64,000 bases of DNA from Planctomycetota bacterium (GTDB taxonomy: Bacteria > Planctomycetota > Phycisphaerae > WQYP01): positions 1-64,000 of the forward strand of contig JAKBMM010000010.1 in assembly GCA_021831565.1 (NCBI GenBank), read 5' to 3'. The position numbers were made by a program, and so were the translations under genes. Shown one piece after another: positions 1-64,000 of the stretch. The stretch's first letter is position 1. Every line of letters starts with the position of its first letter. The notes under the pieces are model-generated. The model ran no database searches. It was given only the letters and a program-made list of their open reading frames with translations, and was not told the origin of the DNA.

Positions 1-2569
1 TCAACCCGGAGGCGGGAATTCCCAGCCAAGGTGATGGAGAGCTATAACTGGTTGGCACGCCATTGGATGCCTCCAGCGAAATGGTCAGGCCGTTGGTCAG
101 CTCGCTCTTGGTGGCCATCCCGGTGAGCACTGGATTTTTAATGCCCGCGCCAGCTTCCGGCCCGGATGTAACATCAAGATTCCATGTGGCGGGACCGTAA
201 TCATTATTTCCGTCCAATTGAGCGCCAACAATGGCTTCCGGGTTCAGGCCCGCGCCGGAAACTTCCGTGCTTGGGCCGCTATTTGTTCCGCCGCTGTAGG
301 CATTTTGATCACTGACTGGCGCATTCCAGCCGGTCGAGCCTGCGGCGGTGGCTTGGGCGCTGCCCGATGGAAGGTTCGGGTTTGCGAGGAACGCCAGCAC
401 ATCGGCTTCGGTCTGCGGATCGCTTTCCAGCTTGGTGTGTGGAGCGTTAACGGGTTTGTTATAGCCCAGATCAGGCAGGGCCGCGCTCCAATTAGGGACA
501 ACCGAATCATTGGCGGCACCGTCGAGCGAGTTAATCCACGGAAAGTAGGACTGGCCGTTCGGTCCCATTGGCTGCATGTCGGCGTATGCGTTCAAAAACA
601 AGCCATATTTAACCGGGAGTTTTGGGCTGGTGCCGTAAACGGCGGCATAGCTGACGCTGTAGTTGAAGGGGTCGCCGACGTTAAGCTGGTCCAGCAATGG
701 GCTATTAACCGCGTCATCTTCATAAAAGGGATAGATAGTGCCATTCGCCGACAGGGTCGGGAGCCCTTGGGAACTTATCGACTGCAAATAATTGAGGAAC
801 CCCAGCATTGTTGTGGCCGTATTCGGCACGCCAGTGACATGATTAAGAAAGGCTGCTAAATCGACCAGCCAACTATCGAGTTGCGCCTTGCCAATCGTCG
901 GATCGCTGTAAATTGCATCCACCATATTCGCCAGCGGCGAACCTAAATTCGGCGTGCCAAGTTCGATCAGCGTTCGGATATCGCGGTAATCCTTGAATTC
1001 ACTGCCGGCCACGCCGCTGGAATTCGCCGCCTGCTCCATGTACCAGCGGGTCAGCAGGCCGCCGTAGCTGTGCGCCACCACATCCACCTTCTGCACGGCG
1101 ATCAACGGAGCGCCCGCCCCGCTTAACGGATCGTAACCGATGGTGGTGGATGTCGCCTCGCCATCCCGGAAATCCTGCAACGTGGCATCGGTGGCGTTCT
1201 GCACGGATTGCCAGTCTGTCGTCAGCGGGCCCATGCCATTATCGCTGGCATAATGGTGGGCGTAGCTGGCGGAACTGATAATGTACCCCTGTTTTTGCAG
1301 GTACGCGGCCATGCTGTTCCAAGCCGTTGCGGAGATGCTGTTGATCCCGGCTACAAACACCACTGGCGGGCGCGTGAGCAACAGCGAGCCGGGCTTGGCG
1401 CCGGCGTACAGGGGCGGCAGGGTGGTGTTGGAATAGTTGAGCGATACGCCCAGGGAAATTTGGCGGTAGTAGTTGGTGTTGGTTTGGCCCGCCGGGATAA
1501 ATTCTGCCGGCGGCTGGTAAAATTGCACGCCCAGGACATCCAGCGTCGCCCCTCCAGCCGCAGCACCCTCCCATTGGGTTGGGCCTTGGGCGGGGTTGGT
1601 ATTGATCTGCACGCCCTTGAGTTCTTTATCCGCGGCGAGGCTGGTCTGCCACAGACCATTGTCGGTGTTCAAAGGCAGCAGGGCGCCGTTGCTGTTATCA
1701 GATTGCAGCGAGTATACGCCCGTGCCGATACCTGGGAATAATTGGCCGAAGTCAAGTGTCAGATTGCCCTGCTGGATCAAACTTTCCAGCACCGGCGAGC
1801 CAACCGCCCGCACCAGCAGCAGCGAACCGTCGTCCACACCTTTCTGCCAATCGGCGGCAATGCCGCTGGGCTGCTGAAGGGGATTGATGCGGCTGTTGTC
1901 CATGTTCGTGGTGAACTGCGTGGTGGGGCTGGCATGCGAAATGCCGGTGACATCGGTGTAGACCAACTGGAGGCCGGCCACCGTAAGCTTGACTTCATCG
2001 GTGATCGTGGTTGGGGCGGTGAAATTGTTTTGGCCGGTGGGATCAATTTCGACCTTGATCGTGACGCCGCCATTATTGCTGGGGTTGACGCCTTCCACGT
2101 AGAGATCGGTCGCCGAGGTAAGCGATGAGACAATGTCCGAAAGCGGCATGGCCGTATTGGCGGTGATGAAATTACCGCCGGAGAGGATGCCGTTGGCGTT
2201 GCGTGGCGTGGTGGAATCGACGCTCCATAGACGGATATATCCGCCGGGGCCGGGAGAGTAGGTGTTCAGGCCATTGGCGCCGGTAGCGGTTTGCGTAACG
2301 GCAGTGGGATCGGCGGCGGAGTAGAGAAACTCGATATCGGCATTTGAGAGATTGCTGATTCCCTGAACTGTAAGTTGCAGGGGCGCGAAAGTGCCTTCGG
2401 GCAGACTGTCGGTGGCGCCGGCGGAGATGGTGCTGATGCCGTCGGCGTAGCCGGGGATGTTGTTACCGTTCACATCAAGCGTATCGGCGATAATCACCTT
2501 GCCGGGGTTGCCGGCGTCTTTGCCGGTCTCGTCGGCGCTGGTGATCTGGCCATTGTTGTTGGTGTCCAT
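1..2569 (-). CDS. Secreted-type alpha/beta hydrolase (lipase-like), 3' end outside window
   Basis: I translated the minus strand from the ATG at 2569 and found no stop down to base 1, giving about 856 codons of an incomplete protein. Near residue 408 it reads PVVFVAGINS, the start of a lipase-like alpha/beta fold. The nucleophile elbow AHSYGG lies near residue 500. The segments NDSVVP (about 685) and NAPHTKL (about 710) are placed to supply the Asp and His of a Ser-Asp-His triad. The N-terminus begins with a calcium-binding-like repeat (DTNNNGQITSADE, then DVNGNNIPGYADG) and has no signal peptide. In such proteins this repeat is usually internal, so the true start may be missing. An in-frame stop lies 14 codons upstream of the ATG. 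Substrate unknown; lipase or esterase is inferred. Confidence 0.7.
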   Translation of the reverse strand, partial: MDTNNNGQITSADETGKDAGNPGKVIIADTLDVNGNNIPGYADGISTISAGATDSLPEGTFAPLQLTVQGISNLSNADIEFLYSAADPTAVTQTATGANGLNTYSPGPGGYIRLWSVDSTTPRNANGILSGGNFITANTAMPLSDIVSSLTSATDLYVEGVNPSNNGGVTIKVEIDPTGQNNFTAPTTITDEVKLTVAGLQLVYTDVTGISHASPTTQFTTNMDNSRINPLQQPSGIAADWQKGVDDGSLLLVRAVGSPVLESLIQQGNLTLDFGQLFPGIGTGVYSLQSDNSNGALLPLNTDNGLWQTSLAADKELKGVQINTNPAQGPTQWEGAAAGGATLDVLGVQFYQPPAEFIPAGQTNTNYYRQISLGVSLNYSNTTLPPLYAGAKPGSLLLTRPPVVFVAGINSISATAWNSMAAYLQKQGYIISSASYAHHYASDNGMGPLTTDWQSVQNATDATLQDFRDGEATSTTIGYDPLSGAGAPLIAVQKVDVVAHSYGGLLTRWYMEQAANSSGVAGSEFKDYRDIRTLIELGTPNLGSPLANMVDAIYSDPTIGKAQLDSWLVDLAAFLNHVTGVPNTATTMLGFLNYLQSISSQGLPTLSANGTIYPFYEDDAVNSPLLDQLNVGDPFNYSVSYAAVYGTSPKLPVKYGLFLNAYADMQPMGPNGQSYFPWINSLDGAANDSVVPNWSAALPDLGYNKPVNAPHTKLESDPQTEADVLAFLANPNLPSGSAQATAAGSTGWNAPVSDQNAYSGGTNSGPSTEVSGAGLNPEAIVGAQLDGNNDYGPATWNLDVTSGPEAGAGIKNPVLTGMATKSELTNGLTISLEASNGVPTSYSSPSPWLGIPASGL

Positions 2570-2641
2570 GAGCAGATCTCGTTGAGGAAAAGCTATAGTT
2601 TTACCCAACTACTATTATGTATTATTATACCACGTGAACGG

Positions 2642-2847
2642 TTACTTGGATAAGGAATCTATGCAATGGCTGATTTCTCTGGGAGCGGACTCGAGCTTTG
2701 AGGCGATTCGCGTGGACGCGGGGCAGCCCGACGGGGGACTGTTGCTCACCAACGCTTGTTCGTCGCCATGGTCGCCGCGGAAGCCCAGGGATTTGTGATC
2801 GGGCCGAAAAACACGGGGTTGGAATTGTCTTTTCGCTGGAAAAATAA
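2642..2847 (+). pseudogene. Possible 3' remnant of a gene upstream of comB
   Basis: Two short coding-like stretches lie here in different frames. The first runs from the ATG at 2660 (MQWLISLGADSSFEAIRVDAG...) to a stop near 2796. The second reads FVAMVAAEAQGFVIGPKNTG and ends in a stop just before comB. Together they look like the frameshifted tail of a gene, but I do not recognise the family and the composition evidence is weak. The stretch faces the seemingly truncated 5' end of the lipase-like gene. Confidence 0.25.
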
Positions 2848-3587
2848 TGATTGATGTGATCATGTCGCCCTCCCTGCTCGAGGCGTCCCTGCTGGAGCAA
2901 GCGCAGGTGGTGGTGTTGGATGTGCTGCGCGCCAGCAGCACCATGGTTACCGCCCTGGCCAACGGGGCGGTGGAAGTGCGCCTGTTTGACAGCGTGGAGG
3001 AGGTGACGGCGACGCGGGCGGCCCTGCGGGCCACGACGCCGCGCGTGCTCGCCGGCGGCGAGCGCGGCTGCGTGCCGGTTCCGGGATTTGACCTGGGCAA
3101 TTCGCCCGCGCAATACCGACCGGAGGTTGTCGCCGGCGCCACCGTGCTGCTGAGCACCACCAACGGAACCCGCGCCGCGACCGCGGCCGCGGCGGCGCAA
3201 CACCTGTACATCGGCTCTCTGCTCAACGCCCAGGCCACCGCCGAGGCGCTTTTACCGGCGATCGATGATCGCCACACGCTGTTTGTCCCGGCGGGAACCG
3301 ATGGGCGAGCGTCGCTGGAAGATTGGCTCGGAGCGGGCGCGATTCTCTGGTACATCTTCGGCGGCACTTATCGCGGCGATCTTTCCTTTACCGATACGGC
3401 GTGGATGGCGTACCACGCTTTTGCCGCGGTGAAGGATCGGCTGCCGGCGGCGCTGCGCCTCGGAAGCGGCGGCCTGAACTTAATTCAGGCTGGATTCGAG
3501 GAGGACATCGACTGGTGCGCGGCGATCAACAGCCGGCCGATCGTGGCGGAGGCGCGTCGCGACCCGCTGCGGGTGGTGCGCGGGTGA
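2847..3587 (+). CDS. comB: 2-phosphosulfolactate phosphatase family protein
   Basis: This 246-residue protein matches the ComB family, Mg-dependent acid phosphatases that convert 2-phosphosulfolactate to sulfolactate in coenzyme M synthesis. Family landmarks are VVLDVLRASSTM near residue 22, GERGCVPVPGFDLGNSPAQY near 70 and LLSTTNGTRA near 103. Length is normal for the family. Bacterial homologues occur widely without coenzyme M synthesis, so the substrate here is uncertain. It stands alone on the plus strand, ending a few bases before a convergent gene. ATG at 2862 is an alternative start. Confidence 0.85.
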   Translation: MIDVIMSPSLLEASLLEQAQVVVLDVLRASSTMVTALANGAVEVRLFDSVEEVTATRAALRATTPRVLAGGERGCVPVPGFDLGNSPAQYRPEVVAGATVLLSTTNGTRAATAAAAAQHLYIGSLLNAQATAEALLPAIDDRHTLFVPAGTDGRASLEDWLGAGAILWYIFGGTYRGDLSFTDTAWMAYHAFAAVKDRLPAALRLGSGGLNLIQAGFEEDIDWCAAINSRPIVAEARRDPLRVVRG

Positions 3588-3591
3588 CGGA

Positions 3592-4200
3592 CTACCAGCC
3601 TTCCTGCATCTGATTCACAATGGCCCGGGCCAGCCGTTCGATGGCCATCTGCTCGGCATCAGGCAGTTGCTGTCCGATCTGGGGAATTTCCGTGCTGGCG
3701 CGGGCGAAAGATTTTCGCCGCACCAGAATTTTTTGGGTTCGCAGGTCCTTCCAGGTAAAATCCACCACGATGGTAACCTGGGTTTCCTGGGGCAAATTCG
3801 TCTGAAAGCTGCTGCTAAGAACGCTCTCCTGGACCGCCACGACGCGACCGGTCAAAACCGAATCGGCATGCTTGACGGAAGCCAGCCTGTAAGGCGTGCG
3901 GGCTTCGATATTCTTGTCGATGGCCTCCGTCAAACGGAATTCAATCTGTCGGCGAAAAGTGTCGCTCCGCCAGATCGGAACCGCCACGGTTCGGATGTCG
4001 CGCGGGTAGAGCGATGAATCCGAATAACCACAACCCGCCAGCGGCGCGATCAGCAACAGCCAAACGCTGATGACCCGCATCCATAATGCGGCACGGGCGC
4101 CCTGGCCGGCGAACGTCCGGGTGGATACGGCCGGGCCGTAGGCGCCGCAATCCGCCTTGTCGCCGCCACGCGGCGGACCGATGGAACCGTCCCGCCTCAT
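3592..4200 (-). CDS. lptE: LptE-like outer-membrane LPS-assembly lipoprotein
   Basis: The C-terminal 150 residues fit the LptE family, the lipoprotein that plugs LptD in the outer membrane: DIRTVAVPIWRSDTFRRQIE, then VLTGRVVAVQESVLSSSFQT and a C-terminal amphipathic helix. A lipobox (LAGC) ends a short hydrophobic segment, so the most likely functional start is the ATG at 4080 (MRVISVWLLLIAPLAGC). The longer frame begins at an ATG at 4200 overlapping the stop of the upstream gene by 4 bases, which suggests translational coupling. Both starts are possible. LptE sequences diverge strongly, so the call rests on lipobox, fold pattern and the partner gene. Confidence 0.7.
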   Translation of the reverse strand: MRRDGSIGPPRGGDKADCGAYGPAVSTRTFAGQGARAALWMRVISVWLLLIAPLAGCGYSDSSLYPRDIRTVAVPIWRSDTFRRQIEFRLTEAIDKNIEARTPYRLASVKHADSVLTGRVVAVQESVLSSSFQTNLPQETQVTIVVDFTWKDLRTQKILVRRKSFARASTEIPQIGQQLPDAEQMAIERLARAIVNQMQEGW

Positions 4201-5201
4201 CGTCCGTTCCCCTTTCCGAAATGCGCGGCGAATTCGCGACGGGCCTTTTTGGCCCAGATGGTGTCCGGCCAGTCGTTCATAACGCGGCGATAATAATATT
4301 CGGCCGCGTGGGGATGACTGAAGCGAACGTAAAATCGGGCGATTTGCAGTTCCTTTTCCCCTTCCAACTGGTAGATGCGTTCTTCCAGCGCTTTAACCTG
4401 CAGATGGGCGGCGAAGCGCGGATAACGCCGGGAAAGAGTTTCCAGTTCGGCCTCGGCGTTGTGCAGCGGGGTCATGTCGAATCGCACTCCATGGAACGTG
4501 CCCAGCAGACATTCAATTTCGCGGATGGATGCCTGGATCACGAACTGGCTGTACGGATAACGGCGCAGGAAGTCCTTGTAAGATTGTAAAGCCCGGCGGA
4601 AACGGCCCTCGTGGTAATAGTAATCGGCCACCCGGATGCCGGCCAGCTCGGCCAGGGGTGAACCGCGCTGGCGATCCTGAATTCGCCGCAGCAGACGAAG
4701 CGCGTCGCCACCGACGGGAAGAATCCGCATTCCCAGAAATCGTCGCTTATAACCTCTTAAAAACGCGCAGGCGATGTTGTATTCGCGTTCCAGGCAAGGT
4801 CCATACAACGGACTGTTGGGAAAATTATCCAGCAAGTCCTCATAGGGAAATAAAGCGGCGTATTTGTCGCCCTTGGCGTTGCAAGCGTCGCCGCGCAGGA
4901 GCAACACCTCCGGGGCGAGCGGATTGGTCTTGTTGGACTTGTTCTTGAGCCAGCGTTTGGCTTGGTGAACCACGCGGGAATAATGGCCGGTATTGAGATT
5001 CTGGACCATCAGCGCCACCTGCGCTTCGGGCGTGCTTTGCCCCGGCGCCACCAGGGGAACCCAAACGCCGTTTTGCAGGAGCCAGGTCGGCGCGGGCCGC
5101 GGGGGCGGCGCCGCGCGTAAGACCGGTCCGAAAAGCAGCATCGCCGCAACCAGGGCCGCTGCCACAAGAAATCTCGTTACCAGGAATTCGGTCCTGATCA
5201 T
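4197..5201 (-). CDS. BamD/YfiO-like TPR protein, exported
   Basis: A 334-residue protein with an N-terminal signal sequence (hydrophobic run FLVAAALVAAMLLFGPVL, residues 11-28) followed by tetratricopeptide-like helical pairs: YAALFPYEDLLDNFPNSPLY, RFRRALQSYKDFLRRYPYSQ and a last repeat near HAAEYYYRRVMNDWPDTIWA. The pattern of a helix pair ending in a Pro-containing turn resembles BamD (YfiO), the helical lipoprotein of the beta-barrel assembly machine. No lipobox cysteine is visible, so it is probably periplasmic rather than a lipoprotein. It is coupled to the LptE-like gene, which supports an outer-membrane assembly role. Confidence 0.7.
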   Translation of the reverse strand: MIRTEFLVTRFLVAAALVAAMLLFGPVLRAAPPPRPAPTWLLQNGVWVPLVAPGQSTPEAQVALMVQNLNTGHYSRVVHQAKRWLKNKSNKTNPLAPEVLLLRGDACNAKGDKYAALFPYEDLLDNFPNSPLYGPCLEREYNIACAFLRGYKRRFLGMRILPVGGDALRLLRRIQDRQRGSPLAELAGIRVADYYYHEGRFRRALQSYKDFLRRYPYSQFVIQASIREIECLLGTFHGVRFDMTPLHNAEAELETLSRRYPRFAAHLQVKALEERIYQLEGEKELQIARFYVRFSHPHAAEYYYRRVMNDWPDTIWAKKARREFAAHFGKGNGR

Positions 5202-5368
5202 GAGTCAAAGTATAATACGCCGCCGCCGGATTGAATACAGGCTCCGACCGGTGACGTTACAAAAGCAATCGGGTTGGATGGGCCGCCTGGCATCGTTATG
5301 ATCGATGTCCGGTTATGCGCCAAGCGGCGGGGCGTTTGCCAGCGGCGGATAAAATGGAGAACTACGGG

Positions 5369-7312
5369 ATGAACAATGGCGGGAAACGCACATCGGAATA
5401 TGAACGCGTGGCGGTGGAGGTTTTTGACGAAGCCACCGCCGCGAGCCAGGCGGTGGCGCGTGTCATTGCCGACCTGATTCAGTTGCGCCGGCGGGCTGGC
5501 GCTCATTGTGTGCTCGGCCTGGCGACCGGTTCAACTCCCATCGGCGTGTACCGCGAACTGATCCGGCTGCATCGGGAGGAGGGTCTTAGTTTTGCCAACG
5601 TGATTACCTTCAATCTGGACGAATACTTTCCGATAGCGCCGGAGGCGCCCCAGAGTTACCGGCGTTTTATGCGGGAAAACTTGTTTGACCATATTGACAT
5701 TTCACCCGCCAACACGCACATACCCGATGGCACAATCAAACCGGAGGCGGTGGCTGAATACTGCCGTTCCTACGAACAGGCGATTCAAGACGCCGGGGGC
5801 GTGGATCTGCAACTTCTGGGCATCGGGCGCACCGGGCACATCGGTTTCAACGAGCCGGGTTCGGCCATGGAGAGCCGCACGCGCCTGATCACGCTGGACC
5901 GGGTGACGCGTCTGGATGCGGCCAGCGATTTTTTCGGCCAGGAACACGTGCCCCGCCGCGCCATCACGATGGGCGTGGCCACGATCCGGGAGGCCCGGCA
6001 AATCATCCTCCTGGCGTTCGGCGAGAACAAAGCGTCGGTGGTCGCGCAGGCGATCGAGGGGCCGGTCAATCCCACGATCGTGGCCAGTTATCTGCAGAGT
6101 CATCCGCAGGTGCGTTTTATTCTCGACCGGGCGGCGGCGGCGGAATTGACCCGCAACCGAAGTCCATGGCTGATCGGGCCTGTCCCCTGGGATGAGCGCA
6201 TGATCCGCAAAGCCGTGATATGGTTGGCGCGGAAACTTAAAAAGCCCATCCTCAAACTTACCGATGAGGATTACAACGAATCCGGTCTGCAGGACCTGCT
6301 GGCGGAAAGAGGGCCGGCTTATAACATCAACCTGGACGTGTTCCGGGCGCTGATTCTCACCATTACCGGCTGGCCGGGCGGCAAACCGGAAACGGAGCGC
6401 CGGCCCGGCGACATTCGCCGTCCCACCGATGATATTTTTCCCAAGCGCGTTCTGGTGTTCAGTCCCCATCCCGATGATGACGTAATCAGCATGGGCGGTA
6501 CGCTGATTCGTCTGGCGGAGCAGGGGCATGAAGTGCATGTGGCGTATCAAACCAGCGGAAACATCGCCGTATTCGACAGCGACGCCATCCGCTTCGCCGA
6601 TTTTGCCGCCGAATTCAATCGGCTTTTTCAGCTGGACGCCGAGGCCGCCCGGCGACTCGAGGAGCAAGCCGAGCAATTCATCCGCGGAAAATCGCCGGGG
6701 CAGGAAGATTCCCCGCAGCTCCGGAAGATCAAGGCGTTGATTCGTCGCGGAGAAGCCCGCGCTGCCGCGCGCGAATTTCGGATTCCGATGGAACGGCTTC
6801 ATTTTATGGATTTGCCGTTCTATGAGACCGGCGCCATCAGGAAAAACCCCCTCGGCGAACGGGACGTGCAATTAACCGTCGATCTGCTCGCGGCCGTTCA
6901 ACCGCATCAGATATACGCCGCCGGCGATTTGGCTGATCCGCACGGAACGCATCGGGTGTGTCTGCAGGCGGTCCTGCGCGCCATGGAGCGGGTTCGTTCG
7001 CAAAACTGGTTTGAAAAGTGCGAGGTATGGCTCTACCGCGGCGCCTGGCAGGAATGGGAGCCGGAAGATATCGACATGGCGATTCCTTTAAGCCCGCAGG
7101 AACTTATGCGCAAGCGCGACGCCATTTTCAAACACCAGAGCCAGAAAGACCGCGCCATGTTCCCCGGCGGCGACGGGCGGGAATTCTGGCGGCGCGCCGA
7201 GGAACGCAATCGCGCCACCGCGGCGCTGTATGACCGGCTCGGCCTGGCCGAATATGAAGCCATCGAAGGATTCGTTCGCTGGCGGCCGGGCGAAATGAAG
7301 TCCGTACGGTGA
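5369..7312 (+). CDS. Glucosamine-6-phosphate deaminase-like / PIG-L deacetylase fusion
   Basis: The N-terminal 280 residues are NagB-like, with ATGSTPIGVYRELIRLH, the active-site segment TFNLDEYFP and GIGRTGHIGFNEPGS. The C-terminal 230 residues are a PIG-L/LmbE domain with the zinc motif VFSPHPDDDVISMGGTL and a later DPHGTHRVC. Fusions of this kind are known in Bacteroidetes and planctomycetes and are thought to deacetylate and deaminate amino sugars. In classical NagB the loop reads NDGH; here the Asp is replaced by Thr (RTGH), so deaminase activity is not assured. The ATG at 5369 is preceded by GGAG; upstream ATGs at 5315 and 5354 are alternatives. Probably cytoplasmic. Confidence 0.88.
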   Translation: MNNGGKRTSEYERVAVEVFDEATAASQAVARVIADLIQLRRRAGAHCVLGLATGSTPIGVYRELIRLHREEGLSFANVITFNLDEYFPIAPEAPQSYRRFMRENLFDHIDISPANTHIPDGTIKPEAVAEYCRSYEQAIQDAGGVDLQLLGIGRTGHIGFNEPGSAMESRTRLITLDRVTRLDAASDFFGQEHVPRRAITMGVATIREARQIILLAFGENKASVVAQAIEGPVNPTIVASYLQSHPQVRFILDRAAAAELTRNRSPWLIGPVPWDERMIRKAVIWLARKLKKPILKLTDEDYNESGLQDLLAERGPAYNINLDVFRALILTITGWPGGKPETERRPGDIRRPTDDIFPKRVLVFSPHPDDDVISMGGTLIRLAEQGHEVHVAYQTSGNIAVFDSDAIRFADFAAEFNRLFQLDAEAARRLEEQAEQFIRGKSPGQEDSPQLRKIKALIRRGEARAAAREFRIPMERLHFMDLPFYETGAIRKNPLGERDVQLTVDLLAAVQPHQIYAAGDLADPHGTHRVCLQAVLRAMERVRSQNWFEKCEVWLYRGAWQEWEPEDIDMAIPLSPQELMRKRDAIFKHQSQKDRAMFPGGDGREFWRRAEERNRATAALYDRLGLAEYEAIEGFVRWRPGEMKSVR

Positions 7313-7370
7313 AGGCGGCATCTGTTTCCGCCGGCGCGCCGCCGCGTCCGGAAAAAGAGCGGCGGCTTGG

Positions 7371-8768
7371 CTATCGCCCCAGGCCAATGGAACGCACTTT
7401 TACCCATGCTCCCGGCTGGCCCTTGCGCACCGGATCGATCCGCAATTGAATCATGGCCCCGCGGTATGTTTTGGCGCCGGAGAGATTCACTACGTAGTGA
7501 TGGTATCGACCGTCGCCGTGAATGGGAAAAAACACCCGGCGAGCCGGAGCAAAACCCCGATTGTGAAATCCGCGCCACCAGACGGCGCCGGTTTTGCGAG
7601 TAGTTTTGAAAGCGGCGTAAAGATAAAGATCCGGCGCTTCTCGGGCCCGCCAAAACCAGTCGGGACCGATCAATTGCGGGTGAGCGCCGCGCAGGGAAAC
7701 ATCCAAGCGCCCCCGGATCGGCCAACCGGTGTCGGTGGCGTCGTGATAAATCCAGTGTTGCCGGTTATTTGTAAAAACCCATTGCGGAGGCTTCGGCACC
7801 CCGTTATGTTTATATGCATAATTTCGTATCTGTTTTAGTGTTCCCACGATCAGCACGTAACGATAACGATAGTCGATATTATGATCGATGATATCGTGGA
7901 AAATGGGGGCGATATAACCAGTCGGCGCGGCGCGGGAACCTCCCTGGCCGGGCGGCCAGTTTGTAAACCCTCCCAAATAGAGATAATCGCCGGGAGTCCA
8001 GATTCCTATGCCAAACCCGGCGCGATTGACCAGGGCTGCCCAGTTTTCCGTCGCGTGCCAGGCGATCCATGGAAACTGATGCCGTTGAACCTCTTTCTGT
8101 TCGCGCCGCACCACGGCGCGCGGATCCAGCCAGTGCACCGCCTGATGGGTGAAAGGCTTCCGGCCCGTATACGATATCAGTCGCCAGAGTCTGCCTATGG
8201 TATAGATGGCCGGACATTCCTGCCCGTGGCCGGGATACTGGATTTTATTGCGGCGGAACGCCTCCATTTTGGCGTGCACATGGATCGTATCGCCCTGGAG
8301 GCGTATACTCGTCCGGAAAGTGCAATGGGCCGGCACATGGTCCAGGGGCCAGATCATGGGGATGCACCGAACCACCATGCGCGTGCCGGTGTTCTTGAAA
8401 TACACCGTTCGGGATCGCCATCCGAACACATCGCCCGCCTGAATGGGATTCCAGCCGAGGTTTCGCCAGACGGGCAAAATTTTCGCGCCCGGCGGAATAT
8501 AAGGAACCGGACCGGAATAATCCGACATCTGAATTTCCCGGCCCAGATCATGGTCATTGATGAGATTTTCCCTGCCGCCGGATTTTGAAATCCACGTGAT
8601 GGCGCCGCCCATGGCCAGATTCACTCCTACACGCACGCGGCCGTTGTCCAAGTAACGCATTCGGGGCGCCAGCGGACGGAGGGGCACGGCCGCAGTCGGC
8701 GGCAAGCCGGACGGCAACACTAGAGTAAAAATAAATATAAGTAATAGTCTACGAATATACATATACAA
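7371..8768 (-). CDS. Secreted protein of unknown function, mutarotase-like beta-sandwich suspected
   Basis: A 465-residue protein with a clear signal peptide (LLLIFIFTLVLPSGLPPTAA, residues 9-28). The mature part opens with YLDNGRVRVGVNLAMGGAIT, a pattern seen at the start of galactose-mutarotase-like and polysaccharide-lyase beta-sandwiches that describe a sugar-binding surface. It is rich in Trp, Tyr and His (WLDPRAVV, NWAALVNRAGFGIGIWTPGD). The last 120 residues look like a separate carbohydrate-binding-type module ending in QLRIDPVRKGQPGAWVKV. I cannot name a family. Carbohydrate processing outside the cytoplasm is inferred. It lies downstream of thiC on the same strand, with the stop of thiC adjoining its start. 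Confidence 0.6.
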   Translation of the reverse strand: MYMYIRRLLLIFIFTLVLPSGLPPTAAVPLRPLAPRMRYLDNGRVRVGVNLAMGGAITWISKSGGRENLINDHDLGREIQMSDYSGPVPYIPPGAKILPVWRNLGWNPIQAGDVFGWRSRTVYFKNTGTRMVVRCIPMIWPLDHVPAHCTFRTSIRLQGDTIHVHAKMEAFRRNKIQYPGHGQECPAIYTIGRLWRLISYTGRKPFTHQAVHWLDPRAVVRREQKEVQRHQFPWIAWHATENWAALVNRAGFGIGIWTPGDYLYLGGFTNWPPGQGGSRAAPTGYIAPIFHDIIDHNIDYRYRYVLIVGTLKQIRNYAYKHNGVPKPPQWVFTNNRQHWIYHDATDTGWPIRGRLDVSLRGAHPQLIGPDWFWRAREAPDLYLYAAFKTTRKTGAVWWRGFHNRGFAPARRVFFPIHGDGRYHHYVVNLSGAKTYRGAMIQLRIDPVRKGQPGAWVKVRSIGLGR

Positions 8769-10487
8769 TCAGTCCGGGCGTTCGCGAGCCGGGAAAGTCA
8801 ACAGTTGCACCCGTCTGGCTTGTTCGGGATCGGCGACATGGTCGCTGTGGCACGGCGCCTTTTCGCCCGGATGCGCCAGAGTATGAATCCGCCGGGGGCT
8901 CAGCACGCCGCGTTGTCGCAGCAGCTCCGCCCCCTGCCCGCTGATGCCCGCGGAGGGGATAGCCTTTTTCGCGGGCTGAAATTCCGGGTCTTTCCCGCTG
9001 GCAAATTCCTGGATCTCCTTGCTGATTCGCATGGAGCACCAGTCGTGTCCGCACATGGCGCAGAAATCGGTGTCCACTTCCAGGTCTTCATCATGCAGCG
9101 CCCGCGCCGTGGCGCCGTCAAAAGCCAATTCAAACATTTTCGGCCAGTTCAGCGCCGCCCGCGCGCGCGACATGTCATCGTCCCATTGCCGGGCGCCCGC
9201 GATGCCGCGGGCGATGTCGCCGGCATGAGCGGCGATTTTGTAGGCGATGCAGCCCGCCTGCACATCCTGCGCTTTGGGTAAACCCACATGTTCCTTGGGC
9301 GTGACGTAGCAAAGCATGGCCGCGCCGGCCCGGGCGGCTTCGGTCGCCCCGATGGCGCTGGTGATGTGGTCATAACCGGGAAAAACGTCCGTGGTGAGCG
9401 GTCCGAGTACGTAAAACGGAGCATCATCGCATATCCGTTGTTCGAGCTGCATATTCAGCGCGATCTGATCCATCGGAATATGCCCCGGCCCCTCCACCAT
9501 CGCCTGTACGCCCGCCTCCCGCGCCCTTTGCACCAATTCGCCAAGCGTCTGAAGTTCCGCCAGTTGGGCCGCGTCCGTGGCATCGGCGCAGCACCCCGGC
9601 CGCAGGCCGTCGCCCAGAGAATATGTCACGTCGTATTGCCGCATAATCGCGGAAATCTCGTCGAAAAGTTCATACATCGGGTTTTGCCGGTTGTGGATAA
9701 TCATCCATTTGGCCAGCAGACTCCCGCCGCGACTGACGATGCCGGTGAGACGGTTTTTGATCAGTGGAAGATACTCCTTGAGCACGCCGGCATGAATGGT
9801 GAAGTAATCCACACCCTGTTGCGCCTGCCTTTCGATTTCCTTGAGAATGATGTCGCAGGTAAGGTCCTCGATCCGCCGGCCGATGATCATGGAATAAATC
9901 GGAACCGTGCCGATGGGAATGGTGCTGTGATCGATAATTGCCTGCCGGCATTCCACCAGATTACCGCCGGTGGAAAGGTCCATCAGCGTGTCGGCGCCGT
10001 ATCTCTGGGCCCATTGGAGCTTTTCAATTTCTTCCTGCATGTTGCTGCTCACCGGCGAAGCGCCGATATTCGCATTGATTTTCGTGGTGATCTTGCGGCC
10101 TATACCCGTCGGGTCAAGCCGTTTGGGAGCGTGCCTTCCCCGAAAACTTTCTTCGTCGGCGATGATACTTGCCCGCTGGTCCACCGTCTGATTGACCCAG
10201 AGCCTGGTCCCTCCCGGGCGCGCGCCGGGATGGCCGCAATCCGCCGGCAATGGGTAATTCATTTCCATCGGATCGGAAGATCCGCCGCCGCGCCCGCCCG
10301 TGCCCTGCAAATGCCGGATGTTGGCCGGAATAACCAACCGGCCGATCTCCACCTCACGGCGGATAAATTCGGGAGATTGCCCTTCGCGCTGTGCGACGCG
10401 GCGCATCTGCGGCGTAACAATGCCGGCACGGGCGAATTCGTATTGCGTCGCCGGTCGCCGACCGTTGGATGATGTCGATGGAAACAT
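8769..10487 (-). CDS. thiC: Phosphomethylpyrimidine synthase (HMP-P synthase)
   Basis: Radical-SAM enzyme converting aminoimidazole ribotide to the pyrimidine of thiamine. Diagnostic segments are [55 protein letters not shown] and the C-terminal iron-sulfur cluster motif CAMCGHDWC. An AGGAGG ribosome site precedes the ATG at 10487, and a TPP riboswitch lies in the leader. Odd feature: between IPANIRHLQ (about residue 61) and [14 protein letters not shown] (about 128) there are some 60 extra residues, rich in Gly, Pro and Arg at first. Most ThiC proteins have only a few residues at this point. Confidence 0.95.
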
Positions 10488-10596
10488 CTTGCGTACCTCC
10501 TATGGACAAGGGCCGCTGAACAAGCGGCGAAACAACAGGGTAGAATCGCGGCGGAAAACCGGTATCAGGGGGCAAGCGGCTGAAAGATCGACAGCT

Positions 10597-10701
10597 TGGG
10601 CTCGCGTTCCCTACGCCGGTACAACCCGGTTCAGGTTCTAAGGGTTTGTTCTCAGTCCCGGCTTATCCGCCGCGGCGGGTTCCGGGACACCCCTAGCGAA
10701 C
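10597..10701 (-). promoter_or_regulatory. TPP riboswitch (thi box) upstream of thiC
   Basis: Read on the minus strand, the leader contains the hallmarks of the TPP aptamer: CTAGGGGTGTCCCGG, then GGGACTGAGAACAA, CCCTTAGAACCTGAACC and ACCGGCGTAGGGAACGCGAG. The pieces TTCGCT and GCGAG at the ends can form helix P1. It ends about 110 bases before the thiC start, leaving room for an expression platform. High thiamine pyrophosphate would be expected to reduce thiC expression. Confidence 0.95.
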
Positions 10702-10709
10702 TAAAAATA

Positions 10710-10738
10710 ATTATAACGGTTTTCCTGACCGGTGTGAA
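10710..10738 (-). promoter_or_regulatory. Probable sigma70-type promoter of thiC
   Basis: On the minus strand TTCACA (10738-10733) is followed after exactly 17 bases by a perfect TATAAT (10715-10710). Transcription would begin close to the first base of the TPP riboswitch, so position and spacing agree. Confidence 0.65.
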
Positions 10739-10875
10739 CAGGTGGGATGGCGTGGCATTTTTTCGCAAATGCCCGCCTGTGCGTGAACGCTCGCAGGCAG
10801 TCGTTTGGAACCGTCAATCCCGATTCAATCCCGATTCTTGACGCTTCGGCTGCCGGATGTTAGGTTCAAATGAAC

Positions 10876-10909
10876 CGCCGTTAAGGAATCCAAGATTCAC
10901 TTAACGGCG
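10876..10909 (+). promoter_or_regulatory. Stable hairpin in the leader of the SH3-domain gene
   Basis: CGCCGTTAAG (10876-10885) pairs perfectly with CTTAACGGCG (10900-10909), and the loop contains GAATC/GATTC which can extend the stem. It sits directly before the AAGGAG ribosome site of the gene at 10925. A second small stem, GGTTC AAAT GAACC, lies just upstream. There is no U-tract typical of a terminator, so it may be an mRNA stability element, an operator or a translational control structure. Confidence 0.4.
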
Positions 10910-10924
10910 TTTAAGGAGATTCCC

Positions 10925-12466
10925 ATGTGCTTCCGTACGGTCCGTTTGGGCAATCGCAACGTTTCGCTTATCACTCTCATCCTGGCTGGCGTGTTCGCCG
11001 CAGCGTTTGGTTTCGCCGGCTCGGTTGTTGTGGTTGGGTCCGTCCAGGTTCCGGCTGCGACCACCGCGCCGTCGACAGAGCCGGCGTCAACACCAGCCTC
11101 CCGTTCCGTCAACGTACCGATACCCTCGCCAAGCCCCTCGCTCCAGGCAACCACCAGGCCCAGTCGCAAATCCAGCGCTACCTCTTCCAGGGCTTTGTCC
11201 AAAAAGCCTTTTGTCGGCGTGGTAAATGCGACGGATGTCAACGTTCGCAGCGGGCCGGGACTGGCCTATTACCCCGTGGGACAATTGACGCGGGGCGATC
11301 TGGTCAGAGTAGTCGGGACGGTCAGAAGTTGGTATCGCATTGCCGCCCCGGTGGGAACGCGCTGCTATATAGCCAGCCAATACATAAAACTCGCGCCTGG
11401 CGGTGCGAAGGGTCGTGTGAGTGCGGACTTTGTCAATTTACGCGCAGCCAGCGCGTTGGCGCCCGCCAGCCACTATGCGGTAGTCGGACTGGTGCGCCGG
11501 GGCGAGCATGTTTCCATTACGGGCCAATCCGGAAAATTCCTCATTATTCGACCACCGCATGGAACGACGTTCTACATTGCCGCCCGATTTATCCGGCCCG
11601 CGGCGGCAGGTAGCGTTTACGTGACCGCCCGGATTAAGATGCCCGCCGGTTTTCATGGACCGGGGCTTGCCACGCGGTTGGCTTCTTCCGCCGGCACAGG
11701 CGGCGCGTCCGCCGTGACGACCCAACCAGTCGCCGCTGCGCAAGTTGCCGCTACGCAAGCGGTCGTACCACTGCCCTCCAGCGGCGTTTCTACATCATCC
11801 GGCGTACCCGCTCCGACCAGCCGGCCCGCGGTTATTCCAGTTATTCCCGGTTTGGTGGCGCCGGCGCCGCAAGTTTCCTACAATCAGTCCGCCTACACCG
11901 CCTTCAGCCGTCTCAATCACAAAATTCAGTTGGAATTTCGCAAACCACTGCTGCAAGAGCGGCATCTGGCGTCGCTTTTGAAAGGCTACCAGAACTTGCT
12001 TAAACGTCCCCAATTGCCACCCTCGGTGCGGCGGGGCAGTGTCGCGCGCATTCAATTGCTTAAGAAGGAACTCGCCATTCAAAAACTGGTTGAGTCGGCC
12101 GCGAAGGCGCCACCGATTAAACAGGTGATCGCTCCCTATCAACAGCAATGGAAAAAATCACAGGAGGAGATTGCCAAGGCCTACGAAAATGCGCCCTACC
12201 TGGCCAAAGGCGTTCTCAAAACCAGTCAGGCCGTCAGGGATTACGCACTGGTCGATCCGGCAACCGGCCGGGTGATCGCCTACCTTGTGCCGAACGGGAA
12301 AATCGCGATTTCCAAGCTGCTCGGTTCTTACATCGGTGTGAAAGGCGAAGTGATCAGTAAAACCGGTATGACGGTCAAGGTGATTCAGGTTGTCAGCGCC
12401 ACGCTTTTGCCGCCACCCCATATCCGGCGTGCGCCCGGCGGCGGAGGTTCCCAGTCCGCACCATGA
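10925..12466 (+). CDS. Exported protein with two bacterial SH3 domains
   Basis: A 513-residue protein. Residues 13-40 form a signal sequence or membrane anchor (VSLITLILAGVFAAAFGFAG). A Pro/Ser/Thr-rich linker follows. Two bacterial SH3 repeats come next: the first from NATDVNVRSGPGLAYYPVGQ, the second from VSADFVNLRAASALAPASHY. Such domains bind cell-wall peptides or other ligands. A second low-complexity linker leads to a helical region (QLEFRKPLLQERHLASLLKG) and a small C-terminal beta domain (VYVTARI-type strands are earlier; the end reads GKIAISKLLGSYIGVKGEVI). The start has a strong AAGGAG site. Role in the envelope is inferred; no catalytic domain is visible. Confidence 0.8.
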   Translation: MCFRTVRLGNRNVSLITLILAGVFAAAFGFAGSVVVVGSVQVPAATTAPSTEPASTPASRSVNVPIPSPSPSLQATTRPSRKSSATSSRALSKKPFVGVVNATDVNVRSGPGLAYYPVGQLTRGDLVRVVGTVRSWYRIAAPVGTRCYIASQYIKLAPGGAKGRVSADFVNLRAASALAPASHYAVVGLVRRGEHVSITGQSGKFLIIRPPHGTTFYIAARFIRPAAAGSVYVTARIKMPAGFHGPGLATRLASSAGTGGASAVTTQPVAAAQVAATQAVVPLPSSGVSTSSGVPAPTSRPAVIPVIPGLVAPAPQVSYNQSAYTAFSRLNHKIQLEFRKPLLQERHLASLLKGYQNLLKRPQLPPSVRRGSVARIQLLKKELAIQKLVESAAKAPPIKQVIAPYQQQWKKSQEEIAKAYENAPYLAKGVLKTSQAVRDYALVDPATGRVIAYLVPNGKIAISKLLGSYIGVKGEVISKTGMTVKVIQVVSATLLPPPHIRRAPGGGGSQSAP

Positions 12467-12573
12467 GACGCGCATCTTTAATTTCTTGCGGCTTGTCGCA
12501 GACTCGGCGCGATGGGATTGCCTGTTTACCCGCTCCATAGTCTCTTGGGCGCGGCGATTGCCCGCGTACCGGT

Positions 12574-13656
12574 TCAGCCGGCAACGCGAGCCCCCTCCAT
12601 CTCCGGGCGAATGGCGGCGCGATGAACGACGGCGAGCCGGTCCGCGAATCTTTTTTCCTTGCGATTGATGAATCCCTTCCGGTGATACGCATATCCCGCG
12701 ATCAGCGGGAACGCCAGTGTGGCTTCGGCGTAGACCATCTGTTCGAAAATCGTGTCCACCTTTCCCCAACTGCTCGCCTCGCGCAGGGTGGAACTGGAAA
12801 GCGCGCCATCGCGCACGTCGGCGACAGTGACCTGAACGGCGTATTTGTGCATGGGAGCGTCCGCGCCGAGAATTTCCGCCGCCACAACAATGTCCTGGGC
12901 GAAATTTTTCGGAACGCCGCCGCCAATCATCACAATTCCCGTCTCCCGGTTCATTACCTTGATCTGCGTGATTTCGCGGAAATCTTTGGCGGAATCGATG
13001 CTGACGTGGCCGGCGGGGCGGTTGAGCTGGTGGACCACCAGACCGAAGCCCGCCGAGCAATCGGAAAATGCCGGGCAGAAAATCGGAACGCCCTTTTCAT
13101 AGGCGGTCCGCACGATGCTGTCGCGATTTTTGGCGTTATCCACCAGGTAACGCCCCATCTCCTGAATAAATTCCCGGCTGGAACAGGGGCCGATGGGCAT
13201 GGAATCCGCGATGAACCGTATGGTGTCGTCGCAGATGCGCAGCTCGTCTTCGTCAATGTATGTGTCGTAAATCCGGTCAATATGCAATTCTCGCAGAACG
13301 GCGTCGTCGGCGTATGGCGACCCGATATAATGTCGATAACCCAGCGCTTCAAAAAAATCCTGGTCCACGATATTGGCCCCGGTGGAAACAATCACGTCCA
13401 CCATGTTGTTCCGCACCAGATCGACGATCACCTTCTTAAGTCCGGCGGAAATCAGCGACCCGGCCAGCGTCAAGATCACCGCGCACGGAGTGTCCCGCAA
13501 CATGCGGTCGTAAATATCCGCCGCCCGGTACAGATCACGCGAAGAAAACGCCATCGACTTCATTGCTTCCACCAAGGGAACAATGCCCGGCTGGGTGGTG
13601 ATGTCGATGTGCTCAATGGTCTGCCGCAACAGGTCTTTGCGGTTGATTGAATCCAT
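12574..13656 (-). CDS. Deoxyhypusine synthase family protein
   Basis: A 360-residue member of the deoxyhypusine synthase family, NAD-dependent enzymes that move the aminobutyl group of spermidine. Seen: LTLAGSLISAGLKKVIVDL (62-80), the NAD-binding STGANIVDQDFFEALGYRHY (91-110), MIGGGVPKNF (243-252) and the segment EASSWGKVD with the catalytic-lysine equivalent at about residue 299. Bacteria lack eIF5A, the substrate in eukaryotes and archaea. Bacterial relatives can be homospermidine synthases or polyamine enzymes, so the product is unknown. ATG at 13656 follows AAAGGAACC; an in-frame upstream start at 13683 exists but is less likely. Confidence 0.88.
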   Translation of the reverse strand: MDSINRKDLLRQTIEHIDITTQPGIVPLVEAMKSMAFSSRDLYRAADIYDRMLRDTPCAVILTLAGSLISAGLKKVIVDLVRNNMVDVIVSTGANIVDQDFFEALGYRHYIGSPYADDAVLRELHIDRIYDTYIDEDELRICDDTIRFIADSMPIGPCSSREFIQEMGRYLVDNAKNRDSIVRTAYEKGVPIFCPAFSDCSAGFGLVVHQLNRPAGHVSIDSAKDFREITQIKVMNRETGIVMIGGGVPKNFAQDIVVAAEILGADAPMHKYAVQVTVADVRDGALSSSTLREASSWGKVDTIFEQMVYAEATLAFPLIAGYAYHRKGFINRKEKRFADRLAVVHRAAIRPEMEGARVAG

Positions 13657-13740
13657 GGTTGGTTCCTTTATTCTGTTCGCCAATCTCCCGCGATGGGTGC
13701 TTCTCCAACAAAATCGTCCGCCCGGGTGAGCGGCGCGGCA

Positions 13741-14133
13741 TCAGGCCGAAAAAGCGTTTCGGTGATAGCGCACCACCGGTTTGCCGCCGGGCGGCCAGAT
13801 CACCGCCGCCACGTCAAACCGCGGATTCCAATGCTCCAGCCGGCGACTGGCGATGAACCAACGGGCGGAGCGTATCAGGAATTTTCTTTTTTGCGCGCCC
13901 AAAGTCATTTCCGGCGGGCCGGCGCTTTCATCGCGGCGCGTGCGCACCTCGATGAACACCATATCCGAACCATCCAGCGCGACCAGATCCAGTTCGCCTC
14001 CCGGACAGCGTACATTTCGTGCGACCAGTTTCATGCCCAGTTCGCGCCGGACATGTCCCGCCACCACGCGCTCGCCTCGAACGCCCAGCGGTTGGAAACG
14101 ATGGAACCTTTCCAGCCATCGCTTGTACGGCAT
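13741..14133 (-). CDS. yraN: YraN/UPF0102 family endonuclease-like protein
   Basis: A 130-residue protein with the UPF0102 signature GELDLVALDGSDMVFIEVRT near residues 45-64, which carries the acidic residues and ExK of a Holliday-junction-resolvase-like nuclease fold. The N-terminal GVRGERVVAGHVRRELGMKL also fits. Length is typical. Function in the family is not settled; a DNA-processing role is inferred from the fold. It lies between the fba and deoxyhypusine-synthase-like genes on the same strand. Confidence 0.88.
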   Translation of the reverse strand: MPYKRWLERFHRFQPLGVRGERVVAGHVRRELGMKLVARNVRCPGGELDLVALDGSDMVFIEVRTRRDESAGPPEMTLGAQKRKFLIRSARWFIASRRLEHWNPRFDVAAVIWPPGGKPVVRYHRNAFSA

Positions 14134-14162
14134 CCCGCGCCTCCGCTACGCCGTTTGGCGTA

Positions 14163-15188
14163 TCAGCCCGCTTTCTTGCGAGAATAATAGCCCGGTAATG
14201 GTCGCCCCAGTTTTTCCCAATGGGCGTTGACCGCATCCGCTTTGCCCGCGCTGTTGAGCACATGCAGTTTTCGCCGCACCATACCGAGGATCGCCTCGCG
14301 GGCGGGACCAAGGTAATTTCGCGGATCAAACTCGGCCGGCTTGGTGGCGAACACCTCGCGGATTTTGGCGGTCATCGCCAGCCGCAGGTCGGTGTCAATG
14401 TTCACTTTACACACACCGTATTTGCGCGCCGCCATGGCGATCTGGTCTTCGGGAACTCCCCTGGCGTTGGGCATATTGCCGCCGTATTTGTTCACCAGGT
14501 CGATGAATTCCTGCGGCACGCTGCTGCTGCCGTGCATCACCAGCGGCAGACCGGGACAGGTCTTCATGATCTGCTCGATGCGGTTGAACGCCAATTTGGC
14601 CTCATGTTTGAATTTGTACGCGCCGTGGCTTGTGCCGATGGCCACCGCCAGGGAATCAATACCGGTTTGTTGCCAGTAGTCCGCCGCCTGTTTTGGATCG
14701 GTAAGAAATTTCTCCACGTTTTTCTCATACTCGGCGGCATCCATGCCGACGACGTCTTCCTCAATGCCGCCAAGCATCCCCAATTCCGCCTCCACCACAA
14801 CACCGGCCGCGTGCGCCGTCTGCACCACCTCTTTCGTGAGTCGCACGTTGGTGTCGTAAGGATGGTGGCTGCCGTCGATCATCACGCTGGTGTAACCATC
14901 GTTGATGCATGTTTTGATCAGATCCACCGTATCGCCGTGGTCGCAGTGAATGGAGATCGGCAGTTGGGGGTATTCCTCCACCGCCGCGTCGATGATGTGC
15001 CGGAGATAGCGGATATTGGCGTATTTCCGGGCGCCCTTGGAAATCTGCAGGATGCACGGGCTTTTTTCCTTGGCGCAGGCTTCCACGATCGCCTGGGCCA
15101 GTTCCATGTTGTTCACATTGAATGCGCCGATGGCGAAGCCGCCGTCATAAGCCAGGTCGAACATTGGTTTGGTGGTCATCAAAGGCAT
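14163..15188 (-). CDS. fba: Class II fructose-bisphosphate aldolase
   Basis: Zinc-dependent aldolase of glycolysis and gluconeogenesis. Visible landmarks are GAFNVNNMELAQAIVEAC, the zinc-binding SIHCDHGDTVDLIKTCIN, MIDGSHHPYDTNV, VEAELGMLGG and the later AIGTSHGAYKFKHEA and LVMHGSSSVPQEFI. Length of about 341 residues is normal for class IIB enzymes. The ATG at 15188 follows GGAAGGG at good spacing; a start 15 bases upstream is also in frame. Cytoplasmic. Confidence 0.96.
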   Translation of the reverse strand: MPLMTTKPMFDLAYDGGFAIGAFNVNNMELAQAIVEACAKEKSPCILQISKGARKYANIRYLRHIIDAAVEEYPQLPISIHCDHGDTVDLIKTCINDGYTSVMIDGSHHPYDTNVRLTKEVVQTAHAAGVVVEAELGMLGGIEEDVVGMDAAEYEKNVEKFLTDPKQAADYWQQTGIDSLAVAIGTSHGAYKFKHEAKLAFNRIEQIMKTCPGLPLVMHGSSSVPQEFIDLVNKYGGNMPNARGVPEDQIAMAARKYGVCKVNIDTDLRLAMTAKIREVFATKPAEFDPRNYLGPAREAILGMVRRKLHVLNSAGKADAVNAHWEKLGRPLPGYYSRKKAG

Positions 15189-15287
15189 ATACAACCCTTC
15201 CATAAATCAAAACAGCCGCGCCGGAACCCCGGCGTTTATCAGGCGCATTCTAGGACAAAGCACGGAGCCTTGCCAATGATCCGGGCG

Positions 15288-16505
15288 CTACTTCGCACAG
15301 AAGTGATTGCGGCGATTCTGTGCTTCGTTCATTTCGCCGGCAGTGGGGCTTGTGCCGGTGCGCATCATCTGCACGAAGCAATCAAATAAATAGGTCGCGT
15401 CGTGCGGTCCCGGGCTGGCTTCCGGATGATATTGCACAGCAAAGACCGGCTCGTCCCGCAGACGAAACCCTTCCAGGGTGTTGTCGTTGAGATTGATATG
15501 GGTCGGTTCGCCGCCCTGCTTGCGCAACGACTCAACATCAACGGCAAAACCGTGGTTCTGCGAGGTAATTTCGACTTTACCGGTGGAGATGTTCCGCACC
15601 GGCTGGTTGCCGCCGCGATGGCCGAATTTGAGCTTGAATGTCGACGCGCCCAGCGCCAGGCCGAGCAGTTGATGGCCCAGGCAAATGCCAAAGATGGGCT
15701 TTTGTCCAATGAGTTCCTTGAGTGTCCGCTGCGTGTGGATGATCGGTTCGGGATCGCCCGGCCCATTGCTGACAAATACGCCATCGGGCTGGTAGTCGAG
15801 AATCTCCTGGGCCGTGGCGGCGGCGGGTACTACGGTCACGCGACAGCCGCTTTGCACCAGGTTCCGCAGGATGTTGCGTTTGGCGCCGCAGTCGACGGCG
15901 ACCACATGCGGCGCCTTTTTGTCCGAAACGCCGGATCCATCCGCCTGCTGCGTCCAACCGCCCTTGTCCTGGTCCCACTGGTACGGCTGGGCGGGCGTGA
16001 CCAGTTTGACCAGGTCCAGACCGACCAGGCCTCTCCAGGTCTGGGCGCGGCGGACCAGTTCGGCGTCGTCATGGACAAGCTTCTGGTCCGTGCAGATGGT
16101 GCCTTTGAGTGCTCCTTGCGTGCGGAGCTTGCGCACCAGCGCGCGGGTGTCAATGCCCGCCAGCCCCGGAATATGATGGCGCAGCAGGTATTCATGGAGC
16201 GATTCGACAGCGCGGAAATTGCTCGCAATCGGCGAAAGTTCCTTGACAATGAAACCCTCCACCTGCGGGTGCGCGGATTCCTCATCGACCGAATCGGCGA
16301 TGCCATAGTTGCCGATCTGCGGGTAGGTCATCGTGACGATCTGGCCGCGGTAGGACGGATCGGTGAGGATTTCCTGGTAGCCGCTAAGCGACGTGTTGAA
16401 CACCACTTCGCCGACGCTCAGTCCGGCGGCGCCGAAAGCAAAGCCGGTGAACAGGGTTCCATCTTCCAGCGCCAACTTGGCCGGCGTCATTGGTTCCTGC
16501 GGCAT
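15288..16505 (-). CDS. carA: Carbamoyl-phosphate synthase small chain
   Basis: Glutaminase subunit supplying ammonia to CarB for pyrimidine and arginine synthesis. The N-terminal domain starts at [17 protein letters not shown] and contains [20 protein letters not shown]. The C-terminal class I amidotransferase domain has the nucleophile Cys in [16 protein letters not shown] and the His/Glu pair in [14 protein letters not shown]. The N-terminal start is ambiguous: ATGs at 16511, 16505 and 16490 are candidates, and the frame is open to 16574. carB is not in the window. An insert of about 15 residues ([17 protein letters not shown]) lies before the amidotransferase domain. Confidence 0.95.
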
Positions 16506-16607
16506 GGGCATTCCCGGAAAACAAGCTGATGTTTCACATATAACCGGTGCAATTATAGCCGCCGCGCGGCGCAAGACAATGAACCATCGGGAGAAAGTGC
16601 CATCGAA

Positions 16608-16735
16608 TGCATGACCCTTATAGTACTACAGCGCCACTTCAAGACCTCCTTTGGACACTCTTGAGTCTGGTCTCTTTTCGACTGTGCCCACACAAAATCT
16701 TGATAAAGTGCGCTGTAGTACTAAAGTGTCATGCA
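16608..16735. repeat. MITE-like inverted-repeat element
   Basis: The arms 16608-16639 and 16705-16735 are near-perfect inverted copies of each other, about 31 bases long. The best-matching core is TAGTACTACAGCGC at 16621-16634 and its complement at 16710-16723. The 65-base centre has no coding potential. The whole could fold into a very long hairpin or be a non-autonomous transposable element. It lies between the divergent carA and pqiA genes and overlaps the apparent pqiA start. Confidence 0.7.
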
Positions 16736-17291
16736 CCCTTGGTGGGGGTGGTTTGGAAAAAGGGCTGCCGCGTTGACCGTAAATAGTAGAAAATCTCTCT
16801 GGCAGCATTACCCTGGCCGCGTGGATATTCTCCTGTATCTTTTGGCGCTTTTGGGCTTGCTGGTTACGGCACAATGTTTGCCGGTGCTGTCGATCAAAAA
16901 ATTTGTCTTCTGGAAAAGCAGCTATTCCCTCTGGTCGGGAACCATCGGACTATTTCGAGACCAGTATTACGGGCTGGGAGCCATCTTGTTCACTTTTTCC
17001 ATTCTGTTCCCTTTTACCAAACTTGTGATTCTACTGGTATTGTGGTGCGGACAGTTTACTGACCGGCAGCGACTCAAGGTTTTCAAGTGGCTCGAATACC
17101 TGGGCCGCTGGTCCATGATGGATGTTTTTGTGGTTGCCATTATCGTGGTAATCGCTAAATCGGGGGGCGCCCTGCAGGCGACTCCTAAAATCGGAATCTA
17201 CTTTTTTACCACGGCCATTATTTTATCATTGGTTCTGACCATGTATATACGACAATTGGCCAGGCGGATTTCCAGAAAAAAAACGGATTAG
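16731..17291 (+). CDS. PqiA-like (paraquat-inducible protein A) integral membrane protein
   Basis: A 186-residue protein with four hydrophobic segments: ILLYLLALLGLLVTAQCLPVL, the region LFTFSILFPFTKLVILLVLW, MMDVFVVAIIVVIAKSG and IYFFTTAIILSLVLTMYI. The motif SLWSGTIGLF and the short cytoplasmic ends match a single PqiA domain. PqiA proteins work with MCE proteins in lipid transport between the membranes, but no MCE partner is next to it. The ATG at 16731 lies within the right arm of the inverted repeat, so translation may instead start downstream, for example at TTG 16773 or GTG 16821. Confidence 0.8.
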   Translation: MHPWWGWFGKRAAALTVNSRKSLWQHYPGRVDILLYLLALLGLLVTAQCLPVLSIKKFVFWKSSYSLWSGTIGLFRDQYYGLGAILFTFSILFPFTKLVILLVLWCGQFTDRQRLKVFKWLEYLGRWSMMDVFVVAIIVVIAKSGGALQATPKIGIYFFTTAIILSLVLTMYIRQLARRISRKKTD

Positions 17292-17304
17292 TGCGGCCGC
17301 CTGG

Positions 17305-17576
17305 ATGATGAGGTCTGTTCTAGCGGCAACGGTGATATTATTTGGCGCAAAGCTGGGCGCGCCGCTGCGCCGCGGGAAATCGGAAAGAGCGGGCGTGGTG
17401 ACGCAGACGGCATCGACACAGCCCAGTGCGTCGAGTTGGGCATCGCCAGTCATGGGCACAGTGAAGAAGAGGCCTTGCGCAACCTGCGGGAAGCTCTGGA
17501 ACTATACTTCGAGCCGCCTACCGCTACGATCGTGCCCAAGCGCACCGCCGTAGAGGTGGAGCTTGCGGCGGCTTAA
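17305..17576 (+). pseudogene. hicB: Degraded HicB-type antitoxin gene
   Basis: From the ATG at 17308 the frame gives MRSVLAATVI, a typical start for this HicB type. After an unrelated stretch of about 90 bases, a different frame gives AQCVELGIASHGHSEEEALR and then NLREALELYFEPP, ending at TAA 17574-17576. That is the central and C-terminal HicB sequence. The frame change and extra bases mean no intact antitoxin can be made. Confidence 0.7.
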
Positions 17577-17655
17577 GCCCACGCCTTAGCGCGAGATTTT
17601 CCGCAAGCTTCGCGTGGCCGGTTTCACCGAAATCAGTCGGAAGGGCGGTTATGTC
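17563..17655 (+). pseudogene. hicA: Degraded HicA-type toxin gene remnant
   Basis: Overlapping the hicB end as in intact modules, the plus strand reads LRRLKPTP, an in-frame TAG, then REIFRKLRVAGFTEISRKGG and YVIQ. This is the start of a HicA mRNA interferase, with the expected Trp codon after PTP changed to a stop. The conserved catalytic His region and the C-terminus are missing, and the remnant runs into the convergent AraC-family gene. Confidence 0.65.
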
Positions 17656-18442
17656 ATTCAGACAATAACGTCGGCCGCCGGAGATGGTTGGGCGGATAGC
17701 CCGCGACGCGATGGAAAGTTCGAGAGAAATGAAAAGGATCGGACAGACCGGTCCGATGGGCAATCGCCTTGATCGGAAGGTCTGAACCGAGCAAAAAGCC
17801 CCGCGCCGCTTCGACGCGGCACTGCGTCAGAAACCGCATCGGCGATTGGCCCACATGACGTCGAAAGAGCCGGCTGAAATGGAAGGGTGAAAGATGTACC
17901 GCCGCGGCGATGTCCGTCAGCCGCAGCGGTTCGGCAAGGTGCTCGCGCATGTAGTTAATGGCCGCGTGCGCGGTCTGCGTGGAGGGTAAATTGAATGCCG
18001 AATGGCGGGTCAACTCATAAAGCACCGCTTGCAGCAGGGCCGCCTGAGTCACGTGTTGAACCATCTGCTGAGCCGGCGATAATTCATGCATCCATTGCAC
18101 CAGCATTTGGATGCGGCCGGTTTGATCAAAGCTGACGATTGGCTTCGCGCCCAGATTCGCCCCGGCCGGTCCCGTCTGGAAGCCCACAAAAAGCGTTTCC
18201 AGCGCGGCGCCGCCAACGGCCGTCTCTTTGTGGGCGAATCCCTGAGGATAGAACAGAACGCTGCCGGATTCGCCGCGCAGCGTTTTTCCGGCGATATGGG
18301 TCTCAATTTGCCCACGGAGAACCACGATCATTTCATGGTTGTCATCGTGCCGATGGTGCGCCATGGACCATCCGGTCTGCGGATCGACATATCCCGTATA
18401 AGCAACCTGAGGTAAAACGCCTGCGGCGCGGGTCCGTGGCAT
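17654..18442 (-). CDS. AraC family transcriptional regulator with cupin sensor domain
   Basis: A 262-residue regulator. Residues 20-90 form a cupin-type ligand domain (HHRHDDNHEMIVVLRGQIET with the metal-site-like His residues). The last 100 residues contain two helix-turn-helix units of the AraC type: LTDIAAAVHLSPFHFSRLFR and IKAIAHRTGLSDPFHFSRTF. It is divergent from a dehydrogenase/isomerase gene set across about 117 bases, so it probably controls that sugar pathway in response to a small sugar or sugar acid. This role is inferred from gene order. Confidence 0.92.
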   Translation of the reverse strand: MPRTRAAGVLPQVAYTGYVDPQTGWSMAHHRHDDNHEMIVVLRGQIETHIAGKTLRGESGSVLFYPQGFAHKETAVGGAALETLFVGFQTGPAGANLGAKPIVSFDQTGRIQMLVQWMHELSPAQQMVQHVTQAALLQAVLYELTRHSAFNLPSTQTAHAAINYMREHLAEPLRLTDIAAAVHLSPFHFSRLFRRHVGQSPMRFLTQCRVEAARGFLLGSDLPIKAIAHRTGLSDPFHFSRTFHRVAGYPPNHLRRPTLLSE

Positions 18443-18559
18443 GGGGCGCCATCATACCGCAAGAATTGATAAAAAAACAGCAAGATTGACTATAGCGGGC
18501 CTTTTAGCAATCGATTAGGCTTGATTACCATCTCAAGTAGGAATGACGGGAAGCTGTGT

Positions 18560-19627
18560 ATGTCGCCCTTGCGTCTGGGATTCGTCGGCGCCGGCTCCAT
18601 GGGACAAGCCGCCCATTTGCGGAATTACGCCGCCTTGGAGGATTGCCAGCTTGCGGCGCTGGCGGAATTGCGGCCCGAACTGGCGCGTAAGGTCGCGCAG
18701 CGCTATGGCGTGGCGCGAGCATACGCTACCCATCGTGAAATGATTCGGCAGGAACGCAGTGATCTCGACGCCATTGTCTGCATCGGTCCGTTCACCCACC
18801 ACGGGTCCATTTTGCCGGATCTGCTGGCCACAGGTTTGCCGGTGTTGACGGAGAAGCCGATGGCCGGATCCGTGGCCATTGGCGAGCAACTTTTGGCCAA
18901 GTGTCGTGCGGCGGGGGGGCAATGGTACGTGGCCTATCATAAGCGCAGCGATCCGGCCGTGATGTGGGCTCGGCGCCAGATCGAAACCTGGAAAGCCTCC
19001 GGCCAAATGGGAGCGATGCGTTATGTCCGCATCACGATGCCGCCCGGCGATTGGATTGCCGGAGGATTTACGTGGCTGATCCGCACGGATGAGCCGTATC
19101 CCGCCGGTCAGGCCGATCCGGCTCCGGCGGGGATGAGCGGTGGGCAATTCAAGCTTTGCACGGAGTTTGTGAATTTCTACATCCACCAGGTCAATTTACT
19201 GCGCCATCTTCTGGGAGAACCGTATCGCGTCACATGGGTGGATCCATCCGGCGTGCTGCTGGTCGGCCACGGCTCCTCGGGGGTTACGGGCGCCATTGAG
19301 ATGGAACCCTACCGCACCAGGGGGGCCTGGCAGGAGGCGGCGGTAGTCTGCTTTGAGAAGGGGTGGATACGTATTGAACTGCCCGCTCCGCTGGCCATCA
19401 ATCATCCCGGCCGAGTGATCTTTTACACCGATCCTGGCGATGGTGCTGAGCCGCAGCGGATGGAGCCGCAACTGCCCTGGATCGACGCCATGCGGCAGCA
19501 GGCCATTCACTTTTTGAAAGCCGTGCGTGGTGAAAACACACCTCTGGCCACCGCCGAGGAGGCGCTGGAAGATTTGAGAATCGCCCAACAATGGCTGGAT
19601 CTGCGCCAAAATGATGTGAAAAAATAA
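18560..19627 (+). CDS. Gfo/Idh/MocA family oxidoreductase
   Basis: A 355-residue protein with an N-terminal Rossmann fold starting RLGFVGAGSMGQAAHLRNYA and the family EKP motif in LPVLTEKPMAG, where the Lys is catalytic. The C-terminal domain is the alpha/beta dimerisation domain of the family. These enzymes oxidise or reduce sugars, inositols or bound glycans with NAD(P). The neighbouring isomerase/epimerase and the divergent AraC regulator suggest catabolism of an uncommon sugar. The ATG at 18560 immediately precedes the Rossmann fold; a longer frame starts at 18521. Confidence 0.9.
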   Translation: MSPLRLGFVGAGSMGQAAHLRNYAALEDCQLAALAELRPELARKVAQRYGVARAYATHREMIRQERSDLDAIVCIGPFTHHGSILPDLLATGLPVLTEKPMAGSVAIGEQLLAKCRAAGGQWYVAYHKRSDPAVMWARRQIETWKASGQMGAMRYVRITMPPGDWIAGGFTWLIRTDEPYPAGQADPAPAGMSGGQFKLCTEFVNFYIHQVNLLRHLLGEPYRVTWVDPSGVLLVGHGSSGVTGAIEMEPYRTRGAWQEAAVVCFEKGWIRIELPAPLAINHPGRVIFYTDPGDGAEPQRMEPQLPWIDAMRQQAIHFLKAVRGENTPLATAEEALEDLRIAQQWLDLRQNDVKK

Positions 19628-19711
19628 GCCGGCCTTCGCCAGCGGCAGACCACTGCGTCTAAGTTGGCCGACAGCTTGGCTATCAACTTTTTAGAAAGGA
19701 AAATCAAGGCA

Positions 19712-20536
19712 GTGAAACGAACACAAATCGCCATCGCCACGGTTTCCACCATGCCGGCTGAGCCGCTGGAGGAAAAACTTCGCTCGTATGCCGCCGCCGG
19801 TTTCCGCAACGTGGAGCTTCAACTCGGCGAAGCGAAACGCTGGATAGCGCAGGGGCGCCGGTCCGCGGACCTGCGGCAACTGCTCGCTTCGCTGGGCTTG
19901 CAATGCCGCGGTGGCTTTGAATGCCCGGTAGAATGCTTCAGCGACGACGCCCGGCGCCGCGCGAATCATCAGCTGCTGGCGGCCAATGCGCGGCTTCTGG
20001 ATGAGCTTGGCGGCGGCGCGATGGTCGTCGGCACGGATGGACCCGCGGAAAACACCTTGGAGGCGTTGAGTGAGATTGGGCAAACCCTGGCTAAGCTCGT
20101 CGAGCAGTTTCCGCAGACCGTTTCCCTGGCGGTGGAATTCAACTGGTCGCCGATAGTTAAGAGCCTGCGGTCGGCGGTATTGGTGGCGCAAGCCGCACGG
20201 CATCCGCGCGTGGGCATCCTCTTTGATACGGCTCATTATCATTGCACCAGCAGTAAGCTGGAAGATATTGATCAAGCCAGTGTGGCGCTGTTCAAGCACG
20301 TGCATATCAACGACATGCTGCCGAAGCCTGGTGAACACAGCCAGTGCAATGACGATCGCGTATTGCCCGGTTCCGGCCGGGGCTGTCTGGACGTAAAAGA
20401 GATAGTGCGCCGCATCGAACGATTCGGCTATACGGGATACTTTTCGTTGGAAATGTTCAATCAGGATTTATGGCGGGCGGCCTCATCAAAAATCAGCGGG
20501 GACATGTATCAATCAATGGTCGGCCTGTGCGAATAG
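19712..20536 (+). CDS. Sugar phosphate isomerase/epimerase (xylose isomerase-like TIM barrel)
   Basis: About 274 residues of an AP-endonuclease-2/xylose-isomerase-like TIM barrel. Barrel strands and metal residues appear in AAAGFRNVELQLGEAKRW, TVSLAVEFNWSPIVKSL (Glu ligand), VGILFDTAHYH (Asp/His ligands), FKHVHINDM and GYTGYFSLEMFNQDLWR (Glu). These enzymes isomerise keto-sugars or epimerise at C3. The GTG at 19712 follows AAAGGA and is preferred to a longer in-frame ATG at 19664. It follows the Gfo/Idh gene closely, probably in one transcript. Confidence 0.88.
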   Translation: MKRTQIAIATVSTMPAEPLEEKLRSYAAAGFRNVELQLGEAKRWIAQGRRSADLRQLLASLGLQCRGGFECPVECFSDDARRRANHQLLAANARLLDELGGGAMVVGTDGPAENTLEALSEIGQTLAKLVEQFPQTVSLAVEFNWSPIVKSLRSAVLVAQAARHPRVGILFDTAHYHCTSSKLEDIDQASVALFKHVHINDMLPKPGEHSQCNDDRVLPGSGRGCLDVKEIVRRIERFGYTGYFSLEMFNQDLWRAASSKISGDMYQSMVGLCE

Positions 20537-20661
20537 CACGGGCGATTTCAGCCGCCCGGCCGCGGAAAACGACGGAGAAAACCGGATGATACAAAATAAA
20601 CTTAACCCTACAACGCTGCCTCGACAGGCCCGACCAGCGACCAGTAAGAAAGAAAAATCCC

Positions 20662-20841
20662 ATGAGTCACACCCGTACCGGAAAATTCCCGATCGGCTTT
20701 CGCCGCATCGCGTCCGCATGGCAACGCGACCTGCAAACCGTTATTGATTTCGCCAAGGCCAACCGTTTTGCGGGCATCGACGTTGACGCCGTGACGCCAG
20801 CGAATATCCAGTCCATCGCCTCCGCTGGCTTGCGCATAGGC
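20662..20841 (+). pseudogene. N-terminal fragment of a second sugar isomerase/epimerase
   Basis: The first 60 codons read KFPIGFRRIASAWQRDL, DFAKANRFAGIDVDAVTP and IASAGLRIG. These fit the start of a planctomycete-type xylose-isomerase-like protein, with first barrel strand, helix and second strand. The homology ends abruptly at about 20841, where the leader of a GH99-like gene begins in the same frame. The remainder of the isomerase is missing. The fragment is therefore either a relic or the N-terminus of an accidental fusion protein. Confidence 0.7.
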
Positions 20842-21981
20842 ATGGTTAGGAACTTTTTTACGCAACGCTCGTTTCGCAATTGTATCCTGGGACTGGGGCT
20901 TTTCCTGGGCCTTGGGGCAAGAGCCCCGAACACCTATGCTCACCCCCGGCCAGCCGTCACGGTGGGCGTGTATTATTTTGATGGTTGGAACTACAAAAAC
21001 TCCCACCTCACCAAAGAGCTGGCCACGCGCTTTGCCTACCGCAAGCCTATATGGGGCTGGTACGACAATACGGAGGCGATTATGCGCGAGCAAATTGATC
21101 TGGCCGCCGATCATGACATCGCTTTCTTCGCGTTCGACTGGTTTTACAAGACCGTCGCCAACAATCACGCGTTACATTTGTTCCTGAAAGCTTCGAATCG
21201 CAATCGCATGAAGTTCTGTGTGATGTTAACCAGCACCATTACCCCCAAGGAATGGAACAACTGCTCGCGCCGGTTACTGGCATATTTTAAGCAGCCGACC
21301 TACCTGCGGCTGCGCGGCCAAGCCTTCTTGATTATTTATAATCCGGGGGGATTGATCCACAACTTCGGCGGCGTTGCGGCCATGCGCAAAGCCTTCGGGC
21401 AATTACGGGCTAAAGCCAAAAAGGAAGGTATTCCCGGAATTCAAATCGCCGGCATCCATTCACCTGTGAACCTGAACAACCTGGTTCAAGCCGGCTATAA
21501 TGAAGTGACGGGCTACAAATATCGTCCCTTCCGCTATGATGCTTTTGTATTGCACAGCAGACCCAAACCATTTTCGGAGTTGATAGCTTCCAGTAGAAGA
21601 AAATTTAATACGTTTGTTGGGGCGCCGCTGCTATACATCCCGGCGATTACCGTCGGTTGTGACCACCGGGGAACGAATGATTTCCGGCCTTCCGACTGGT
21701 TCCCACGCACTCCGCACTATCTGGAGCGGTTCGTGCGGATGGGAGTCCGATGGATTTATCATTTTCATCATGGCAGTTCTTCACCCGCCAAGCGCGTACT
21801 CATGCTGGGCGCGTGGAACGAATATGGCAGTGACGCTTTTCTTACTCCAACCGCCAGCAGGGGCGACGCCTATCTTGATGCCGTCAAGCGGGCGGTGGCT
21901 ACCCCTCCCAATGCTTATAGCGGAGAATTGCCCGCCATGCGTGAAATCGTTAAGCCGCCTCATTCCTCCGGTGATAAATAA
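20842..21981 (+). CDS. GH99/WbsX-like secreted protein, copy 1
   Basis: The mature part (VTVGVYYFDGWNYKNSHLTK, AYRKPIWGWYDNTEAIMREQ, DHDIAFFAFDWFYKTVANNH, PGIQIAGIHSP and VLMLGAWNEYGSDAFLTPTA) fits the GH99-like WbsX family, TIM-barrel proteins linked to glycan processing. A signal sequence (NCILGLGLFLGLGARA) precedes it. Aligned with copy 2, the position of the copy 2 ATG is ACG here (20860-20862), so the original start has been lost. Translation may begin at ATG 20842 or be fused to the upstream isomerase fragment from 20662, giving 439 residues. Copies 1 and 2 share long identical stretches but differ strongly in the middle around PKEWNNCSRRLLAYFKQPT. Confidence 0.8.
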   Translation: MVRNFFTQRSFRNCILGLGLFLGLGARAPNTYAHPRPAVTVGVYYFDGWNYKNSHLTKELATRFAYRKPIWGWYDNTEAIMREQIDLAADHDIAFFAFDWFYKTVANNHALHLFLKASNRNRMKFCVMLTSTITPKEWNNCSRRLLAYFKQPTYLRLRGQAFLIIYNPGGLIHNFGGVAAMRKAFGQLRAKAKKEGIPGIQIAGIHSPVNLNNLVQAGYNEVTGYKYRPFRYDAFVLHSRPKPFSELIASSRRKFNTFVGAPLLYIPAITVGCDHRGTNDFRPSDWFPRTPHYLERFVRMGVRWIYHFHHGSSSPAKRVLMLGAWNEYGSDAFLTPTASRGDAYLDAVKRAVATPPNAYSGELPAMREIVKPPHSSGDK

Positions 21982-22020
21982 TCAGGCGTATCGCTGTGGC
22001 GACATAATAGGAGATTTCTT

Positions 22021-23160
22021 ATGCAATGCTCAATTCGTAACTTTATCCTGGGATTGGGGCTTTTCCTGGGCCTTGGGGCAAGCGGCTCATATACCTATGC
22101 TCACCCCCGGCCAGCCGTCACGGTGGGCGTGTATTATTTTGATGGTTGGAACTACAAAAACTCCCACCTCACTAAAGAGCTGGCCACGCGTTTTGCCTAC
22201 CGCAAGCCTATATGGGGGTGGTATGACAATACGCAAGCGATTATGCGTGAGCAAATTGATCTGGCCGCCGATCACGACATCGCCTTCTTCGCGTTCGAGT
22301 GGTTTTACAAGACCGTCGCCAACAATCACGCGTTGCATTTGTTTCTAAAAGCTTCCAACCGCAACCGCATGAAGTTCTGTTTAGATATATGCAGTGATCT
22401 TACTCCAAAAAAATGGAAATCCTTCTCTGCCCGAGCACTGACTTATTTTAAGGAGCCGACTTACCTGAGGCTGCATGGCCAGGCTTTTTTAATCATTGGT
22501 AATCCAGGAGGATTGGGGCAATTGATCCGCAACTTCGGCAGCGTTGCGGCCGTGCGTCGCGCCTTTGGGCAATTGCGGGCTAAAGCCAGAAAGGAGGGCA
22601 TTCCCGGGATTCAAATCGCCGGCTGCAGCTGGCCGCCTATGAACCACCTATTTAAGCAAATGGTCCAAGCCGGCTATAATGAAGTAACGGACACAGGATA
22701 TCGTCCAGTCCGCTATGATGCCTATGTATTGCACAGCAGACCTAAACCATTTTCGAAGTTGATAGCTTCCAGTAGAAGAAAATTTAATACGTTTGTTGGG
22801 GCGCCGCTGCTATACATCCCGGTGATTACCGTCGGTTGTGACCACCGGGGAACGAATGATTTCCGGTCTTCCGACTGGTTCCCCCGTACGCCGCACGGTC
22901 TGGAGCGGTTCGTGCGGATGGGAGTCCGATGGATTTATCATTTTCATCACGGCAGTTCTTCGCCCGCCAAGCGCGTACTCATGCTGGGCGCGTGGAACGC
23001 ATATGGCAGTGGTGGTTTTCTGACGCCAACCGCCAGCAGGGGCGACGCCTATCTTGACGCCGTGAGGCGGGCGGTGGCCACCCCCCCCAATGCTTATAGC
23101 GGAGAATTGCCCGCCATGCGTGAAATCGTTAAGCCGCCTCATTCTTCCGGTGATAAATAA
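22021..23160 (+). CDS. GH99/WbsX-like secreted protein, copy 2
   Basis: A 379-residue paralogue of copy 1 with an intact AGGAGA ribosome site and ATG. The signal peptide is residues 1-28 (NFILGLGLFLGLGASGSYTY then AHPRP). The mature domain carries the same landmarks: GVYYFDGWNYKNS, WGWYDNTQAIMREQIDLAAD, FFAFEWFYKTVANNH and LMLGAWNAYGSGGFLTPTAS. In the loop after the barrel strand, copy 1 has the acidic AWNEYG typical of the family, while here it is AWNAYG. The Glu to Ala change may remove a catalytic or structural acid. Substrate unknown; probably acts on a glycan outside the cytoplasm. Confidence 0.85.
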   Translation: MQCSIRNFILGLGLFLGLGASGSYTYAHPRPAVTVGVYYFDGWNYKNSHLTKELATRFAYRKPIWGWYDNTQAIMREQIDLAADHDIAFFAFEWFYKTVANNHALHLFLKASNRNRMKFCLDICSDLTPKKWKSFSARALTYFKEPTYLRLHGQAFLIIGNPGGLGQLIRNFGSVAAVRRAFGQLRAKARKEGIPGIQIAGCSWPPMNHLFKQMVQAGYNEVTDTGYRPVRYDAYVLHSRPKPFSKLIASSRRKFNTFVGAPLLYIPVITVGCDHRGTNDFRSSDWFPRTPHGLERFVRMGVRWIYHFHHGSSSPAKRVLMLGAWNAYGSGGFLTPTASRGDAYLDAVRRAVATPPNAYSGELPAMREIVKPPHSSGDK

Positions 23161-23200
23161 TCATGTCTATTACTGAGACGATATAACGGGAGATTCCTTT

Positions 23201-23335
23201 ATGCAACGATTGCATCGCAACCTTGTCCTGGGACTGGGCCTTTTCTTGGGCCTTGGGGCAAGCTTTGCGAATGCCAACGTCCGTGCCCCGCCGGCAGGAG
23301 CCAGGTGTGTAAGAAAAGTTGTCGCGTGGCATTAA
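23201..23335 (+). pseudogene. Truncated third copy of the GH99-like gene (signal peptide only)
   Basis: The same leader and ribosome-site sequence (GGGAGATTCCTTT before ATG) is followed by a signal peptide almost identical to copy 2 (NLVLGLGLFLGLGASFANA). The frame then gives only about 20 unrelated residues before TAA at 23333-23335. The mature GH99-like domain is gone. It could still be expressed as a 44-residue secreted peptide, but is best read as a deletion relic. Confidence 0.75.
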
Positions 23336-23351
23336 CATTAAGGAGTATAAT

Positions 23352-24251
23352 ATGTTCAAGTTTTTACATTTTAATCAATCGGATAACGCCCCCACCGTCC
23401 GGAACCCGTCCGATTCACGATATGCCGGCCGGCGGAACTTTTTGCGGCGCGGCCTGCTGACTCTGATCGGCGGCTTGTTTCTATCCCAACGCGCACCGGC
23501 TGCCGCGGCGCGCGATCCCCGCCGTCCGGCGCTGGTAACGGAAGGGGAGACGCTCAAAACCATCGTGAAGTTGGGCGAACCCCCGGTGCCTCCGCTCGAC
23601 ACGTTGGTCCTGTTTGAGCGCGCGGACAACCACCACAGGCGCGCCGAGCCCCATGAAAACTCTTCGCTGATCCACACCCATGAAATCCTTTCGCTGATCC
23701 ACGAGGAAAAAGGCACAAACTCTTCCCCCTGGAGCTTGTACGCGCAGCTAACGAGTCACCACGTAGTCGGCGACGCCGTGGTGCTCTGCTCACGCTTGAT
23801 CAAGAAGGGCGCCGGCTGGTCCGCCGGGCATCACTCCGAGGTATTTTCCCACGCGAGTGGTGTCGCTATCGGCCTGAACGTGGAGGTGAGTAACTACTAC
23901 ACCGGCCCGGAGGCCACCGAGGTGATCGGCGTTAATATCCAGCCGACCCACGGCCCGCGGCCTTGTCAATACGGCATTCAGATACAGCAAGGAGAAGGCG
24001 GACGCGTCCAATTTGAAAAGGCGATCGGCCTGAACGGCGGCGGTGCGGTCGGAGTAGATCTGGCGGGGCATTTCAAGGAAGCGGGCATTCATATGCACGA
24101 TAACCCCATCCGGCTCAATGAGGGAGCGAGCCTCGAACTCGATGGCGTGGGGAAGGTGCGGCTGCGCTATCATAACGGTCGCATTGAGTTTATGAATGGG
24201 CCGCGCTGCGTGGGACACATTGATGTGAACGGAACCGACCACGCGATGTGA
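23352..24251 (+). CDS. Exported beta-rich protein of unknown function (Tat-like signal)
   Basis: A 299-residue protein with AAGGAG before the ATG at 23352. Residues 25-55 contain two closely placed twin arginines and a hydrophobic stretch (RRNFLRRGLLTLIGGLFLSQ), resembling a Tat signal. The mature part is Gly-rich with alternating polar strands: SHHVVGDAVVLCSRLIKKG, ASGVAIGLNVEVSNYYTG, TEVIGVNIQPTHG and LNEGASLELDGVGKVRLRYH. This looks like a stacked beta structure similar to phage tailspike tips or beta-helix proteins. I do not recognise a family. It follows the GH99-like array, possibly in the same transcript. Confidence 0.7.
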   Translation: MFKFLHFNQSDNAPTVRNPSDSRYAGRRNFLRRGLLTLIGGLFLSQRAPAAAARDPRRPALVTEGETLKTIVKLGEPPVPPLDTLVLFERADNHHRRAEPHENSSLIHTHEILSLIHEEKGTNSSPWSLYAQLTSHHVVGDAVVLCSRLIKKGAGWSAGHHSEVFSHASGVAIGLNVEVSNYYTGPEATEVIGVNIQPTHGPRPCQYGIQIQQGEGGRVQFEKAIGLNGGGAVGVDLAGHFKEAGIHMHDNPIRLNEGASLELDGVGKVRLRYHNGRIEFMNGPRCVGHIDVNGTDHAM

Positions 24252-24346
24252 GAAGAGAGAAAGTTTCGGACGCAAATTTTCCGCGTAGTTGGTTCTGCGG
24301 AGGAAAGGATTGGTTCGAACGCTCTTTTTTTAAAGGAGAACGCGCT

Positions 24347-24391
24347 ATGTCGGAGGGAATCCAGAATCCCAGCGGCGCCGCCGCGTGGTAG
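24347..24391 (+). CDS. 14-residue ORF with a strong ribosome site upstream of thrC
   Basis: AAAGGAG lies 7 bases before this ATG, and the frame codes for MSEGIQNPSGAAAW then TAG. It is too short to classify. It contains no threonine codons and one isoleucine codon, so it does not look like a classical thr-operon leader. It may be a relic of a truncated gene or a chance ORF. Confidence 0.25.
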   Translation: MSEGIQNPSGAAAW

Positions 24392-24422
24392 CCCCTTCCG
24401 TTTGCCGATAGAATGGCCGGCT

Positions 24423-25877
24423 ATGAAGACCATCGGCTTCCAGAAATGCATCAATCCCGCCTGCGGCGCTACCTACGATGTCAGCCAGACGCTTACCGCG
24501 TGCCGGCAATGCGGGGAACTGCTGGATATCCGCTACGATTGGGACCGGGCGCGGTTACCCACGTCGTTGCGGATGTTCCAGGAGCGCTGGCAAAATCGGC
24601 GGTTTCCACTGGATTATTCGGGCGTGTGGCGGTTTCGCGAGTTGCTGCCCTTCGCCGTTGACGCCATGGTCTGCACAATCGGCGAAGGGCAGACGTTTTT
24701 ACAGAACGCCGTCTGCCTGGGACGCCAGATCGGCGTATGGCCGGGACAATTATGGCTGCAATACGAGGGAATGAATCCTTCGGGCAGTTTCAAGGACAAC
24801 GGCATGACTGCGGCGTTCACGCACGCGCGACTGGTCGGCGCGCGGCGGGTGTCCTGCGCCAGCACGGGCAATACATCGGCTTCGCTGGCGCTTTACGCGG
24901 CCCTGAACGGCTTCCAAGGAATTGTGTTCATCGGATCGGGGAAAATAGCCTTCGGCAAACTTTCCCAGGCGCTGGACTATGGCGCCCGCACGCTGCAGAT
25001 CGAAGGCGATTTCGACACCTGCCTGGCGCGGGTGCGGCAAGTGAGCGGGCAGATCGGGTTGTACCTGATGAACAGCGTCAACCCGTTTCGGCTGGAGGGC
25101 CAGAAGACGATCATGTACCGCGTTCTGGAATCGCTCAATTGGGAGCCGCCGGATTGGATTATTGTCCCGGGAGGAAACCTGGGAAATTGCTCCGCGTTCG
25201 GCAAGGCGTTCGCGGAGCTGTTTGAACTGGGATTGATCAAGCGAATTCCGCGTTTGGCGGTGATTAACGCACAGGGTGCCGACACGCTCTACCAGCTTGT
25301 GCGCCAAGGTGTGGCCTGGAATGATGGAAAGGTGGACGACGCGGCCATCCAGGCGTTTTATGCGCGGCGGGAAAAGGAAAACATTCATCCGCATACGGTG
25401 GCTTCGGCGATTGAAATAGGTAGACCGGTGAACTTAAAAAAAGCCCTGCGTACGCTGGCCTGGACCCATGGCGTGGTTATCGAGGTTTCCGATCAGGAGA
25501 TACTCGAGGCCAAGGCGCTGATCGGCCGGTACGGTTTCGGCTGCGAACCGGCCAGTGCGGCGACGGTGGCGGGATTGCGGCATCTGCTGGAAAAGCAGGT
25601 TGTTTCGCGGCACGAGCGGGTGGCGTGTATATTGACCGGTCACGGGCTAAAGGATCCGGATGCGACGGTGTATTACCACACGGGTATCCAAACCAGGCAG
25701 GCCCAAACTCTTCCGCCGGAACCAACCTGGGGGCTCAAAGCCAACCAGCCGGTAAAAGTATCGGATGACTTGCCGGAGATCGTCGCGGCGCTGGGACTCG
25801 ACGGCGACACGCTGGAAAAGAGCCGTCAGACCGGCTACGTGGAAACCAACCTTGATCTGCCGTTTGTGGAGTATTGA
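24423..25877 (+). CDS. thrC: Threonine synthase
   Basis: PLP enzyme converting O-phosphohomoserine to threonine. A zinc-ribbon-like start (C9, C14, C27, C30) is followed by the PLP-lysine segment GMNPSGSFKDNGMTAAF with Lys at about 124. Later come CASTGNTSASLALYAA, PGGNLGNCSAFGKAF for phosphate binding, and GFGCEPASAATVAGL. The length of 484 residues, with a C-terminal extension (EPTWGLKANQPV...), fits the longer threonine synthase class. The preferred start is ATG 24423, since the zinc ribbon starts directly after it; the frame is open to 24402. lpxD follows at once. Confidence 0.93.
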   Translation: MKTIGFQKCINPACGATYDVSQTLTACRQCGELLDIRYDWDRARLPTSLRMFQERWQNRRFPLDYSGVWRFRELLPFAVDAMVCTIGEGQTFLQNAVCLGRQIGVWPGQLWLQYEGMNPSGSFKDNGMTAAFTHARLVGARRVSCASTGNTSASLALYAALNGFQGIVFIGSGKIAFGKLSQALDYGARTLQIEGDFDTCLARVRQVSGQIGLYLMNSVNPFRLEGQKTIMYRVLESLNWEPPDWIIVPGGNLGNCSAFGKAFAELFELGLIKRIPRLAVINAQGADTLYQLVRQGVAWNDGKVDDAAIQAFYARREKENIHPHTVASAIEIGRPVNLKKALRTLAWTHGVVIEVSDQEILEAKALIGRYGFGCEPASAATVAGLRHLLEKQVVSRHERVACILTGHGLKDPDATVYYHTGIQTRQAQTLPPEPTWGLKANQPVKVSDDLPEIVAALGLDGDTLEKSRQTGYVETNLDLPFVEY

Positions 25878-25879
25878 TA

Positions 25880-27043
25880 ATGTCCCAGCCGCGGCACAAT
25901 GAAAGTACCGTTGCCCGGCTGGCGGCGCATGTCGGGGGGCGGGTGATCGGCGACGGCAATCGAAGGATTGTACGATGCAACGGCCTGGTTTCGGCGGGGC
26001 CGGAGGATATTAGTTTTCTTGCCAACGCCAGATACGCCAGGCATCTGGCCACGACCGGCGCCGGTTGCGTGGTGCTGGGAAGAGATATGGATCCGGCCCA
26101 AATCGAACGCGGGAATCGCTCGCCTCTGACGGTCATTCAGACCGACGATCCCTATTATGGGTTTCGGCAGATTGTGGTGTTGCTGCATGGATTCCGGCCG
26201 CATCCGGCAGTGGGCGTTTCACCTCTGGCGGCGATCGCGCCGTCGGCGAAACTTGGCGCGGATGTACAGATTCATCCGTTCGTGAGCATCGGTGAAAATG
26301 TTCTGATCGGCGACCGCTGCATACTTTATCCGCACGTGACAGTTATGGACGGATGTATAATTGGCGATGACTGTATTTTATATCCCGCGGTAACGCTCTA
26401 CGACCAGTGCGTGCTGGGTATGCGGGTTGTCTTGCATGCCGGAACCGTGGTGGGGGGCGACGGTTACGGTTTTGCCACGCATCAGGGAGTGCATCACAAG
26501 ATTCCCCAGATCGGCAACGTGGTGTTGGAGGATGACGTGGAAATCGGCGCCAACACGGTGCTCGAGCGGGCGGCGATGGAAAGCACCATCATTGGCCGGG
26601 GAACCAAATTGGGCAACTCGGTGGTGATCGGGCACAACTGCCGGATCGGCGAACATAATCTGCTGGTAAGTCAGGTGGGAATCGCCGGCAGCACCACCAC
26701 CGGCCGCCACGTGGTGATGGCGGGCCAGGTGGGCGTGGCGGGACATTTGAATATCGGCGATATGGTTCGGGTGGCGGCGCAATCGGGCGTTATAGCGGAC
26801 GTGCCGGCGGGGCGGGACATCGGCGGCAGCCCGTCCCTGGAGATGAGGCAGGCGCGCAAGGTTTATCTGCAGTTCGTGCAGTTGCCGGAACTGGCCAAGC
26901 GGGTTCAACAACTCGAAGACGCCCTGAAAAAGCTCCAGGCGGAAAGAGAAGACGGTCCCGCCGACGCGGACGGCAAGCCGGACGCGGGGCACGGGACAGA
27001 TCCCGAAAAATCAGGACAAATTCCCGGCGGCGCCGGTTCTTAG
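25880..27043 (+). CDS. lpxD: UDP-3-O-acylglucosamine N-acyltransferase, paralogue 1
   Basis: Hexapeptide-repeat acyltransferase that adds the N-linked acyl chain in lipid A synthesis. The N-terminal domain contains CNGLVSAGPEDISFLANARY. The left-handed beta-helix follows (IHPFVSIGENVLIGDRCILY and onward), with the catalytic His in VVIGHNCRIGEHN and GVAGHLNIGD later. A C-terminal helix (LPELAKRVQQLEDALKKLQA) fits the trimer-capping helix, followed by a charged Gly/Asp-rich tail. It begins 3 bases after the thrC stop. A second lpxD lies at 49936 in the lipid A operon, so this copy is probably specialised. Confidence 0.9.
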   Translation: MSQPRHNESTVARLAAHVGGRVIGDGNRRIVRCNGLVSAGPEDISFLANARYARHLATTGAGCVVLGRDMDPAQIERGNRSPLTVIQTDDPYYGFRQIVVLLHGFRPHPAVGVSPLAAIAPSAKLGADVQIHPFVSIGENVLIGDRCILYPHVTVMDGCIIGDDCILYPAVTLYDQCVLGMRVVLHAGTVVGGDGYGFATHQGVHHKIPQIGNVVLEDDVEIGANTVLERAAMESTIIGRGTKLGNSVVIGHNCRIGEHNLLVSQVGIAGSTTTGRHVVMAGQVGVAGHLNIGDMVRVAAQSGVIADVPAGRDIGGSPSLEMRQARKVYLQFVQLPELAKRVQQLEDALKKLQAEREDGPADADGKPDAGHGTDPEKSGQIPGGAGS

Positions 27044-27077
27044 CCGGCACAGTTTGTGTGCTCCGCATCGAGTCCGA

Positions 27078-28184
27078 ATGAACGGAAAATATGGCATGGT
27101 ATGGGTTCGAGACAATATTGCCGCGATGAAAGGTTACGTGCCCGGCGAACAACCTTCGGATGCCGGCGTCATCAAGCTCAATACGAACGAAAATCCATAT
27201 CCGCCTTCGCCGCGGGTGATGGAGGCGATCCGGGCGGTTACGCCGGATCGGTTGCGGCGTTATCCGGATCCGGATGCGAATGTGTTTCGGCACGCGGCGG
27301 CAAAAGTGCACGGTATTGCCCCGGAAATGATCATGGCCACCAATGGCGGCGATGAGCTGCTGGCGCTGCTGTTTCGCGCCTGTATCGGTGAAGGCGACCG
27401 GGTGGCCTTTCTGGATCCGGCTTATTCGCTTTACCCGGTGCTCGGCGCGATGCAGGCGGCGCGGCCGGTGGTTCTGCCGTATGAAATCAACGGTGGCGAT
27501 TGGCGCCTGCCGGAGGACATTTTCAAACTCAACGCCAAACTGCTGTTGATCGTGAACCCCAATGCACCGTCGGGAACGCTCATTGATCGGGACATGCTCG
27601 CCCGCGTCATCGGCGGTTTTCCCGGCGCGGTACTGATTGATGAAGCCTATGTCGATTTCGCACCGACCAGCGCGCTGGAACTGGTCGGGCAATTTGCGAA
27701 CCTGATCCTGCTGCGTTCCCTGTCCAAAGGTTATTCTTTGGCGGGGATGCGTTTCGGTTATGGCATTGCCCGGGAAAGTTTCCTGCGCGAGTTGCATAAA
27801 GTGCGCGACAGCTACCCTTGCGACGCGGTGGCGATTGCGGCGGCAAGTGCGGCCATCGAAGACCAGATTTATGCCCGGGGTACATGGGAGAAGGTGCTCC
27901 AGGAACGCCGGCGCGTGACGGAGCGACTTCGAAATATGGGCTTCGTGGTCCCCCAGAGCCACGGCAATTTTGTGCTGGCGCAAACGCCGGCGGGAATCGA
28001 CGCCGAGCGGTTGTACCTGCGGCTCAAGGATGGAAATATCCTGGTGCGATATTTCCCCCGGCCGCGGTTGGCGGATAAACTCCGCATCACCATTGGTACG
28101 CCTGTGCAGAACGAGGCGCTGCTGGAGGCGATCGGGAAACTGGTGGAGGAAATGCTCATCCACCCGCGTAAAGATTCCGCCTGA
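27078..28184 (+). CDS. hisC: Histidinol-phosphate aminotransferase
   Basis: PLP aminotransferase of histidine synthesis. Key segments: VIKLNTNENPYPPSP near the N-terminus, RRYPDPDANVFRHA, ATNGGDELLALLF, LLIVNPNAPSGTL, VLIDEAYVDFA and the PLP lysine in LLRSLSKGYSLAGMRFGYGI. Length of 368 residues is normal. Start chosen at ATG 27078; TTG 27054 and ATG 27096 are also in frame. It is followed after 75 bases by hisB, so the two probably form a split his unit with the other his genes elsewhere. Confidence 0.94.
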   Translation: MNGKYGMVWVRDNIAAMKGYVPGEQPSDAGVIKLNTNENPYPPSPRVMEAIRAVTPDRLRRYPDPDANVFRHAAAKVHGIAPEMIMATNGGDELLALLFRACIGEGDRVAFLDPAYSLYPVLGAMQAARPVVLPYEINGGDWRLPEDIFKLNAKLLLIVNPNAPSGTLIDRDMLARVIGGFPGAVLIDEAYVDFAPTSALELVGQFANLILLRSLSKGYSLAGMRFGYGIARESFLRELHKVRDSYPCDAVAIAAASAAIEDQIYARGTWEKVLQERRRVTERLRNMGFVVPQSHGNFVLAQTPAGIDAERLYLRLKDGNILVRYFPRPRLADKLRITIGTPVQNEALLEAIGKLVEEMLIHPRKDSA

Positions 28185-28258
28185 TGTTGCTATTGACGCG
28201 CCGCGCTCTTCCGTCCGTGTCCAAACAGGAGCGCCCGCACCGCTATGGAGAATGATTG

Positions 28259-28867
28259 ATGAATACGCCATCCGCGGGCAAGCCGCGCCAAACCATGCTG
28301 CAGCGAAAAACGCGCGAAACGGACATCACCCTCTCCTTGAATCTGGATGGGACGGGACAAGCCCAGGCCGACACGGGCGTCGGTTTTTTCGATCACATGC
28401 TGGATCACCTGGCTCGCCACGGCCTTTTTGACGTGAATGTGCGGGCCAAAGGCGATCTGCACGTCGACTCCCACCATACGGTGGAGGATGTGGCGCTGAC
28501 GCTCGGGGCGGCCATTCGTCAGGCAATAGGCGAAAAACGCGGTATTTCCCGTTACGGCTGGGCCGCCGTGCCGATGGAAGATGCGCTGGCCAATGTGGCT
28601 CTGGACCTTTCCGGCCGGCCGGCATTCGTATTCAACGTGCGTTTTCCCACCCCGAAAATCGGCGAGTTTGACGTGGAACTGGTGGGCGAAGCGCTGCGGT
28701 CGCTGGCCAACGGCGCCGGTATGAACCTGCATGTAAACGTGCCTTACGGAACCAACAGCCATCATATCGCCGAAGCGATTTTCAAGGCTCTGGCCAAGGC
28801 TCTGCGGCAGGCGGTGACGCTGGACCCGCGCTGTGTCGAGATTCCCAGCACCAAGGGAGTGCTCTGA
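28259..28867 (+). CDS. hisB: Imidazoleglycerol-phosphate dehydratase
   Basis: Mn-dependent dehydratase of histidine synthesis, monofunctional form of about 202 residues. Seen are RKTRETDITLSLNLDGTG, TGVGFFDHMLDHLARHG with metal-binding His and Asp, DSHHTVEDVALTLG, and in the second half HVNVPYGTNSHHIAEAIFKA. Both His-rich metal-binding motifs are intact. GGAG lies 9 bases before the ATG. No phosphatase domain is present, as in most bacteria outside the enterics. Confidence 0.96.
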   Translation: MNTPSAGKPRQTMLQRKTRETDITLSLNLDGTGQAQADTGVGFFDHMLDHLARHGLFDVNVRAKGDLHVDSHHTVEDVALTLGAAIRQAIGEKRGISRYGWAAVPMEDALANVALDLSGRPAFVFNVRFPTPKIGEFDVELVGEALRSLANGAGMNLHVNVPYGTNSHHIAEAIFKALAKALRQAVTLDPRCVEIPSTKGVL

Positions 28868-28949
28868 CGGTCCGTTCTTTCCTTGGTCCGCCGGTGGGCA
28901 GGCGAAACTATAGTTGCGCCTGCGGATCACGCGGCGAAGCAATTACACA

Positions 28950-28978
28950 TTGTACCAGAACTTGCCAGGCGCTATCAT
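28950..28978 (+). promoter_or_regulatory. Probable promoter of purC
   Basis: TTGTAC (28950-28955) and TATCAT (28973-28978) are separated by 17 bases and lie just upstream of purC. Each hexamer differs from the consensus at one or two positions. Confidence 0.5.
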
Positions 28979-28997
28979 ACCGCCGTGAACAGGGCGT

Positions 28998-29918
28998 ATG
29001 AATAAAAGAGATGACATGAACGTACTGCTGGAATCCCACATACCCGGTCTGCCGGTGCGCCGCGGAAAAGTCCGCGATGTCTATGACCTGGGCGAAACGC
29101 TCTTGATTGTCGCCAGCGATCGCATCAGCGCGTTTGACGTGATTCTTCCGACTCCCATCCCTGACAAAGGCGCCATTCTCACGGCCCTAAGCAACCATTG
29201 GTTCAACTATTTTGACCGCCAGATTCGCCACCATCTGCTGGCGAGCCGGATCGACGAATTTCCGCCGGAACTCCGGGATTTTTCCGAACAGCTTGTGGGT
29301 CGGGCCGTACTGGTTCGAAAAACGCAAGTACTTCCGGTGGAGTGTGTCGTTCGCGGCTATCTGGCGGGAGGGGGATGGAAAGAGTATAAAAAAACAGGAG
29401 CGGTCAGCGGCGTTCACCTTCCGGCGGGGCTGCAACTTTCCGAAAAGTTGCCCCACCCGATTTTCACTCCCACCACCAAGGCCCAGGTGGGGCATGATCA
29501 GAGTATCACCTTCGAGCGGGCCGGCGCTATGGTGGGCGAAGATCGGATTCGCACGGTGCGCGACCGGTCGCTGGAACTCTACGCGAAGGCGGCCACGGCG
29601 GCATGGGAGCGGGGCATCATCATCGCCGATACCAAGTTTGAATGGGGCGTGCCCAAAGGCTCGGATGAGCCGATCCTGGTGGATGAAGTGCTCACCCCGG
29701 ACAGCTCGCGTTTCTGGCCCCGGGATCAATACCAGGTGGGCCGGGAGCAGCCCAGCTTCGACAAGCAATACGTTCGCGACTATCTGGAAACGTTCAACTG
29801 GAACAAGCAGCCGCCGGGACCGGAATTACCGCCGGCGATTGTGGAAAATACCCGTCGTCGATACGTGGAGGCATACCAGCGGATAACGGGAAAGGCGTTT
29901 GCAACAGTTTCCATATAA
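28998..29918 (+). CDS. purC: Phosphoribosylaminoimidazole-succinocarboxamide synthase
   Basis: SAICAR synthase of purine synthesis, joining CAIR and aspartate with ATP. The N-terminus has PVRRGKVRDVYDLGETLLIV and SDRISAFDVILPTPIPDKG. Central motifs are VECVVRGYLAGGGWKEYKK and LPHPIFTPTTKAQVGHD. The C-terminal IADTKFEWGV and VDEVLTPDSSRFWP carry the active-site acidic residues. At 306 residues it is the longer, yeast-like form. ATG 29016 is an alternative start with a similar ribosome site. Confidence 0.96.
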   Translation: MNKRDDMNVLLESHIPGLPVRRGKVRDVYDLGETLLIVASDRISAFDVILPTPIPDKGAILTALSNHWFNYFDRQIRHHLLASRIDEFPPELRDFSEQLVGRAVLVRKTQVLPVECVVRGYLAGGGWKEYKKTGAVSGVHLPAGLQLSEKLPHPIFTPTTKAQVGHDQSITFERAGAMVGEDRIRTVRDRSLELYAKAATAAWERGIIIADTKFEWGVPKGSDEPILVDEVLTPDSSRFWPRDQYQVGREQPSFDKQYVRDYLETFNWNKQPPGPELPPAIVENTRRRYVEAYQRITGKAFATVSI

Positions 29919-29964
29919 TTGCAAGGCGTGCGTTCGGGAACAACCACCCTGCCGGGAAAGAAAG

Positions 29965-30612
29965 TCATTTTGAGTTGCTGCGGGGCCGCCTGAAAAAAGG
30001 CGCGGCCGTTGCAATCACACCGATAGCGGCGTATAGACTCAGTGGTTCGAGCGCCGGTGTCAGGCGGCCATGCGCTGCCTGAAGAATATCCCACCAGGGA
30101 ATCAGGTCCCTCCAGGCAACAGAACCTGGCCCAGGCAGCATATCCGCCCGCAGATATGCAACTAACGGAAGAAAAAGAAACAAAAATACCGAAAGACTGA
30201 CGAGAATGGCTTGCACCGCATCAGTCCCGCGGTTGATCCATACGGCCAATCCCAGTGCAAAGAGGGCGAAGCACAACTGGCAATAGATGGTGGAGAGAAT
30301 GGCAGGCCACGGCGTCAGAGAAAGCCACGCCGCCAGAACCAGGGGGGCAGTCGCGCCCAGCGCAGCGGCCAGAGCGGATGTGGCCAGTGAAGCCAGCCGG
30401 ACGCCGGTAAATCGGCGTCGCGCCATAATAGCCGGCCAGGCAAGAAACCAGAAAAAGCCCAAGCCGACATTGGTGTAAGGCCAAGCCAGCATCCACCAGG
30501 CCGAACTGAGCGGTTGGGCTGTCCACTGCCAGCCCATCGCCGCGGCGGAAAGTCCGGCGGCGGTCAAGGCGGCGGCCAGTGCGGCGGGCCAGAGAGGATT
30601 CGTGGATATCAT
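29965..30612 (-). CDS. Multi-spanning membrane protein of unknown function
   Basis: About 215 residues with five or six hydrophobic segments: LWPAALAAALTAAGLSAAAM, VGLGFFWFLAWPAIM, LASLATSALAAALGATAPLV, CQLCFALFALGLAVWI, AILVSLSVFLFLFLPLVAYL and LYAAIGVIATAAPFF. It resembles the membrane subunits of ABC-type permeases in hydropathy only; no motif can be named. The ATG at 30612 is chosen because the first membrane span follows it. It lies downstream of the mur/fts cluster on the same strand but is separated by an inverted repeat. Confidence 0.6.
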   Translation of the reverse strand: MISTNPLWPAALAAALTAAGLSAAAMGWQWTAQPLSSAWWMLAWPYTNVGLGFFWFLAWPAIMARRRFTGVRLASLATSALAAALGATAPLVLAAWLSLTPWPAILSTIYCQLCFALFALGLAVWINRGTDAVQAILVSLSVFLFLFLPLVAYLRADMLPGPGSVAWRDLIPWWDILQAAHGRLTPALEPLSLYAAIGVIATAAPFFRRPRSNSK

Positions 30613-30630
30613 CTCACACACTCTCAGGTA

Positions 30631-30695
30631 AGAGCCTATCCGAATAACTAATGGCTGGCCCATCGAGGAGTCATTAAGTTCTCCGGATCGGCTCT
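30631..30695. repeat. Imperfect inverted repeat downstream of ftsQ
   Basis: AGAGCCTATCCGAATAACT (30631-30649) and AGTTCTCCGGATCGGCTCT (30677-30695) are inverted copies with three mismatches. The outer sequence AGAGCC-nn-TCCG recurs in the perfect palindrome at 46469-46490. It may act as a terminator-like hairpin after the mur/fts operon or be the two ends of a deleted mobile element. Confidence 0.45.
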
Positions 30696-30707
30696 AGGCT
30701 GCGGCGT

Positions 30708-31673
30708 TCATGGAAAAACAGGAGTCTTCGGACCGACGGCCGCCACCGGTGGCGTGGCGGAGCGGGGAACCAATACCTGATCGTCACGGATGTCCACATA
30801 GGCCCGGCCCGCGTCCACACGATGATACACTCGATAAATTGCGGCTAGAGAAGCGATCTTGCGCCTGGCTGGCACTTCATAGAAGCCTTCTTCACCGGGC
30901 GGCAACCCCCAGATTATTTTTGTCCCAAACGTGGTCCGAAGTGAGATCCAAGGCGCCGTTTTGTCGATGCGACCATTGAGATTGCGCACATCAACCGCAT
31001 GAATCTGTCCGGCAAATGGTTGGGGATGGATCAAACGGATGATCTGCAAGGCGATTCGCACGCCGGAAGAATGAAAATGTCTCCCCGCCGCCGGCGCCTT
31101 GGTCGCGGCTACGCCGACAATTTGGGTCAGCCAGCGTAAACTGGCAACATCGCCGGGGGCGTAGCGCCCGGGGAGGCGTACACCGCCGGCGCTCACGAGA
31201 TAATACGCACCGGAAAGTTTGATCAGGGCGATGGGGGCGCGGTACTCGGCGGCTATTTCGATGATCTGCTGATGCGGCAGCCAGACACGGCGGACAAAAC
31301 GCACGCGCTTGATCCAGGCATTCATACCCTGCGATTGATGCGTCGTATAATAGTGGGCGAGGCGGACGAGGATTTTACCGTCGAGTGGATTGCGAAGCGC
31401 GGCGGCGTAACGCGGATGTTTTTTATTAAAGCAAGCGTAGTCAACGGCCGCGCGGGCCAGCCGGTTAAGAATAACCCGGGACAACCATGGCGGCGTATGA
31501 ACCAGCACGAGGCTCTTGAGCGGGCGCTGGGCCCCCGCGTTCTCTATCGATCCGGCATAGCTTCGCAGACGGCTCAAAGCCTCTACGAAGATCGCCAGCA
31601 CGACTAGAACAACGCAAGCGCCCAGCAACCCTCGTACCCACGGAATGTGCCAGGGACGGTGGTAAGATTGCAT
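30708..31673 (-). CDS. ftsQ: FtsQ-like divisome protein
   Basis: About 321 residues with a short cytoplasmic start, one membrane span (LLGACVVLVVLAIFVEAL) and a periplasmic domain. A POTRA-like segment is followed by a second domain with IKRVRFVRRVWLPHQQIIEI, EYRAPIALIKLSGAYYLVSA and LPGRY, matching the beta-strand pattern of FtsQ/DivIB where the divisome scaffold binds FtsB and FtsL. FtsQ sequences diverge strongly. The call is supported mainly by membrane topology and position after ddl. The start at 31673 has GGAG upstream and lies inside the end of ddl. Confidence 0.75.
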   Translation of the reverse strand: MQSYHRPWHIPWVRGLLGACVVLVVLAIFVEALSRLRSYAGSIENAGAQRPLKSLVLVHTPPWLSRVILNRLARAAVDYACFNKKHPRYAAALRNPLDGKILVRLAHYYTTHQSQGMNAWIKRVRFVRRVWLPHQQIIEIAAEYRAPIALIKLSGAYYLVSAGGVRLPGRYAPGDVASLRWLTQIVGVAATKAPAAGRHFHSSGVRIALQIIRLIHPQPFAGQIHAVDVRNLNGRIDKTAPWISLRTTFGTKIIWGLPPGEEGFYEVPARRKIASLAAIYRVYHRVDAGRAYVDIRDDQVLVPRSATPPVAAVGPKTPVFP

Positions 31674-31701
31674 CAACTCTCCAGCAAAGGTCGGGCGGGG
31701 G

Positions 31702-32652
31702 TTACACGCGCCCTGGCGCGACGGCATCACGAACAGCCATACGCGCCAGACGGTCGCAAAGCGAATCAAAATCGACGCCGGCTTGGGCGGCGGCCTTGGG
31801 AACCAGCGAATGCCCTGTGAAACCGGGCATTGTGTTGATCTCCAACACCCAAGGCGAAAGTGTTTGAGCGTCCACCATCACATCCACCCGCGCCAGATGG
31901 CGGGCGTCGACGCAATGATACGTCCGCAGCGCCACAGTGGAAATCTCCTGCCGCACCGGCGGCGGCAGATTGATATCAAAAAGATACTCGGTATCGTCAC
32001 GTGAATATTTGGCTTCGTAATCGTAAAAATTCGTCTTGGGGCGGATTTGAATCAGTGGCAGCGCTTGGCCGTCAAGAATGCCGACCGTCAATTCCGATCC
32101 TTGGACGTACCGCTCCACCAGCATGACTTCGTAAGCGGCAAAACAACCCTCCAGATGGGCACGGGCCTCGACTGGATCGCGGCATATCCGACAGGCAACG
32201 CTGCTGCCTTCGGCCGCCGGCTTGATGATGCAGGGAAAACCGATGCCCGCGTGCGGAGTCCAATGCGGAGAAAACTGATCCGCCGAAACGACCTGCCAGT
32301 CCGGCGTGCGAATGCCGTGATCGATCATGGCGATTTTCGCCGCCGGTTTATCCATGGCCAGACGCGAAGCGGCTGGTCCGGAACCGACATAGGGAAGATT
32401 CCGGCTTTCAATCATTTCCTGTAACGCGCCGTCCTCGCCGAACACTCCGTGGAGCGCGGGAAATACCAGGTCGCAGGGGCGCAGATCGAGCGCGGAGGCA
32501 TCCGTCGGGCTGATGTCCATCAGCCGCACGTGGTGTCCGCATCGCCGGAGGCCGGCGGCGATCTGGTTTCCGCTGAGCATCGAAACATCACGCTCGGCGG
32601 ATATGCCGCCGGCCAGGACGGTAATGTGCAGAGGCTGTTTGGAGTTATCCAT
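31702..32652 (-). CDS. ddl: D-alanine--D-alanine ligase
   Basis: ATP-grasp enzyme making D-Ala-D-Ala for peptidoglycan. Landmarks: ITVLAGGISAERDVSMLSG at the N-terminus, LVFPALHGVFGEDGALQEM, PCIIKPAAEGSSVACRICRD, EVMLVERYVQGSELTVGILD and LEINTMPGFTGHSLVPKAA. The length of about 316 residues is normal. ATG 32652 is preceded by GGGAG and is favoured over the GTG at 32730, which overlaps the murB stop. Part of the ftsW-murG-murC-murB-ddl-ftsQ operon. Confidence 0.95.
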   Translation of the reverse strand: MDNSKQPLHITVLAGGISAERDVSMLSGNQIAAGLRRCGHHVRLMDISPTDASALDLRPCDLVFPALHGVFGEDGALQEMIESRNLPYVGSGPAASRLAMDKPAAKIAMIDHGIRTPDWQVVSADQFSPHWTPHAGIGFPCIIKPAAEGSSVACRICRDPVEARAHLEGCFAAYEVMLVERYVQGSELTVGILDGQALPLIQIRPKTNFYDYEAKYSRDDTEYLFDINLPPPVRQEISTVALRTYHCVDARHLARVDVMVDAQTLSPWVLEINTMPGFTGHSLVPKAAAQAGVDFDSLCDRLARMAVRDAVAPGRV

Positions 32653-32726
32653 CAGAGACTCCCGTGCGTTGGAATAGCTATCGGGATTGCCACGCCGGTC
32701 GGCTATCCCGGCGACGCGGAGTATAT

Positions 32727-33605
32727 TCACCAGATAATCACTTCCGTTTCCAGCAGCACATGGGTCTGCTCCCGAACGCGACGGCGAATCAGGTCAATCA
32801 GCGCCAGAACGTCCGCGGCGGTGGCGCCGGGCCGGGCCACGATGAAATTCGCGTGCCGGGTCGAAACCTGGGCTCGTCCCACGCTTACCCCTTTCAAACC
32901 CGCCTGATCAATCAGCGCTCCGGCGGAAAAGCCGTTGGTGTTGCGGAAAATACAGCCGGCGCTGTTTTCGGCAAGGGGTTGGGTGTTGCGTTTATACATC
33001 CAGATTTCCTTCACGCGGGAAACCAGTCGCTGGGGATCGTCGGGGACCAGCTCGAAAGTGGCCTGGATGATGAACTTGGCGTTGATGTTGCTCCGCCGGT
33101 ATTCAAAAACCAGATCGTCACGGGCGATCGTATATATTCGCCCATGGGTATCCATGACGCGCGCCGCAAGCACGTGAGAACCAATATTGCCGAAAACGCC
33201 TCCGGCGTTCATGCGGATTTCTCCGCCGACGGTTCCGGGAATGCCGGCCAGACACTCCAATCCTCCCAACCCCGCCTTGGCGCATTGCAAAACCAGCCGG
33301 GGAACATCGGCCCCGGCCCCGGCGCAAACGTGTCGGTCGGAAATATATACGTCTCTAAATTCCGCTTCGTGAAGACTGATGACCGCACCGTCCACGCCCT
33401 GGTCGCGGATCAGCAGATTGGCCCCGGCGCCCAGCACATACATCGGGATGTTGTTGTCGCGCAGCCGGCATACGACGGCGGCGAGTTCGTCGGCGGTGCG
33501 CGGCGTGACGAAATACTTCGCCGGCCCGCCCAGGCCAAACCACGTGCGGGACGCCAGGGGGGCATCAGTCTTGACGATAGTCTCAAAATCCGCGTACCAA
33601 ACCAT
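32727..33605 (-). CDS. murB: UDP-N-acetylenolpyruvoylglucosamine reductase
   Basis: FAD enzyme reducing enolpyruvyl-UDP-GlcNAc to UDP-MurNAc. N-terminal FAD-binding motif TWFGLGGPAKYFVTPRTADE, MYVLGAGANLLIRDQGVDGA, and GLECLAGIPGTVGGEIRMNA. The segment NSAGCIFRNTNGFSAGALID shows a Cys where E. coli MurB has the proton-donating Ser; several type II MurB enzymes also have Cys there. It overlaps the end of murC by 23 bases, showing tight coupling. Confidence 0.95.
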   Translation of the reverse strand: MVWYADFETIVKTDAPLASRTWFGLGGPAKYFVTPRTADELAAVVCRLRDNNIPMYVLGAGANLLIRDQGVDGAVISLHEAEFRDVYISDRHVCAGAGADVPRLVLQCAKAGLGGLECLAGIPGTVGGEIRMNAGGVFGNIGSHVLAARVMDTHGRIYTIARDDLVFEYRRSNINAKFIIQATFELVPDDPQRLVSRVKEIWMYKRNTQPLAENSAGCIFRNTNGFSAGALIDQAGLKGVSVGRAQVSTRHANFIVARPGATAADVLALIDLIRRRVREQTHVLLETEVIIW

Positions 33606-35037
33606 CCGTCACTTCCCATACCGGCCCGGCGCCCATGGACACCACCAGATCGCCCGGCCGGATGCTACCAGCCAGATAAGTCACAATGTCCTCAAAAGAG
33701 GCTATATGCAAAGCCTCGCGTCCGTTTTCCCGCAGTCGCGCCACCAGAGTCTGGGCCGTGACCGCCGCCCGGTCCGCCTCGGTATCACGGACGAAAAAGA
33801 TATCCGGCACGATGATTAGATCGGCCTGATTGAAACTACGGGCGAAATCCGCCAGCAGCAAGCGTGTCCGGCTGTGCTGATGTGGTTGAAATACGCAGAT
33901 GAGCCTTTGGGGTTGATAGTGTTCCCGCAAGGCCAGTAAGGTGGCGCGAATTTCCGTTGGGTGGTGGGCGTAGTCGTCCACCACGGTGACCTGCCGGAAG
34001 CAACCCAGCCATTGGCTGCGGCGGTTCACTCCCGCAAACTCGCGCACCGCACGGGCGATGGAATCCCAGGTAACGCCGCAGCGAGTCGCAATAGCCGCGG
34101 CCACGAGGGCATTGCCCACGTTGTGCCGTCCCGGGATGTTCAGCACGAGATGCCCGACGGGTTGGCGCCGATACGCAACCGCAAATCGTATGTGACCATC
34201 TTGCTGAACAATATCGGTGGCGGTCCAGTCGGCCTGAACCTCCAAGCCGTAGGTTTCAACCGACGCCGCCGTCTGCGCGGCGGCGCGGCGGCAAGATGAG
34301 TCCGCCACGGGAATGATTAATAGACCACCGGGGTTCACCTGCGATACGAATTTTCCAAATGCGGCGGTGATTTCATGGATGTCGCGATAATAATCCAGAT
34401 GGTCTTCCTCGATATTCAGAACGGCGGCTATATGGGGAAACAAATTGTCAAAGCTGCGGTCATATTCGCATGCTTCCACCACAAAATGACTTCCTTTGCC
34501 GCCATGGGACGACCCCGCAAGCTGCGGGCTGGGGGCGCCCACAACAAAGGAAGGGTCCAGGCCGGCGGCGGTCAGAACGTAGGCCGTCATCGCGGTTGTG
34601 GTCGATTTACCGTGCGTGCCGGCGATGGCGATGCCGTTTTTTAGATTCATCACCTGGCCGAGCAATTGGGCGTATTTAAGAATGGTCAGACCGCGCCGGC
34701 GGGCTTCGGCCAGGGCGGGATGTTCATCCCTGACGGCGGCGGAATAAACCACCATTTGCGTATCGGCCAACAGGTCGGAGCCGCCGTTTTCCAACTGCAC
34801 CAGCGCGCCAAGCCGCCGCAGTTTCTCCAGCGTCTGCGATTCCACGAGATCCGTTCCGGTCACCATGGCGCCGGCTTGGCTGAGCATGTGTGCCAGTCCG
34901 CACATACCGCTGCCGCCGATACCGACAAAATGGATGTGCCGGCCGGCGAAGGCTTCCGCCAGTGAATTGGCCGGAGGGTTCGACTGGTTGTCGTCACCCG
35001 CTTTAAGTTGGGCCATTGTTGTTGCTGGCAACGTCAT
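33583..35037 (-). CDS. murC: UDP-N-acetylmuramate--L-alanine ligase
   Basis: Adds the first amino acid of the peptidoglycan stem. The N-terminal domain has HIHFVGIGGSGMCGLAHML and GTDLVESQTLEKLRRLGA. The central domain carries the ATP loop GIAIAGTHGKSTTTAMTAYV and LNIEEDHLDYY. The C-terminal domain contains VNRRSQWLG and DDYAHHPTEIRATLLAL. The ATG at 35037 has a strong AAGGAGG site. Length of 484 residues is normal. The start overlaps nothing, but murG ends inside the upstream-open frame at 35060. Confidence 0.96.
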   Translation of the reverse strand: MTLPATTMAQLKAGDDNQSNPPANSLAEAFAGRHIHFVGIGGSGMCGLAHMLSQAGAMVTGTDLVESQTLEKLRRLGALVQLENGGSDLLADTQMVVYSAAVRDEHPALAEARRRGLTILKYAQLLGQVMNLKNGIAIAGTHGKSTTTAMTAYVLTAAGLDPSFVVGAPSPQLAGSSHGGKGSHFVVEACEYDRSFDNLFPHIAAVLNIEEDHLDYYRDIHEITAAFGKFVSQVNPGGLLIIPVADSSCRRAAAQTAASVETYGLEVQADWTATDIVQQDGHIRFAVAYRRQPVGHLVLNIPGRHNVGNALVAAAIATRCGVTWDSIARAVREFAGVNRRSQWLGCFRQVTVVDDYAHHPTEIRATLLALREHYQPQRLICVFQPHQHSRTRLLLADFARSFNQADLIIVPDIFFVRDTEADRAAVTAQTLVARLRENGREALHIASFEDIVTYLAGSIRPGDLVVSMGAGPVWEVTDGLVRGF

Positions 35038-35059
35038 CCTGTCGCCTCCTTGGTGAGCC

Positions 35060-36301
35060 TTATCGGCAAGAACCCATCCGCCCGGCCCGCGCCTGCGCAA
35101 GAAGCCAATCCGCTACACAGGCGGCGGCGTCGGGTTTTCCCATAGATCTGGCCGCCAGGGCCATCGCTCTCCGCCGGGATTCATCTCCCAGAAGATTCAA
35201 GATCATATTCTTCAGTTCGTATGCGTTGCGTTTCGGATCCACCTGGTCTCTCGCCAGCACGGCGGCGCCGCCGGAACACAATTGCCGGGCATTGGCCCGC
35301 TGATGATTGTCTTTATGGAAGGGATAAGGCAGCAGCACCGCCGGTACGCCGCAGGCGGTTAATTCCGCACAAGTTCCCGCGCCCGCCCGGGCCAGAGCCA
35401 GATCGGCAGCCGCCCATACCGCCCCCATGTCATCGCAATAGTCGAGGACAAGCCAGGGAATTTTTTTAAGCTGGCCCGCGGCGGCGCGCAAATCCTGGGC
35501 CTGTTCCGAACCAGCCAGGTGAAGAACCTGCCAGCCCGTGGAATCGGTCTGGCGGCCGGCCAGAGCACCGAGGAATTGTTCATCCCGCATCAGCACTTTC
35601 ATCGCTTCATTGATCGTTCGCGCTCCGAGAGAGGCGCCCGTGACCACCAGCGTACGGCGCTCAGGGTCCAGGCCCAGGCGGCTGATGGCTTGCTTTCGCG
35701 GCACACCGATTAAGTCTGCGCGAATGGGGCACCCCACTACCGATTCTTTTCCCGATGGTCTTACGAAAAAACCGACGCGCTGCGGCAAGGGCCACTGTGT
35801 GAATACACGGCCGGCGCCGTGCATCAGAAAACGATTGGCCCGGCCGGGACGCGCGTCCGGATTTAACAGACCCATGGGAATACTCATCTGTGCCGCGACC
35901 CATGCCGCCGGTCCTGCGGCGTAACCACCCAGCGCCAGCACCGCGTGGACGCTATGCGATTGATAGTAGCCGCGCCAGAAGGCACAGGAACGTCGCCAGG
36001 CACGGTAGAAAGCGGGCCAGTGCCAGGGGGCACGGCTCAGTGGCCGCACCGGCTGCTCGATATAGTCGGGGCCAAAACCGGAAAGCAGCCGTCGATCGAT
36101 CGTCCGCCCCGTGGCCGCCCAGATCAACTGGAGATTATCCCCAAGCCGGCGACGAAGTTGCGCCGCAACCGCCAGACCGGGGTACAAATGCCCTCCCGTA
36201 CCTCCTCCAGCCATAATGATCCGGATTGGCGCGTCTGTGCCCATGGCGATCCGTATCCCGGAAAAATTTTTGGGAATCGTTATACCGCCTGCGGCAGTCA
36301 T
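35060..36301 (-). CDS. murG: UDP-N-acetylglucosamine--N-acetylmuramyl transferase
   Basis: GT-B glycosyltransferase that makes lipid II at the inner face of the cytoplasmic membrane. The Gly-rich loop IIMAGGGTGGHLYPGLAVAA opens the fold, HSVHAVLALGGYAAGPAAWV and TLVVTGASLGARTINEAM follow, and the UDP-GlcNAc site is recognisable in ALARAGAGTCAELTACGVPA and LLPYPFHKDNHQRANA. The frame starts at ATG 36301, overlapping the ftsW stop by 4 bases; ATG 36244 is closer to the fold and equally possible. Confidence 0.96.
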   Translation of the reverse strand: MTAAGGITIPKNFSGIRIAMGTDAPIRIIMAGGGTGGHLYPGLAVAAQLRRRLGDNLQLIWAATGRTIDRRLLSGFGPDYIEQPVRPLSRAPWHWPAFYRAWRRSCAFWRGYYQSHSVHAVLALGGYAAGPAAWVAAQMSIPMGLLNPDARPGRANRFLMHGAGRVFTQWPLPQRVGFFVRPSGKESVVGCPIRADLIGVPRKQAISRLGLDPERRTLVVTGASLGARTINEAMKVLMRDEQFLGALAGRQTDSTGWQVLHLAGSEQAQDLRAAAGQLKKIPWLVLDYCDDMGAVWAAADLALARAGAGTCAELTACGVPAVLLPYPFHKDNHQRANARQLCSGGAAVLARDQVDPKRNAYELKNMILNLLGDESRRRAMALAARSMGKPDAAACVADWLLAQARAGRMGSCR

Positions 36302-37677
36302 GCCACGGTCCTCATCGCCACCGAATCATTCGCCGCGGCGGCCGGTAACTTTAACAACCGATCCGCCTGGCCGGTGGCCGCGGGCAGCCGGTTGGTCATC
36401 TCCATTCGGGTGGTTCGCTCGATGCTCATCAGCAGGCCAATCGCCGCCGCCGTGAGAATCCAACTGGTGCCACCCGACGAAATCAGCGGCAACGCAATGC
36501 CTTTGGTGGGCACGCTGACAGTGGCCACGGCGATGTTCATCGCCGCTTGCAGACTGATCATGGCGGTGCAGCCGAAGCCGGCCATTTTTCCAAACAGGTC
36601 ACGTGTCCGGCAGACAATGCGCCAGCCGCAGATGGTCAGGACCAGGTAGAGGCTCACGACCACCATGCAGCCGAAGAAACCGAGTTCCTCGGCAATCAGG
36701 CTGAAGATAAAGTCGGTATTTGCTTCGGGCAGATAACCCAGCTTCTGGATGCCATTGCCCAGCCCCCGCCCCCAGAAACCGCCGCTGGAAAAGGAAAGCA
36801 GCGACTGAATGGGGTTATAACCGGCGCCGCGCGGATCCAGGTGCGGATGCAAAAAGATCAACAGCCGCTCGCGGCGGTAGGGGATGTGCCAGACGGCGAA
36901 ATAGCCGAGCACCAAGACGCCCGGTACGAGGATCGCCAGATGCCACCACCGGCAACCAGCCATCAGCATGAGAATAGCGGAGACGCCGGCGATCAGGGCG
37001 GCGGTACCGAAATCCTCCTTAAGAATCAGGACGCAGGTAATACCGATAATCGCCGTCAGCGGCAGAAATCCCCGCAGAAAATCGCGAATTTTGTCTTCTC
37101 GGTGCATCGCATAGGCGCTGATGAAAAGGACCAGCGACCATTTGGCCAGTTCCGATGGTTCAAAGCTGATCGCGTGCGATCCTATTCGCAGCAGCAGCCA
37201 GCGTCTGGCCCCGTTGATGCTTGTTCCCAGGTGCGTCAGTACCAGCGCCAGCAGCAGCAGGGCGGCGATCAACAGAAAGGTGACGGCCGAAAGCGGCAGA
37301 GAGCGGCCGATCAGGCGGCGATAGTCAAACCGCCATACCAGGCACATGGCCAGAACTGCCAGAAGCATGTGGAGCGCCGCGCCGCTGATAAAAAAGTGGA
37401 TGAACCAGTGTCGGGAAAAATCAGAGATGCGCGCATTGGCGCTGTGCACCATGACCAAACCGATGCCCAACAGGCTCAGGCAGACCAGGCAAAGGATCTG
37501 ATCGAGCGTCAACGTCACGGGGCGCAACGCAACGGAAAAACCCCTCGAACCGGGACTCCACTGCCCGGAAGAAGGCGCCGCGTTCGACCTCGCCGACAGG
37601 GGCCAGTTGATACGATTCGGCCAGTGTATATGGTACGTGTTACGGGGCATCCGGCACCTGTCGGCAGACTTGGCCAT
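36298..37677 (-). CDS. ftsW: FtsW/RodA-type peptidoglycan polymerase
   Basis: SEDS-family glycosyltransferase that polymerises lipid II at the septum. About 10 membrane spans can be traced, from TLDQILCLVCLSLLGIGLVM to SWILTAAAIGLLMSI. Conserved SEDS segments include INGARRWLLLRIGSHAISFE with PSELAKWSLVLFISAYAM, KEDFGTAALIAGVSAILMLM, NPIQSLLSFSSGGFWGRGLG and LPEANTDFIFSLIAEELGF, and the C-terminal GIALPLISSGGTSW. The start is uncertain: the frame is open to 37932, with ATGs at 37767, 37677 and 37650 all before the first span. First gene of the mur/fts operon. Confidence 0.93.
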   Translation of the reverse strand: MAKSADRCRMPRNTYHIHWPNRINWPLSARSNAAPSSGQWSPGSRGFSVALRPVTLTLDQILCLVCLSLLGIGLVMVHSANARISDFSRHWFIHFFISGAALHMLLAVLAMCLVWRFDYRRLIGRSLPLSAVTFLLIAALLLLALVLTHLGTSINGARRWLLLRIGSHAISFEPSELAKWSLVLFISAYAMHREDKIRDFLRGFLPLTAIIGITCVLILKEDFGTAALIAGVSAILMLMAGCRWWHLAILVPGVLVLGYFAVWHIPYRRERLLIFLHPHLDPRGAGYNPIQSLLSFSSGGFWGRGLGNGIQKLGYLPEANTDFIFSLIAEELGFFGCMVVVSLYLVLTICGWRIVCRTRDLFGKMAGFGCTAMISLQAAMNIAVATVSVPTKGIALPLISSGGTSWILTAAAIGLLMSIERTTRMEMTNRLPAATGQADRLLKLPAAAANDSVAMRTVA

Positions 37678-38292
37678 ATTTTGCGGCAAGGTTATGCCAC
37701 GAGTTCGGCAAGCCGGGTCGCGGTGGTGGCGCGCAAACCCCTCGGACGATGTCGTCGTGCCTTCCATCGGTCGGGATTGGTTCCGGCTGTTCCATGCCTT
37801 GAATTTGATGCACTCCTTGCACCTATCCCTGCATGTACTCTCGTCTCGCTCTCCCGGAACTATCTGGCTGGGAGATAAGCGAGACCGATAAACCCAATAT
37901 AATACATTTTCGTTCCACAGCTCCAAATACAATCACTTTTTTTAGCATAAATGCCGACTTTTTTGGGATATACTCCGTACCGCCCGCTTTGCCGCATTTC
38001 CAGGAACCAACCACGTCGCTCCGGGATTTCCGGTCAGTCGGTGGCATCGGATGTAATTGTACGTGGCCAGGACGCTAAAGGACAAACGGAAATATTGCCC
38101 GGACCGCAGCGTTTTGTTTCTTCCAGGGCTGTATTTGGCGCTTGCATTTGAGCTTTCTCTGGCATAGATATACAGGATGATAAGGGATTGGGACTTATAC
38201 GGCCGATATAATCATAGGTTGCGTCGTGGTTTTGACGCTTCTTCGACGCTTCCCATGGTGTCGGACATAATTGAATTGCAAGCTGGGCAGCT
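37678..38292. other. Long intergenic region between divergent ftsW and kinase genes
   Basis: About 600 bases with no convincing gene. Several short frames exist but show no family resemblance. An AT-rich stretch at 37895-37975 includes candidate minus-strand -10 sequences (TATTAT and TATATT) for the mur/fts operon. A perfect TATAAT occurs near 38203 on the plus strand without a matching -35. The sequence GACGCTTC occurs twice, 6 bases apart, at about 38234-38255. Confidence 0.4.
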
Positions 38293-39576
38293 ATGTTAAA
38301 CGTTTCCGCTAAAAGTACCGGAGAAACTCTTCTCGGACGTTTGCTTGTCGAGCAGGGGCTGTGTACATCCGATGAGCTTGCCGAATGTCTGGTTGCTCAG
38401 TCTCAACAGGACAAAGAAAGCAATCAGCGCAGTTTGGCCGACATCATGGTCGCCAACGGCTTCATCACGCCGACTCAATTGAATCGGGTCCGCGCCGCGG
38501 TGGAAGAACAAAAGAGCATTCAGCAGATTCCGGGCTATCAAATCCTCTCCAAACTGGGATTCGGTGCCATGGCCGTGGTCTTCAAAGCGCGGCAGCTTTC
38601 GCTGGATCGCATGGTGGCCATCAAGGTGCTACCCAAAAAACTCAGCGAAAACAAGGAATTCGTCGATCGCTTCTACATGGAGGGCAAGGCGGCGGCGAAA
38701 CTGAATCATCCCAACATCGTCGCGGCTTACGACGTCGGCGAAGCCGGTGGGTATCACTACTTCGTTATGGAGTATGTGGAGGGTAAAACCGTATACGACC
38801 ACTTGGTCGATAGCGGCAAGCCGTATCCGGAAAACGAGGCGTTGGGCATTATGATCCAGATCTGCCGGGCCCTGGTGCATGCGCACCAGCACGGCTTGAT
38901 TCACCGCGACGTCAAGCCCAAGAATATTATGATCACCCCAACTGGAGTGGCCAAACTGGCGGACATGGGGCTGGCGCGCCAGGTGGGCGACCAGGCCGCG
39001 GCGCTGGCCGAGGTCGGCAAGGCTTATGGAACGCCCTATTACATCTCGCCGGAGCAGATTCGGGGCGAGCTGCACGTCGATTTCCGCGCCGACATCTATT
39101 CGCTGGGCGCCACCTTCTACCACATGGTAACCGGTCGTGTGCCATTTGAAGCTCCGTCGCCGGCGGCGGTGATGCACAAGCATCTCAAGGAGCCTCTGAT
39201 TCCACCGGATCATATCGTTACCTCGCTTAGCGCTGGAGTGGCGGAGATCATTGAGGTGGCGATGGCCAAGGATCCAAGAAAACGCTACGTCTCCACTCAA
39301 GACATGCTCACGGATCTGGAGGCGGTGGCGCGCGGCGAACCGCCGTTGCTCGCACGCCGATCTTACGATTTAACTTCGCTGGCGAATATGGAGTCAGCGG
39401 CCGGCGCCGCCGACCCTCTCGCCTCCGGTGGCAGGGCGGACGTGCACAGCCAGGCGACGATTGATTTTAGCGCGCGGACCTTCGTTCAGAAATTTACCGA
39501 TCCGCTGGTGCTCTTTTTGGCCGGGACCTTGTTGCTGGCCGTTATCTTCATCATCGCGCTGCTCCTGTCGCGATAA
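38293..39576 (+). CDS. Membrane-anchored Hanks-type Ser/Thr protein kinase
   Basis: A 427-residue protein in three parts. Residues 10-75 form a helical domain resembling the N-terminal domain of type II secretion/type IV pilus ATPases (LLGRLLVEQGLCTSDELAEC). Residues 82-345 are a kinase domain with VAIKVL (Lys 111), HRDVKPKNIM (204-213), and YGTPYYISPEQIRGE. The metal-binding triad is DMG (224-226) instead of DFG. The C-terminus has a single membrane span (LVLFLAGTLLLAVIFIIALL) and only a few residues outside, so no sensor domain is present on the far side. Targets unknown. Confidence 0.92.
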   Translation: MLNVSAKSTGETLLGRLLVEQGLCTSDELAECLVAQSQQDKESNQRSLADIMVANGFITPTQLNRVRAAVEEQKSIQQIPGYQILSKLGFGAMAVVFKARQLSLDRMVAIKVLPKKLSENKEFVDRFYMEGKAAAKLNHPNIVAAYDVGEAGGYHYFVMEYVEGKTVYDHLVDSGKPYPENEALGIMIQICRALVHAHQHGLIHRDVKPKNIMITPTGVAKLADMGLARQVGDQAAALAEVGKAYGTPYYISPEQIRGELHVDFRADIYSLGATFYHMVTGRVPFEAPSPAAVMHKHLKEPLIPPDHIVTSLSAGVAEIIEVAMAKDPRKRYVSTQDMLTDLEAVARGEPPLLARRSYDLTSLANMESAAGAADPLASGGRADVHSQATIDFSARTFVQKFTDPLVLFLAGTLLLAVIFIIALLLSR

Positions 39577-39580
39577 GGAA

Positions 39581-40597
39581 TCAATCCGCGTCGATGGTTT
39601 CCGGCGGCTCCGGTGGCGTGAACGTCGCGGCCTTGCCCGGGCGCACCGAGAGTTTCTGGGCGTGCTCCATGAGAAATTCCACGCGTGGGAAATTTCCCGT
39701 TTTGGGCATCGCTTGCGCCAGCACCTTCGCCGCCCATCGCAGGTAGGTTCGGCGCGACACGTGTGTAATCAGAACCAGCTCGTTGCGCAACTGCGGCAGA
39801 GCTTCGATCAGATCGTCCAGGTGCAGGTGCCGGCCCGCTTCGGCGCGGCGGCGGTGTCCGGGTTCAAAAAAAGTGCACTCCGTGATCAGCACCCGCGCCT
39901 CGCGCACGCCATCCTGCGTGAGTGTTTGGGCCATGTTGGTATCGCCGGTGTAAGCCGCCAGCGGTACATCCAGCGTGTAAGTGATCTTTTCGCCGCGCTG
40001 GCGCATGTCGCGCAGCACATGACCGGGTAAGTTCAGGGCGGACAGATCGGGTCGGAGTTTTTCCCGCCGGTCCAGGATCAGGTATCCCACCGAGGGAACG
40101 CTATGGCGGGTGGCGAAAGCGCGAACCACCAGACCCTTGCGGATTTCAAATTCATCGCCGACGTTCAGTGGAATCAGCCGGTGTTCCGGAACTTTTCCCT
40201 CCAGCGCCGCCCAGGCGCGAAAGATGCCGGCCAGCCCCTCGGCGATGCCGGCCGGGCACAGCACCGTACCGGGTACCATGCCCTGAAAGAAACGCTGCGA
40301 GAGGTAGTAAACAATCCCCGCACTGTGATCGATGTGTCCGTGCGTGAGCAGGCAGAAGTCGCTACTGAGAACCGGCCGCGGGCATTTGCCGATGTCGAAT
40401 ACCAGATTGAGCTCCGGAAGTTGCACCACGCTTTCCTCGCCGGCCACGCTGTAGCCAAGCACGTGAAAATAGGGCGTCTTGACGATCGCCATGGCCGGCA
40501 GCAGCGGCATCTGACGGGGGACGCCACCGCCGGTAAGATTGCGCGGCGCGGCCGGCGAGGGAGTGAACGATTCGGGTTGGGATTGAGAATCCGTCAT
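39581..40597 (-). CDS. MBL-fold hydrolase, ribonuclease Z-like
   Basis: A 338-residue metallo-beta-lactamase-fold protein. The zinc motif is LLTHGHIDHSAGIVYYL, with further ligands in AAYTGDTNMAQTL and LVLITHVSRRTYLRW. ITECTFFEPGHRRRAEAGRH resembles the region between these ligands in RNase Z-type enzymes. True tRNase Z usually has a flexible arm not obvious here, so a different phosphodiester or small-molecule substrate is possible. It is convergent with the kinase gene, with only 4 bases between the stops. Confidence 0.82.
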   Translation of the reverse strand: MTDSQSQPESFTPSPAAPRNLTGGGVPRQMPLLPAMAIVKTPYFHVLGYSVAGEESVVQLPELNLVFDIGKCPRPVLSSDFCLLTHGHIDHSAGIVYYLSQRFFQGMVPGTVLCPAGIAEGLAGIFRAWAALEGKVPEHRLIPLNVGDEFEIRKGLVVRAFATRHSVPSVGYLILDRREKLRPDLSALNLPGHVLRDMRQRGEKITYTLDVPLAAYTGDTNMAQTLTQDGVREARVLITECTFFEPGHRRRAEAGRHLHLDDLIEALPQLRNELVLITHVSRRTYLRWAAKVLAQAMPKTGNFPRVEFLMEHAQKLSVRPGKAATFTPPEPPETIDAD

Positions 40598-40643
40598 TAC
40601 TGGAATGTATCAGAAAAGCGCCGTCGACGCCTGTGACGGCCCC

Positions 40644-41534
40644 TTAAGGCAGCGGTACCACGGGAAAATGAAATCGCACCTTGCACTGGCGCTGGTGTAT
40701 TTTCAGACGCAAAACCAGTGATGTGCTCCGGTTCACCGCCGCAGTCAACGGAACCAGAATTTTGTAGCGACCCGGGCCGGATAGAACCGAGATATAACCG
40801 TGGTTAATCGGCCGCCCTTTGCGCAGAACGGCAAGCGAAACAAAACAACCGGTCGGCCCGCTCAAAAACACCGGCAGAAAGGGCCGGCGGTTGATGATTT
40901 TGGATGGTCCTGTTCGTATGCTTACGCCCCATTTATTAAGCACCGGCGAGTGCGGGCTTATGCCGAACCTGGCCGAAAGACCCTTTACCCGGAGCGTGCG
41001 TATTTTTCCTCCGTAAAGCACCACGAACGAACCGGAAAGGCCGCGGATGGCCGTAGCCTTGGGCGGCGCCGGCGCAAAACGCAGTACCATCGGGAATCCC
41101 AGTTCGCCGGCCTGTTTGAGGCTTCTCCGCAACGCCTCGTTCAAGGGCCGTGGCTGGAGGAAAGCATGGTGCAGCGCCCGCAGGGGCGCGCCGGTATTAA
41201 ACCCGCCGGAAAAAATACGCAGATGTTGATAATCGCTTGGATGGATGATCCGTTTGTCGATTATCTGCAAGATCACCTGTACACCTACGTGTCGATCCAG
41301 CACGCGGGCATAAGGCAATTGATCCGTGGTCAGAACCGCAGCCCGTGTTTGCGCCACCGCCGCCAGTCGTACCACCACCGGCGTCTTGCTTACGATTTTT
41401 TGGGCGGGTCCTGGAGCGGCATGGCCCGCCGGTCGGTAAGCAAGAACCGCTTGGGACGCCAACAGAATAACCGGCAGGATCAACCATCCAATGGCTGGGA
41501 TCGGCAAATGACGCTGCTGTGGCATATTGAGCAA
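40644..41534 (-). CDS. Exported protein of unknown function
   Basis: A 296-residue protein with a signal peptide (IGWLILPVILLASQAVLA, residues 15-32). The remainder is rich in Arg, Pro and hydrophobic residues, with patterns such as PVVVRLAAVAQTRAAVLTTD and GPTGCFVSLAVLRKGRPINH. No family is recognised. The C-terminus could form a small beta-sandwich (SGPGRYKILVPLTAAVNRST, VRFHFPVVPL). Its start lies near the tRNA-Thr gene on the same strand. Confidence 0.6.
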   Translation of the reverse strand: MLNMPQQRHLPIPAIGWLILPVILLASQAVLAYRPAGHAAPGPAQKIVSKTPVVVRLAAVAQTRAAVLTTDQLPYARVLDRHVGVQVILQIIDKRIIHPSDYQHLRIFSGGFNTGAPLRALHHAFLQPRPLNEALRRSLKQAGELGFPMVLRFAPAPPKATAIRGLSGSFVVLYGGKIRTLRVKGLSARFGISPHSPVLNKWGVSIRTGPSKIINRRPFLPVFLSGPTGCFVSLAVLRKGRPINHGYISVLSGPGRYKILVPLTAAVNRSTSLVLRLKIHQRQCKVRFHFPVVPLP

Positions 41535-41563
41535 AGCCTTTGTTTACATACGAATTTACAAAA

Positions 41564-41635
41564 GCCGCCGAGGGGACTCGAACCCTTGACCTACGCTTTA
41601 CGAAAGCGTCGCTCTACCGACTGAGCTACGGCGGC
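41564..41635 (-). tRNA. tRNA-Thr (anticodon CGT)
   Basis: The minus strand folds as a 72-nucleotide cloverleaf: acceptor stem GCCGCCG/CGGCGGC, D-arm GCTCAGTCGGTAGAGC, anticodon stem-loop ACGCT-TTCGTAA-AGCGT and T-arm with GGTTCGAGTCC. The anticodon is CGT, decoding ACG threonine codons. No CCA is encoded. Confidence 0.95.
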
Positions 41636-41734
41636 AACCAATGCGGATTTACCAATAAAACCAGTTTTTCCCGTTGCTTTTATTGGCGATTGTGAGTGTA
41701 TCATAGCAATGCCCCGCTGGTTATCCAACACCGT

Positions 41735-41763
41735 TTGACTTTGGATATGCTTGCGGTCATAGT
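41735..41763 (+). promoter_or_regulatory. Probable promoter of the aromatic leader/DAHP synthase transcript
   Basis: TTGACT (41735-41740) matches the -35 consensus at five of six positions. After 17 bases CATAGT (41758-41763) is a fair -10. Transcription would begin at about 41770, at or near the leader ATG, so the leader mRNA may be leaderless. The match is modest and the exact start is inferred. Confidence 0.45.
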
Positions 41764-41769
41764 TGAGAT

Positions 41770-41865
41770 ATGAACCATGTGGCTCTCGCAATTCGACCCT
41801 TGCCCGCCGGTGCGCATGACCGGTTCTGGTTCTTTTATTTTACCGGATTGGGTCCGCGGGCTTGA
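41770..41865 (+). CDS. Aromatic leader peptide (attenuation control peptide)
   Basis: A 31-codon frame: ATG at 41770, TGA at 41863-41865. The peptide is MNHVALAIRPLPAGAHDR followed by FWFFYF and then TGLGPRA. Codons 19-24 therefore call for Phe, Trp, Phe, Phe, Tyr, Phe, all three aromatic amino acids in one run, just before the stop. This is the composition of attenuation peptides such as those of pheA and trp operons. The stop codon overlaps a segment that can form the antiterminator. The next large gene downstream is DAHP synthase, first enzyme of the aromatic pathway. Only a weak GAG lies upstream, and translation may be leaderless. It is too short for homology support; the case rests on composition, position and the hairpins. 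Confidence 0.7.
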   Translation: MNHVALAIRPLPAGAHDRFWFFYFTGLGPRA

Positions 41866-41920
41866 GAGTTTCCAGTTTTATCTTGAGGAATTCAATGGAA
41901 GCCCGCCGAAAGACGGGCTT
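41802..41920 (+). promoter_or_regulatory. Predicted ribosome-mediated transcription attenuator for aromatic synthesis
   Basis: Four segments can pair in exclusive ways. Segment 1, GCCCGC (41802-41807), inside the leader peptide gene. Segment 2, GCGGGCTT (41856-41863), at the leader stop codon. Segment 3, AAGCCCGC (41899-41906). Segment 4, CGGGCTT (41914-41920). 1:2 would be the pause hairpin, 2:3 the antiterminator (8 perfect pairs), 3:4 the terminator (7 perfect pairs). A ribosome stalled on the aromatic codons (41824-41841) would cover segment 1 but leave segment 2 free, favouring 2:3. A ribosome at the stop would mask segment 2 and favour 3:4. Inference from sequence; the U-run after the terminator is weak. 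Confidence 0.65.
41899..41920 (+). terminator. Intrinsic-terminator-like hairpin in the aro leader
   Basis: AAGCCCG, an 8-base loop CCGAAAGA, and CGGGCTT form a perfect 7-pair stem, followed by AAATCTTT. The U content of the trailer is low for a strong terminator. It is the 3:4 hairpin of the predicted attenuator. Confidence 0.55.
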
Positions 41921-41960
41921 AAATCTTTATGGTATCGTCCGCTTTTGAGGAGTTCGGATC

Positions 41961-42089
41961 GTGAAAACCTATCTGCAACAAAATCTCGATGCGGGTCTGG
42001 GCTTGGCGGAGAAGGCCCTGCGACTGGCCCGGCGGATCGAAAGCGAGTTGGTCCGCAGTACAAGCGCGGAGCAACTTTGGCGAAAGTGA
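41961..42089 (+). CDS. 42-residue ORF between the attenuator and DAHP synthase
   Basis: GTG at 41961 follows GAGGAG with good spacing. The frame gives [20 protein letters not shown], then [20 protein letters not shown], ending in RK. It is strongly helical and amphipathic, with no cysteine or proline. I recognise no family. It lies after the predicted terminator, so it would be expressed together with the DAHP synthase gene that starts 115 bases downstream. A small partner or regulatory peptide is possible, but a chance frame cannot be excluded. Confidence 0.45.
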
Positions 42090-42204
42090 CACGAAAGCTC
42101 CGGAAATTCGCCCCTCCGCGAGCGATGCCGGGGTGGGTTTGCGGCGGGGGGGCGGGGACAACCGCGGAGAAGTAAAACGCCCGACTTTTTTGGAGGAACG
42201 GCGC

Positions 42205-43227
42205 ATGATTATCGTGATGGAACAGGGTGCGACTCGGTCCCAGGTGGATTACGTGGTCAGTCTCATCCATGAAATGGGTTTGCGCGAGCATATTATCGTC
42301 GGCGCCGAGCGCACGGTGGTGGGCGTGATCGGCGACGATCGCCAGAAAGACAAGGACAAACTGGAAAATGTTCCCGGTGTGGAAAAGGTCATACCGGTGC
42401 TGGCGCCATACAAAATGGCCTCCCGCGAAGTGAAAAAAGAGCGGACCATCGTGCCGCTGGGCGGACGTCTGGGCGGGTCGGCCGGCGGAAAAAAACTGGC
42501 CCTGATCGCCGGGCCGTGCTCGGTGGAAGATCGCTCCAGGTTGCTGGAAATTGCCCACGCGGTCAAAGAGGCTGGCGCGACGGGTCTGCGGGGCGGCGCG
42601 TTTAAGCCGCGGACCAGCCCCTATGCGTTTCAGGGGCTGGGCGAAAAAGGCCTGGAAATTCTCGCTGAGGCGCGGGAGCAAACCGGCTTGGCGGTGGTGA
42701 CGGAGGTGATGTCGATTGATCAGGTTCAACTGGTCGCCCGCTACGCCGATGTGCTCCAGGTGGGCGCCCGCAACATGCAGAATTACAACCTGCTCTTGGC
42801 GGTGGGGGAGCAATCCAAGCCGGTGCTGTTGAAGCGCGGCCTCTCGGCCACACTGGAAGAGTTTCTGCTGGCGGCGGAATACGTCATTTCCCGCGGCAAC
42901 GGCCATGTAATTCTCTGCGAGCGCGGCATCCGCACATTTGAAACCTACTGCCGCAACACGCTGCCGCTGGCGGTCGTGCCGGAGGCGCATCGGATCAGCC
43001 ATTTACCGATCATTGTAGACCCCTCCCAGGGAACGGGCCATGCGCATCTGGTTCCGGACATGTGCCGGGCGGCGGTGGCCTGCGGGGCCGATGGCCTGCT
43101 CATCGAATGCCATGCGGATCCCGCGCATGCGCTGACCGATGGCGCCCAGTCGATCACGCCGGGGGTTCTCCAATCCCTGACGGGCTCGCTGCGCAGAATC
43201 GCCGCAGCCGTGGACCGGGTCATCTAA
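42205..43227 (+). CDS. aroF: 3-deoxy-7-phosphoheptulonate synthase (DAHP synthase, type I beta)
   Basis: Joins phosphoenolpyruvate and erythrose 4-phosphate, the first step of the shikimate pathway. Residues 1-80 form a ferredoxin-like regulatory domain ([20 protein letters not shown]). The barrel starts at [20 protein letters not shown]. Landmarks are [71 protein letters not shown] and [11 protein letters not shown]. This is the AroA(G)-like form with an N-terminal domain, common outside the enterics. GGAGGAAC precedes the ATG. Upstream lies a predicted attenuator sensing aromatic codons. Confidence 0.95.
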
Positions 43228-43230
43228 GAA

Positions 43231-44271
43231 TCAGCGATAGAAATAAAGTCCGTCGAAAATGTAGCCCGGGGTCATCTGGTCGATTTTAAGCCACTGCACG
43301 GAGCCGTTGTTGTAGAGGATGTTGCCGCCGGCGGGCCTTCCGCTCGCCGAGACATGATTCGACCACACCGCGGCGGGGTAAGCGCCAAGGGTGCCGGCGG
43401 GAATAGTCCAGTTCGGATTCGGCGGCCCGCCGGCGGCAACGTCAATATCGCCGGCCAGGATGCCGTCTTGGCCGTTGTAGGCCAATTTGGAACCAGATCC
43501 AGATGATGTATTTTGATATGTATTTTGCACGAATGGATGCTTCATGTCCGGTACAATGCCCGCATTCGAATTGCTGTCGTCATTCCAGCCATTGGCGGCG
43601 GAAGCATCGGGTGTGAGCGGATTGGGCGTATTCTGGGCGCCGATGTACGGGCGTTGATACCAATAGCAATAACCGGCGTACACAGTGGACCAGTTAATCG
43701 TAGGAGACACATTCACGCCGGCGACCGCCTTGGCATTGGCAATAGCGGTGGGCATGTATCCCGCGCCCAAAGTCAGGGGACCAAAATAGCCGGGTTGGGT
43801 GCAGTAGAAGATCGAGGTATTGGATGCGGTAATGAATCCCGTGGTGTAAAGAAGGGCCAAACCCAACGGGGCGTTGTAAGGAACGGCTGGCGTGCCCTCC
43901 GGCCCAAAAGGCAGGTAATAAGGGGCTGAGTGAGCTGGGCCATAGCCATAGAGTGAACCGGGAGGAACGAATACATTCGAGTTACTAGGATTAACGTAAT
44001 ATTTTTGTAGATTGGCCTTGGCCGTGTCATAGGGAGTTGGATACCTGTTGCGATTCTGGGCGGCATATTCATGAAATGCCGAACCAATCTGCCGGAGGTG
44101 GGCCGCACATGTCACACGATCGGCTTGGACGACGGCCCTGTGCAGCGTGGGTATAAGTATGGCAATGAGGATGGCGATCACGCTGATTACCACCAGCAAC
44201 TCGATGAGGGTGAAACCACACCGCCGCCCGCGATTCCGGATATCTTGACGATTTTTAACCCTGCGCGACAT
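43231..44271 (-). CDS. DUF1559-type prepilin-like protein
   Basis: About 346 residues. The prepilin peptidase/methylation motif is seen in [20 protein letters not shown] followed by ILIPTL near residue 19 of the predicted start at ATG 44271, which has GGGAAGGG upstream. The rest is a periplasmic domain rich in Asn, Tyr and Gly ([20 protein letters not shown] and then [20 protein letters not shown]), with the Asn-Gly-Ser-Val-type ending close to the H-x9-DG domain seen in planctomycetes. Such proteins are abundant in planctomycete genomes and their role (pseudopili or adhesion) is not well known. Confidence 0.9.
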
Positions 44272-44494
44272 ACTGAAATTCCCTTCCCGCGTCCACCCGC
44301 AGGAAAAACACTCCGTTTCGCGGCTACCGCGCCATGGCGTGTGTTCTCTGGCAGCGCCCAAAGGTCCGGTGGTTTAAATAGGTCCACTGGCGCCCGCGGG
44401 CCGCGCCAGGGTGTCGGTGGCCTACCTTCGCTCCTTTAAGTATAGCCGGAAGACGGGCTTATACAAAATCGCCTTCGAGATATACAATACGGCC

Positions 44495-45553
44495 ATGCAG
44501 GAAGTTCCAATCCATACAACGGATGATTTGGCGGCGCCGCCGACCCAGGCCGAATATTCTGACGATGGGCTGGAACAGCATTGTTTCCGGATTCGCCGCG
44601 ATCTGCGCAAACGCCTGGATGTATATCTGCGCGACCGATTACCCCACCATTCGCGGACAATGCTCCAAAAGCTTATTAAGGCGGGAGCCATCCAGGTGAA
44701 CGGACGGGTGGCCAAAGCCGGCGCCGTTCTGCGGTCCGGTGACAGGGTGGAACTGGCGCTCCCGCCGGTAGTCGAACGCGCGATGCTTCCGGAAGACATT
44801 CCACTGGAAATTATTTATGAAGACGAGGCTCTGATTGCGATCAACAAGCAGGCCGATTTGCTGGTGCATCCGGCCCGCGGGCACTGGACCGGCACGCTGA
44901 TCAATGCGTTGCTGCATCATGCGCAAAAAACAGAAGGTACGCTTTCCACCGGCGGCGATCCCTGGCGGCCGGGAATTATCCATCGGTTGGACCGGAACAC
45001 CACGGGGCTTATTCTGATCGCCAAAACCGATGAAGCCCACTGGCGACTCGCCGGCCAGTTCGAACGCCGCACCATCCACAAGACGTACCTGGCGGTGGTA
45101 CACGGATCGCCGCCGCTGGAAAGCGATCAAATTGACGCACCGCTGGCGGTGCATCCGCACGAGCGGGAAAAATATGCCGTGCGGAACGATATCGGGCGGC
45201 CGGCGCAGAGCGTTTACCGGGTGCGGGAACGATTCAAATATTTCACACTGCTGGAACTTTCTCCGAAAACCGGGCGTACGCACCAGTTGCGGGTTCACTT
45301 AAGCTATATCGGCTGCCCGATCGTCGGCGATGGGATGTACGGTGGTCGCGAGATTTCTCTGCGGGATATCATGGGACAGTCCGATAAATCTCCAGTTGCC
45401 CTGATCCGGCGGCAGGCGCTGCATGCCTGGAAACTGCAATTTGTGCATCCCCTGAGCTTCCAACGAATGCTTCTGGAGGCGCCATTGCCGGCGGATATGG
45501 ATAAATTATTGGGGACGCTACGGGCGATAAACCGATTGAAAGCACAGCGATAG
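44495..45553 (+). CDS. RluA-family pseudouridine synthase
   Basis: A 352-residue RNA-modifying enzyme. An S4-like domain (RLDVYLRDRLPHHSRTMLQK then LIKAGAIQVNGRVAKAG) precedes the catalytic domain. The catalytic Asp is in GIIHRLDRNTTGLILIAKT; further motifs are HKTYLAVVHG and LSPKTGRTHQLRVHL. The combination suggests RluD-like modification of 23S rRNA helix 69, but specificity cannot be read from the sequence. Start at ATG 44495; the frame is open to 44411. Confidence 0.9.
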   Translation: MQEVPIHTTDDLAAPPTQAEYSDDGLEQHCFRIRRDLRKRLDVYLRDRLPHHSRTMLQKLIKAGAIQVNGRVAKAGAVLRSGDRVELALPPVVERAMLPEDIPLEIIYEDEALIAINKQADLLVHPARGHWTGTLINALLHHAQKTEGTLSTGGDPWRPGIIHRLDRNTTGLILIAKTDEAHWRLAGQFERRTIHKTYLAVVHGSPPLESDQIDAPLAVHPHEREKYAVRNDIGRPAQSVYRVRERFKYFTLLELSPKTGRTHQLRVHLSYIGCPIVGDGMYGGREISLRDIMGQSDKSPVALIRRQALHAWKLQFVHPLSFQRMLLEAPLPADMDKLLGTLRAINRLKAQR

Positions 45554-45650
45554 GCTCACGAAACCGAGCCGACCGGCGGCGCCAACCGCTTCCCGGAGCG
45601 TAAAAGTCTCTCTTAGAGCCGCTTATCGCGCGGCGCAGGGTGTTTAACTT

Positions 45651-46403
45651 ATGGTTTCACTGGAAATCCTCGAACAATGCCAGGGTATCCTGGAGCACCG
45701 CTTTCATGACGCGCGACTGCTCAATGAAGCGCTTACCCACGCCTCCTGCGCGACCGATCGGCTCTTGTCCAACGAACGGCTGGAGTTCCTGGGCGACGCC
45801 GTTCTGGGGCTGGTGATATGCCGCTATGTGTATGAATCATTCCCGGACTGGGCGGAAGGACAGTTAACGATTCTTAAGTCGGCGGTGGTGAGCCGAAAAA
45901 CTTGCGCCAAAGTGAGCAACGCCATCGGCCTGACGGATCTGATCCGGGTCGGCCCGGGTATGGAAAGGCCGGGCCGCCTTCCCGCCAGCCTGGCGGCCGG
46001 CGTGTTGGAGTCGGTGGTTGGGGCGATTTATCTCGATGCCGGATTCGAGGAAGCGCGGCGGTTTGTATTGCGGCACATGCGGAAGTGGATCGACTTCTAC
46101 GCCTCCAGCGCCCATCACCAGAATTTCAAATCATTGCTGCAACAGCATGCGCAGCGAACCTTCGGCTGCGTTCCCGCGTACGACGTGCTTGGCGAAAGCG
46201 GCCCGGATCATAAAAAGTCGTTTCAAGTGCGGGTACGGATTGCGGACCGCGAATTTGAGCCGGCTTGGGAATCAACCAAGAAGCAGGCCGAGCAGCGGGC
46301 CGCGTTCCTGGCGCTCCAGGCCCTTAACGCCATCGACGAAACGAGCCTCGAACCGGACGAATCCGCCTTGCGCCGCGTAAAAAACGTAACCGTTCACGGA
46401 TAA
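45651..46403 (+). CDS. rnc: Ribonuclease III
   Basis: A 250-residue double-strand-specific RNase. The catalytic signature is NERLEFLGDAVLGLVICRYV, with the second metal-site acidic residues in LESVVGAIYLDAGFE. A C-terminal double-stranded-RNA-binding domain starts near residue 155 (FKSLLQQHAQRTFGCVPAYD) and ends with ESTKKQAEQRAAFLALQAL. A 20-residue tail follows. Processes rRNA precursors and mRNA. Length is normal. Confidence 0.96.
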   Translation: MVSLEILEQCQGILEHRFHDARLLNEALTHASCATDRLLSNERLEFLGDAVLGLVICRYVYESFPDWAEGQLTILKSAVVSRKTCAKVSNAIGLTDLIRVGPGMERPGRLPASLAAGVLESVVGAIYLDAGFEEARRFVLRHMRKWIDFYASSAHHQNFKSLLQQHAQRTFGCVPAYDVLGESGPDHKKSFQVRVRIADREFEPAWESTKKQAEQRAAFLALQALNAIDETSLEPDESALRRVKNVTVHG

Positions 46404-46468
46404 AGTTATAAAATTGTGACGACGGCCGCGGGTTTTCGCCCACGGTGCGGGCCGGGCAGCCGCGGCTG

Positions 46469-46490
46469 AGAGCCTGTCCGGACAGGCTCT
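46469..46490. repeat. Perfect 22-base palindrome between rnc and bamA
   Basis: AGAGCCTGTCC followed by GGACAGGCTCT is a perfect palindrome. It is followed by AAAAA, so on the plus strand there is no U-run and it is not a canonical plus-strand terminator. Its core resembles the arms of the inverted repeat at 30631-30695 (AGAGCC-nn-TCCG). Confidence 0.5.
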
Positions 46491-46629
46491 AAAAACGGTC
46501 ACCGGCCTGGTGCGGGCCAAGGCCCGCGACAGTCCGCGGTTAAACCAATTCACAATCGCGCTTGCTGCGGCTAAACTACGGCACGCTTTTTACCCGCGCG
46601 GCGACGGGCGTCGCCCTCGTGGATTCACA

Positions 46630-49119
46630 ATGACGGCTCGGTACGGACGGAACAGATTCATGCAGGCAATCGCGTCAAGACGCCGCAGTGGGAACCATGT
46701 TCCACGTTCACAAGGTTTTCCCGCGGCGCTGGGCATACTGATTTTGTTCCTGGTCGGTCTGGGGCGGCTCGCGGCCGCGCCCGCCACCGGAACTGCCAGG
46801 GCCACCCGCCCCGCCGCCAGCCGCGCTGTCCGCGCCTCCACCGCCCGAACAATCGGCCCCTTCGTTGGCTGGCCGATCGCGCAAGTGCAGATCGTCGGCA
46901 ATAAGCCGTCGGATCGCGCTTTAATTATGAATCAGATCCGCGTCATGCCCGGCGAGAGTTATAGCCGCTCGCAAGTCGCCGTGGATGTGCGTTCCATCGC
47001 CTCGCTGGGGCGGTTTGTTTCGGTCCGCGCCGAGGTGATTCCCACGCGCCACCACAGCGTCATCATTCGTTACGTGGTTCGGGAACGTCCGATCATCCAC
47101 GCGGTGGAGCTGGCGGGAAACCGGCATATCCGGAGTTCCACCCTGCAAAAAGTGATTTTAGCGCATCCCGGCGGGGCGGTGGACCCCTTCATTTTTCAGA
47201 CGGACATACGGGCTATCCGCCGGCTTTACCACGACCGCGGCTATATGTTCTGCCGCGTGCGCCTGGATAAAAAATCGCTGGTGAAGGGAATCGTCCGCTA
47301 CCGGATCACCGAAGGACCGCGGACTTATATTGAAGCGGTGCGCTTCCTCAACAACAATTTCTACCCCACTTTTTATCTGCATTTCAAAATGCGGACCAAA
47401 GCGCGCTGGAAGCTCTTCTGGCTGATTCCGATTCAGAAAGGCATTCTCAGCCGCCGCGATCTGAACGCAGATGTGGCCGAGCTGCGCAGCCTGTGGATGC
47501 GCAAGGGCTACCTGGATTGCCGCGCGTCGTACATCCTCAAGTACAACTCCGATCTGACGCGGGTGGTGGTGCAGTTCGTGATCCATCACGGCATCCGGTA
47601 CCGTGTGAGAAAAATCGTGGTGCGCGGCAACCACGTTTTCCCCACCACCGCGCTGCTCAAGGATATCACCATCAAACCGGGTATGTACGACAACAGCAAA
47701 CTTATCCTTGCGGCGCAGAAACGGATCGCCGACAAATATGGGCGAGCTGGTTACATATACAGCCGCGTAACTCCGACGTTTGCGTATTCTTCCCATCCCG
47801 GCGAGGTGAGCATCATCTTTCGGATCACGGAAGGCGAAACTTTCCGCGTGGGGCAGGTGATCATACGCGGCAACAGTCAGGTGCAGGATCACGTGGTCCG
47901 ACGGGCGGTGCGCTTATACCCCGGCAAGCTTTATAACACCGTTGCGGTGCGCCACTCCGTTTCGCGCATCAAAGACACCGGCCTTTTCACCCATGCCGAT
48001 ATTACGCCGGTGGGCCACAAACCGGGTACGCGTGACGCGCTGGTGAGCCTGGATCAGGGCCGGACGGGCCGATTTATGGTCGGCGCGGGGGTGTCCAGCA
48101 ATGCCGGTCTGATTGGCCAGATCAGTTTTGAACAACGTAATTTTGACATCACGGCGTTTCCCCATTCCCCCGGAGAATTCTTCCGCGGCCAGGCGTTCAA
48201 GGGTAACGGCCAGTATTTTCAGATTCTGCTGGAACCGGGAACCGTCTATCAATTTTATCGCGTAACATTCGCCGAGCCTTATTTGTGGGACAGCCCTTAT
48301 AGCTTCCGCAACAGCGCGTATTATTTCACCGAGGGTTTCAACAACTACACCCTTTCGCGCCTGGGCGACCGCGTAACGTTGGGCCGCCGGCTTACCCGGC
48401 GCCTGAGTGTGACGCTGGCGTTCCGCGCCGAAAACGTGGACGTAAGCAACGTCACGGACGTCAGTCCCACCGATATCGTCGCCCCGCAGATACTCTCCCA
48501 AGTCGGCTGGCATCCCTTGACCAGCATCACGCCCGGTATTGAGTACAACAGCACCAACAGTTCCATCTTCCCCACGCGGGGCATCATCGCCTCGCTGACG
48601 ATGGAGCAGTACGGCGCCATGGGCGGCGATTACACCTTCACCAAGTTCGATGGTATGTTCACCTACTTCAAGACCATCTACCGCGATCTGTTTGACCGAA
48701 AAACCGTCTTCATGTGGCGCAATGAAGTCGGCTTTGTTCCCTGGGGACATTCCCCCTTCTTCGAGCGTTTTTACGCCGGCGGAATCGGTTCGCTCCGCGG
48801 CTTTACCTACCATGGCGTATCGCCACGCGTCGGGCCGCTTCTGGACGCCATCGGCGGAAATTTTATGGTGGTATCGACCGAAGAGGTGAACTTTCCGATT
48901 TATGGCAAAATTCTCCGTGGCGTCGTTTTCCTCGACGCCGGCGATGTTGAAAGGAATGTTCATCTCGGTATCATTCGCGTGGATGCCGGGATAGGAGTAC
49001 GCGTGGTCATCCCGTTCCTGGGAAGTTTGCCTTTGGGAATCGATCTGGCGTATCCCATCCAGCGCGGGCACCAGGATCATGTGCAGTACATAAGCTTCGC
49101 CTTCGGTCTGCCCATGTAA
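46630..49119 (+). CDS. bamA: Outer-membrane protein assembly factor BamA
   Basis: About 829 residues. An N-terminal signal sequence (AALGILILFLVGLGRLAAAP) is followed by POTRA domains: PIAQVQIVGNKPSDRALIMN, IIHAVELAGNRHIRSSTLQK, IEAVRFLNNNFYPTFYLHFK, RVRKIVVRGNHVFPTTALLK and RVGQVIIRGNSQVQDHVVRR, so five. The rest is a beta-barrel beginning near GRFMVGAGVSSNAGLIGQIS with the conserved loop GGIGSLRGF near the end. It inserts barrel proteins into the outer membrane. The start is uncertain (46630, or ATG 46660). skp, lpxD, lpxC/fabZ and lpxA follow. Confidence 0.96.
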   Translation: MTARYGRNRFMQAIASRRRSGNHVPRSQGFPAALGILILFLVGLGRLAAAPATGTARATRPAASRAVRASTARTIGPFVGWPIAQVQIVGNKPSDRALIMNQIRVMPGESYSRSQVAVDVRSIASLGRFVSVRAEVIPTRHHSVIIRYVVRERPIIHAVELAGNRHIRSSTLQKVILAHPGGAVDPFIFQTDIRAIRRLYHDRGYMFCRVRLDKKSLVKGIVRYRITEGPRTYIEAVRFLNNNFYPTFYLHFKMRTKARWKLFWLIPIQKGILSRRDLNADVAELRSLWMRKGYLDCRASYILKYNSDLTRVVVQFVIHHGIRYRVRKIVVRGNHVFPTTALLKDITIKPGMYDNSKLILAAQKRIADKYGRAGYIYSRVTPTFAYSSHPGEVSIIFRITEGETFRVGQVIIRGNSQVQDHVVRRAVRLYPGKLYNTVAVRHSVSRIKDTGLFTHADITPVGHKPGTRDALVSLDQGRTGRFMVGAGVSSNAGLIGQISFEQRNFDITAFPHSPGEFFRGQAFKGNGQYFQILLEPGTVYQFYRVTFAEPYLWDSPYSFRNSAYYFTEGFNNYTLSRLGDRVTLGRRLTRRLSVTLAFRAENVDVSNVTDVSPTDIVAPQILSQVGWHPLTSITPGIEYNSTNSSIFPTRGIIASLTMEQYGAMGGDYTFTKFDGMFTYFKTIYRDLFDRKTVFMWRNEVGFVPWGHSPFFERFYAGGIGSLRGFTYHGVSPRVGPLLDAIGGNFMVVSTEEVNFPIYGKILRGVVFLDAGDVERNVHLGIIRVDAGIGVRVVIPFLGSLPLGIDLAYPIQRGHQDHVQYISFAFGLPM

Positions 49120-49224
49120 GAATCTGTCGCCGGAAGGCCGGCGGCGCGGGTGCAAGCGGTGGTTGGCGATTCCGTCGCCGTGATTTTATGTAGATTAGGA
49201 TTTTAACCTTGAGGAGTTATGTTT

Positions 49225-49878
49225 ATGTTCGAACGTTCCCCTAAAATTGCCGTGGTCGGCCTGGTTCTCGCCGGATCGCTTCTGATCGCCGGAGCAACCG
49301 GCGCCCTGGTTTCCAGTCCGATCAAGACAACGGCGGTTCCTCCCGCGGTCAAGCCCTCGGCCATCGCCTCCATCAACCTGGCGCACGTGAGCAAACATCT
49401 CGCGCAGGCGGTGGTGGAGAGCAAAAAGCTTCGCCGGGAATTGCGGGACTTCCAGGCAAAACTCAAACTCAAGGAGGCGGCTTTGAATAAGCTCCGCGAG
49501 CCGCTGAATCCCCAGAGCACCATTTCTTTCCGCCCGCACACGCCGGAATACAGGGCGCAATACCAGAAGGTGCTCAAGGCGACGGTGGCGCTGCGGGTGT
49601 TTCAGGAATACAACGAAGCCCGTATGCGCATCCGGCATCGTTTGACGGAAGCGAAACTCTACCGCGCCATCAATTCGGCCGTAGCCCGGTACGCCCGGGA
49701 GCACGGCATATCCATGGTGGTGGTGACGCATACCATGCACTACAACGTCGCGCATGAAGCCGATCTGTTGGCCGAGATCGCCAGTCGCAACATCATGTAC
49801 GTCAAACCGTCGCTGGATATCAGCGACGCCATAGTCCGAATCATGAACAAGCAGTATGAAAAAAGCCGCGGGCATTGA
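49225..49878 (+). CDS. skp: OmpH/Skp-like periplasmic chaperone
   Basis: About 217 residues with a signal segment (IAVVGLVLAGSLLIAGATGA) and a long central coiled-coil (VVESKKLRRELRDFQAKLKL with KEAALNKL) as in Skp, the jellyfish-shaped holdase for outer-membrane proteins. The C-terminal strands (HGISMVVVTHTMHY, IMYVKPSLDISDAIVRIMN) also match. It differs from the enteric protein in having a longer linker before the coiled coil. The ATG at 49225 has GAGGAG 8 bases upstream; an ATG at 49219 is too close. Lies between bamA and lpxD, the classical order. Confidence 0.88.
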   Translation: MFERSPKIAVVGLVLAGSLLIAGATGALVSSPIKTTAVPPAVKPSAIASINLAHVSKHLAQAVVESKKLRRELRDFQAKLKLKEAALNKLREPLNPQSTISFRPHTPEYRAQYQKVLKATVALRVFQEYNEARMRIRHRLTEAKLYRAINSAVARYAREHGISMVVVTHTMHYNVAHEADLLAEIASRNIMYVKPSLDISDAIVRIMNKQYEKSRGH

Positions 49879-49935
49879 GACAGGCTATGAGCCAACGCGA
49901 TACGACGCATACGCTGCGGCATGGTGCACAGGGTC

Positions 49936-50997
49936 ATGACTTCTTCATCTTTTTCCGCCCGTGACGCGGCCGAGTGGTGCCAGGGCCGGCTTGAAGGCCA
50001 TCCGGACCAAGTATTCCAGACCATGGAATCGTTGGAACAGGCCGGCCCGGAGCATCTGACTTTCATCGGCCAGTCCGCCTATGCGCGCCGGTTTCCCCAA
50101 AGTCGGGCCGGCGGGGCCGTCTGCACTCAAGGAATGCATGTTTCCCGGCGGTCGGACCAAAGCCTTATCTGGGTAAAAAATGCGGATCTGGCGGTGGCAA
50201 ACATCCTGGAACATCTGGCGCCGCCGCCGTCGTTGCCGGCGCTCGGCGTTCATTCCACCGCTCTGGTGGATCCCGGCGTAACGTTGGGAAAAGACATCCG
50301 TATCGGTCCATACGTGGTGATCCAGTCCGGTACGGTCATCCGGGACCGAACGGTGCTGATGGCGCAGGTATTCATCGGGTGCGGCGTCCATATCGGGACC
50401 GATTGTGTGCTCTGGCCGCAAGTGGTGGTCCGCGACGGTTGTACGCTGGGCGATCGCGTGATCCTGCATCCCGGTTGCGTGCTCGGGGCGGATGGTTTTG
50501 GCTATCATTTTCACGAAGGTCGGCACGTCAAAATACCTCATATCGGCGGCGTGCGCATCGAGGACGATTGTGAGCTGGGCGCAAATACCACCGTGGATCG
50601 CGGCAAATTTTCCCAAACCGTCGTCGGTCGCGGCAGCAAACTGGATAACCTGGTGCAAATCGGCCATAATGCAACTATTGGGAAGCACAGCATCCTCGTG
50701 GCCCACGCGGCGGTGGGCGGCTCGGTGCGCGCCGGTGATCATCTGCTGATGGGCGGCGGTGCGGTCATCGCCGATCACCGCGTCCTGGGGGCGGGGGTGC
50801 AGGTGGCGGGATTTTCGGCCGTGGTCCAGGATATGCCGGCTGGCGAGAAGGTGGCTGGCGCTCCCGCGCGGCCGGGGCGGGAGTTCTTCGCGCAGCTGCG
50901 CGCTACGTATCGTCTTCCCGAATGGATCGACACGGTTCGATTGCTCGAAGAACGGATTGCCAAGCTTGAATCCTCCGCAAAGAACGATAGCCAGTGA
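49936..50997 (+). CDS. lpxD: UDP-3-O-acylglucosamine N-acyltransferase, paralogue 2
   Basis: About 353 residues of an LpxD-type hexapeptide acyltransferase. The N-terminal domain includes SLEQAGPEHLTFIGQSAYAR. The beta-helix begins at HSTALVDPGVTLGKDIRIGP. The catalytic His lies in NLVQIGHNATIGKHSILVAH. A short C-terminal helix (IDTVRLLEERIAKLES) closes it. It lies in the order bamA-skp-lpxD-lpxC/fabZ-lpxA known from lipid A operons, so this is the presumed canonical copy. The paralogue at 25880 differs in the N-terminal domain and tail. ATG 49936 chosen; in-frame start at 49921 also exists. Confidence 0.94.
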   Translation: MTSSSFSARDAAEWCQGRLEGHPDQVFQTMESLEQAGPEHLTFIGQSAYARRFPQSRAGGAVCTQGMHVSRRSDQSLIWVKNADLAVANILEHLAPPPSLPALGVHSTALVDPGVTLGKDIRIGPYVVIQSGTVIRDRTVLMAQVFIGCGVHIGTDCVLWPQVVVRDGCTLGDRVILHPGCVLGADGFGYHFHEGRHVKIPHIGGVRIEDDCELGANTTVDRGKFSQTVVGRGSKLDNLVQIGHNATIGKHSILVAHAAVGGSVRAGDHLLMGGGAVIADHRVLGAGVQVAGFSAVVQDMPAGEKVAGAPARPGREFFAQLRATYRLPEWIDTVRLLEERIAKLESSAKNDSQ

Positions 50998-52267
50998 AGC
51001 CACCATTGCCGGGCGCGGCCTTTTTACGGGCGAGAACGGCACGGTGACGTTCCAGCCGGCGCCCCCCGGACACGGCGTGGTGTTCGTCCGCCGTGACCTC
51101 CAGCGGCCCGTGCGCATCCCCGCGCTGATTGAGCACATCACCAAACGCGCCCGTCGCAGCACGCTTCGCAACGGCCCCGATTCCATTGAAACCATCGAAC
51201 ACTGCATGGCGGCCGTGCATGGCCTGGAAATTGACAATCTTGAGATCAACATCAGCGGGGGGGAACTTCCGGGCGTCGATGGTTCCTGCCTGCCTTACGT
51301 GGAAGTTCTCCAGAAAGCCGGCGTGGTGACCCAGCCGGCGGAAAAGCAGTTTCTGCGCATCAGCGAGCCGGTGGAAGTGACCGACGGCGCCTGCTCGCTG
51401 GTGGCCTCCCCGCCGTCCGCGGATGAATTTCAGATCATTTTCGATCTGGATTACGGTCTGCAACCCCCGATCGGCCACCAGCTCTTTTCCTATACCCTGG
51501 GGGCCGACTTTGCCCGCCAGATCGCCCCGGCGCGCACTTTTGTTCTCAAGCAGGAAGCGGAAATGCTCCGGCAGCGCGGTCTGGGACTGCATCTGCAACC
51601 CGGCGACGTGCTGGTGCTCGATGCGGGCGGACCTATCGGCACGTCCTTGCGTTTCCCGGATGAATGCGTGCGCCACAAGATACTTGATCTGATCGGCGAT
51701 CTGTATTTACTCGGCTGTTCCATCCACGGAAAAATTATCGCTTACAAGTCCGGCCATTCGCTCAATCACGCCCTGGTTCGCCGGCTTTTGTCCATGCTGC
51801 ACGCCCAACGCCACCGGGCCTTGAGCATGTTGGCTCCCGTCATGGACAGCCGCCAGATCAGCCGGGTATTGCCGCACCGCTATCCCATGCTGCTGGTCGA
51901 CCGCGTGATTGAAATGGAATCCGATCGGCGGGCGGTGGGTGTCAAGAATGTCACCAGCAACGAACCCTTTTTCCAGGGCCATTTCCCCGGCGCGCCGGTG
52001 ATGCCGGGCGTGCTGATCATCGAAGCCCTGGCCCAGCTTTCCGGGCTGCTGCTGGCGCGCAAACTGGAACACACCGGCAAAACACCGCGCCTTCTCTCCA
52101 TGGACAAAGTCAAACTCCGCCGGCCCGTCACGCCCGGCGATCAACTGGTGTTGGAAGCGGAGAATATCCGGGTCAAGGCCCGGACCGGCCACGTGCGCTG
52201 CCGGGCGATGGTGGGCGACCAGCTGGCCGCCGAAGCCATCATCAAGTTCATGCTTGTAGACGAATAG
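50966..52267 (+). CDS. lpxC: LpxC-FabZ fusion: UDP-3-O-acyl-GlcNAc deacetylase / hydroxyacyl-ACP dehydratase
   Basis: Bifunctional protein of about 433 residues. The LpxC part starts QRTIASEATIAGRGLFTGEN, contains the zinc-binding ETIEHCMAAVHGLEIDN and DECVRHKILDLIGDL, and the His of YKSGHSLNHAL. From about residue 300 the FabZ part has LPHRYPMLLVDRVIEME and FFQGHFPGAPVMPGVLIIEA with its catalytic His and Glu. LpxC makes the committed step of lipid A synthesis; FabZ keeps fatty acid elongation in balance. The fusion is known in Bacteroidetes and planctomycetes. The start is uncertain; TTG at 50966 fits the LpxC N-terminus and overlaps lpxD by 32 bases. Confidence 0.94.
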   Translation: MNPPQRTIASEATIAGRGLFTGENGTVTFQPAPPGHGVVFVRRDLQRPVRIPALIEHITKRARRSTLRNGPDSIETIEHCMAAVHGLEIDNLEINISGGELPGVDGSCLPYVEVLQKAGVVTQPAEKQFLRISEPVEVTDGACSLVASPPSADEFQIIFDLDYGLQPPIGHQLFSYTLGADFARQIAPARTFVLKQEAEMLRQRGLGLHLQPGDVLVLDAGGPIGTSLRFPDECVRHKILDLIGDLYLLGCSIHGKIIAYKSGHSLNHALVRRLLSMLHAQRHRALSMLAPVMDSRQISRVLPHRYPMLLVDRVIEMESDRRAVGVKNVTSNEPFFQGHFPGAPVMPGVLIIEALAQLSGLLLARKLEHTGKTPRLLSMDKVKLRRPVTPGDQLVLEAENIRVKARTGHVRCRAMVGDQLAAEAIIKFMLVDE

Positions 52268-52288
52268 AATTTGCTTCTTAGGATTTCA

Positions 52289-53128
52289 ATGCCGCAGATT
52301 CATCCCCTGGCTCTGGTGGAACAAGGCGCCCAACTGGCCGCCGAGGTGGTGGTGGGGCCTTTCGCCTATATTGGACCGAACGTCAAGCTCGGCCCCCGCT
52401 GCGTTGTTCACCACCACGCCGCGATTGAGGGCGACACCATCGCCGGCGCCGGCAATCACTTTTTTTCCCATTGCAACATCGGCGCCGTGTCCCAAGACCT
52501 TAAATATCGCGGCGGGCGTTGCCAGCTTGTTATCGGCGATAACAATCGCATTCGCGAGAACGTCACCATTCACATCGGCACCGAGGATGGCGGCGGCGTT
52601 ACCCGCATCGGCAACGACAATCTGCTGATGGTCAACGCCCACGTCGCCCACGATTGCATCGTCGGCAACAACTGCATCATCGCCAACAATGTGATGCTGG
52701 CCGGCCATATTGAAGTGCGGGATGGCGCCGTGCTTTCCGGCGCGGTCGCCGTTCATCATTTTGTCACCATCGGAGAATATTCCTTCATTGGCGGTGTTTC
52801 CACCGTCGTCCACGACGTGCCGCCGTTTATGGTTGTCAACGGCCATCCCGCCTCTGTGCGCGGCGTAAACCGCGTGGGTTTGCGCCGCAAGGGCTATACC
52901 GATAAACAGATGGAACAATTGAAAACAGCATATAAGCTTTTATTCAAGCAAAGCGCCCCCCTGAGCGTGCAAGCCGCGCAGGTCGAACAACTGTTTCCCG
53001 AAAACCGAGAAATTGCCGCGTTACTGACATTTATCCGCCGATCCGACGCCGGAAAATTTGGACGCTTTCGTGAATCGTTGCGCGGCAAAATCGCCTGGGA
53101 CCCCGAGGACCCGGCTAATGAATTCTGA
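52289..53128 (+). CDS. lpxA: Acyl-ACP--UDP-N-acetylglucosamine O-acyltransferase
   Basis: First enzyme of lipid A synthesis, 279 residues. The beta-helix of hexapeptide repeats starts at HPLALVEQGAQLAAEVVVGP. The catalytic His region is LLMVNAHVAHDCIVGNNCII, and GHPASVRGVNRVGLRRKG leads into the C-terminal helical domain. It is followed at once by an oxidoreductase gene whose start overlaps the lpxA stop. ATG 52289 has AGGA six bases upstream. Confidence 0.95.
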   Translation: MPQIHPLALVEQGAQLAAEVVVGPFAYIGPNVKLGPRCVVHHHAAIEGDTIAGAGNHFFSHCNIGAVSQDLKYRGGRCQLVIGDNNRIRENVTIHIGTEDGGGVTRIGNDNLLMVNAHVAHDCIVGNNCIIANNVMLAGHIEVRDGAVLSGAVAVHHFVTIGEYSFIGGVSTVVHDVPPFMVVNGHPASVRGVNRVGLRRKGYTDKQMEQLKTAYKLLFKQSAPLSVQAAQVEQLFPENREIAALLTFIRRSDAGKFGRFRESLRGKIAWDPEDPANEF

Positions 53129-54155
53129 TGCCGTCCTGTCTGTCGCCGTGGCCGGCGCCGGCCGCATGGGCCGCCATCACGCCCGGATCTATGCCGGAGA
53201 GCCTTATTGCCGGTTGGTGGGTGTGTGCGATCCCGATTTGCCGCGCGCCCGTACCTTGGCCGGGGAATTTCATTGTCCGGCCTTCGCTTCCGTGGACGAG
53301 CTGTTTGCGGCGGGTATTTTACCGCAGGCTGCCACCATCGCCGCACCGACCAGTTGCCACCGCGCACTGGCGGAAAAATTCCTGGAACGCTCCGTCGGCG
53401 TGCTGATCGAAAAGCCTCTGGCGCCGTCGCTTCCGGACGCCCAGGCCATTGTCGATTTGGCCCGCCGGTACAACTGCGTGTTGCAAGTCGGCCATTCCGA
53501 GCGGTTCAATCCGGTCGTGGTGGAACTCAATAAATACCGCCTGGAGCCGCGCTTCGTGGAGGTCCACCGCATCAGTCCCATGACATTCCGCAGCATCGAT
53601 GTCGGCGTGGTGTTGGACCTGATGATTCATGATATCGACATCGTGCACCATTTCGTCCGTGCGCCGGTTCAATCGGTCGCGGCCGTGGGGGTTTGCGTCA
53701 TCGGCCAATTCGAGGACATCGCCAACGCCCGCATCGTGTTCGCCAACGGCTGCGTGGCTAATCTCACCGCGTCGCGCCTGGCGCTTAAGACCGAGCGGCG
53801 CATGCGTTTGTTCAGTCCCAGCGCGTATGTGAGCGTGGATTACCACAAGAAGGCCGGTGTGGTCATCCGGAAAACCGCCAACGAACAGCAGCTTGAAATG
53901 GTTCGCCGAAAAGTCGCATCCGGAGAAGTCGCCGAATTGACCGATCTGAATTATTCTCAACTGGTAAAGTATGAACCCTTAAGCGTCCAGGACCGCGAGC
54001 CACTGATGATGGAGATCAAATCCTTTCTCCACGCGGTGCGCACCGGGGCCGTGCCGGAAGTAACCGGGGCGGATGGCTGTTTCTCGGTGGACGTGGCCGC
54101 CCGCATTACCGCTTCCATCGCCGCGCATGAACGGGAAACACGCACCTTCGCTTAG
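53118..54155 (+). CDS. Gfo/Idh/MocA family oxidoreductase, lpxA-linked
   Basis: About 345 residues with Rossmann start LSVAVAGAGRMGRHHARIYA and the EKP motif in GVLIEKPLAPSLPDA. The sugar-binding part has HSERFNPVVVELNKYRLEPR, DVGVVLDLMIHDIDIVHHFV. The ATG overlaps the lpxA stop, showing coupled expression. GnnA, a member of this family, oxidises UDP-GlcNAc at C3 in organisms whose lipid A has a 2,3-diamino sugar. A GnnB-type aminotransferase is not present here, so that role is a hypothesis. Trehalose- or inositol-type substrates are less likely in this context. Confidence 0.9.
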   Translation: MNSDAVLSVAVAGAGRMGRHHARIYAGEPYCRLVGVCDPDLPRARTLAGEFHCPAFASVDELFAAGILPQAATIAAPTSCHRALAEKFLERSVGVLIEKPLAPSLPDAQAIVDLARRYNCVLQVGHSERFNPVVVELNKYRLEPRFVEVHRISPMTFRSIDVGVVLDLMIHDIDIVHHFVRAPVQSVAAVGVCVIGQFEDIANARIVFANGCVANLTASRLALKTERRMRLFSPSAYVSVDYHKKAGVVIRKTANEQQLEMVRRKVASGEVAELTDLNYSQLVKYEPLSVQDREPLMMEIKSFLHAVRTGAVPEVTGADGCFSVDVAARITASIAAHERETRTFA

Positions 54156-54203
54156 AGCATTCAAAAAAGAATATCCATATCTATTGATATAAATCATTCC
54201 ATC

Positions 54204-54236
54204 GCCTCCGGACCGAATCCGTGATTCGCCGGAGGC
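54204..54236. terminator. Bidirectional terminator-like hairpin
   Basis: GCCTCCGG (54204-54211) pairs with CCGGAGGC (54229-54236) and the loop contains GAATC/GATTC. It lies between the convergent oxidoreductase and moxR genes and is followed by TCTTAT on the plus strand, which is a weak U-run. Confidence 0.5.
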
Positions 54237-54238
54237 TC

Positions 54239-55285
54239 TTATAGCTCCGTCAAAAGGGGGTCCGGTTGGAGCGATTGCAGAATGTTCTCAATGACCGCAT
54301 CCGTGCTTACCCCGTCCATGGGGGCGTCGAAATTCAGTATCAATCGGTGCCGCAGCGCCGGCAGCGCCACTGCCCGCGCATCGGCCAGCGCCGTGTTGCA
54401 ACGGCCTTGTGCCGGCGCCAAGGCCTTGGCGCAGAGCATCATTGCCTGGGCGCCGCGCGGGCTGACACCGTAACGCACATATTTGCGAACCATGGCCGGC
54501 GCTTCGTCGTTGTCCGGATGCGTCGCCAACACCACCCGGCTGATGTAACGCCGTACCACCTCGGCTACCGGGATCGCCCGCACCAGATGCTTCATCCAGG
54601 CCAGCCGGGCCGCGTTGAGCAGCGTCAGGGAAGATGGTCGCTGCGTGCCGGTCGTTCGTCGCAGGATTTCCATCAGTTCATCGAGCCGTGGCGATGGCAT
54701 GAGTATTTTCATGGCAAAGCGGTCGAGTTGCGCCTCCGGCAAAGGATAAGTCCCTTCCATTTCCAATGGGTTTTGCGTGGCCAGAACAAAGAATGGATCA
54801 GCCAGACGATGCGTGGTCCGGGCGACGCTTACCGATTGTTCCGCCATCGCCTCGAGCAGGGCGGATTGTGTCTTGGGCGAGGCGCGGTTGATTTCATCGG
54901 CCAGAATCAGATTACTCCAGAGCGGTCCCGGCTGAAACTGCAGCGACCGATTCCCGGCCGCGTCCGTCGCCAATATGGACGTGCCAATGATGTCCGCCGG
55001 CATGAGATCGGGGGTAAACTGGATGCGTGAAAACGGCAGGTCCAGTGTCTGCCCCAGTGTGCGCACCAGCAGGGTTTTGCCCAGACCGGGCGCGCCCTCC
55101 AACAGCGCGTGACCGCCGGTGAGCAGGCACAGCAGTGTCTGGCGTATGATGGCTTCGTGCCCCACGATCACTTTGGCCAGCTCGTGCTCCAAGGCCCCGA
55201 AGAGACGGGCAAATTCCTCCACGCTCGGCTGAATGTCCCCTTCCGGCGCGGGTAGACCGATTGGATCGCCTTGATTCTGCTCCAT
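54239..55285 (-). CDS. moxR: MoxR-type AAA ATPase
   Basis: A 348-residue AAA+ ATPase. Walker A is GAPGLGKT (residues 64-71), Walker B is LILADEINRA, and sensor 1 is VLATQNPLEMEGTYPLPEAQ with LDRFAMKILMPSP. MoxR proteins assist maturation of partners, often encoded nearby as DUF58 and von Willebrand factor A genes. No such partner lies downstream within the window (next gene is convergent), so the partner genes are elsewhere. Minus-strand gene beside the restriction-modification island. Confidence 0.93.
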   Translation of the reverse strand: MEQNQGDPIGLPAPEGDIQPSVEEFARLFGALEHELAKVIVGHEAIIRQTLLCLLTGGHALLEGAPGLGKTLLVRTLGQTLDLPFSRIQFTPDLMPADIIGTSILATDAAGNRSLQFQPGPLWSNLILADEINRASPKTQSALLEAMAEQSVSVARTTHRLADPFFVLATQNPLEMEGTYPLPEAQLDRFAMKILMPSPRLDELMEILRRTTGTQRPSSLTLLNAARLAWMKHLVRAIPVAEVVRRYISRVVLATHPDNDEAPAMVRKYVRYGVSPRGAQAMMLCAKALAPAQGRCNTALADARAVALPALRHRLILNFDAPMDGVSTDAVIENILQSLQPDPLLTEL

Positions 55286-55416
55286 GCGTTCTCCGATTCG
55301 CTAAAAACCTGAAGATAACGCCATCTTCGGAATTATTCATATCCGCGGCCGCGCCCCTGGTGAATTTGGACTGCCGTGCTATTGCAATGGCTGCCAATGT
55401 TTGATAACCTTACATC

Positions 55417-55614
55417 ATGTCGATCCCGGCGCTGGCCAAGCTCGAAGAATTTCTGACGGTCAATCAGGCCGCGGAACACTTGGGTGTATCCGCATCAACA
55501 CTGCGGAACTGGGACCGGGCGGGAAAACTCAAGGCGCGGCGGCATCCGATCAACGGCTATCGGCTCTATAGCCGCCGTGAGCTTGATCGTGTGCTCAGAC
55601 TGTTGAAGGTATAA
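55417..55614 (+). CDS. Small MerR-type helix-turn-helix DNA-binding protein
   Basis: A 65-residue protein: LTVNQAAEHLGVSASTLRNW is the helix-turn-helix, and RAGKLKARRHPINGYRLYSR is the wing of MerR/excisionase-type DNA-binding domains. It lacks an effector domain. It is separated by 4 bases from the methyltransferase gene and probably shares its transcript. It may act as a controller of the restriction-modification genes or bind DNA as a recombination directionality factor; the gene order favours the former. Confidence 0.75.
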   Translation: MSIPALAKLEEFLTVNQAAEHLGVSASTLRNWDRAGKLKARRHPINGYRLYSRRELDRVLRLLKV

Positions 55615-55618
55615 CGGC

Positions 55619-56593
55619 ATGAACCGCGAATCGCCACTTCTGTCGCAACTTGCCTTCGATTACGAAGCGAAGCGGATCGGTCGGTCGCTGCTTGTTCATG
55701 CCGACTGTTTGGAATGGCTCGGCCGCGTGCCGGAAAATACGCTGCACGCCATCGTGACTGATCCTCCGTATGGGGTCAAAGAATACGACTTCGATCAATT
55801 GCACAAGCGTGCCAACGGCAACGGCGGCGTGTGGCGCATACCGCCCTCATTCGATGGTCACTTACGGTCGCCCCTGCCGCGGTTCACGGCGCTCGATGCG
55901 GCCCAGCGCAAACGCTTGAGCCGTTTCTTTACGGAATGGGCCCGCGCGGCCAGCCACGCACTGCGGCCTGGCGGTCACGTCTTCATAGCCAGCAATGCTT
56001 TTCTTGCCCCGCTGGTTTATTCAGCTCTCATAGAAGGAGGATTGGAGTTCCGCGGCCAAATTATCAGGCTGGTGCGCACCCTCCGCGGCGGTGATCGTCC
56101 CAAAAATGCGGAGCAGGAATTCTCCGGGGTATCCTCTCTGCCGCGCGGATGCTATGAGCCGTGGGGACTTTATCGTAAACCAATGTTGCCCGGGATGAAG
56201 GTGAGTGATTGCCTTCGGGAGTTTCAGACCGGCGGGCTTCGACGCACTCCGGATGACTTGCCTTTTTCGGATGCTCTCGCAAGCGGGCGCACGCCGCGCC
56301 GGGAGCGAATGATAGCCAATCACCCGAGTCTTAAGCCCCAGTCTTTTCTACGACAGATTGTCTGGGCGGCCTTGCCGATGGGCGTGGGCATTGTCGCCGA
56401 CCCTTTTGCCGGGTCGGGTTCAACGGTCGCGGCGGCTCAAGCCATAGGGACGATGGCGGTTGGGGTAGAGCGATTCGCGGACTACTTTAAGATGGCTCAA
56501 CATGTCGTGCCGTTGCTCACGAAACTCAAGCCAGACGAAATTGACGAGAAAGCGCCCCCGACAGCACGTTCACAGGCGTTGCTTTTTGGGTAA
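55619..56593 (+). CDS. Beta-class DNA methyltransferase of a type II restriction system
   Basis: A 324-residue enzyme. The catalytic motif IV, DPPY, is at residues 48-51 and the S-adenosylmethionine motif I, VADPFAGSGSTVAAAQAIGT, lies near 260-280, so the order IV-target domain-I is that of the beta class. DPPY points to N6-adenine methylation. Motif-like stretches GGHVFIASNAF and NHPSLKPQSFLRQIVWAALP fit. Target sequence unknown. The 3' end overlaps the convergent endonuclease gene by 24 bases. Confidence 0.9.
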   Translation: MNRESPLLSQLAFDYEAKRIGRSLLVHADCLEWLGRVPENTLHAIVTDPPYGVKEYDFDQLHKRANGNGGVWRIPPSFDGHLRSPLPRFTALDAAQRKRLSRFFTEWARAASHALRPGGHVFIASNAFLAPLVYSALIEGGLEFRGQIIRLVRTLRGGDRPKNAEQEFSGVSSLPRGCYEPWGLYRKPMLPGMKVSDCLREFQTGGLRRTPDDLPFSDALASGRTPRRERMIANHPSLKPQSFLRQIVWAALPMGVGIVADPFAGSGSTVAAAQAIGTMAVGVERFADYFKMAQHVVPLLTKLKPDEIDEKAPPTARSQALLFG

Positions 56594-57250
56594 TTTCCCT
56601 GGACTCTCGCCACCCTTAGCGCGATAAATCCAGTTTGCTTCCATCTTCTTGAATCCGCTTCCGTTAACAGTTGCGGTTATGGTTCGGCGACTGGTGGCGG
56701 ATCTGCCAGAAAAGTTCCAATCAGATTTAGCGATTTGAGCCCCAATAACCTTGACAAAGTGGAATGGCGCGAAGGGCTCGCCATTTATGGCGTCACGCGG
56801 AGAGCTGCTGCTGAAGACAAAGACCATAAGCCAGACATCTTCGGCATTGTGTCCCTGCCATCCACTGATGTGTCGGGACGCTTTGATTTCAATCCCTTGA
56901 TCCGCGTGCAAGCTTGCGTCATTGGTATATACGCCGACCGGGATCAAATCTGGATGACCATTGTGATAGCGGTTTTTGGTGAGTGTGGGGCAATATCTTG
57001 GAATTGCCGCGGCCATAAATTCACCGACGATGCTACTGAAGTTTGCCGGCATAAGAAACGATTCCAATGGATCGATATCTTTGGAGACCAGTGAGTCGTT
57101 GATTAATTCCAGAAAACTCAAAAAATCCTTCATTGCCGACCGGATGTGTGCCGCGCGCAAACTATAGGGAAGTTCGCACTGGGCATTGAAACCGTGCTCA
57201 TTCAAGGCCAGCGGTGCAGCCGCATCAACCGAAACTTTGGACTTTGGCAT
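56570..57250 (-). CDS. Probable type II restriction endonuclease (PD-(D/E)xK type)
   Basis: About 226 residues. A PD-(D/E)xK-like core is visible: HPDLIPVGVYTND, then GIEIKASRHISGWQGHN. The Asp, Glu and Lys are spaced as expected for metal-dependent cleavage. No family is recognised; the call rests on the nuclease motif, size and tail-to-tail overlap with the methyltransferase. Starts at ATG 57250 or TTG 57286 are both possible. The base composition appears AT-richer than the neighbours, suggesting acquisition by horizontal transfer with the methyltransferase. Confidence 0.75.
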   Translation of the reverse strand: MPKSKVSVDAAAPLALNEHGFNAQCELPYSLRAAHIRSAMKDFLSFLELINDSLVSKDIDPLESFLMPANFSSIVGEFMAAAIPRYCPTLTKNRYHNGHPDLIPVGVYTNDASLHADQGIEIKASRHISGWQGHNAEDVWLMVFVFSSSSPRDAINGEPFAPFHFVKVIGAQIAKSDWNFSGRSATSRRTITATVNGSGFKKMEANWIYRAKGGESPGKLPKKQRL

Positions 57251-57397
57251 AGCGGCACAATACTGGCGTGCCGATTCGGCTGTCAAATCCGGCGGTGGAG
57301 TCGCATAACCTACTGTCCTGCTTCAGTCGGCCGGTATGTTCGTCCTGATGGCCGAGCATGAGCGGAACATCGGCAGCGAGCACAAGGGGGCCTACGG

Positions 57398-57424
57398 CCT
57401 GTCTGCCCGCCGGGCGCAGGCAGG
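57398..57424. other. Strong hairpin near the restriction island edge
   Basis: CCTGTCTGC (57398-57406) can pair with GCAGGCAGG (57416-57424) with one G-U pair. A related smaller stem, TCCCGAT-GGAA-ATCGGGA, follows at 57467-57484. The region between the endonuclease and ald (57290-57550) otherwise holds no gene. Confidence 0.4.
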
Positions 57425-57576
57425 ACCGCCCGGGCCCAGGGGCCGGCGCATAGGACACGCCAACTGTCCCGATGGAAATCGGGATGAACCGGGCATGCTC
57501 CCAGGGTTCGAATAATGTATAAAAACAGGCGGAGCGGTAGGCACATCCACTCCGAATGGTCCGCTATAATGTCGCC

Positions 57577-58662
57577 ATGTTGATCGGAATTCCCAAAGAG
57601 ATCAAAAGCGACGAATACCGCGTCGCCATAATCCCCGCCGGGGTGGAACATCTCACCGGTCATGGACACACGGTGCTGATCGAAAGCCAGGCGGGGGTGG
57701 GCAGCGGCATCAGCGATGATGAATACCGCCGGGCCGGCGGGCGGATGGCGCCGCACGCCGCGGATATATGGCGCCAGGCCGAATTGATTGTGAAAGTCAA
57801 GGAACCGCAACCGGTGGAATATCCTTATCTGCAGCCGGGCCGGTGCGTGCTGACTTATTTCCATTTCGCCGCCGATCGTGAGCTGGCCCGGGCGTGTTTG
57901 CGCGCCCGCATCACGGCCATCGCTTATGAAACCATCCGCGACGCGGGCGGCCGCTTGCCGTGCCTGACTCCGATGAGCGAAATTGCCGGAAAAATGTCGA
58001 TACAGGAAGGAGCCAAATATCTCGAAAAGCCCATGATGGGGCGGGGAATTCTTCTCGGCGGCGTACCGGGCGTCGCGCCGGCCCAGGTGATGATCCTGGG
58101 TGCGGGAACCGTCGGCCATCATGCCGCCAAAGTCGCCGCCGGTCTGGGCGCCAACGTGACACTCATGGATGTCAACCTGGACCGATTGCGCTATATCAAT
58201 GACGTGATGCCGGCGAACGTCAGTACGGTCTTTTCTGATATCCATTCCATTCGCGACACCCTGCCGCACGCCGACCTGGTGATCGGGGCGGTGCTGATTC
58301 CCGGTAATCGGGCGCCGCGCCTCATCAACGCCGCGGACCTTAAGCGAATGAAAAATGGCAGTGTCATCGTGGATGTCGCCATCGACCAGGGTGGTTGCGT
58401 TCAAACCAGCCGGCCCACCACGCACCATGAGCCGACCTATATTGTTGACGGCGTCGTGCATTACGGCGTTACCAATATGCCCGGCGCCGTTGGCCGAACC
58501 AGCACGTTTGCGTTGTGCAACGCCACCTTTCCCTATGTTTCCGCCATTGCCGACCAGGGCTGGGATCAGGCCGCAAAAAAAGATCCCGGCCTGGCGGTGG
58601 GTTTGAACATGTTCGATGGCCGAATTGCCAATTCCGCCGTGGCCGAAGCGCTGGAGAGTTAG
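57577..58662 (+). CDS. ald: Alanine dehydrogenase
   Basis: NAD-dependent enzyme interconverting alanine and pyruvate, 361 residues. The N-terminus reads MLIGIPKEIKSDEYRVAIIP. The catalytic residues are Lys in IVKVKEPQPVEY and His in YFHFAAD. The NAD fold is VMILGAGTVGHHAAKVAAGL and the C-terminal motif is VDVAIDQGGC. MPGAVGRTSTFALCNATFPY is a family hallmark. ATG 57577 is chosen since the protein fold starts directly there; a longer frame starts at 57556. Confidence 0.96.
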   Translation: MLIGIPKEIKSDEYRVAIIPAGVEHLTGHGHTVLIESQAGVGSGISDDEYRRAGGRMAPHAADIWRQAELIVKVKEPQPVEYPYLQPGRCVLTYFHFAADRELARACLRARITAIAYETIRDAGGRLPCLTPMSEIAGKMSIQEGAKYLEKPMMGRGILLGGVPGVAPAQVMILGAGTVGHHAAKVAAGLGANVTLMDVNLDRLRYINDVMPANVSTVFSDIHSIRDTLPHADLVIGAVLIPGNRAPRLINAADLKRMKNGSVIVDVAIDQGGCVQTSRPTTHHEPTYIVDGVVHYGVTNMPGAVGRTSTFALCNATFPYVSAIADQGWDQAAKKDPGLAVGLNMFDGRIANSAVAEALES

Positions 58663-58730
58663 CGGGCACATGTTTGTGCACGTCTCCTACCGCGCCATTC
58701 ATTCGGTTTGGCGGCGGCAACATACCCCTC

Positions 58731-59687
58731 TTATTCAATGATCTTTTCCCGCCGCAACCACCCGATGAAATGACCCAAACCTTCCTCCACCCGCACCCGC
58801 GGTTTGTAACCCAATTCCCGCGCCGCTTTGCTGATGTCGGCATACGTAATCGGCGGTTCCGACGCCGGGGACGGCACATCCTTGATACGGGCTTTTTTGC
58901 CCAGAAGTTTTTCCAGCACACGAACAAAATCAATATTTTCCACCGGGTTGCCGCAGCCGAGGTTATATACACGGTAGCCGTCCGGCGTATCCAGAGCGGT
59001 CAGAAATCCGGCGATGATGTCGTCGATGTAGGTCCAGTCACGTTTGAGCCGGCCGCCGTCAAAAAGCGTCAATTCTTCGCCGGATAGAATATTCAGTGTC
59101 CACTGCCAGGGCATCATGTCCGGGCGGCCATGCGGACCGTACACATTGAAGAACCGCAGAATGGTTACGGGTATTTGCCAAAGGTGATGAAAACTATAGG
59201 CAAAAAGTTCCATGGCTCGCTTGCTGGCCGGGTAAGCGGCCAGGGGCCGGTCGGCTGGGGCGGTTTCCGAAAAAGGCGCGGGTGTGGACTGTCCATATAC
59301 CGAGCCGGTGGAGGCCAGCAGGCAATGGGGGTGGCCGGCATTTCGCGCCGCCTCCAGCAGATTCATGGTTCCCTGGACGTTGACGGCGGCATAGATGAAC
59401 GGATTGTGCACGCTGTAGCGCACCGACGCCATCGCTCCGATGTGCGCGATCGCCTGCGGTTGATACGTTTGACATAGCTGCTGGAGCGTTTCCAGGTCGC
59501 GCAGATCGCCGGGTGTGAAGGAAAAGTTGGCGCGGGGCGTCAGAACCGCCAGGTTCCGCTTCTTGTGTTCAACAGGGTAGAAATCATTGAAATTGTCAAA
59601 GCCGGCAACCGTATCGCCTCGGTCCAGCAGGGCATTCGCCAGACACGACCCGATAAAACCGGCCGCTCCGGTAACCAATACACGCAC
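58731..59687 (-). CDS. NAD-dependent nucleotide-sugar epimerase
   Basis: A 318-residue extended short-chain dehydrogenase. NAD-binding motif VTGAAGFIGSCLANALLDRG at the N-terminus, LLASTGSVYGQST and the catalytic YPASKRAMELFAYSF (Tyr-x3-Lys). VTILRFFNVYGPHGRPDMMP is typical for UDP-glucuronate or UDP-galactose 4-epimerases; the Phe-rich start FDNFNDFYPVEHKKRNLA fits UDP-glucuronate 4-epimerase. Substrate cannot be fixed. Probably makes sugars for capsule or LPS. Confidence 0.9.
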   Translation of the reverse strand: MRVLVTGAAGFIGSCLANALLDRGDTVAGFDNFNDFYPVEHKKRNLAVLTPRANFSFTPGDLRDLETLQQLCQTYQPQAIAHIGAMASVRYSVHNPFIYAAVNVQGTMNLLEAARNAGHPHCLLASTGSVYGQSTPAPFSETAPADRPLAAYPASKRAMELFAYSFHHLWQIPVTILRFFNVYGPHGRPDMMPWQWTLNILSGEELTLFDGGRLKRDWTYIDDIIAGFLTALDTPDGYRVYNLGCGNPVENIDFVRVLEKLLGKKARIKDVPSPASEPPITYADISKAARELGYKPRVRVEEGLGHFIGWLRREKIIE

Positions 59688-59813
59688 GGGAACCTCTCCG
59701 GTCGCACCATTTCAAGCCGCATCCTAGCGCGAAAGCGGTTTAGCTGCAACCAAGGGCAATGGCGCTGGCCGCTGGTTTTCCACCTGTGATGCGGGGGTTT
59801 ATACTTATTTGGT

Positions 59814-60608
59814 ATGGCTGCTCATACACTACCGCAGGTTCCCAAACACCCGGGCGCCGCTCCGCCGGGGCAACCACCCGATTCTTCGGACATGCGGCGG
59901 CGCGAACGGGAACGCATCGCCCGCCTGCACGAGTTGGCCAAGCTCGGCGAGCTGGCCGGCGGTCTGGCCCATGAACTTAAGAATCCACTTTCCACCATTA
60001 AGCTTAATCTCCAGCTATTGCAGGAAGATCTGGCCCGCCTGCCCGGCGCCGAATCCAGCCGTTCGCGAGCCGGTATTTTGCGAAAAGAAGTGGATCGTCT
60101 TAACCAAACGCTGGATGATTTTCTGTCTTTTGCCGGGCGGCTTGAACTGCACCCAGTGCCGACAGAGCTTAATACTCTTGTCCGAGATTTGATTGACTTT
60201 TTTCATCCGCAGGCGCAGGCCGCCGGTGTGCGGCTTCACACCAGCCTGGCTGCGGAAAATCCGGTCTGTCCAGTGGACGCGAATCTCTTCAAGCAGGCGC
60301 TACTGAACTTGCTGCTCAACGCCATTCAGGCCATGCCCGCGGGGGGCGAACTGATTATCCGGACCCATGCGTCGCGATCGCGCGCTCTGGTGGATGTGTC
60401 CGACACCGGTGTGGGGATTGGGCCCGAGCTGATGCCACGATTGTTCGAGGCTTATTTCACCACTCGGAAAGGAGGTACGGGCCTGGGCCTGGCGACCACG
60501 CGGCGCATCATTGAGGAGCATCGCGGTCATATCAGCGTCACCAGCGAACCGGGCAAAGGCACAAATTTCCGTCTTGAATTGCCCCTGGTGCCGGTGTGCC
60601 GGGATTAG
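59814..60608 (+). CDS. Soluble sensor-type histidine kinase
   Basis: A 264-residue kinase without membrane spans or a recognisable input domain. The phospho-acceptor His is in GGLAHELKNPLSTIKLNLQL (His 53). ATP-binding motifs are NLLLNAIQAMPAGGEL (N box), DVSDTGVGIG (G1) and KGGTGLGLATTRRIIEEHRG (G2). It resembles NtrB/PAS-less kinases. No response regulator is adjacent, so it is an orphan within this window. A short Pro-rich N-terminus precedes the kinase core. Confidence 0.9.
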   Translation: MAAHTLPQVPKHPGAAPPGQPPDSSDMRRRERERIARLHELAKLGELAGGLAHELKNPLSTIKLNLQLLQEDLARLPGAESSRSRAGILRKEVDRLNQTLDDFLSFAGRLELHPVPTELNTLVRDLIDFFHPQAQAAGVRLHTSLAAENPVCPVDANLFKQALLNLLLNAIQAMPAGGELIIRTHASRSRALVDVSDTGVGIGPELMPRLFEAYFTTRKGGTGLGLATTRRIIEEHRGHISVTSEPGKGTNFRLELPLVPVCRD

Positions 60609-60662
60609 CCTCCGGTATTTTTGTACGCCAACTGCGTAACTTGATTAGCGGTGCGGAGGATA

Positions 60663-61604
60663 TCAGGAAACTACTCGTGCGGGATACTCTCCCGAACGGT
60701 AAATGCGTACGACCACGGTGTCGCAGCGGTTTGCCATGTCTAAGCTGGTGCTCTGCGCCATTTGCGCCGCTTCACCGGGGTCGTCCAGAACCACGAACAG
60801 CGTGGATCCACTTCCGCTGACATGAATTTTGCGGCCGGTCTGTTGCCACAAATCGTCGCGCAGCTCCCCCAGCCACGGCGCCACCGCGAATGCCGGTTCC
60901 GCCAGATCGTTGTAAATTTTCTCGTTTATTTCCTCCGCGCCGGCGTCCCCCAGCGCCGTCCAGTTGATGTCCGGTGAGGGCCGGCGATCAGGTAGAGAAT
61001 CAAAACGTTCATACACCTGCCTGGTGGCGATGCCGGTCGGTGGGATAAACAGAACCGCATACAGCCGGTTTCGCAGCGGCAGCACTTGCATCCATTCGCC
61101 CCGCCCCCGACATACGGCGGAGGTGGCCCGTATGAAAAAAGGCGCATCGCTGCCCAACGCCAGCGCCATCACCTCCAACCGCTCCTCGGTATTCTCCAGA
61201 CGCCAGAGGCTGTTGAGAGCCAGCAGCGCCGCGGCGCCATCGGAGCTACCGCCGCCCAGGCCGCCGCCGACCGGCGTTACCTTGTGTAACAGGATGTGTC
61301 CCTGCGCCTTGCAACCGGCTTCCGCGGCCAGAAGCGTAGCCGCCCGGCCCGCCAGATTGGTTTGAATATCCGCAGAAACGCCCGCACATCGGCCGGTCAG
61401 AGTCAGTTTCAATTCCGAATCCGGCTGGAGAGTCAGCGTGTCATAAAGCGAAATGGGAACCATCCACGATTCGATCTCGTGATAGTCGTCGCCGCGCCGT
61501 GGGAATACGCGCAGCCCCAGGTTCAGTTTTGCCGGCGCATGAATCCGCACGCCGCCCTCGGGCAATCTTATCAGGCGTTGGCTCGTGAACCGGTGTGTCG
61601 GCAT
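60663..61604 (-). CDS. ispE: 4-diphosphocytidyl-2-C-methyl-D-erythritol kinase
   Basis: GHMP-family kinase of the non-mevalonate isoprenoid pathway, 313 residues. N-terminal AKLNLGLRVFPRRGDDYHEI carries the substrate-binding Lys and His, and the ATP loop is VTPVGGGLGGGSSDGAAALL. Later GSDAPFFIRATSAVCRGRGE and VSGSGSTLFVVLDDP match the family. Length is a little above the usual 280-300 residues. Follows the fucose-isomerase-like gene on the same strand. Confidence 0.94.
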   Translation of the reverse strand: MPTHRFTSQRLIRLPEGGVRIHAPAKLNLGLRVFPRRGDDYHEIESWMVPISLYDTLTLQPDSELKLTLTGRCAGVSADIQTNLAGRAATLLAAEAGCKAQGHILLHKVTPVGGGLGGGSSDGAAALLALNSLWRLENTEERLEVMALALGSDAPFFIRATSAVCRGRGEWMQVLPLRNRLYAVLFIPPTGIATRQVYERFDSLPDRRPSPDINWTALGDAGAEEINEKIYNDLAEPAFAVAPWLGELRDDLWQQTGRKIHVSGSGSTLFVVLDDPGEAAQMAQSTSLDMANRCDTVVVRIYRSGEYPARVVS

Positions 61605-61685
61605 TTTCTTCTTGTCTGAAATGGATTTTCGCGGGCGTCCACCGTGCCGATCTTGTCCATGGCCGGCGGGAATGGAGCGTGGTCG

Positions 61686-63149
61686 TTACCCCAATACATG
61701 CGTTTCCATTCCCAAATGTTCGCACGCGGCGGTCAATGCGGCTACGTGGTCTCCGAAAATTCCGTGGATGTGGTTCGAGCAGTAATGCCGGCCGATCACC
61801 TCCGGCGGGCATTGAAAACGCACAAATATATGCGGCCAGGTGTATGTGGTCTGATGTGCCAGCGATTCCATCGTTTCCCGGCCGATGTCCGGTACGCTGG
61901 CGCGCACGAGGTGTATCTGGAAACGTCCCTGCTTGCGGGTAATGCGGCCGAGAGTGATCAAATCCGCCGGCTGGGAATAAAACTGCACGCTGGCCCCTCC
62001 GGCGCGAAAGTAGAAATCCAGGGCGGGATACAGCGTCACTTCCCCCCAGTTCTTTTTGTAATCGTTGCTCCGCCGGCTCAACCACGGGGCATGTTGGCCG
62101 GAGTTGACTAGGTCGTATACGTCATGGTCGGCGAAATAGTGCCGCATGTCGGCAAAAAGAACGGGCGTGGAGCTCAGCAGGTGCATCAGTTGCATGGTCA
62201 AGGCGCCGTTGCTGTCGCATTCGGTGGCGCAAATCAACGGTTTCTTACGATTTTCTTCCCAATCCGCGTTGTCATTGAGCAGCGCTTCGGCAACATCGGC
62301 AATACACATATCTTCATGCTCAGTCATGTCGAGTTGACCGGTGAGGCCGCAGAAATCCACGCCTTCTTCGCGGCAGAAATCCTTGATCGCCAGGTACAGG
62401 CGCACTTGCCGGGCCAGCGTGCCGTCGAACCCGGGGGTCAGTTTCTTCCCATCATACTTCACCGCCAGGCATACGCTTTCGAGCCATTCCAGGCCGGCCT
62501 TGACGCGTTTGCCCTCAATTTTCTTCGCCATCTCCCATAGCCAGAGTTGACCGCGGTGGTACACGTGTACACCGAATTCCCGCATCCACTGGCTTTCATC
62601 GACGTGACCGGTATACATACCCATGGACGGGCCGTCGAAACGACCGTAACGCATGCCGTGCAGCTTTTTGGCGGCCGCGATTCCTTTTTGGCGCTGCTCC
62701 GGGTTGCCGTCGTGAAACCATTGCTCAAACGCCTGCTCTACGGCGGGATCCTTCAAGTCGCCCAGGGCGCGGGAGAAGGGGCGGGCGATTTCCGTCATAG
62801 CGCCGGCGCTGGCAAAGTAGGCCACCCAGCCGGGATAGGATGGATTCAGTACGCCATACATCATGATGCTGATGGACGGATCAAAGCGTATGGCCGCCTG
62901 CGCGGTTAGGTCCGGATAGCTCCAAACCACGAAATTGAATACAACCGCGTCGACGCCGGCATTGTTCAGCCGCCGGCACTGCCTGTTGACGGTGTCATGG
63001 TTCCATACGACGGCATTGCCGGCTACGACTTCATGTCCCTTGGCCCGGAGAAAGCCCGTAAGCTGCTTCTGGAAACGCAAGCAATCCTTGGTGGCCGCTT
63101 CGGTGACGCGCCGGCGGCCATCGCCGAAGGTAAGTATGCCGATTTTCAT
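61686..63149 (-). CDS. L-fucose/L-arabinose isomerase family protein
   Basis: A 487-residue member of the fucose isomerase-like superfamily. The N-terminus KIGILTFGDGRRRVTEAATK begins a Rossmann-like domain, with DAVVFNFVVWSYPDL after it. The metal-binding residues are probably the Glu/Asp in CATECDSNGALTMQLMHLLS and the Asp of VDFCGLTGQLDMTEH. A downstream EVIGRHYCSNHIHGIFGDHV has the conserved His. Substrate may be fucose, arabinose or a related sugar. AGGAGG precedes the ATG, and a GGCGAGC/GCTCGCC hairpin lies about 30 bases upstream at 63179-63197. Confidence 0.88.
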   Translation of the reverse strand: MKIGILTFGDGRRRVTEAATKDCLRFQKQLTGFLRAKGHEVVAGNAVVWNHDTVNRQCRRLNNAGVDAVVFNFVVWSYPDLTAQAAIRFDPSISIMMYGVLNPSYPGWVAYFASAGAMTEIARPFSRALGDLKDPAVEQAFEQWFHDGNPEQRQKGIAAAKKLHGMRYGRFDGPSMGMYTGHVDESQWMREFGVHVYHRGQLWLWEMAKKIEGKRVKAGLEWLESVCLAVKYDGKKLTPGFDGTLARQVRLYLAIKDFCREEGVDFCGLTGQLDMTEHEDMCIADVAEALLNDNADWEENRKKPLICATECDSNGALTMQLMHLLSSTPVLFADMRHYFADHDVYDLVNSGQHAPWLSRRSNDYKKNWGEVTLYPALDFYFRAGGASVQFYSQPADLITLGRITRKQGRFQIHLVRASVPDIGRETMESLAHQTTYTWPHIFVRFQCPPEVIGRHYCSNHIHGIFGDHVAALTAACEHLGMETHVLG

Positions 63150-63297
63150 GGCGATGCCTCCTGAAAAATTTCAGAAAAGGCGAGCGCCTGGCTCGCCGGA
63201 TGAAAGTTGATGGTAAGCGATTTTGGTTGTATCGCCAACGGGGAACGGATAAAATCAGAATCTTGGACAGCTATCGGATGCAGATCGCAATCCATTA

Positions 63298-63370
<73 letters not shown>

Positions 63371-63591
63371 ATCAGTGGCCCGTCGCCCCCGATACTTTTT
63401 GCAGCAGACCTTGGCTGCAAGCTGCCGCTCCTGCCGGGGTTTGACCTCACCCCAAGCATCCGCTAGAGTGAATTCGGATGGTGTAAAACTAAAACTGCGG
63501 GTCGGTTTGTTCCGTAGAGCACAACAATTTTTTGCTCCATTCCTTCGTGGCCGTGACGTCCACAGGGGTAGTGCCATCCGGAAACCCCCGC

Positions 63592-63609
63592 TCCCGATAG
63601 CTATCGGGA
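63592..63609. other. Perfect 18-base palindrome between tRNA genes
   Basis: TCCCGATAG followed by CTATCGGGA is a perfect inverted repeat just upstream of tRNA-Gln. The remaining space between the two tRNA genes (63371-63620) holds no gene that I can support. Confidence 0.5.
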
Positions 63610-63620
63610 CCGGAATACCC

Positions 63621-63691
63621 TGGGGGATGGTGTAACGGTAGCACAGCAGATTTTGGTTCTGCTTGTTCTGGTTCGAATCCAGATCCCCCAG
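63621..63691 (+). tRNA. tRNA-Gln (anticodon TTG)
   Basis: A 71-nucleotide cloverleaf: acceptor TGGGGGA/TCCCCCA, D-arm with GTGTAACGGTAGCAC, anticodon stem-loop GCAGA-TTTTGGT-TCTGC and T-arm TCTGG-TTCGAAT-CCAGA. Anticodon TTG decodes CAA/CAG glutamine codons. Discriminator base G. Confidence 0.95.
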
Positions 63692-63793
63692 TATTTTTTC
63701 CCCCCCAAAAAAGCTCCGTATCACCGGGATTAAATGGTCTCCGGAAAAGTATCAAGAAGGCAACGCGAAGTATAACTCCACATAAAGGGCCGT

Positions 63794-64000
63794 TCAGCGT
63801 TTGCGGATATATTCCGGATCATGGGAAAGGGAAAGATGGATCTGATTGGCCTGGGCGAGGATGGTGCGCATTTTCGTGCCGGTTTCATTGGTCAGACGGT
63901 AACGACCGGATGCCAACGGCAACACCACATGATGCTCTTGGCGGGACGTGGTCCAGGCGGCGAGGCACTTTCCCTTCGGCCCCTGGAACAGCAGCACGTA
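63794..64000 (-). CDS. C-terminal end of a gene starting beyond the window, possible glycoside hydrolase
   Basis: The minus-strand frame is open at the right edge and ends at 63794. It reads VLLFQGPKGKCLAAWTTSRQ, then HHVVLPLASGRYRLTNETGT, and ends in IHLSLSHDPEYIRKR. The pattern of short strands ending in LSxDPxYI is seen at the C-terminal beta-sandwich of several planctomycete glycosidases. Only about 68 residues are visible, so the call is tentative. Confidence 0.5.
   Translation of the reverse strand, partial: YVLLFQGPKGKCLAAWTTSRQEHHVVLPLASGRYRLTNETGTKMRTILAQANQIHLSLSHDPEYIRKR

Follow-up and report, generated by a model that had tools for sequence, protein, structure and literature searches.

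Does the array of GH99/WbsX-like genes in this 64,000-nt stretch of DNA (the window) represent an active duplication site of secreted glycan enzymes, as the original prediction held, or does it preserve an older duplication whose products have changed? The window comes from a draft genome of 86 contigs (G000), available without reads, and it was compared with a sister genome (G001). The predicted three-copy array is real: a repeat search recovered a direct-repeat unit of ~1.16 kb in two long copies, together with a third copy consisting of the leader only. The copies are spaced by 1161 and 1180 nt, and copies 1 and 2 differ by 12%. The leader repeat family (D3) has three members of 98 nt with 72-85% identity. 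A common leader pattern had been proposed for all three, and this was found to be only partly correct, since within the array the exact form GGAGATTTCTTATGCAA occurs in copy 2 only, while copies 1 and 3 carry the variants GGAACTTTTTTACGCAAC and GGAGATTCCTTTATGCAAC, respectively. The leader was also considered as a mobile or recycled cassette, an idea that was dropped when a genome-wide pattern search turned up no exact match beyond copy 2 and a paralogue on contig C68. The features of the region are collected in Table 1.

Table 1. Features of the array and of the island that carries it (window positions).
Feature	Position	Strand	Description and basis
Island between carA and thrC	16605..24368	.	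~7.8 kb; absent from the matching site in G001
AraC-family regulator	17654..18442	-	Pfam HTH_18, Cupin_2; divergent from operon
GFO/IDH/MocA oxidoreductase	18521..19627	+	Pfam PF01408
Xylose-isomerase-like TIM-barrel protein	19664..20536	+	Pfam PF01261
Copy 1 fusion ORF	20662..21981	+	439 aa; GH99/WbsX-like part from ~20850; PF14307 E=2.8e-12
Isomerase/epimerase gene fragment	20662..20847	+	~62 first codons with own start codon; in-frame fusion to copy 1
Alternative ATG of copy 1, giving N-terminal signal peptide MVRNFFTQRSFRNCILGLGLFLGLGARAPNTYA	20842..20844	+	Sequence; hydrophobic peak at residue 14; putative use
ACG at aligned ancestral start of copy 1	20860..20862	+	Leader alignment; preceded by GGAAC, not GGAGA
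Copy 1 active-site motif E-Y-G-S	21820..21831	+	First Glu kept, second is Ser; alignments, profile match to 4ACZ
Copy 2	22021..23160	+	379 aa; leader complete; signal peptide; ORF list; PF14307 E=1.3e-8
Copy 2 active-site motif A-Y-G-S	22999..23010	+	Both Glu lost; alignments
Copy 3 relic	23201..23335	+	Start and signal peptide to ~23286, then 5' region of next gene; repeat family D3
Tat-signal-like protein, family unassigned	23352..24251	+	84% aa homologue in G001, on a different contig
Second leader relic (Tat-signal pectate-lyase-like gene)	24333..24371	+	Ribosome site, ATG 24347, ~8 codons; cut at thrC junction

Regarding family membership, PF14307 (Glyco_tran_WbsX) matched copy 1 with 47.2 bits, copy 2 with 35.2 bits and the C68 paralogue with 46.2 bits, all three above the gathering cut-off of 25.1. 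For PF16317 (GH99), copies 1 and 2 gave no match at E<=1, and the C68 paralogue reached 17.0 bits (E=0.003), under the cut-off of 33. With a profile of eight relatives, GH99 structures rank first in the PDB (4ACZ, whole-sequence E=0.0013), the NE..EG of the profile being aligned with the NEWHEG of GH99 endo-alpha-mannosidase/mannanase (PF16317; BtGH99 4ACY/4ACZ, BxGH99 4AD1). The GH99/WbsX-like label is thus supported, both by the PF14307 scores of the two copies and by the reach of the family profile to GH99 structures. In a tree, copies 1 and 2 and the C68 paralogue form one clade (support 100/99) among PF14307 relatives, mostly of the same class. Structure prediction from four sequences yielded a model whose mean pLDDT, 45.9, was too low to support a fold search or to judge geometry. 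The neighbourhoods of more distant relatives contain sulfatase, GH127/alginate lyase-like, beta-helix and MocA genes, and no partner gene is conserved in a way that would point to the substrate. The literature collection searched had nothing on WbsX together with GH99 or Planctomycetota.

The active site separates the two copies from their relatives. The original prediction contrasted AWNEYG in copy 1 with AWNAYG in copy 2, and both are present, in the contexts WNEYGS and WNAYGS. The motif is covered by 39 relatives, counting C68; 38 of them have the first Glu of NExxE (Asp in the remaining one) and all 39 the second. The C68 paralogue, with ENGE, has both. By counting along the profile alignment to 4ACZ, this pair corresponds to E329/E332 of BtGH99, a mapping that depends on a poorly matched part of a borderline profile hit (E about 1e-3), whereas conservation of the motif within the PF14307 relatives is strong. 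The two Glu of the GH99 motif have been described as catalytic and conserved (PMC11025385). Given the conservation of this Glu in relatives, the one-letter difference between copies 1 and 2 represents the loss of a probable catalytic residue, and the change from Glu to Ala in copy 2 adds to the second Glu, already missing in both copies. Compared with GH99 itself, the window copies score below the cut-off, and of the catalytic Glu pair copy 1 has only one member and copy 2 neither. Copy 2 had been called intact, which holds for its reading frame but not for the equivalents of the catalytic Glu; the enzyme is probably not intact. From these substitutions we infer that both copies are catalytically dead or crippled, and the description of the array as coding for secreted glycan enzymes becomes doubtful, since a complete acid/base pair is found in neither. 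A parallel is falcon MANEAL, likewise a duplicated GH99 member with a lost catalytic motif, whose change from EWHE to KWHE was read as pseudogenisation (PMC11025385). The present case differs in being bacterial and in concerning a PF14307 relative; its copies stand in tandem, and the loss extends to both, their frames still being open. A literature search on glycosidase pseudoenzymes found nothing with the terms tried.

The dispersed paralogue on C68, a third full member in this genome (64% aa identity), would be its active family member. Direct repeats of 150 nt with 97% identity (5368-5517 and 7218-7367 of locus L005, G000:C68) flank this gene and derive from a broken Y1/REP-type transposase gene, which suggests that it was inserted into, or copied with, an element of that type. 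A contig binned with another genus (L050, JAKATV010000399.1; G022:C361), with a coverage of 1.8, is identical to C68 at 3438 of 3438 bases. An upstream break between the two was considered as strain variation and rejected, owing to the coverage of 1.8 and to the 18 differing end bases, which resemble C68 with errors; G022:C361 is probably a misbinned contig. In the sister genome, a WbsX-like C-terminal fragment lies at a contig end (L049 13055-13141, G001:C205), adjoining a GH36-like gene and a transposase-like remnant.

At the left edge of the array, copy 1 bears a foreign N-terminus, unlike the PF14307 family. The fragment fused to it shares 68-69% aa and 74% nt identity with intact sugar-phosphate isomerase/epimerase genes in this genome and its sister (G000:C35, G001:C116), and the intact relative matches PF01261. 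Isomerase homology ends at ~20847 and homology to the copy 1 leader starts at ~20849, in frame, with the isomerase start codon (ATG 20662) retained in the copy 1 ORF. The predicted change from ATG to ACG is present, accompanied by a weakened ribosome site; loss of the start is nevertheless only half of the picture, as the ORF stays in frame from the upstream ATG. Such degradation of the start and of the ribosome site is expected if translation enters from upstream, and copy 1 would be translated from the isomerase start or from ATG 20842. According to sequence and hydropathy, its signal-peptide region occupies residues ~65-92 of the long ORF and becomes N-terminal if ATG 20842 is used, while in copy 2 a predicted positive n-region, hydrophobic core and cleavage site lie at residues 1-28. 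A deletion presumably joined the 5' codons of the isomerase gene to copy 1, and the in-frame fusion may stand in for the lost start.

At the right edge, copy 3 had been described as a ribosome site and signal peptide followed by unrelated codons. The first part of this description stands. From 23287, however, homology is to sequence that precedes the Tat-signal-like gene in the sister genome, so the supposedly unrelated codons belong to the 5' leader of the gene that follows, and copy 3 has lost its body, presumably to a deletion that left the copy 3 leader joined to that gene. The Tat-signal-like product of the downstream gene gave no match in Pfam or NCBIfam. The second leader relic, further downstream, resembles L005 7412-7448 (81% over 37 nt, E=1e-5), where the gene belongs to PF12708.

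The array and its neighbours occupy an island between carA and thrC, two genes named by eye from the sequence. Window positions 16001-16604 and 24369-27045 align at ~94% to positions 8194-8797 and 9151-11827 of the sister-genome locus L099, where the flanks of the island site are only 354 bp apart; counterparts of the island genes are located on other contigs of that genome, with 73-82% nt identity. In the four other family members examined, carA was not found within 1.5 kb of thrC. A candidate relic of the array in the carA-thrC gap of the sister genome amounted to a 19-nt match (E=0.19), which is not significant. At the left island edge (16608-16735) there is an inverted repeat of 30 nt (91%), its arms separated by a 66-nt loop; it was considered as a MITE and rejected, being single-copy in the genome and absent from the sister genome. 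At 17350-17700, a HicB-like remnant (DUF7387 match) is followed by a broken HicA-like stretch, recognised by eye, as a toxin-antitoxin relic.

Divergence between copies 1 and 2 is distributed unevenly, as had been predicted. The middle (21239-21354/22400-22515) shows 74% nt identity, against 91-93% in the outer segments. Moreover, dS is 0.17 in the flanks (codons 28-105 and 225-end) and 0.73 in the middle (codons 105-225), reaching 1.39 in codons 105-160. Within codons 119-177, copy 1 shares clustered sites with C68 beyond chance (permutation p <= 2e-4), which, with the contrast in dS, supports the proposed segmental exchange. The patchy dS is consistent with outer parts made alike by gene conversion, or with copy 2 having taken up a divergent middle. 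Together, the flank and middle values of dS indicate that the duplication is not recent. Tandem duplication is supported, but its recent or active state is not: the idea of an active duplication site gives way to an old duplication, with deletion and decay seen instead.

With a probability of roughly 0.7, and on the strength of sequence comparison, the array would go back to an old duplication in tandem, with gene conversion and deletions at the edges leaving two probably non-catalytic GH99-like proteins. The duplicated gene would have encoded a secreted TIM-barrel protein of GH99-like (PF14307) type, and the array would be part of a sugar-catabolism operon within a mosaic island. Tandem duplication would have been followed by gene conversion of the ends and by deletions at both array edges. 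Purifying selection would have maintained both proteins over at least some of their past, perhaps in the role of glycan binders, with copy 2 now relaxing. All parts of the array are accounted for by known processes. Retention of the copies as binding proteins is possible; the fuller picture of tandem secreted GH99-like pseudoenzymes that a sugar-utilisation operon keeps as non-catalytic glycan binders, with one copy now started from a truncated isomerase N-terminus, is only tentatively put forward.

The selection data bear on the strongest competing explanation, namely that decay was neutral throughout and that both copies are pseudogenes-to-be whose frames simply have not been broken so far. 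Overall dN/dS between the copies is 0.26 (95% 0.17-0.38), an average that takes in time before the catalytic loss and does not imply selection after it. In the flanks it is 0.20 (0.09-0.38), under the neutral expectation of 1, and neither copy contains a stop or frameshift, both of which argue against neutral decay. The lost catalytic residues, the altered start and ribosome site of copy 1, and the reduction of copy 3 and two other genes to N-terminal stubs point the other way. So does the lineage-specific ratio of synonymous to nonsynonymous changes in copy 2, which, polarised by C68, is 27:35, compared with 32:20 in copy 1 (Fisher p = 0.06). These counts are only suggestive of weaker constraint on copy 2; if anything copy 1, despite its lost start, is the better conserved. 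On balance, neutral decay throughout is rather doubtful as the whole explanation. Less probable still, and on the whole unlikely, are functional secreted glycan hydrolases whose catalytic apparatus has diverged. Each copy still has its signal peptide region and many conserved positions, and copy 1 retains the first Glu, but the invariant second Glu is Ser in both, copy 2 is without the first, and at the Trp of the GWD motif, invariant in the remaining rows of alignment A2, both copies have Cys. That the fusion and relics are chimeric joins of the assembly is very improbable: repeats are a known hazard in an 86-contig draft, and a 3.4-kb piece of C68 recurs at 100% identity in the low-coverage contig of another genus's bin, but the one further isomerase gene of this kind found in the genome matches the fragment at just 74% identity, and copies 1 and 2 diverge by 12%, which leaves no identical sequence to mis-join, and the ATG to ACG change beside the join is not the product of a chimera.

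Old duplication followed by conversion and edge deletion, the preferred reading, gives the array its meaning as a route of decay, with converted ends, deletions at the edges, a fusion perhaps replacing a start, and the acid/base pair lost in both copies. Elsewhere in the genome an active-looking paralogue survives while the array copies decay. A domain match alone is poor ground for annotating such copies as glycosidases or glycosyltransferases. Furthermore, should these proteins be kept despite the absence of catalysis, they would provide a testable bacterial example of GH99-like pseudoenzymes.
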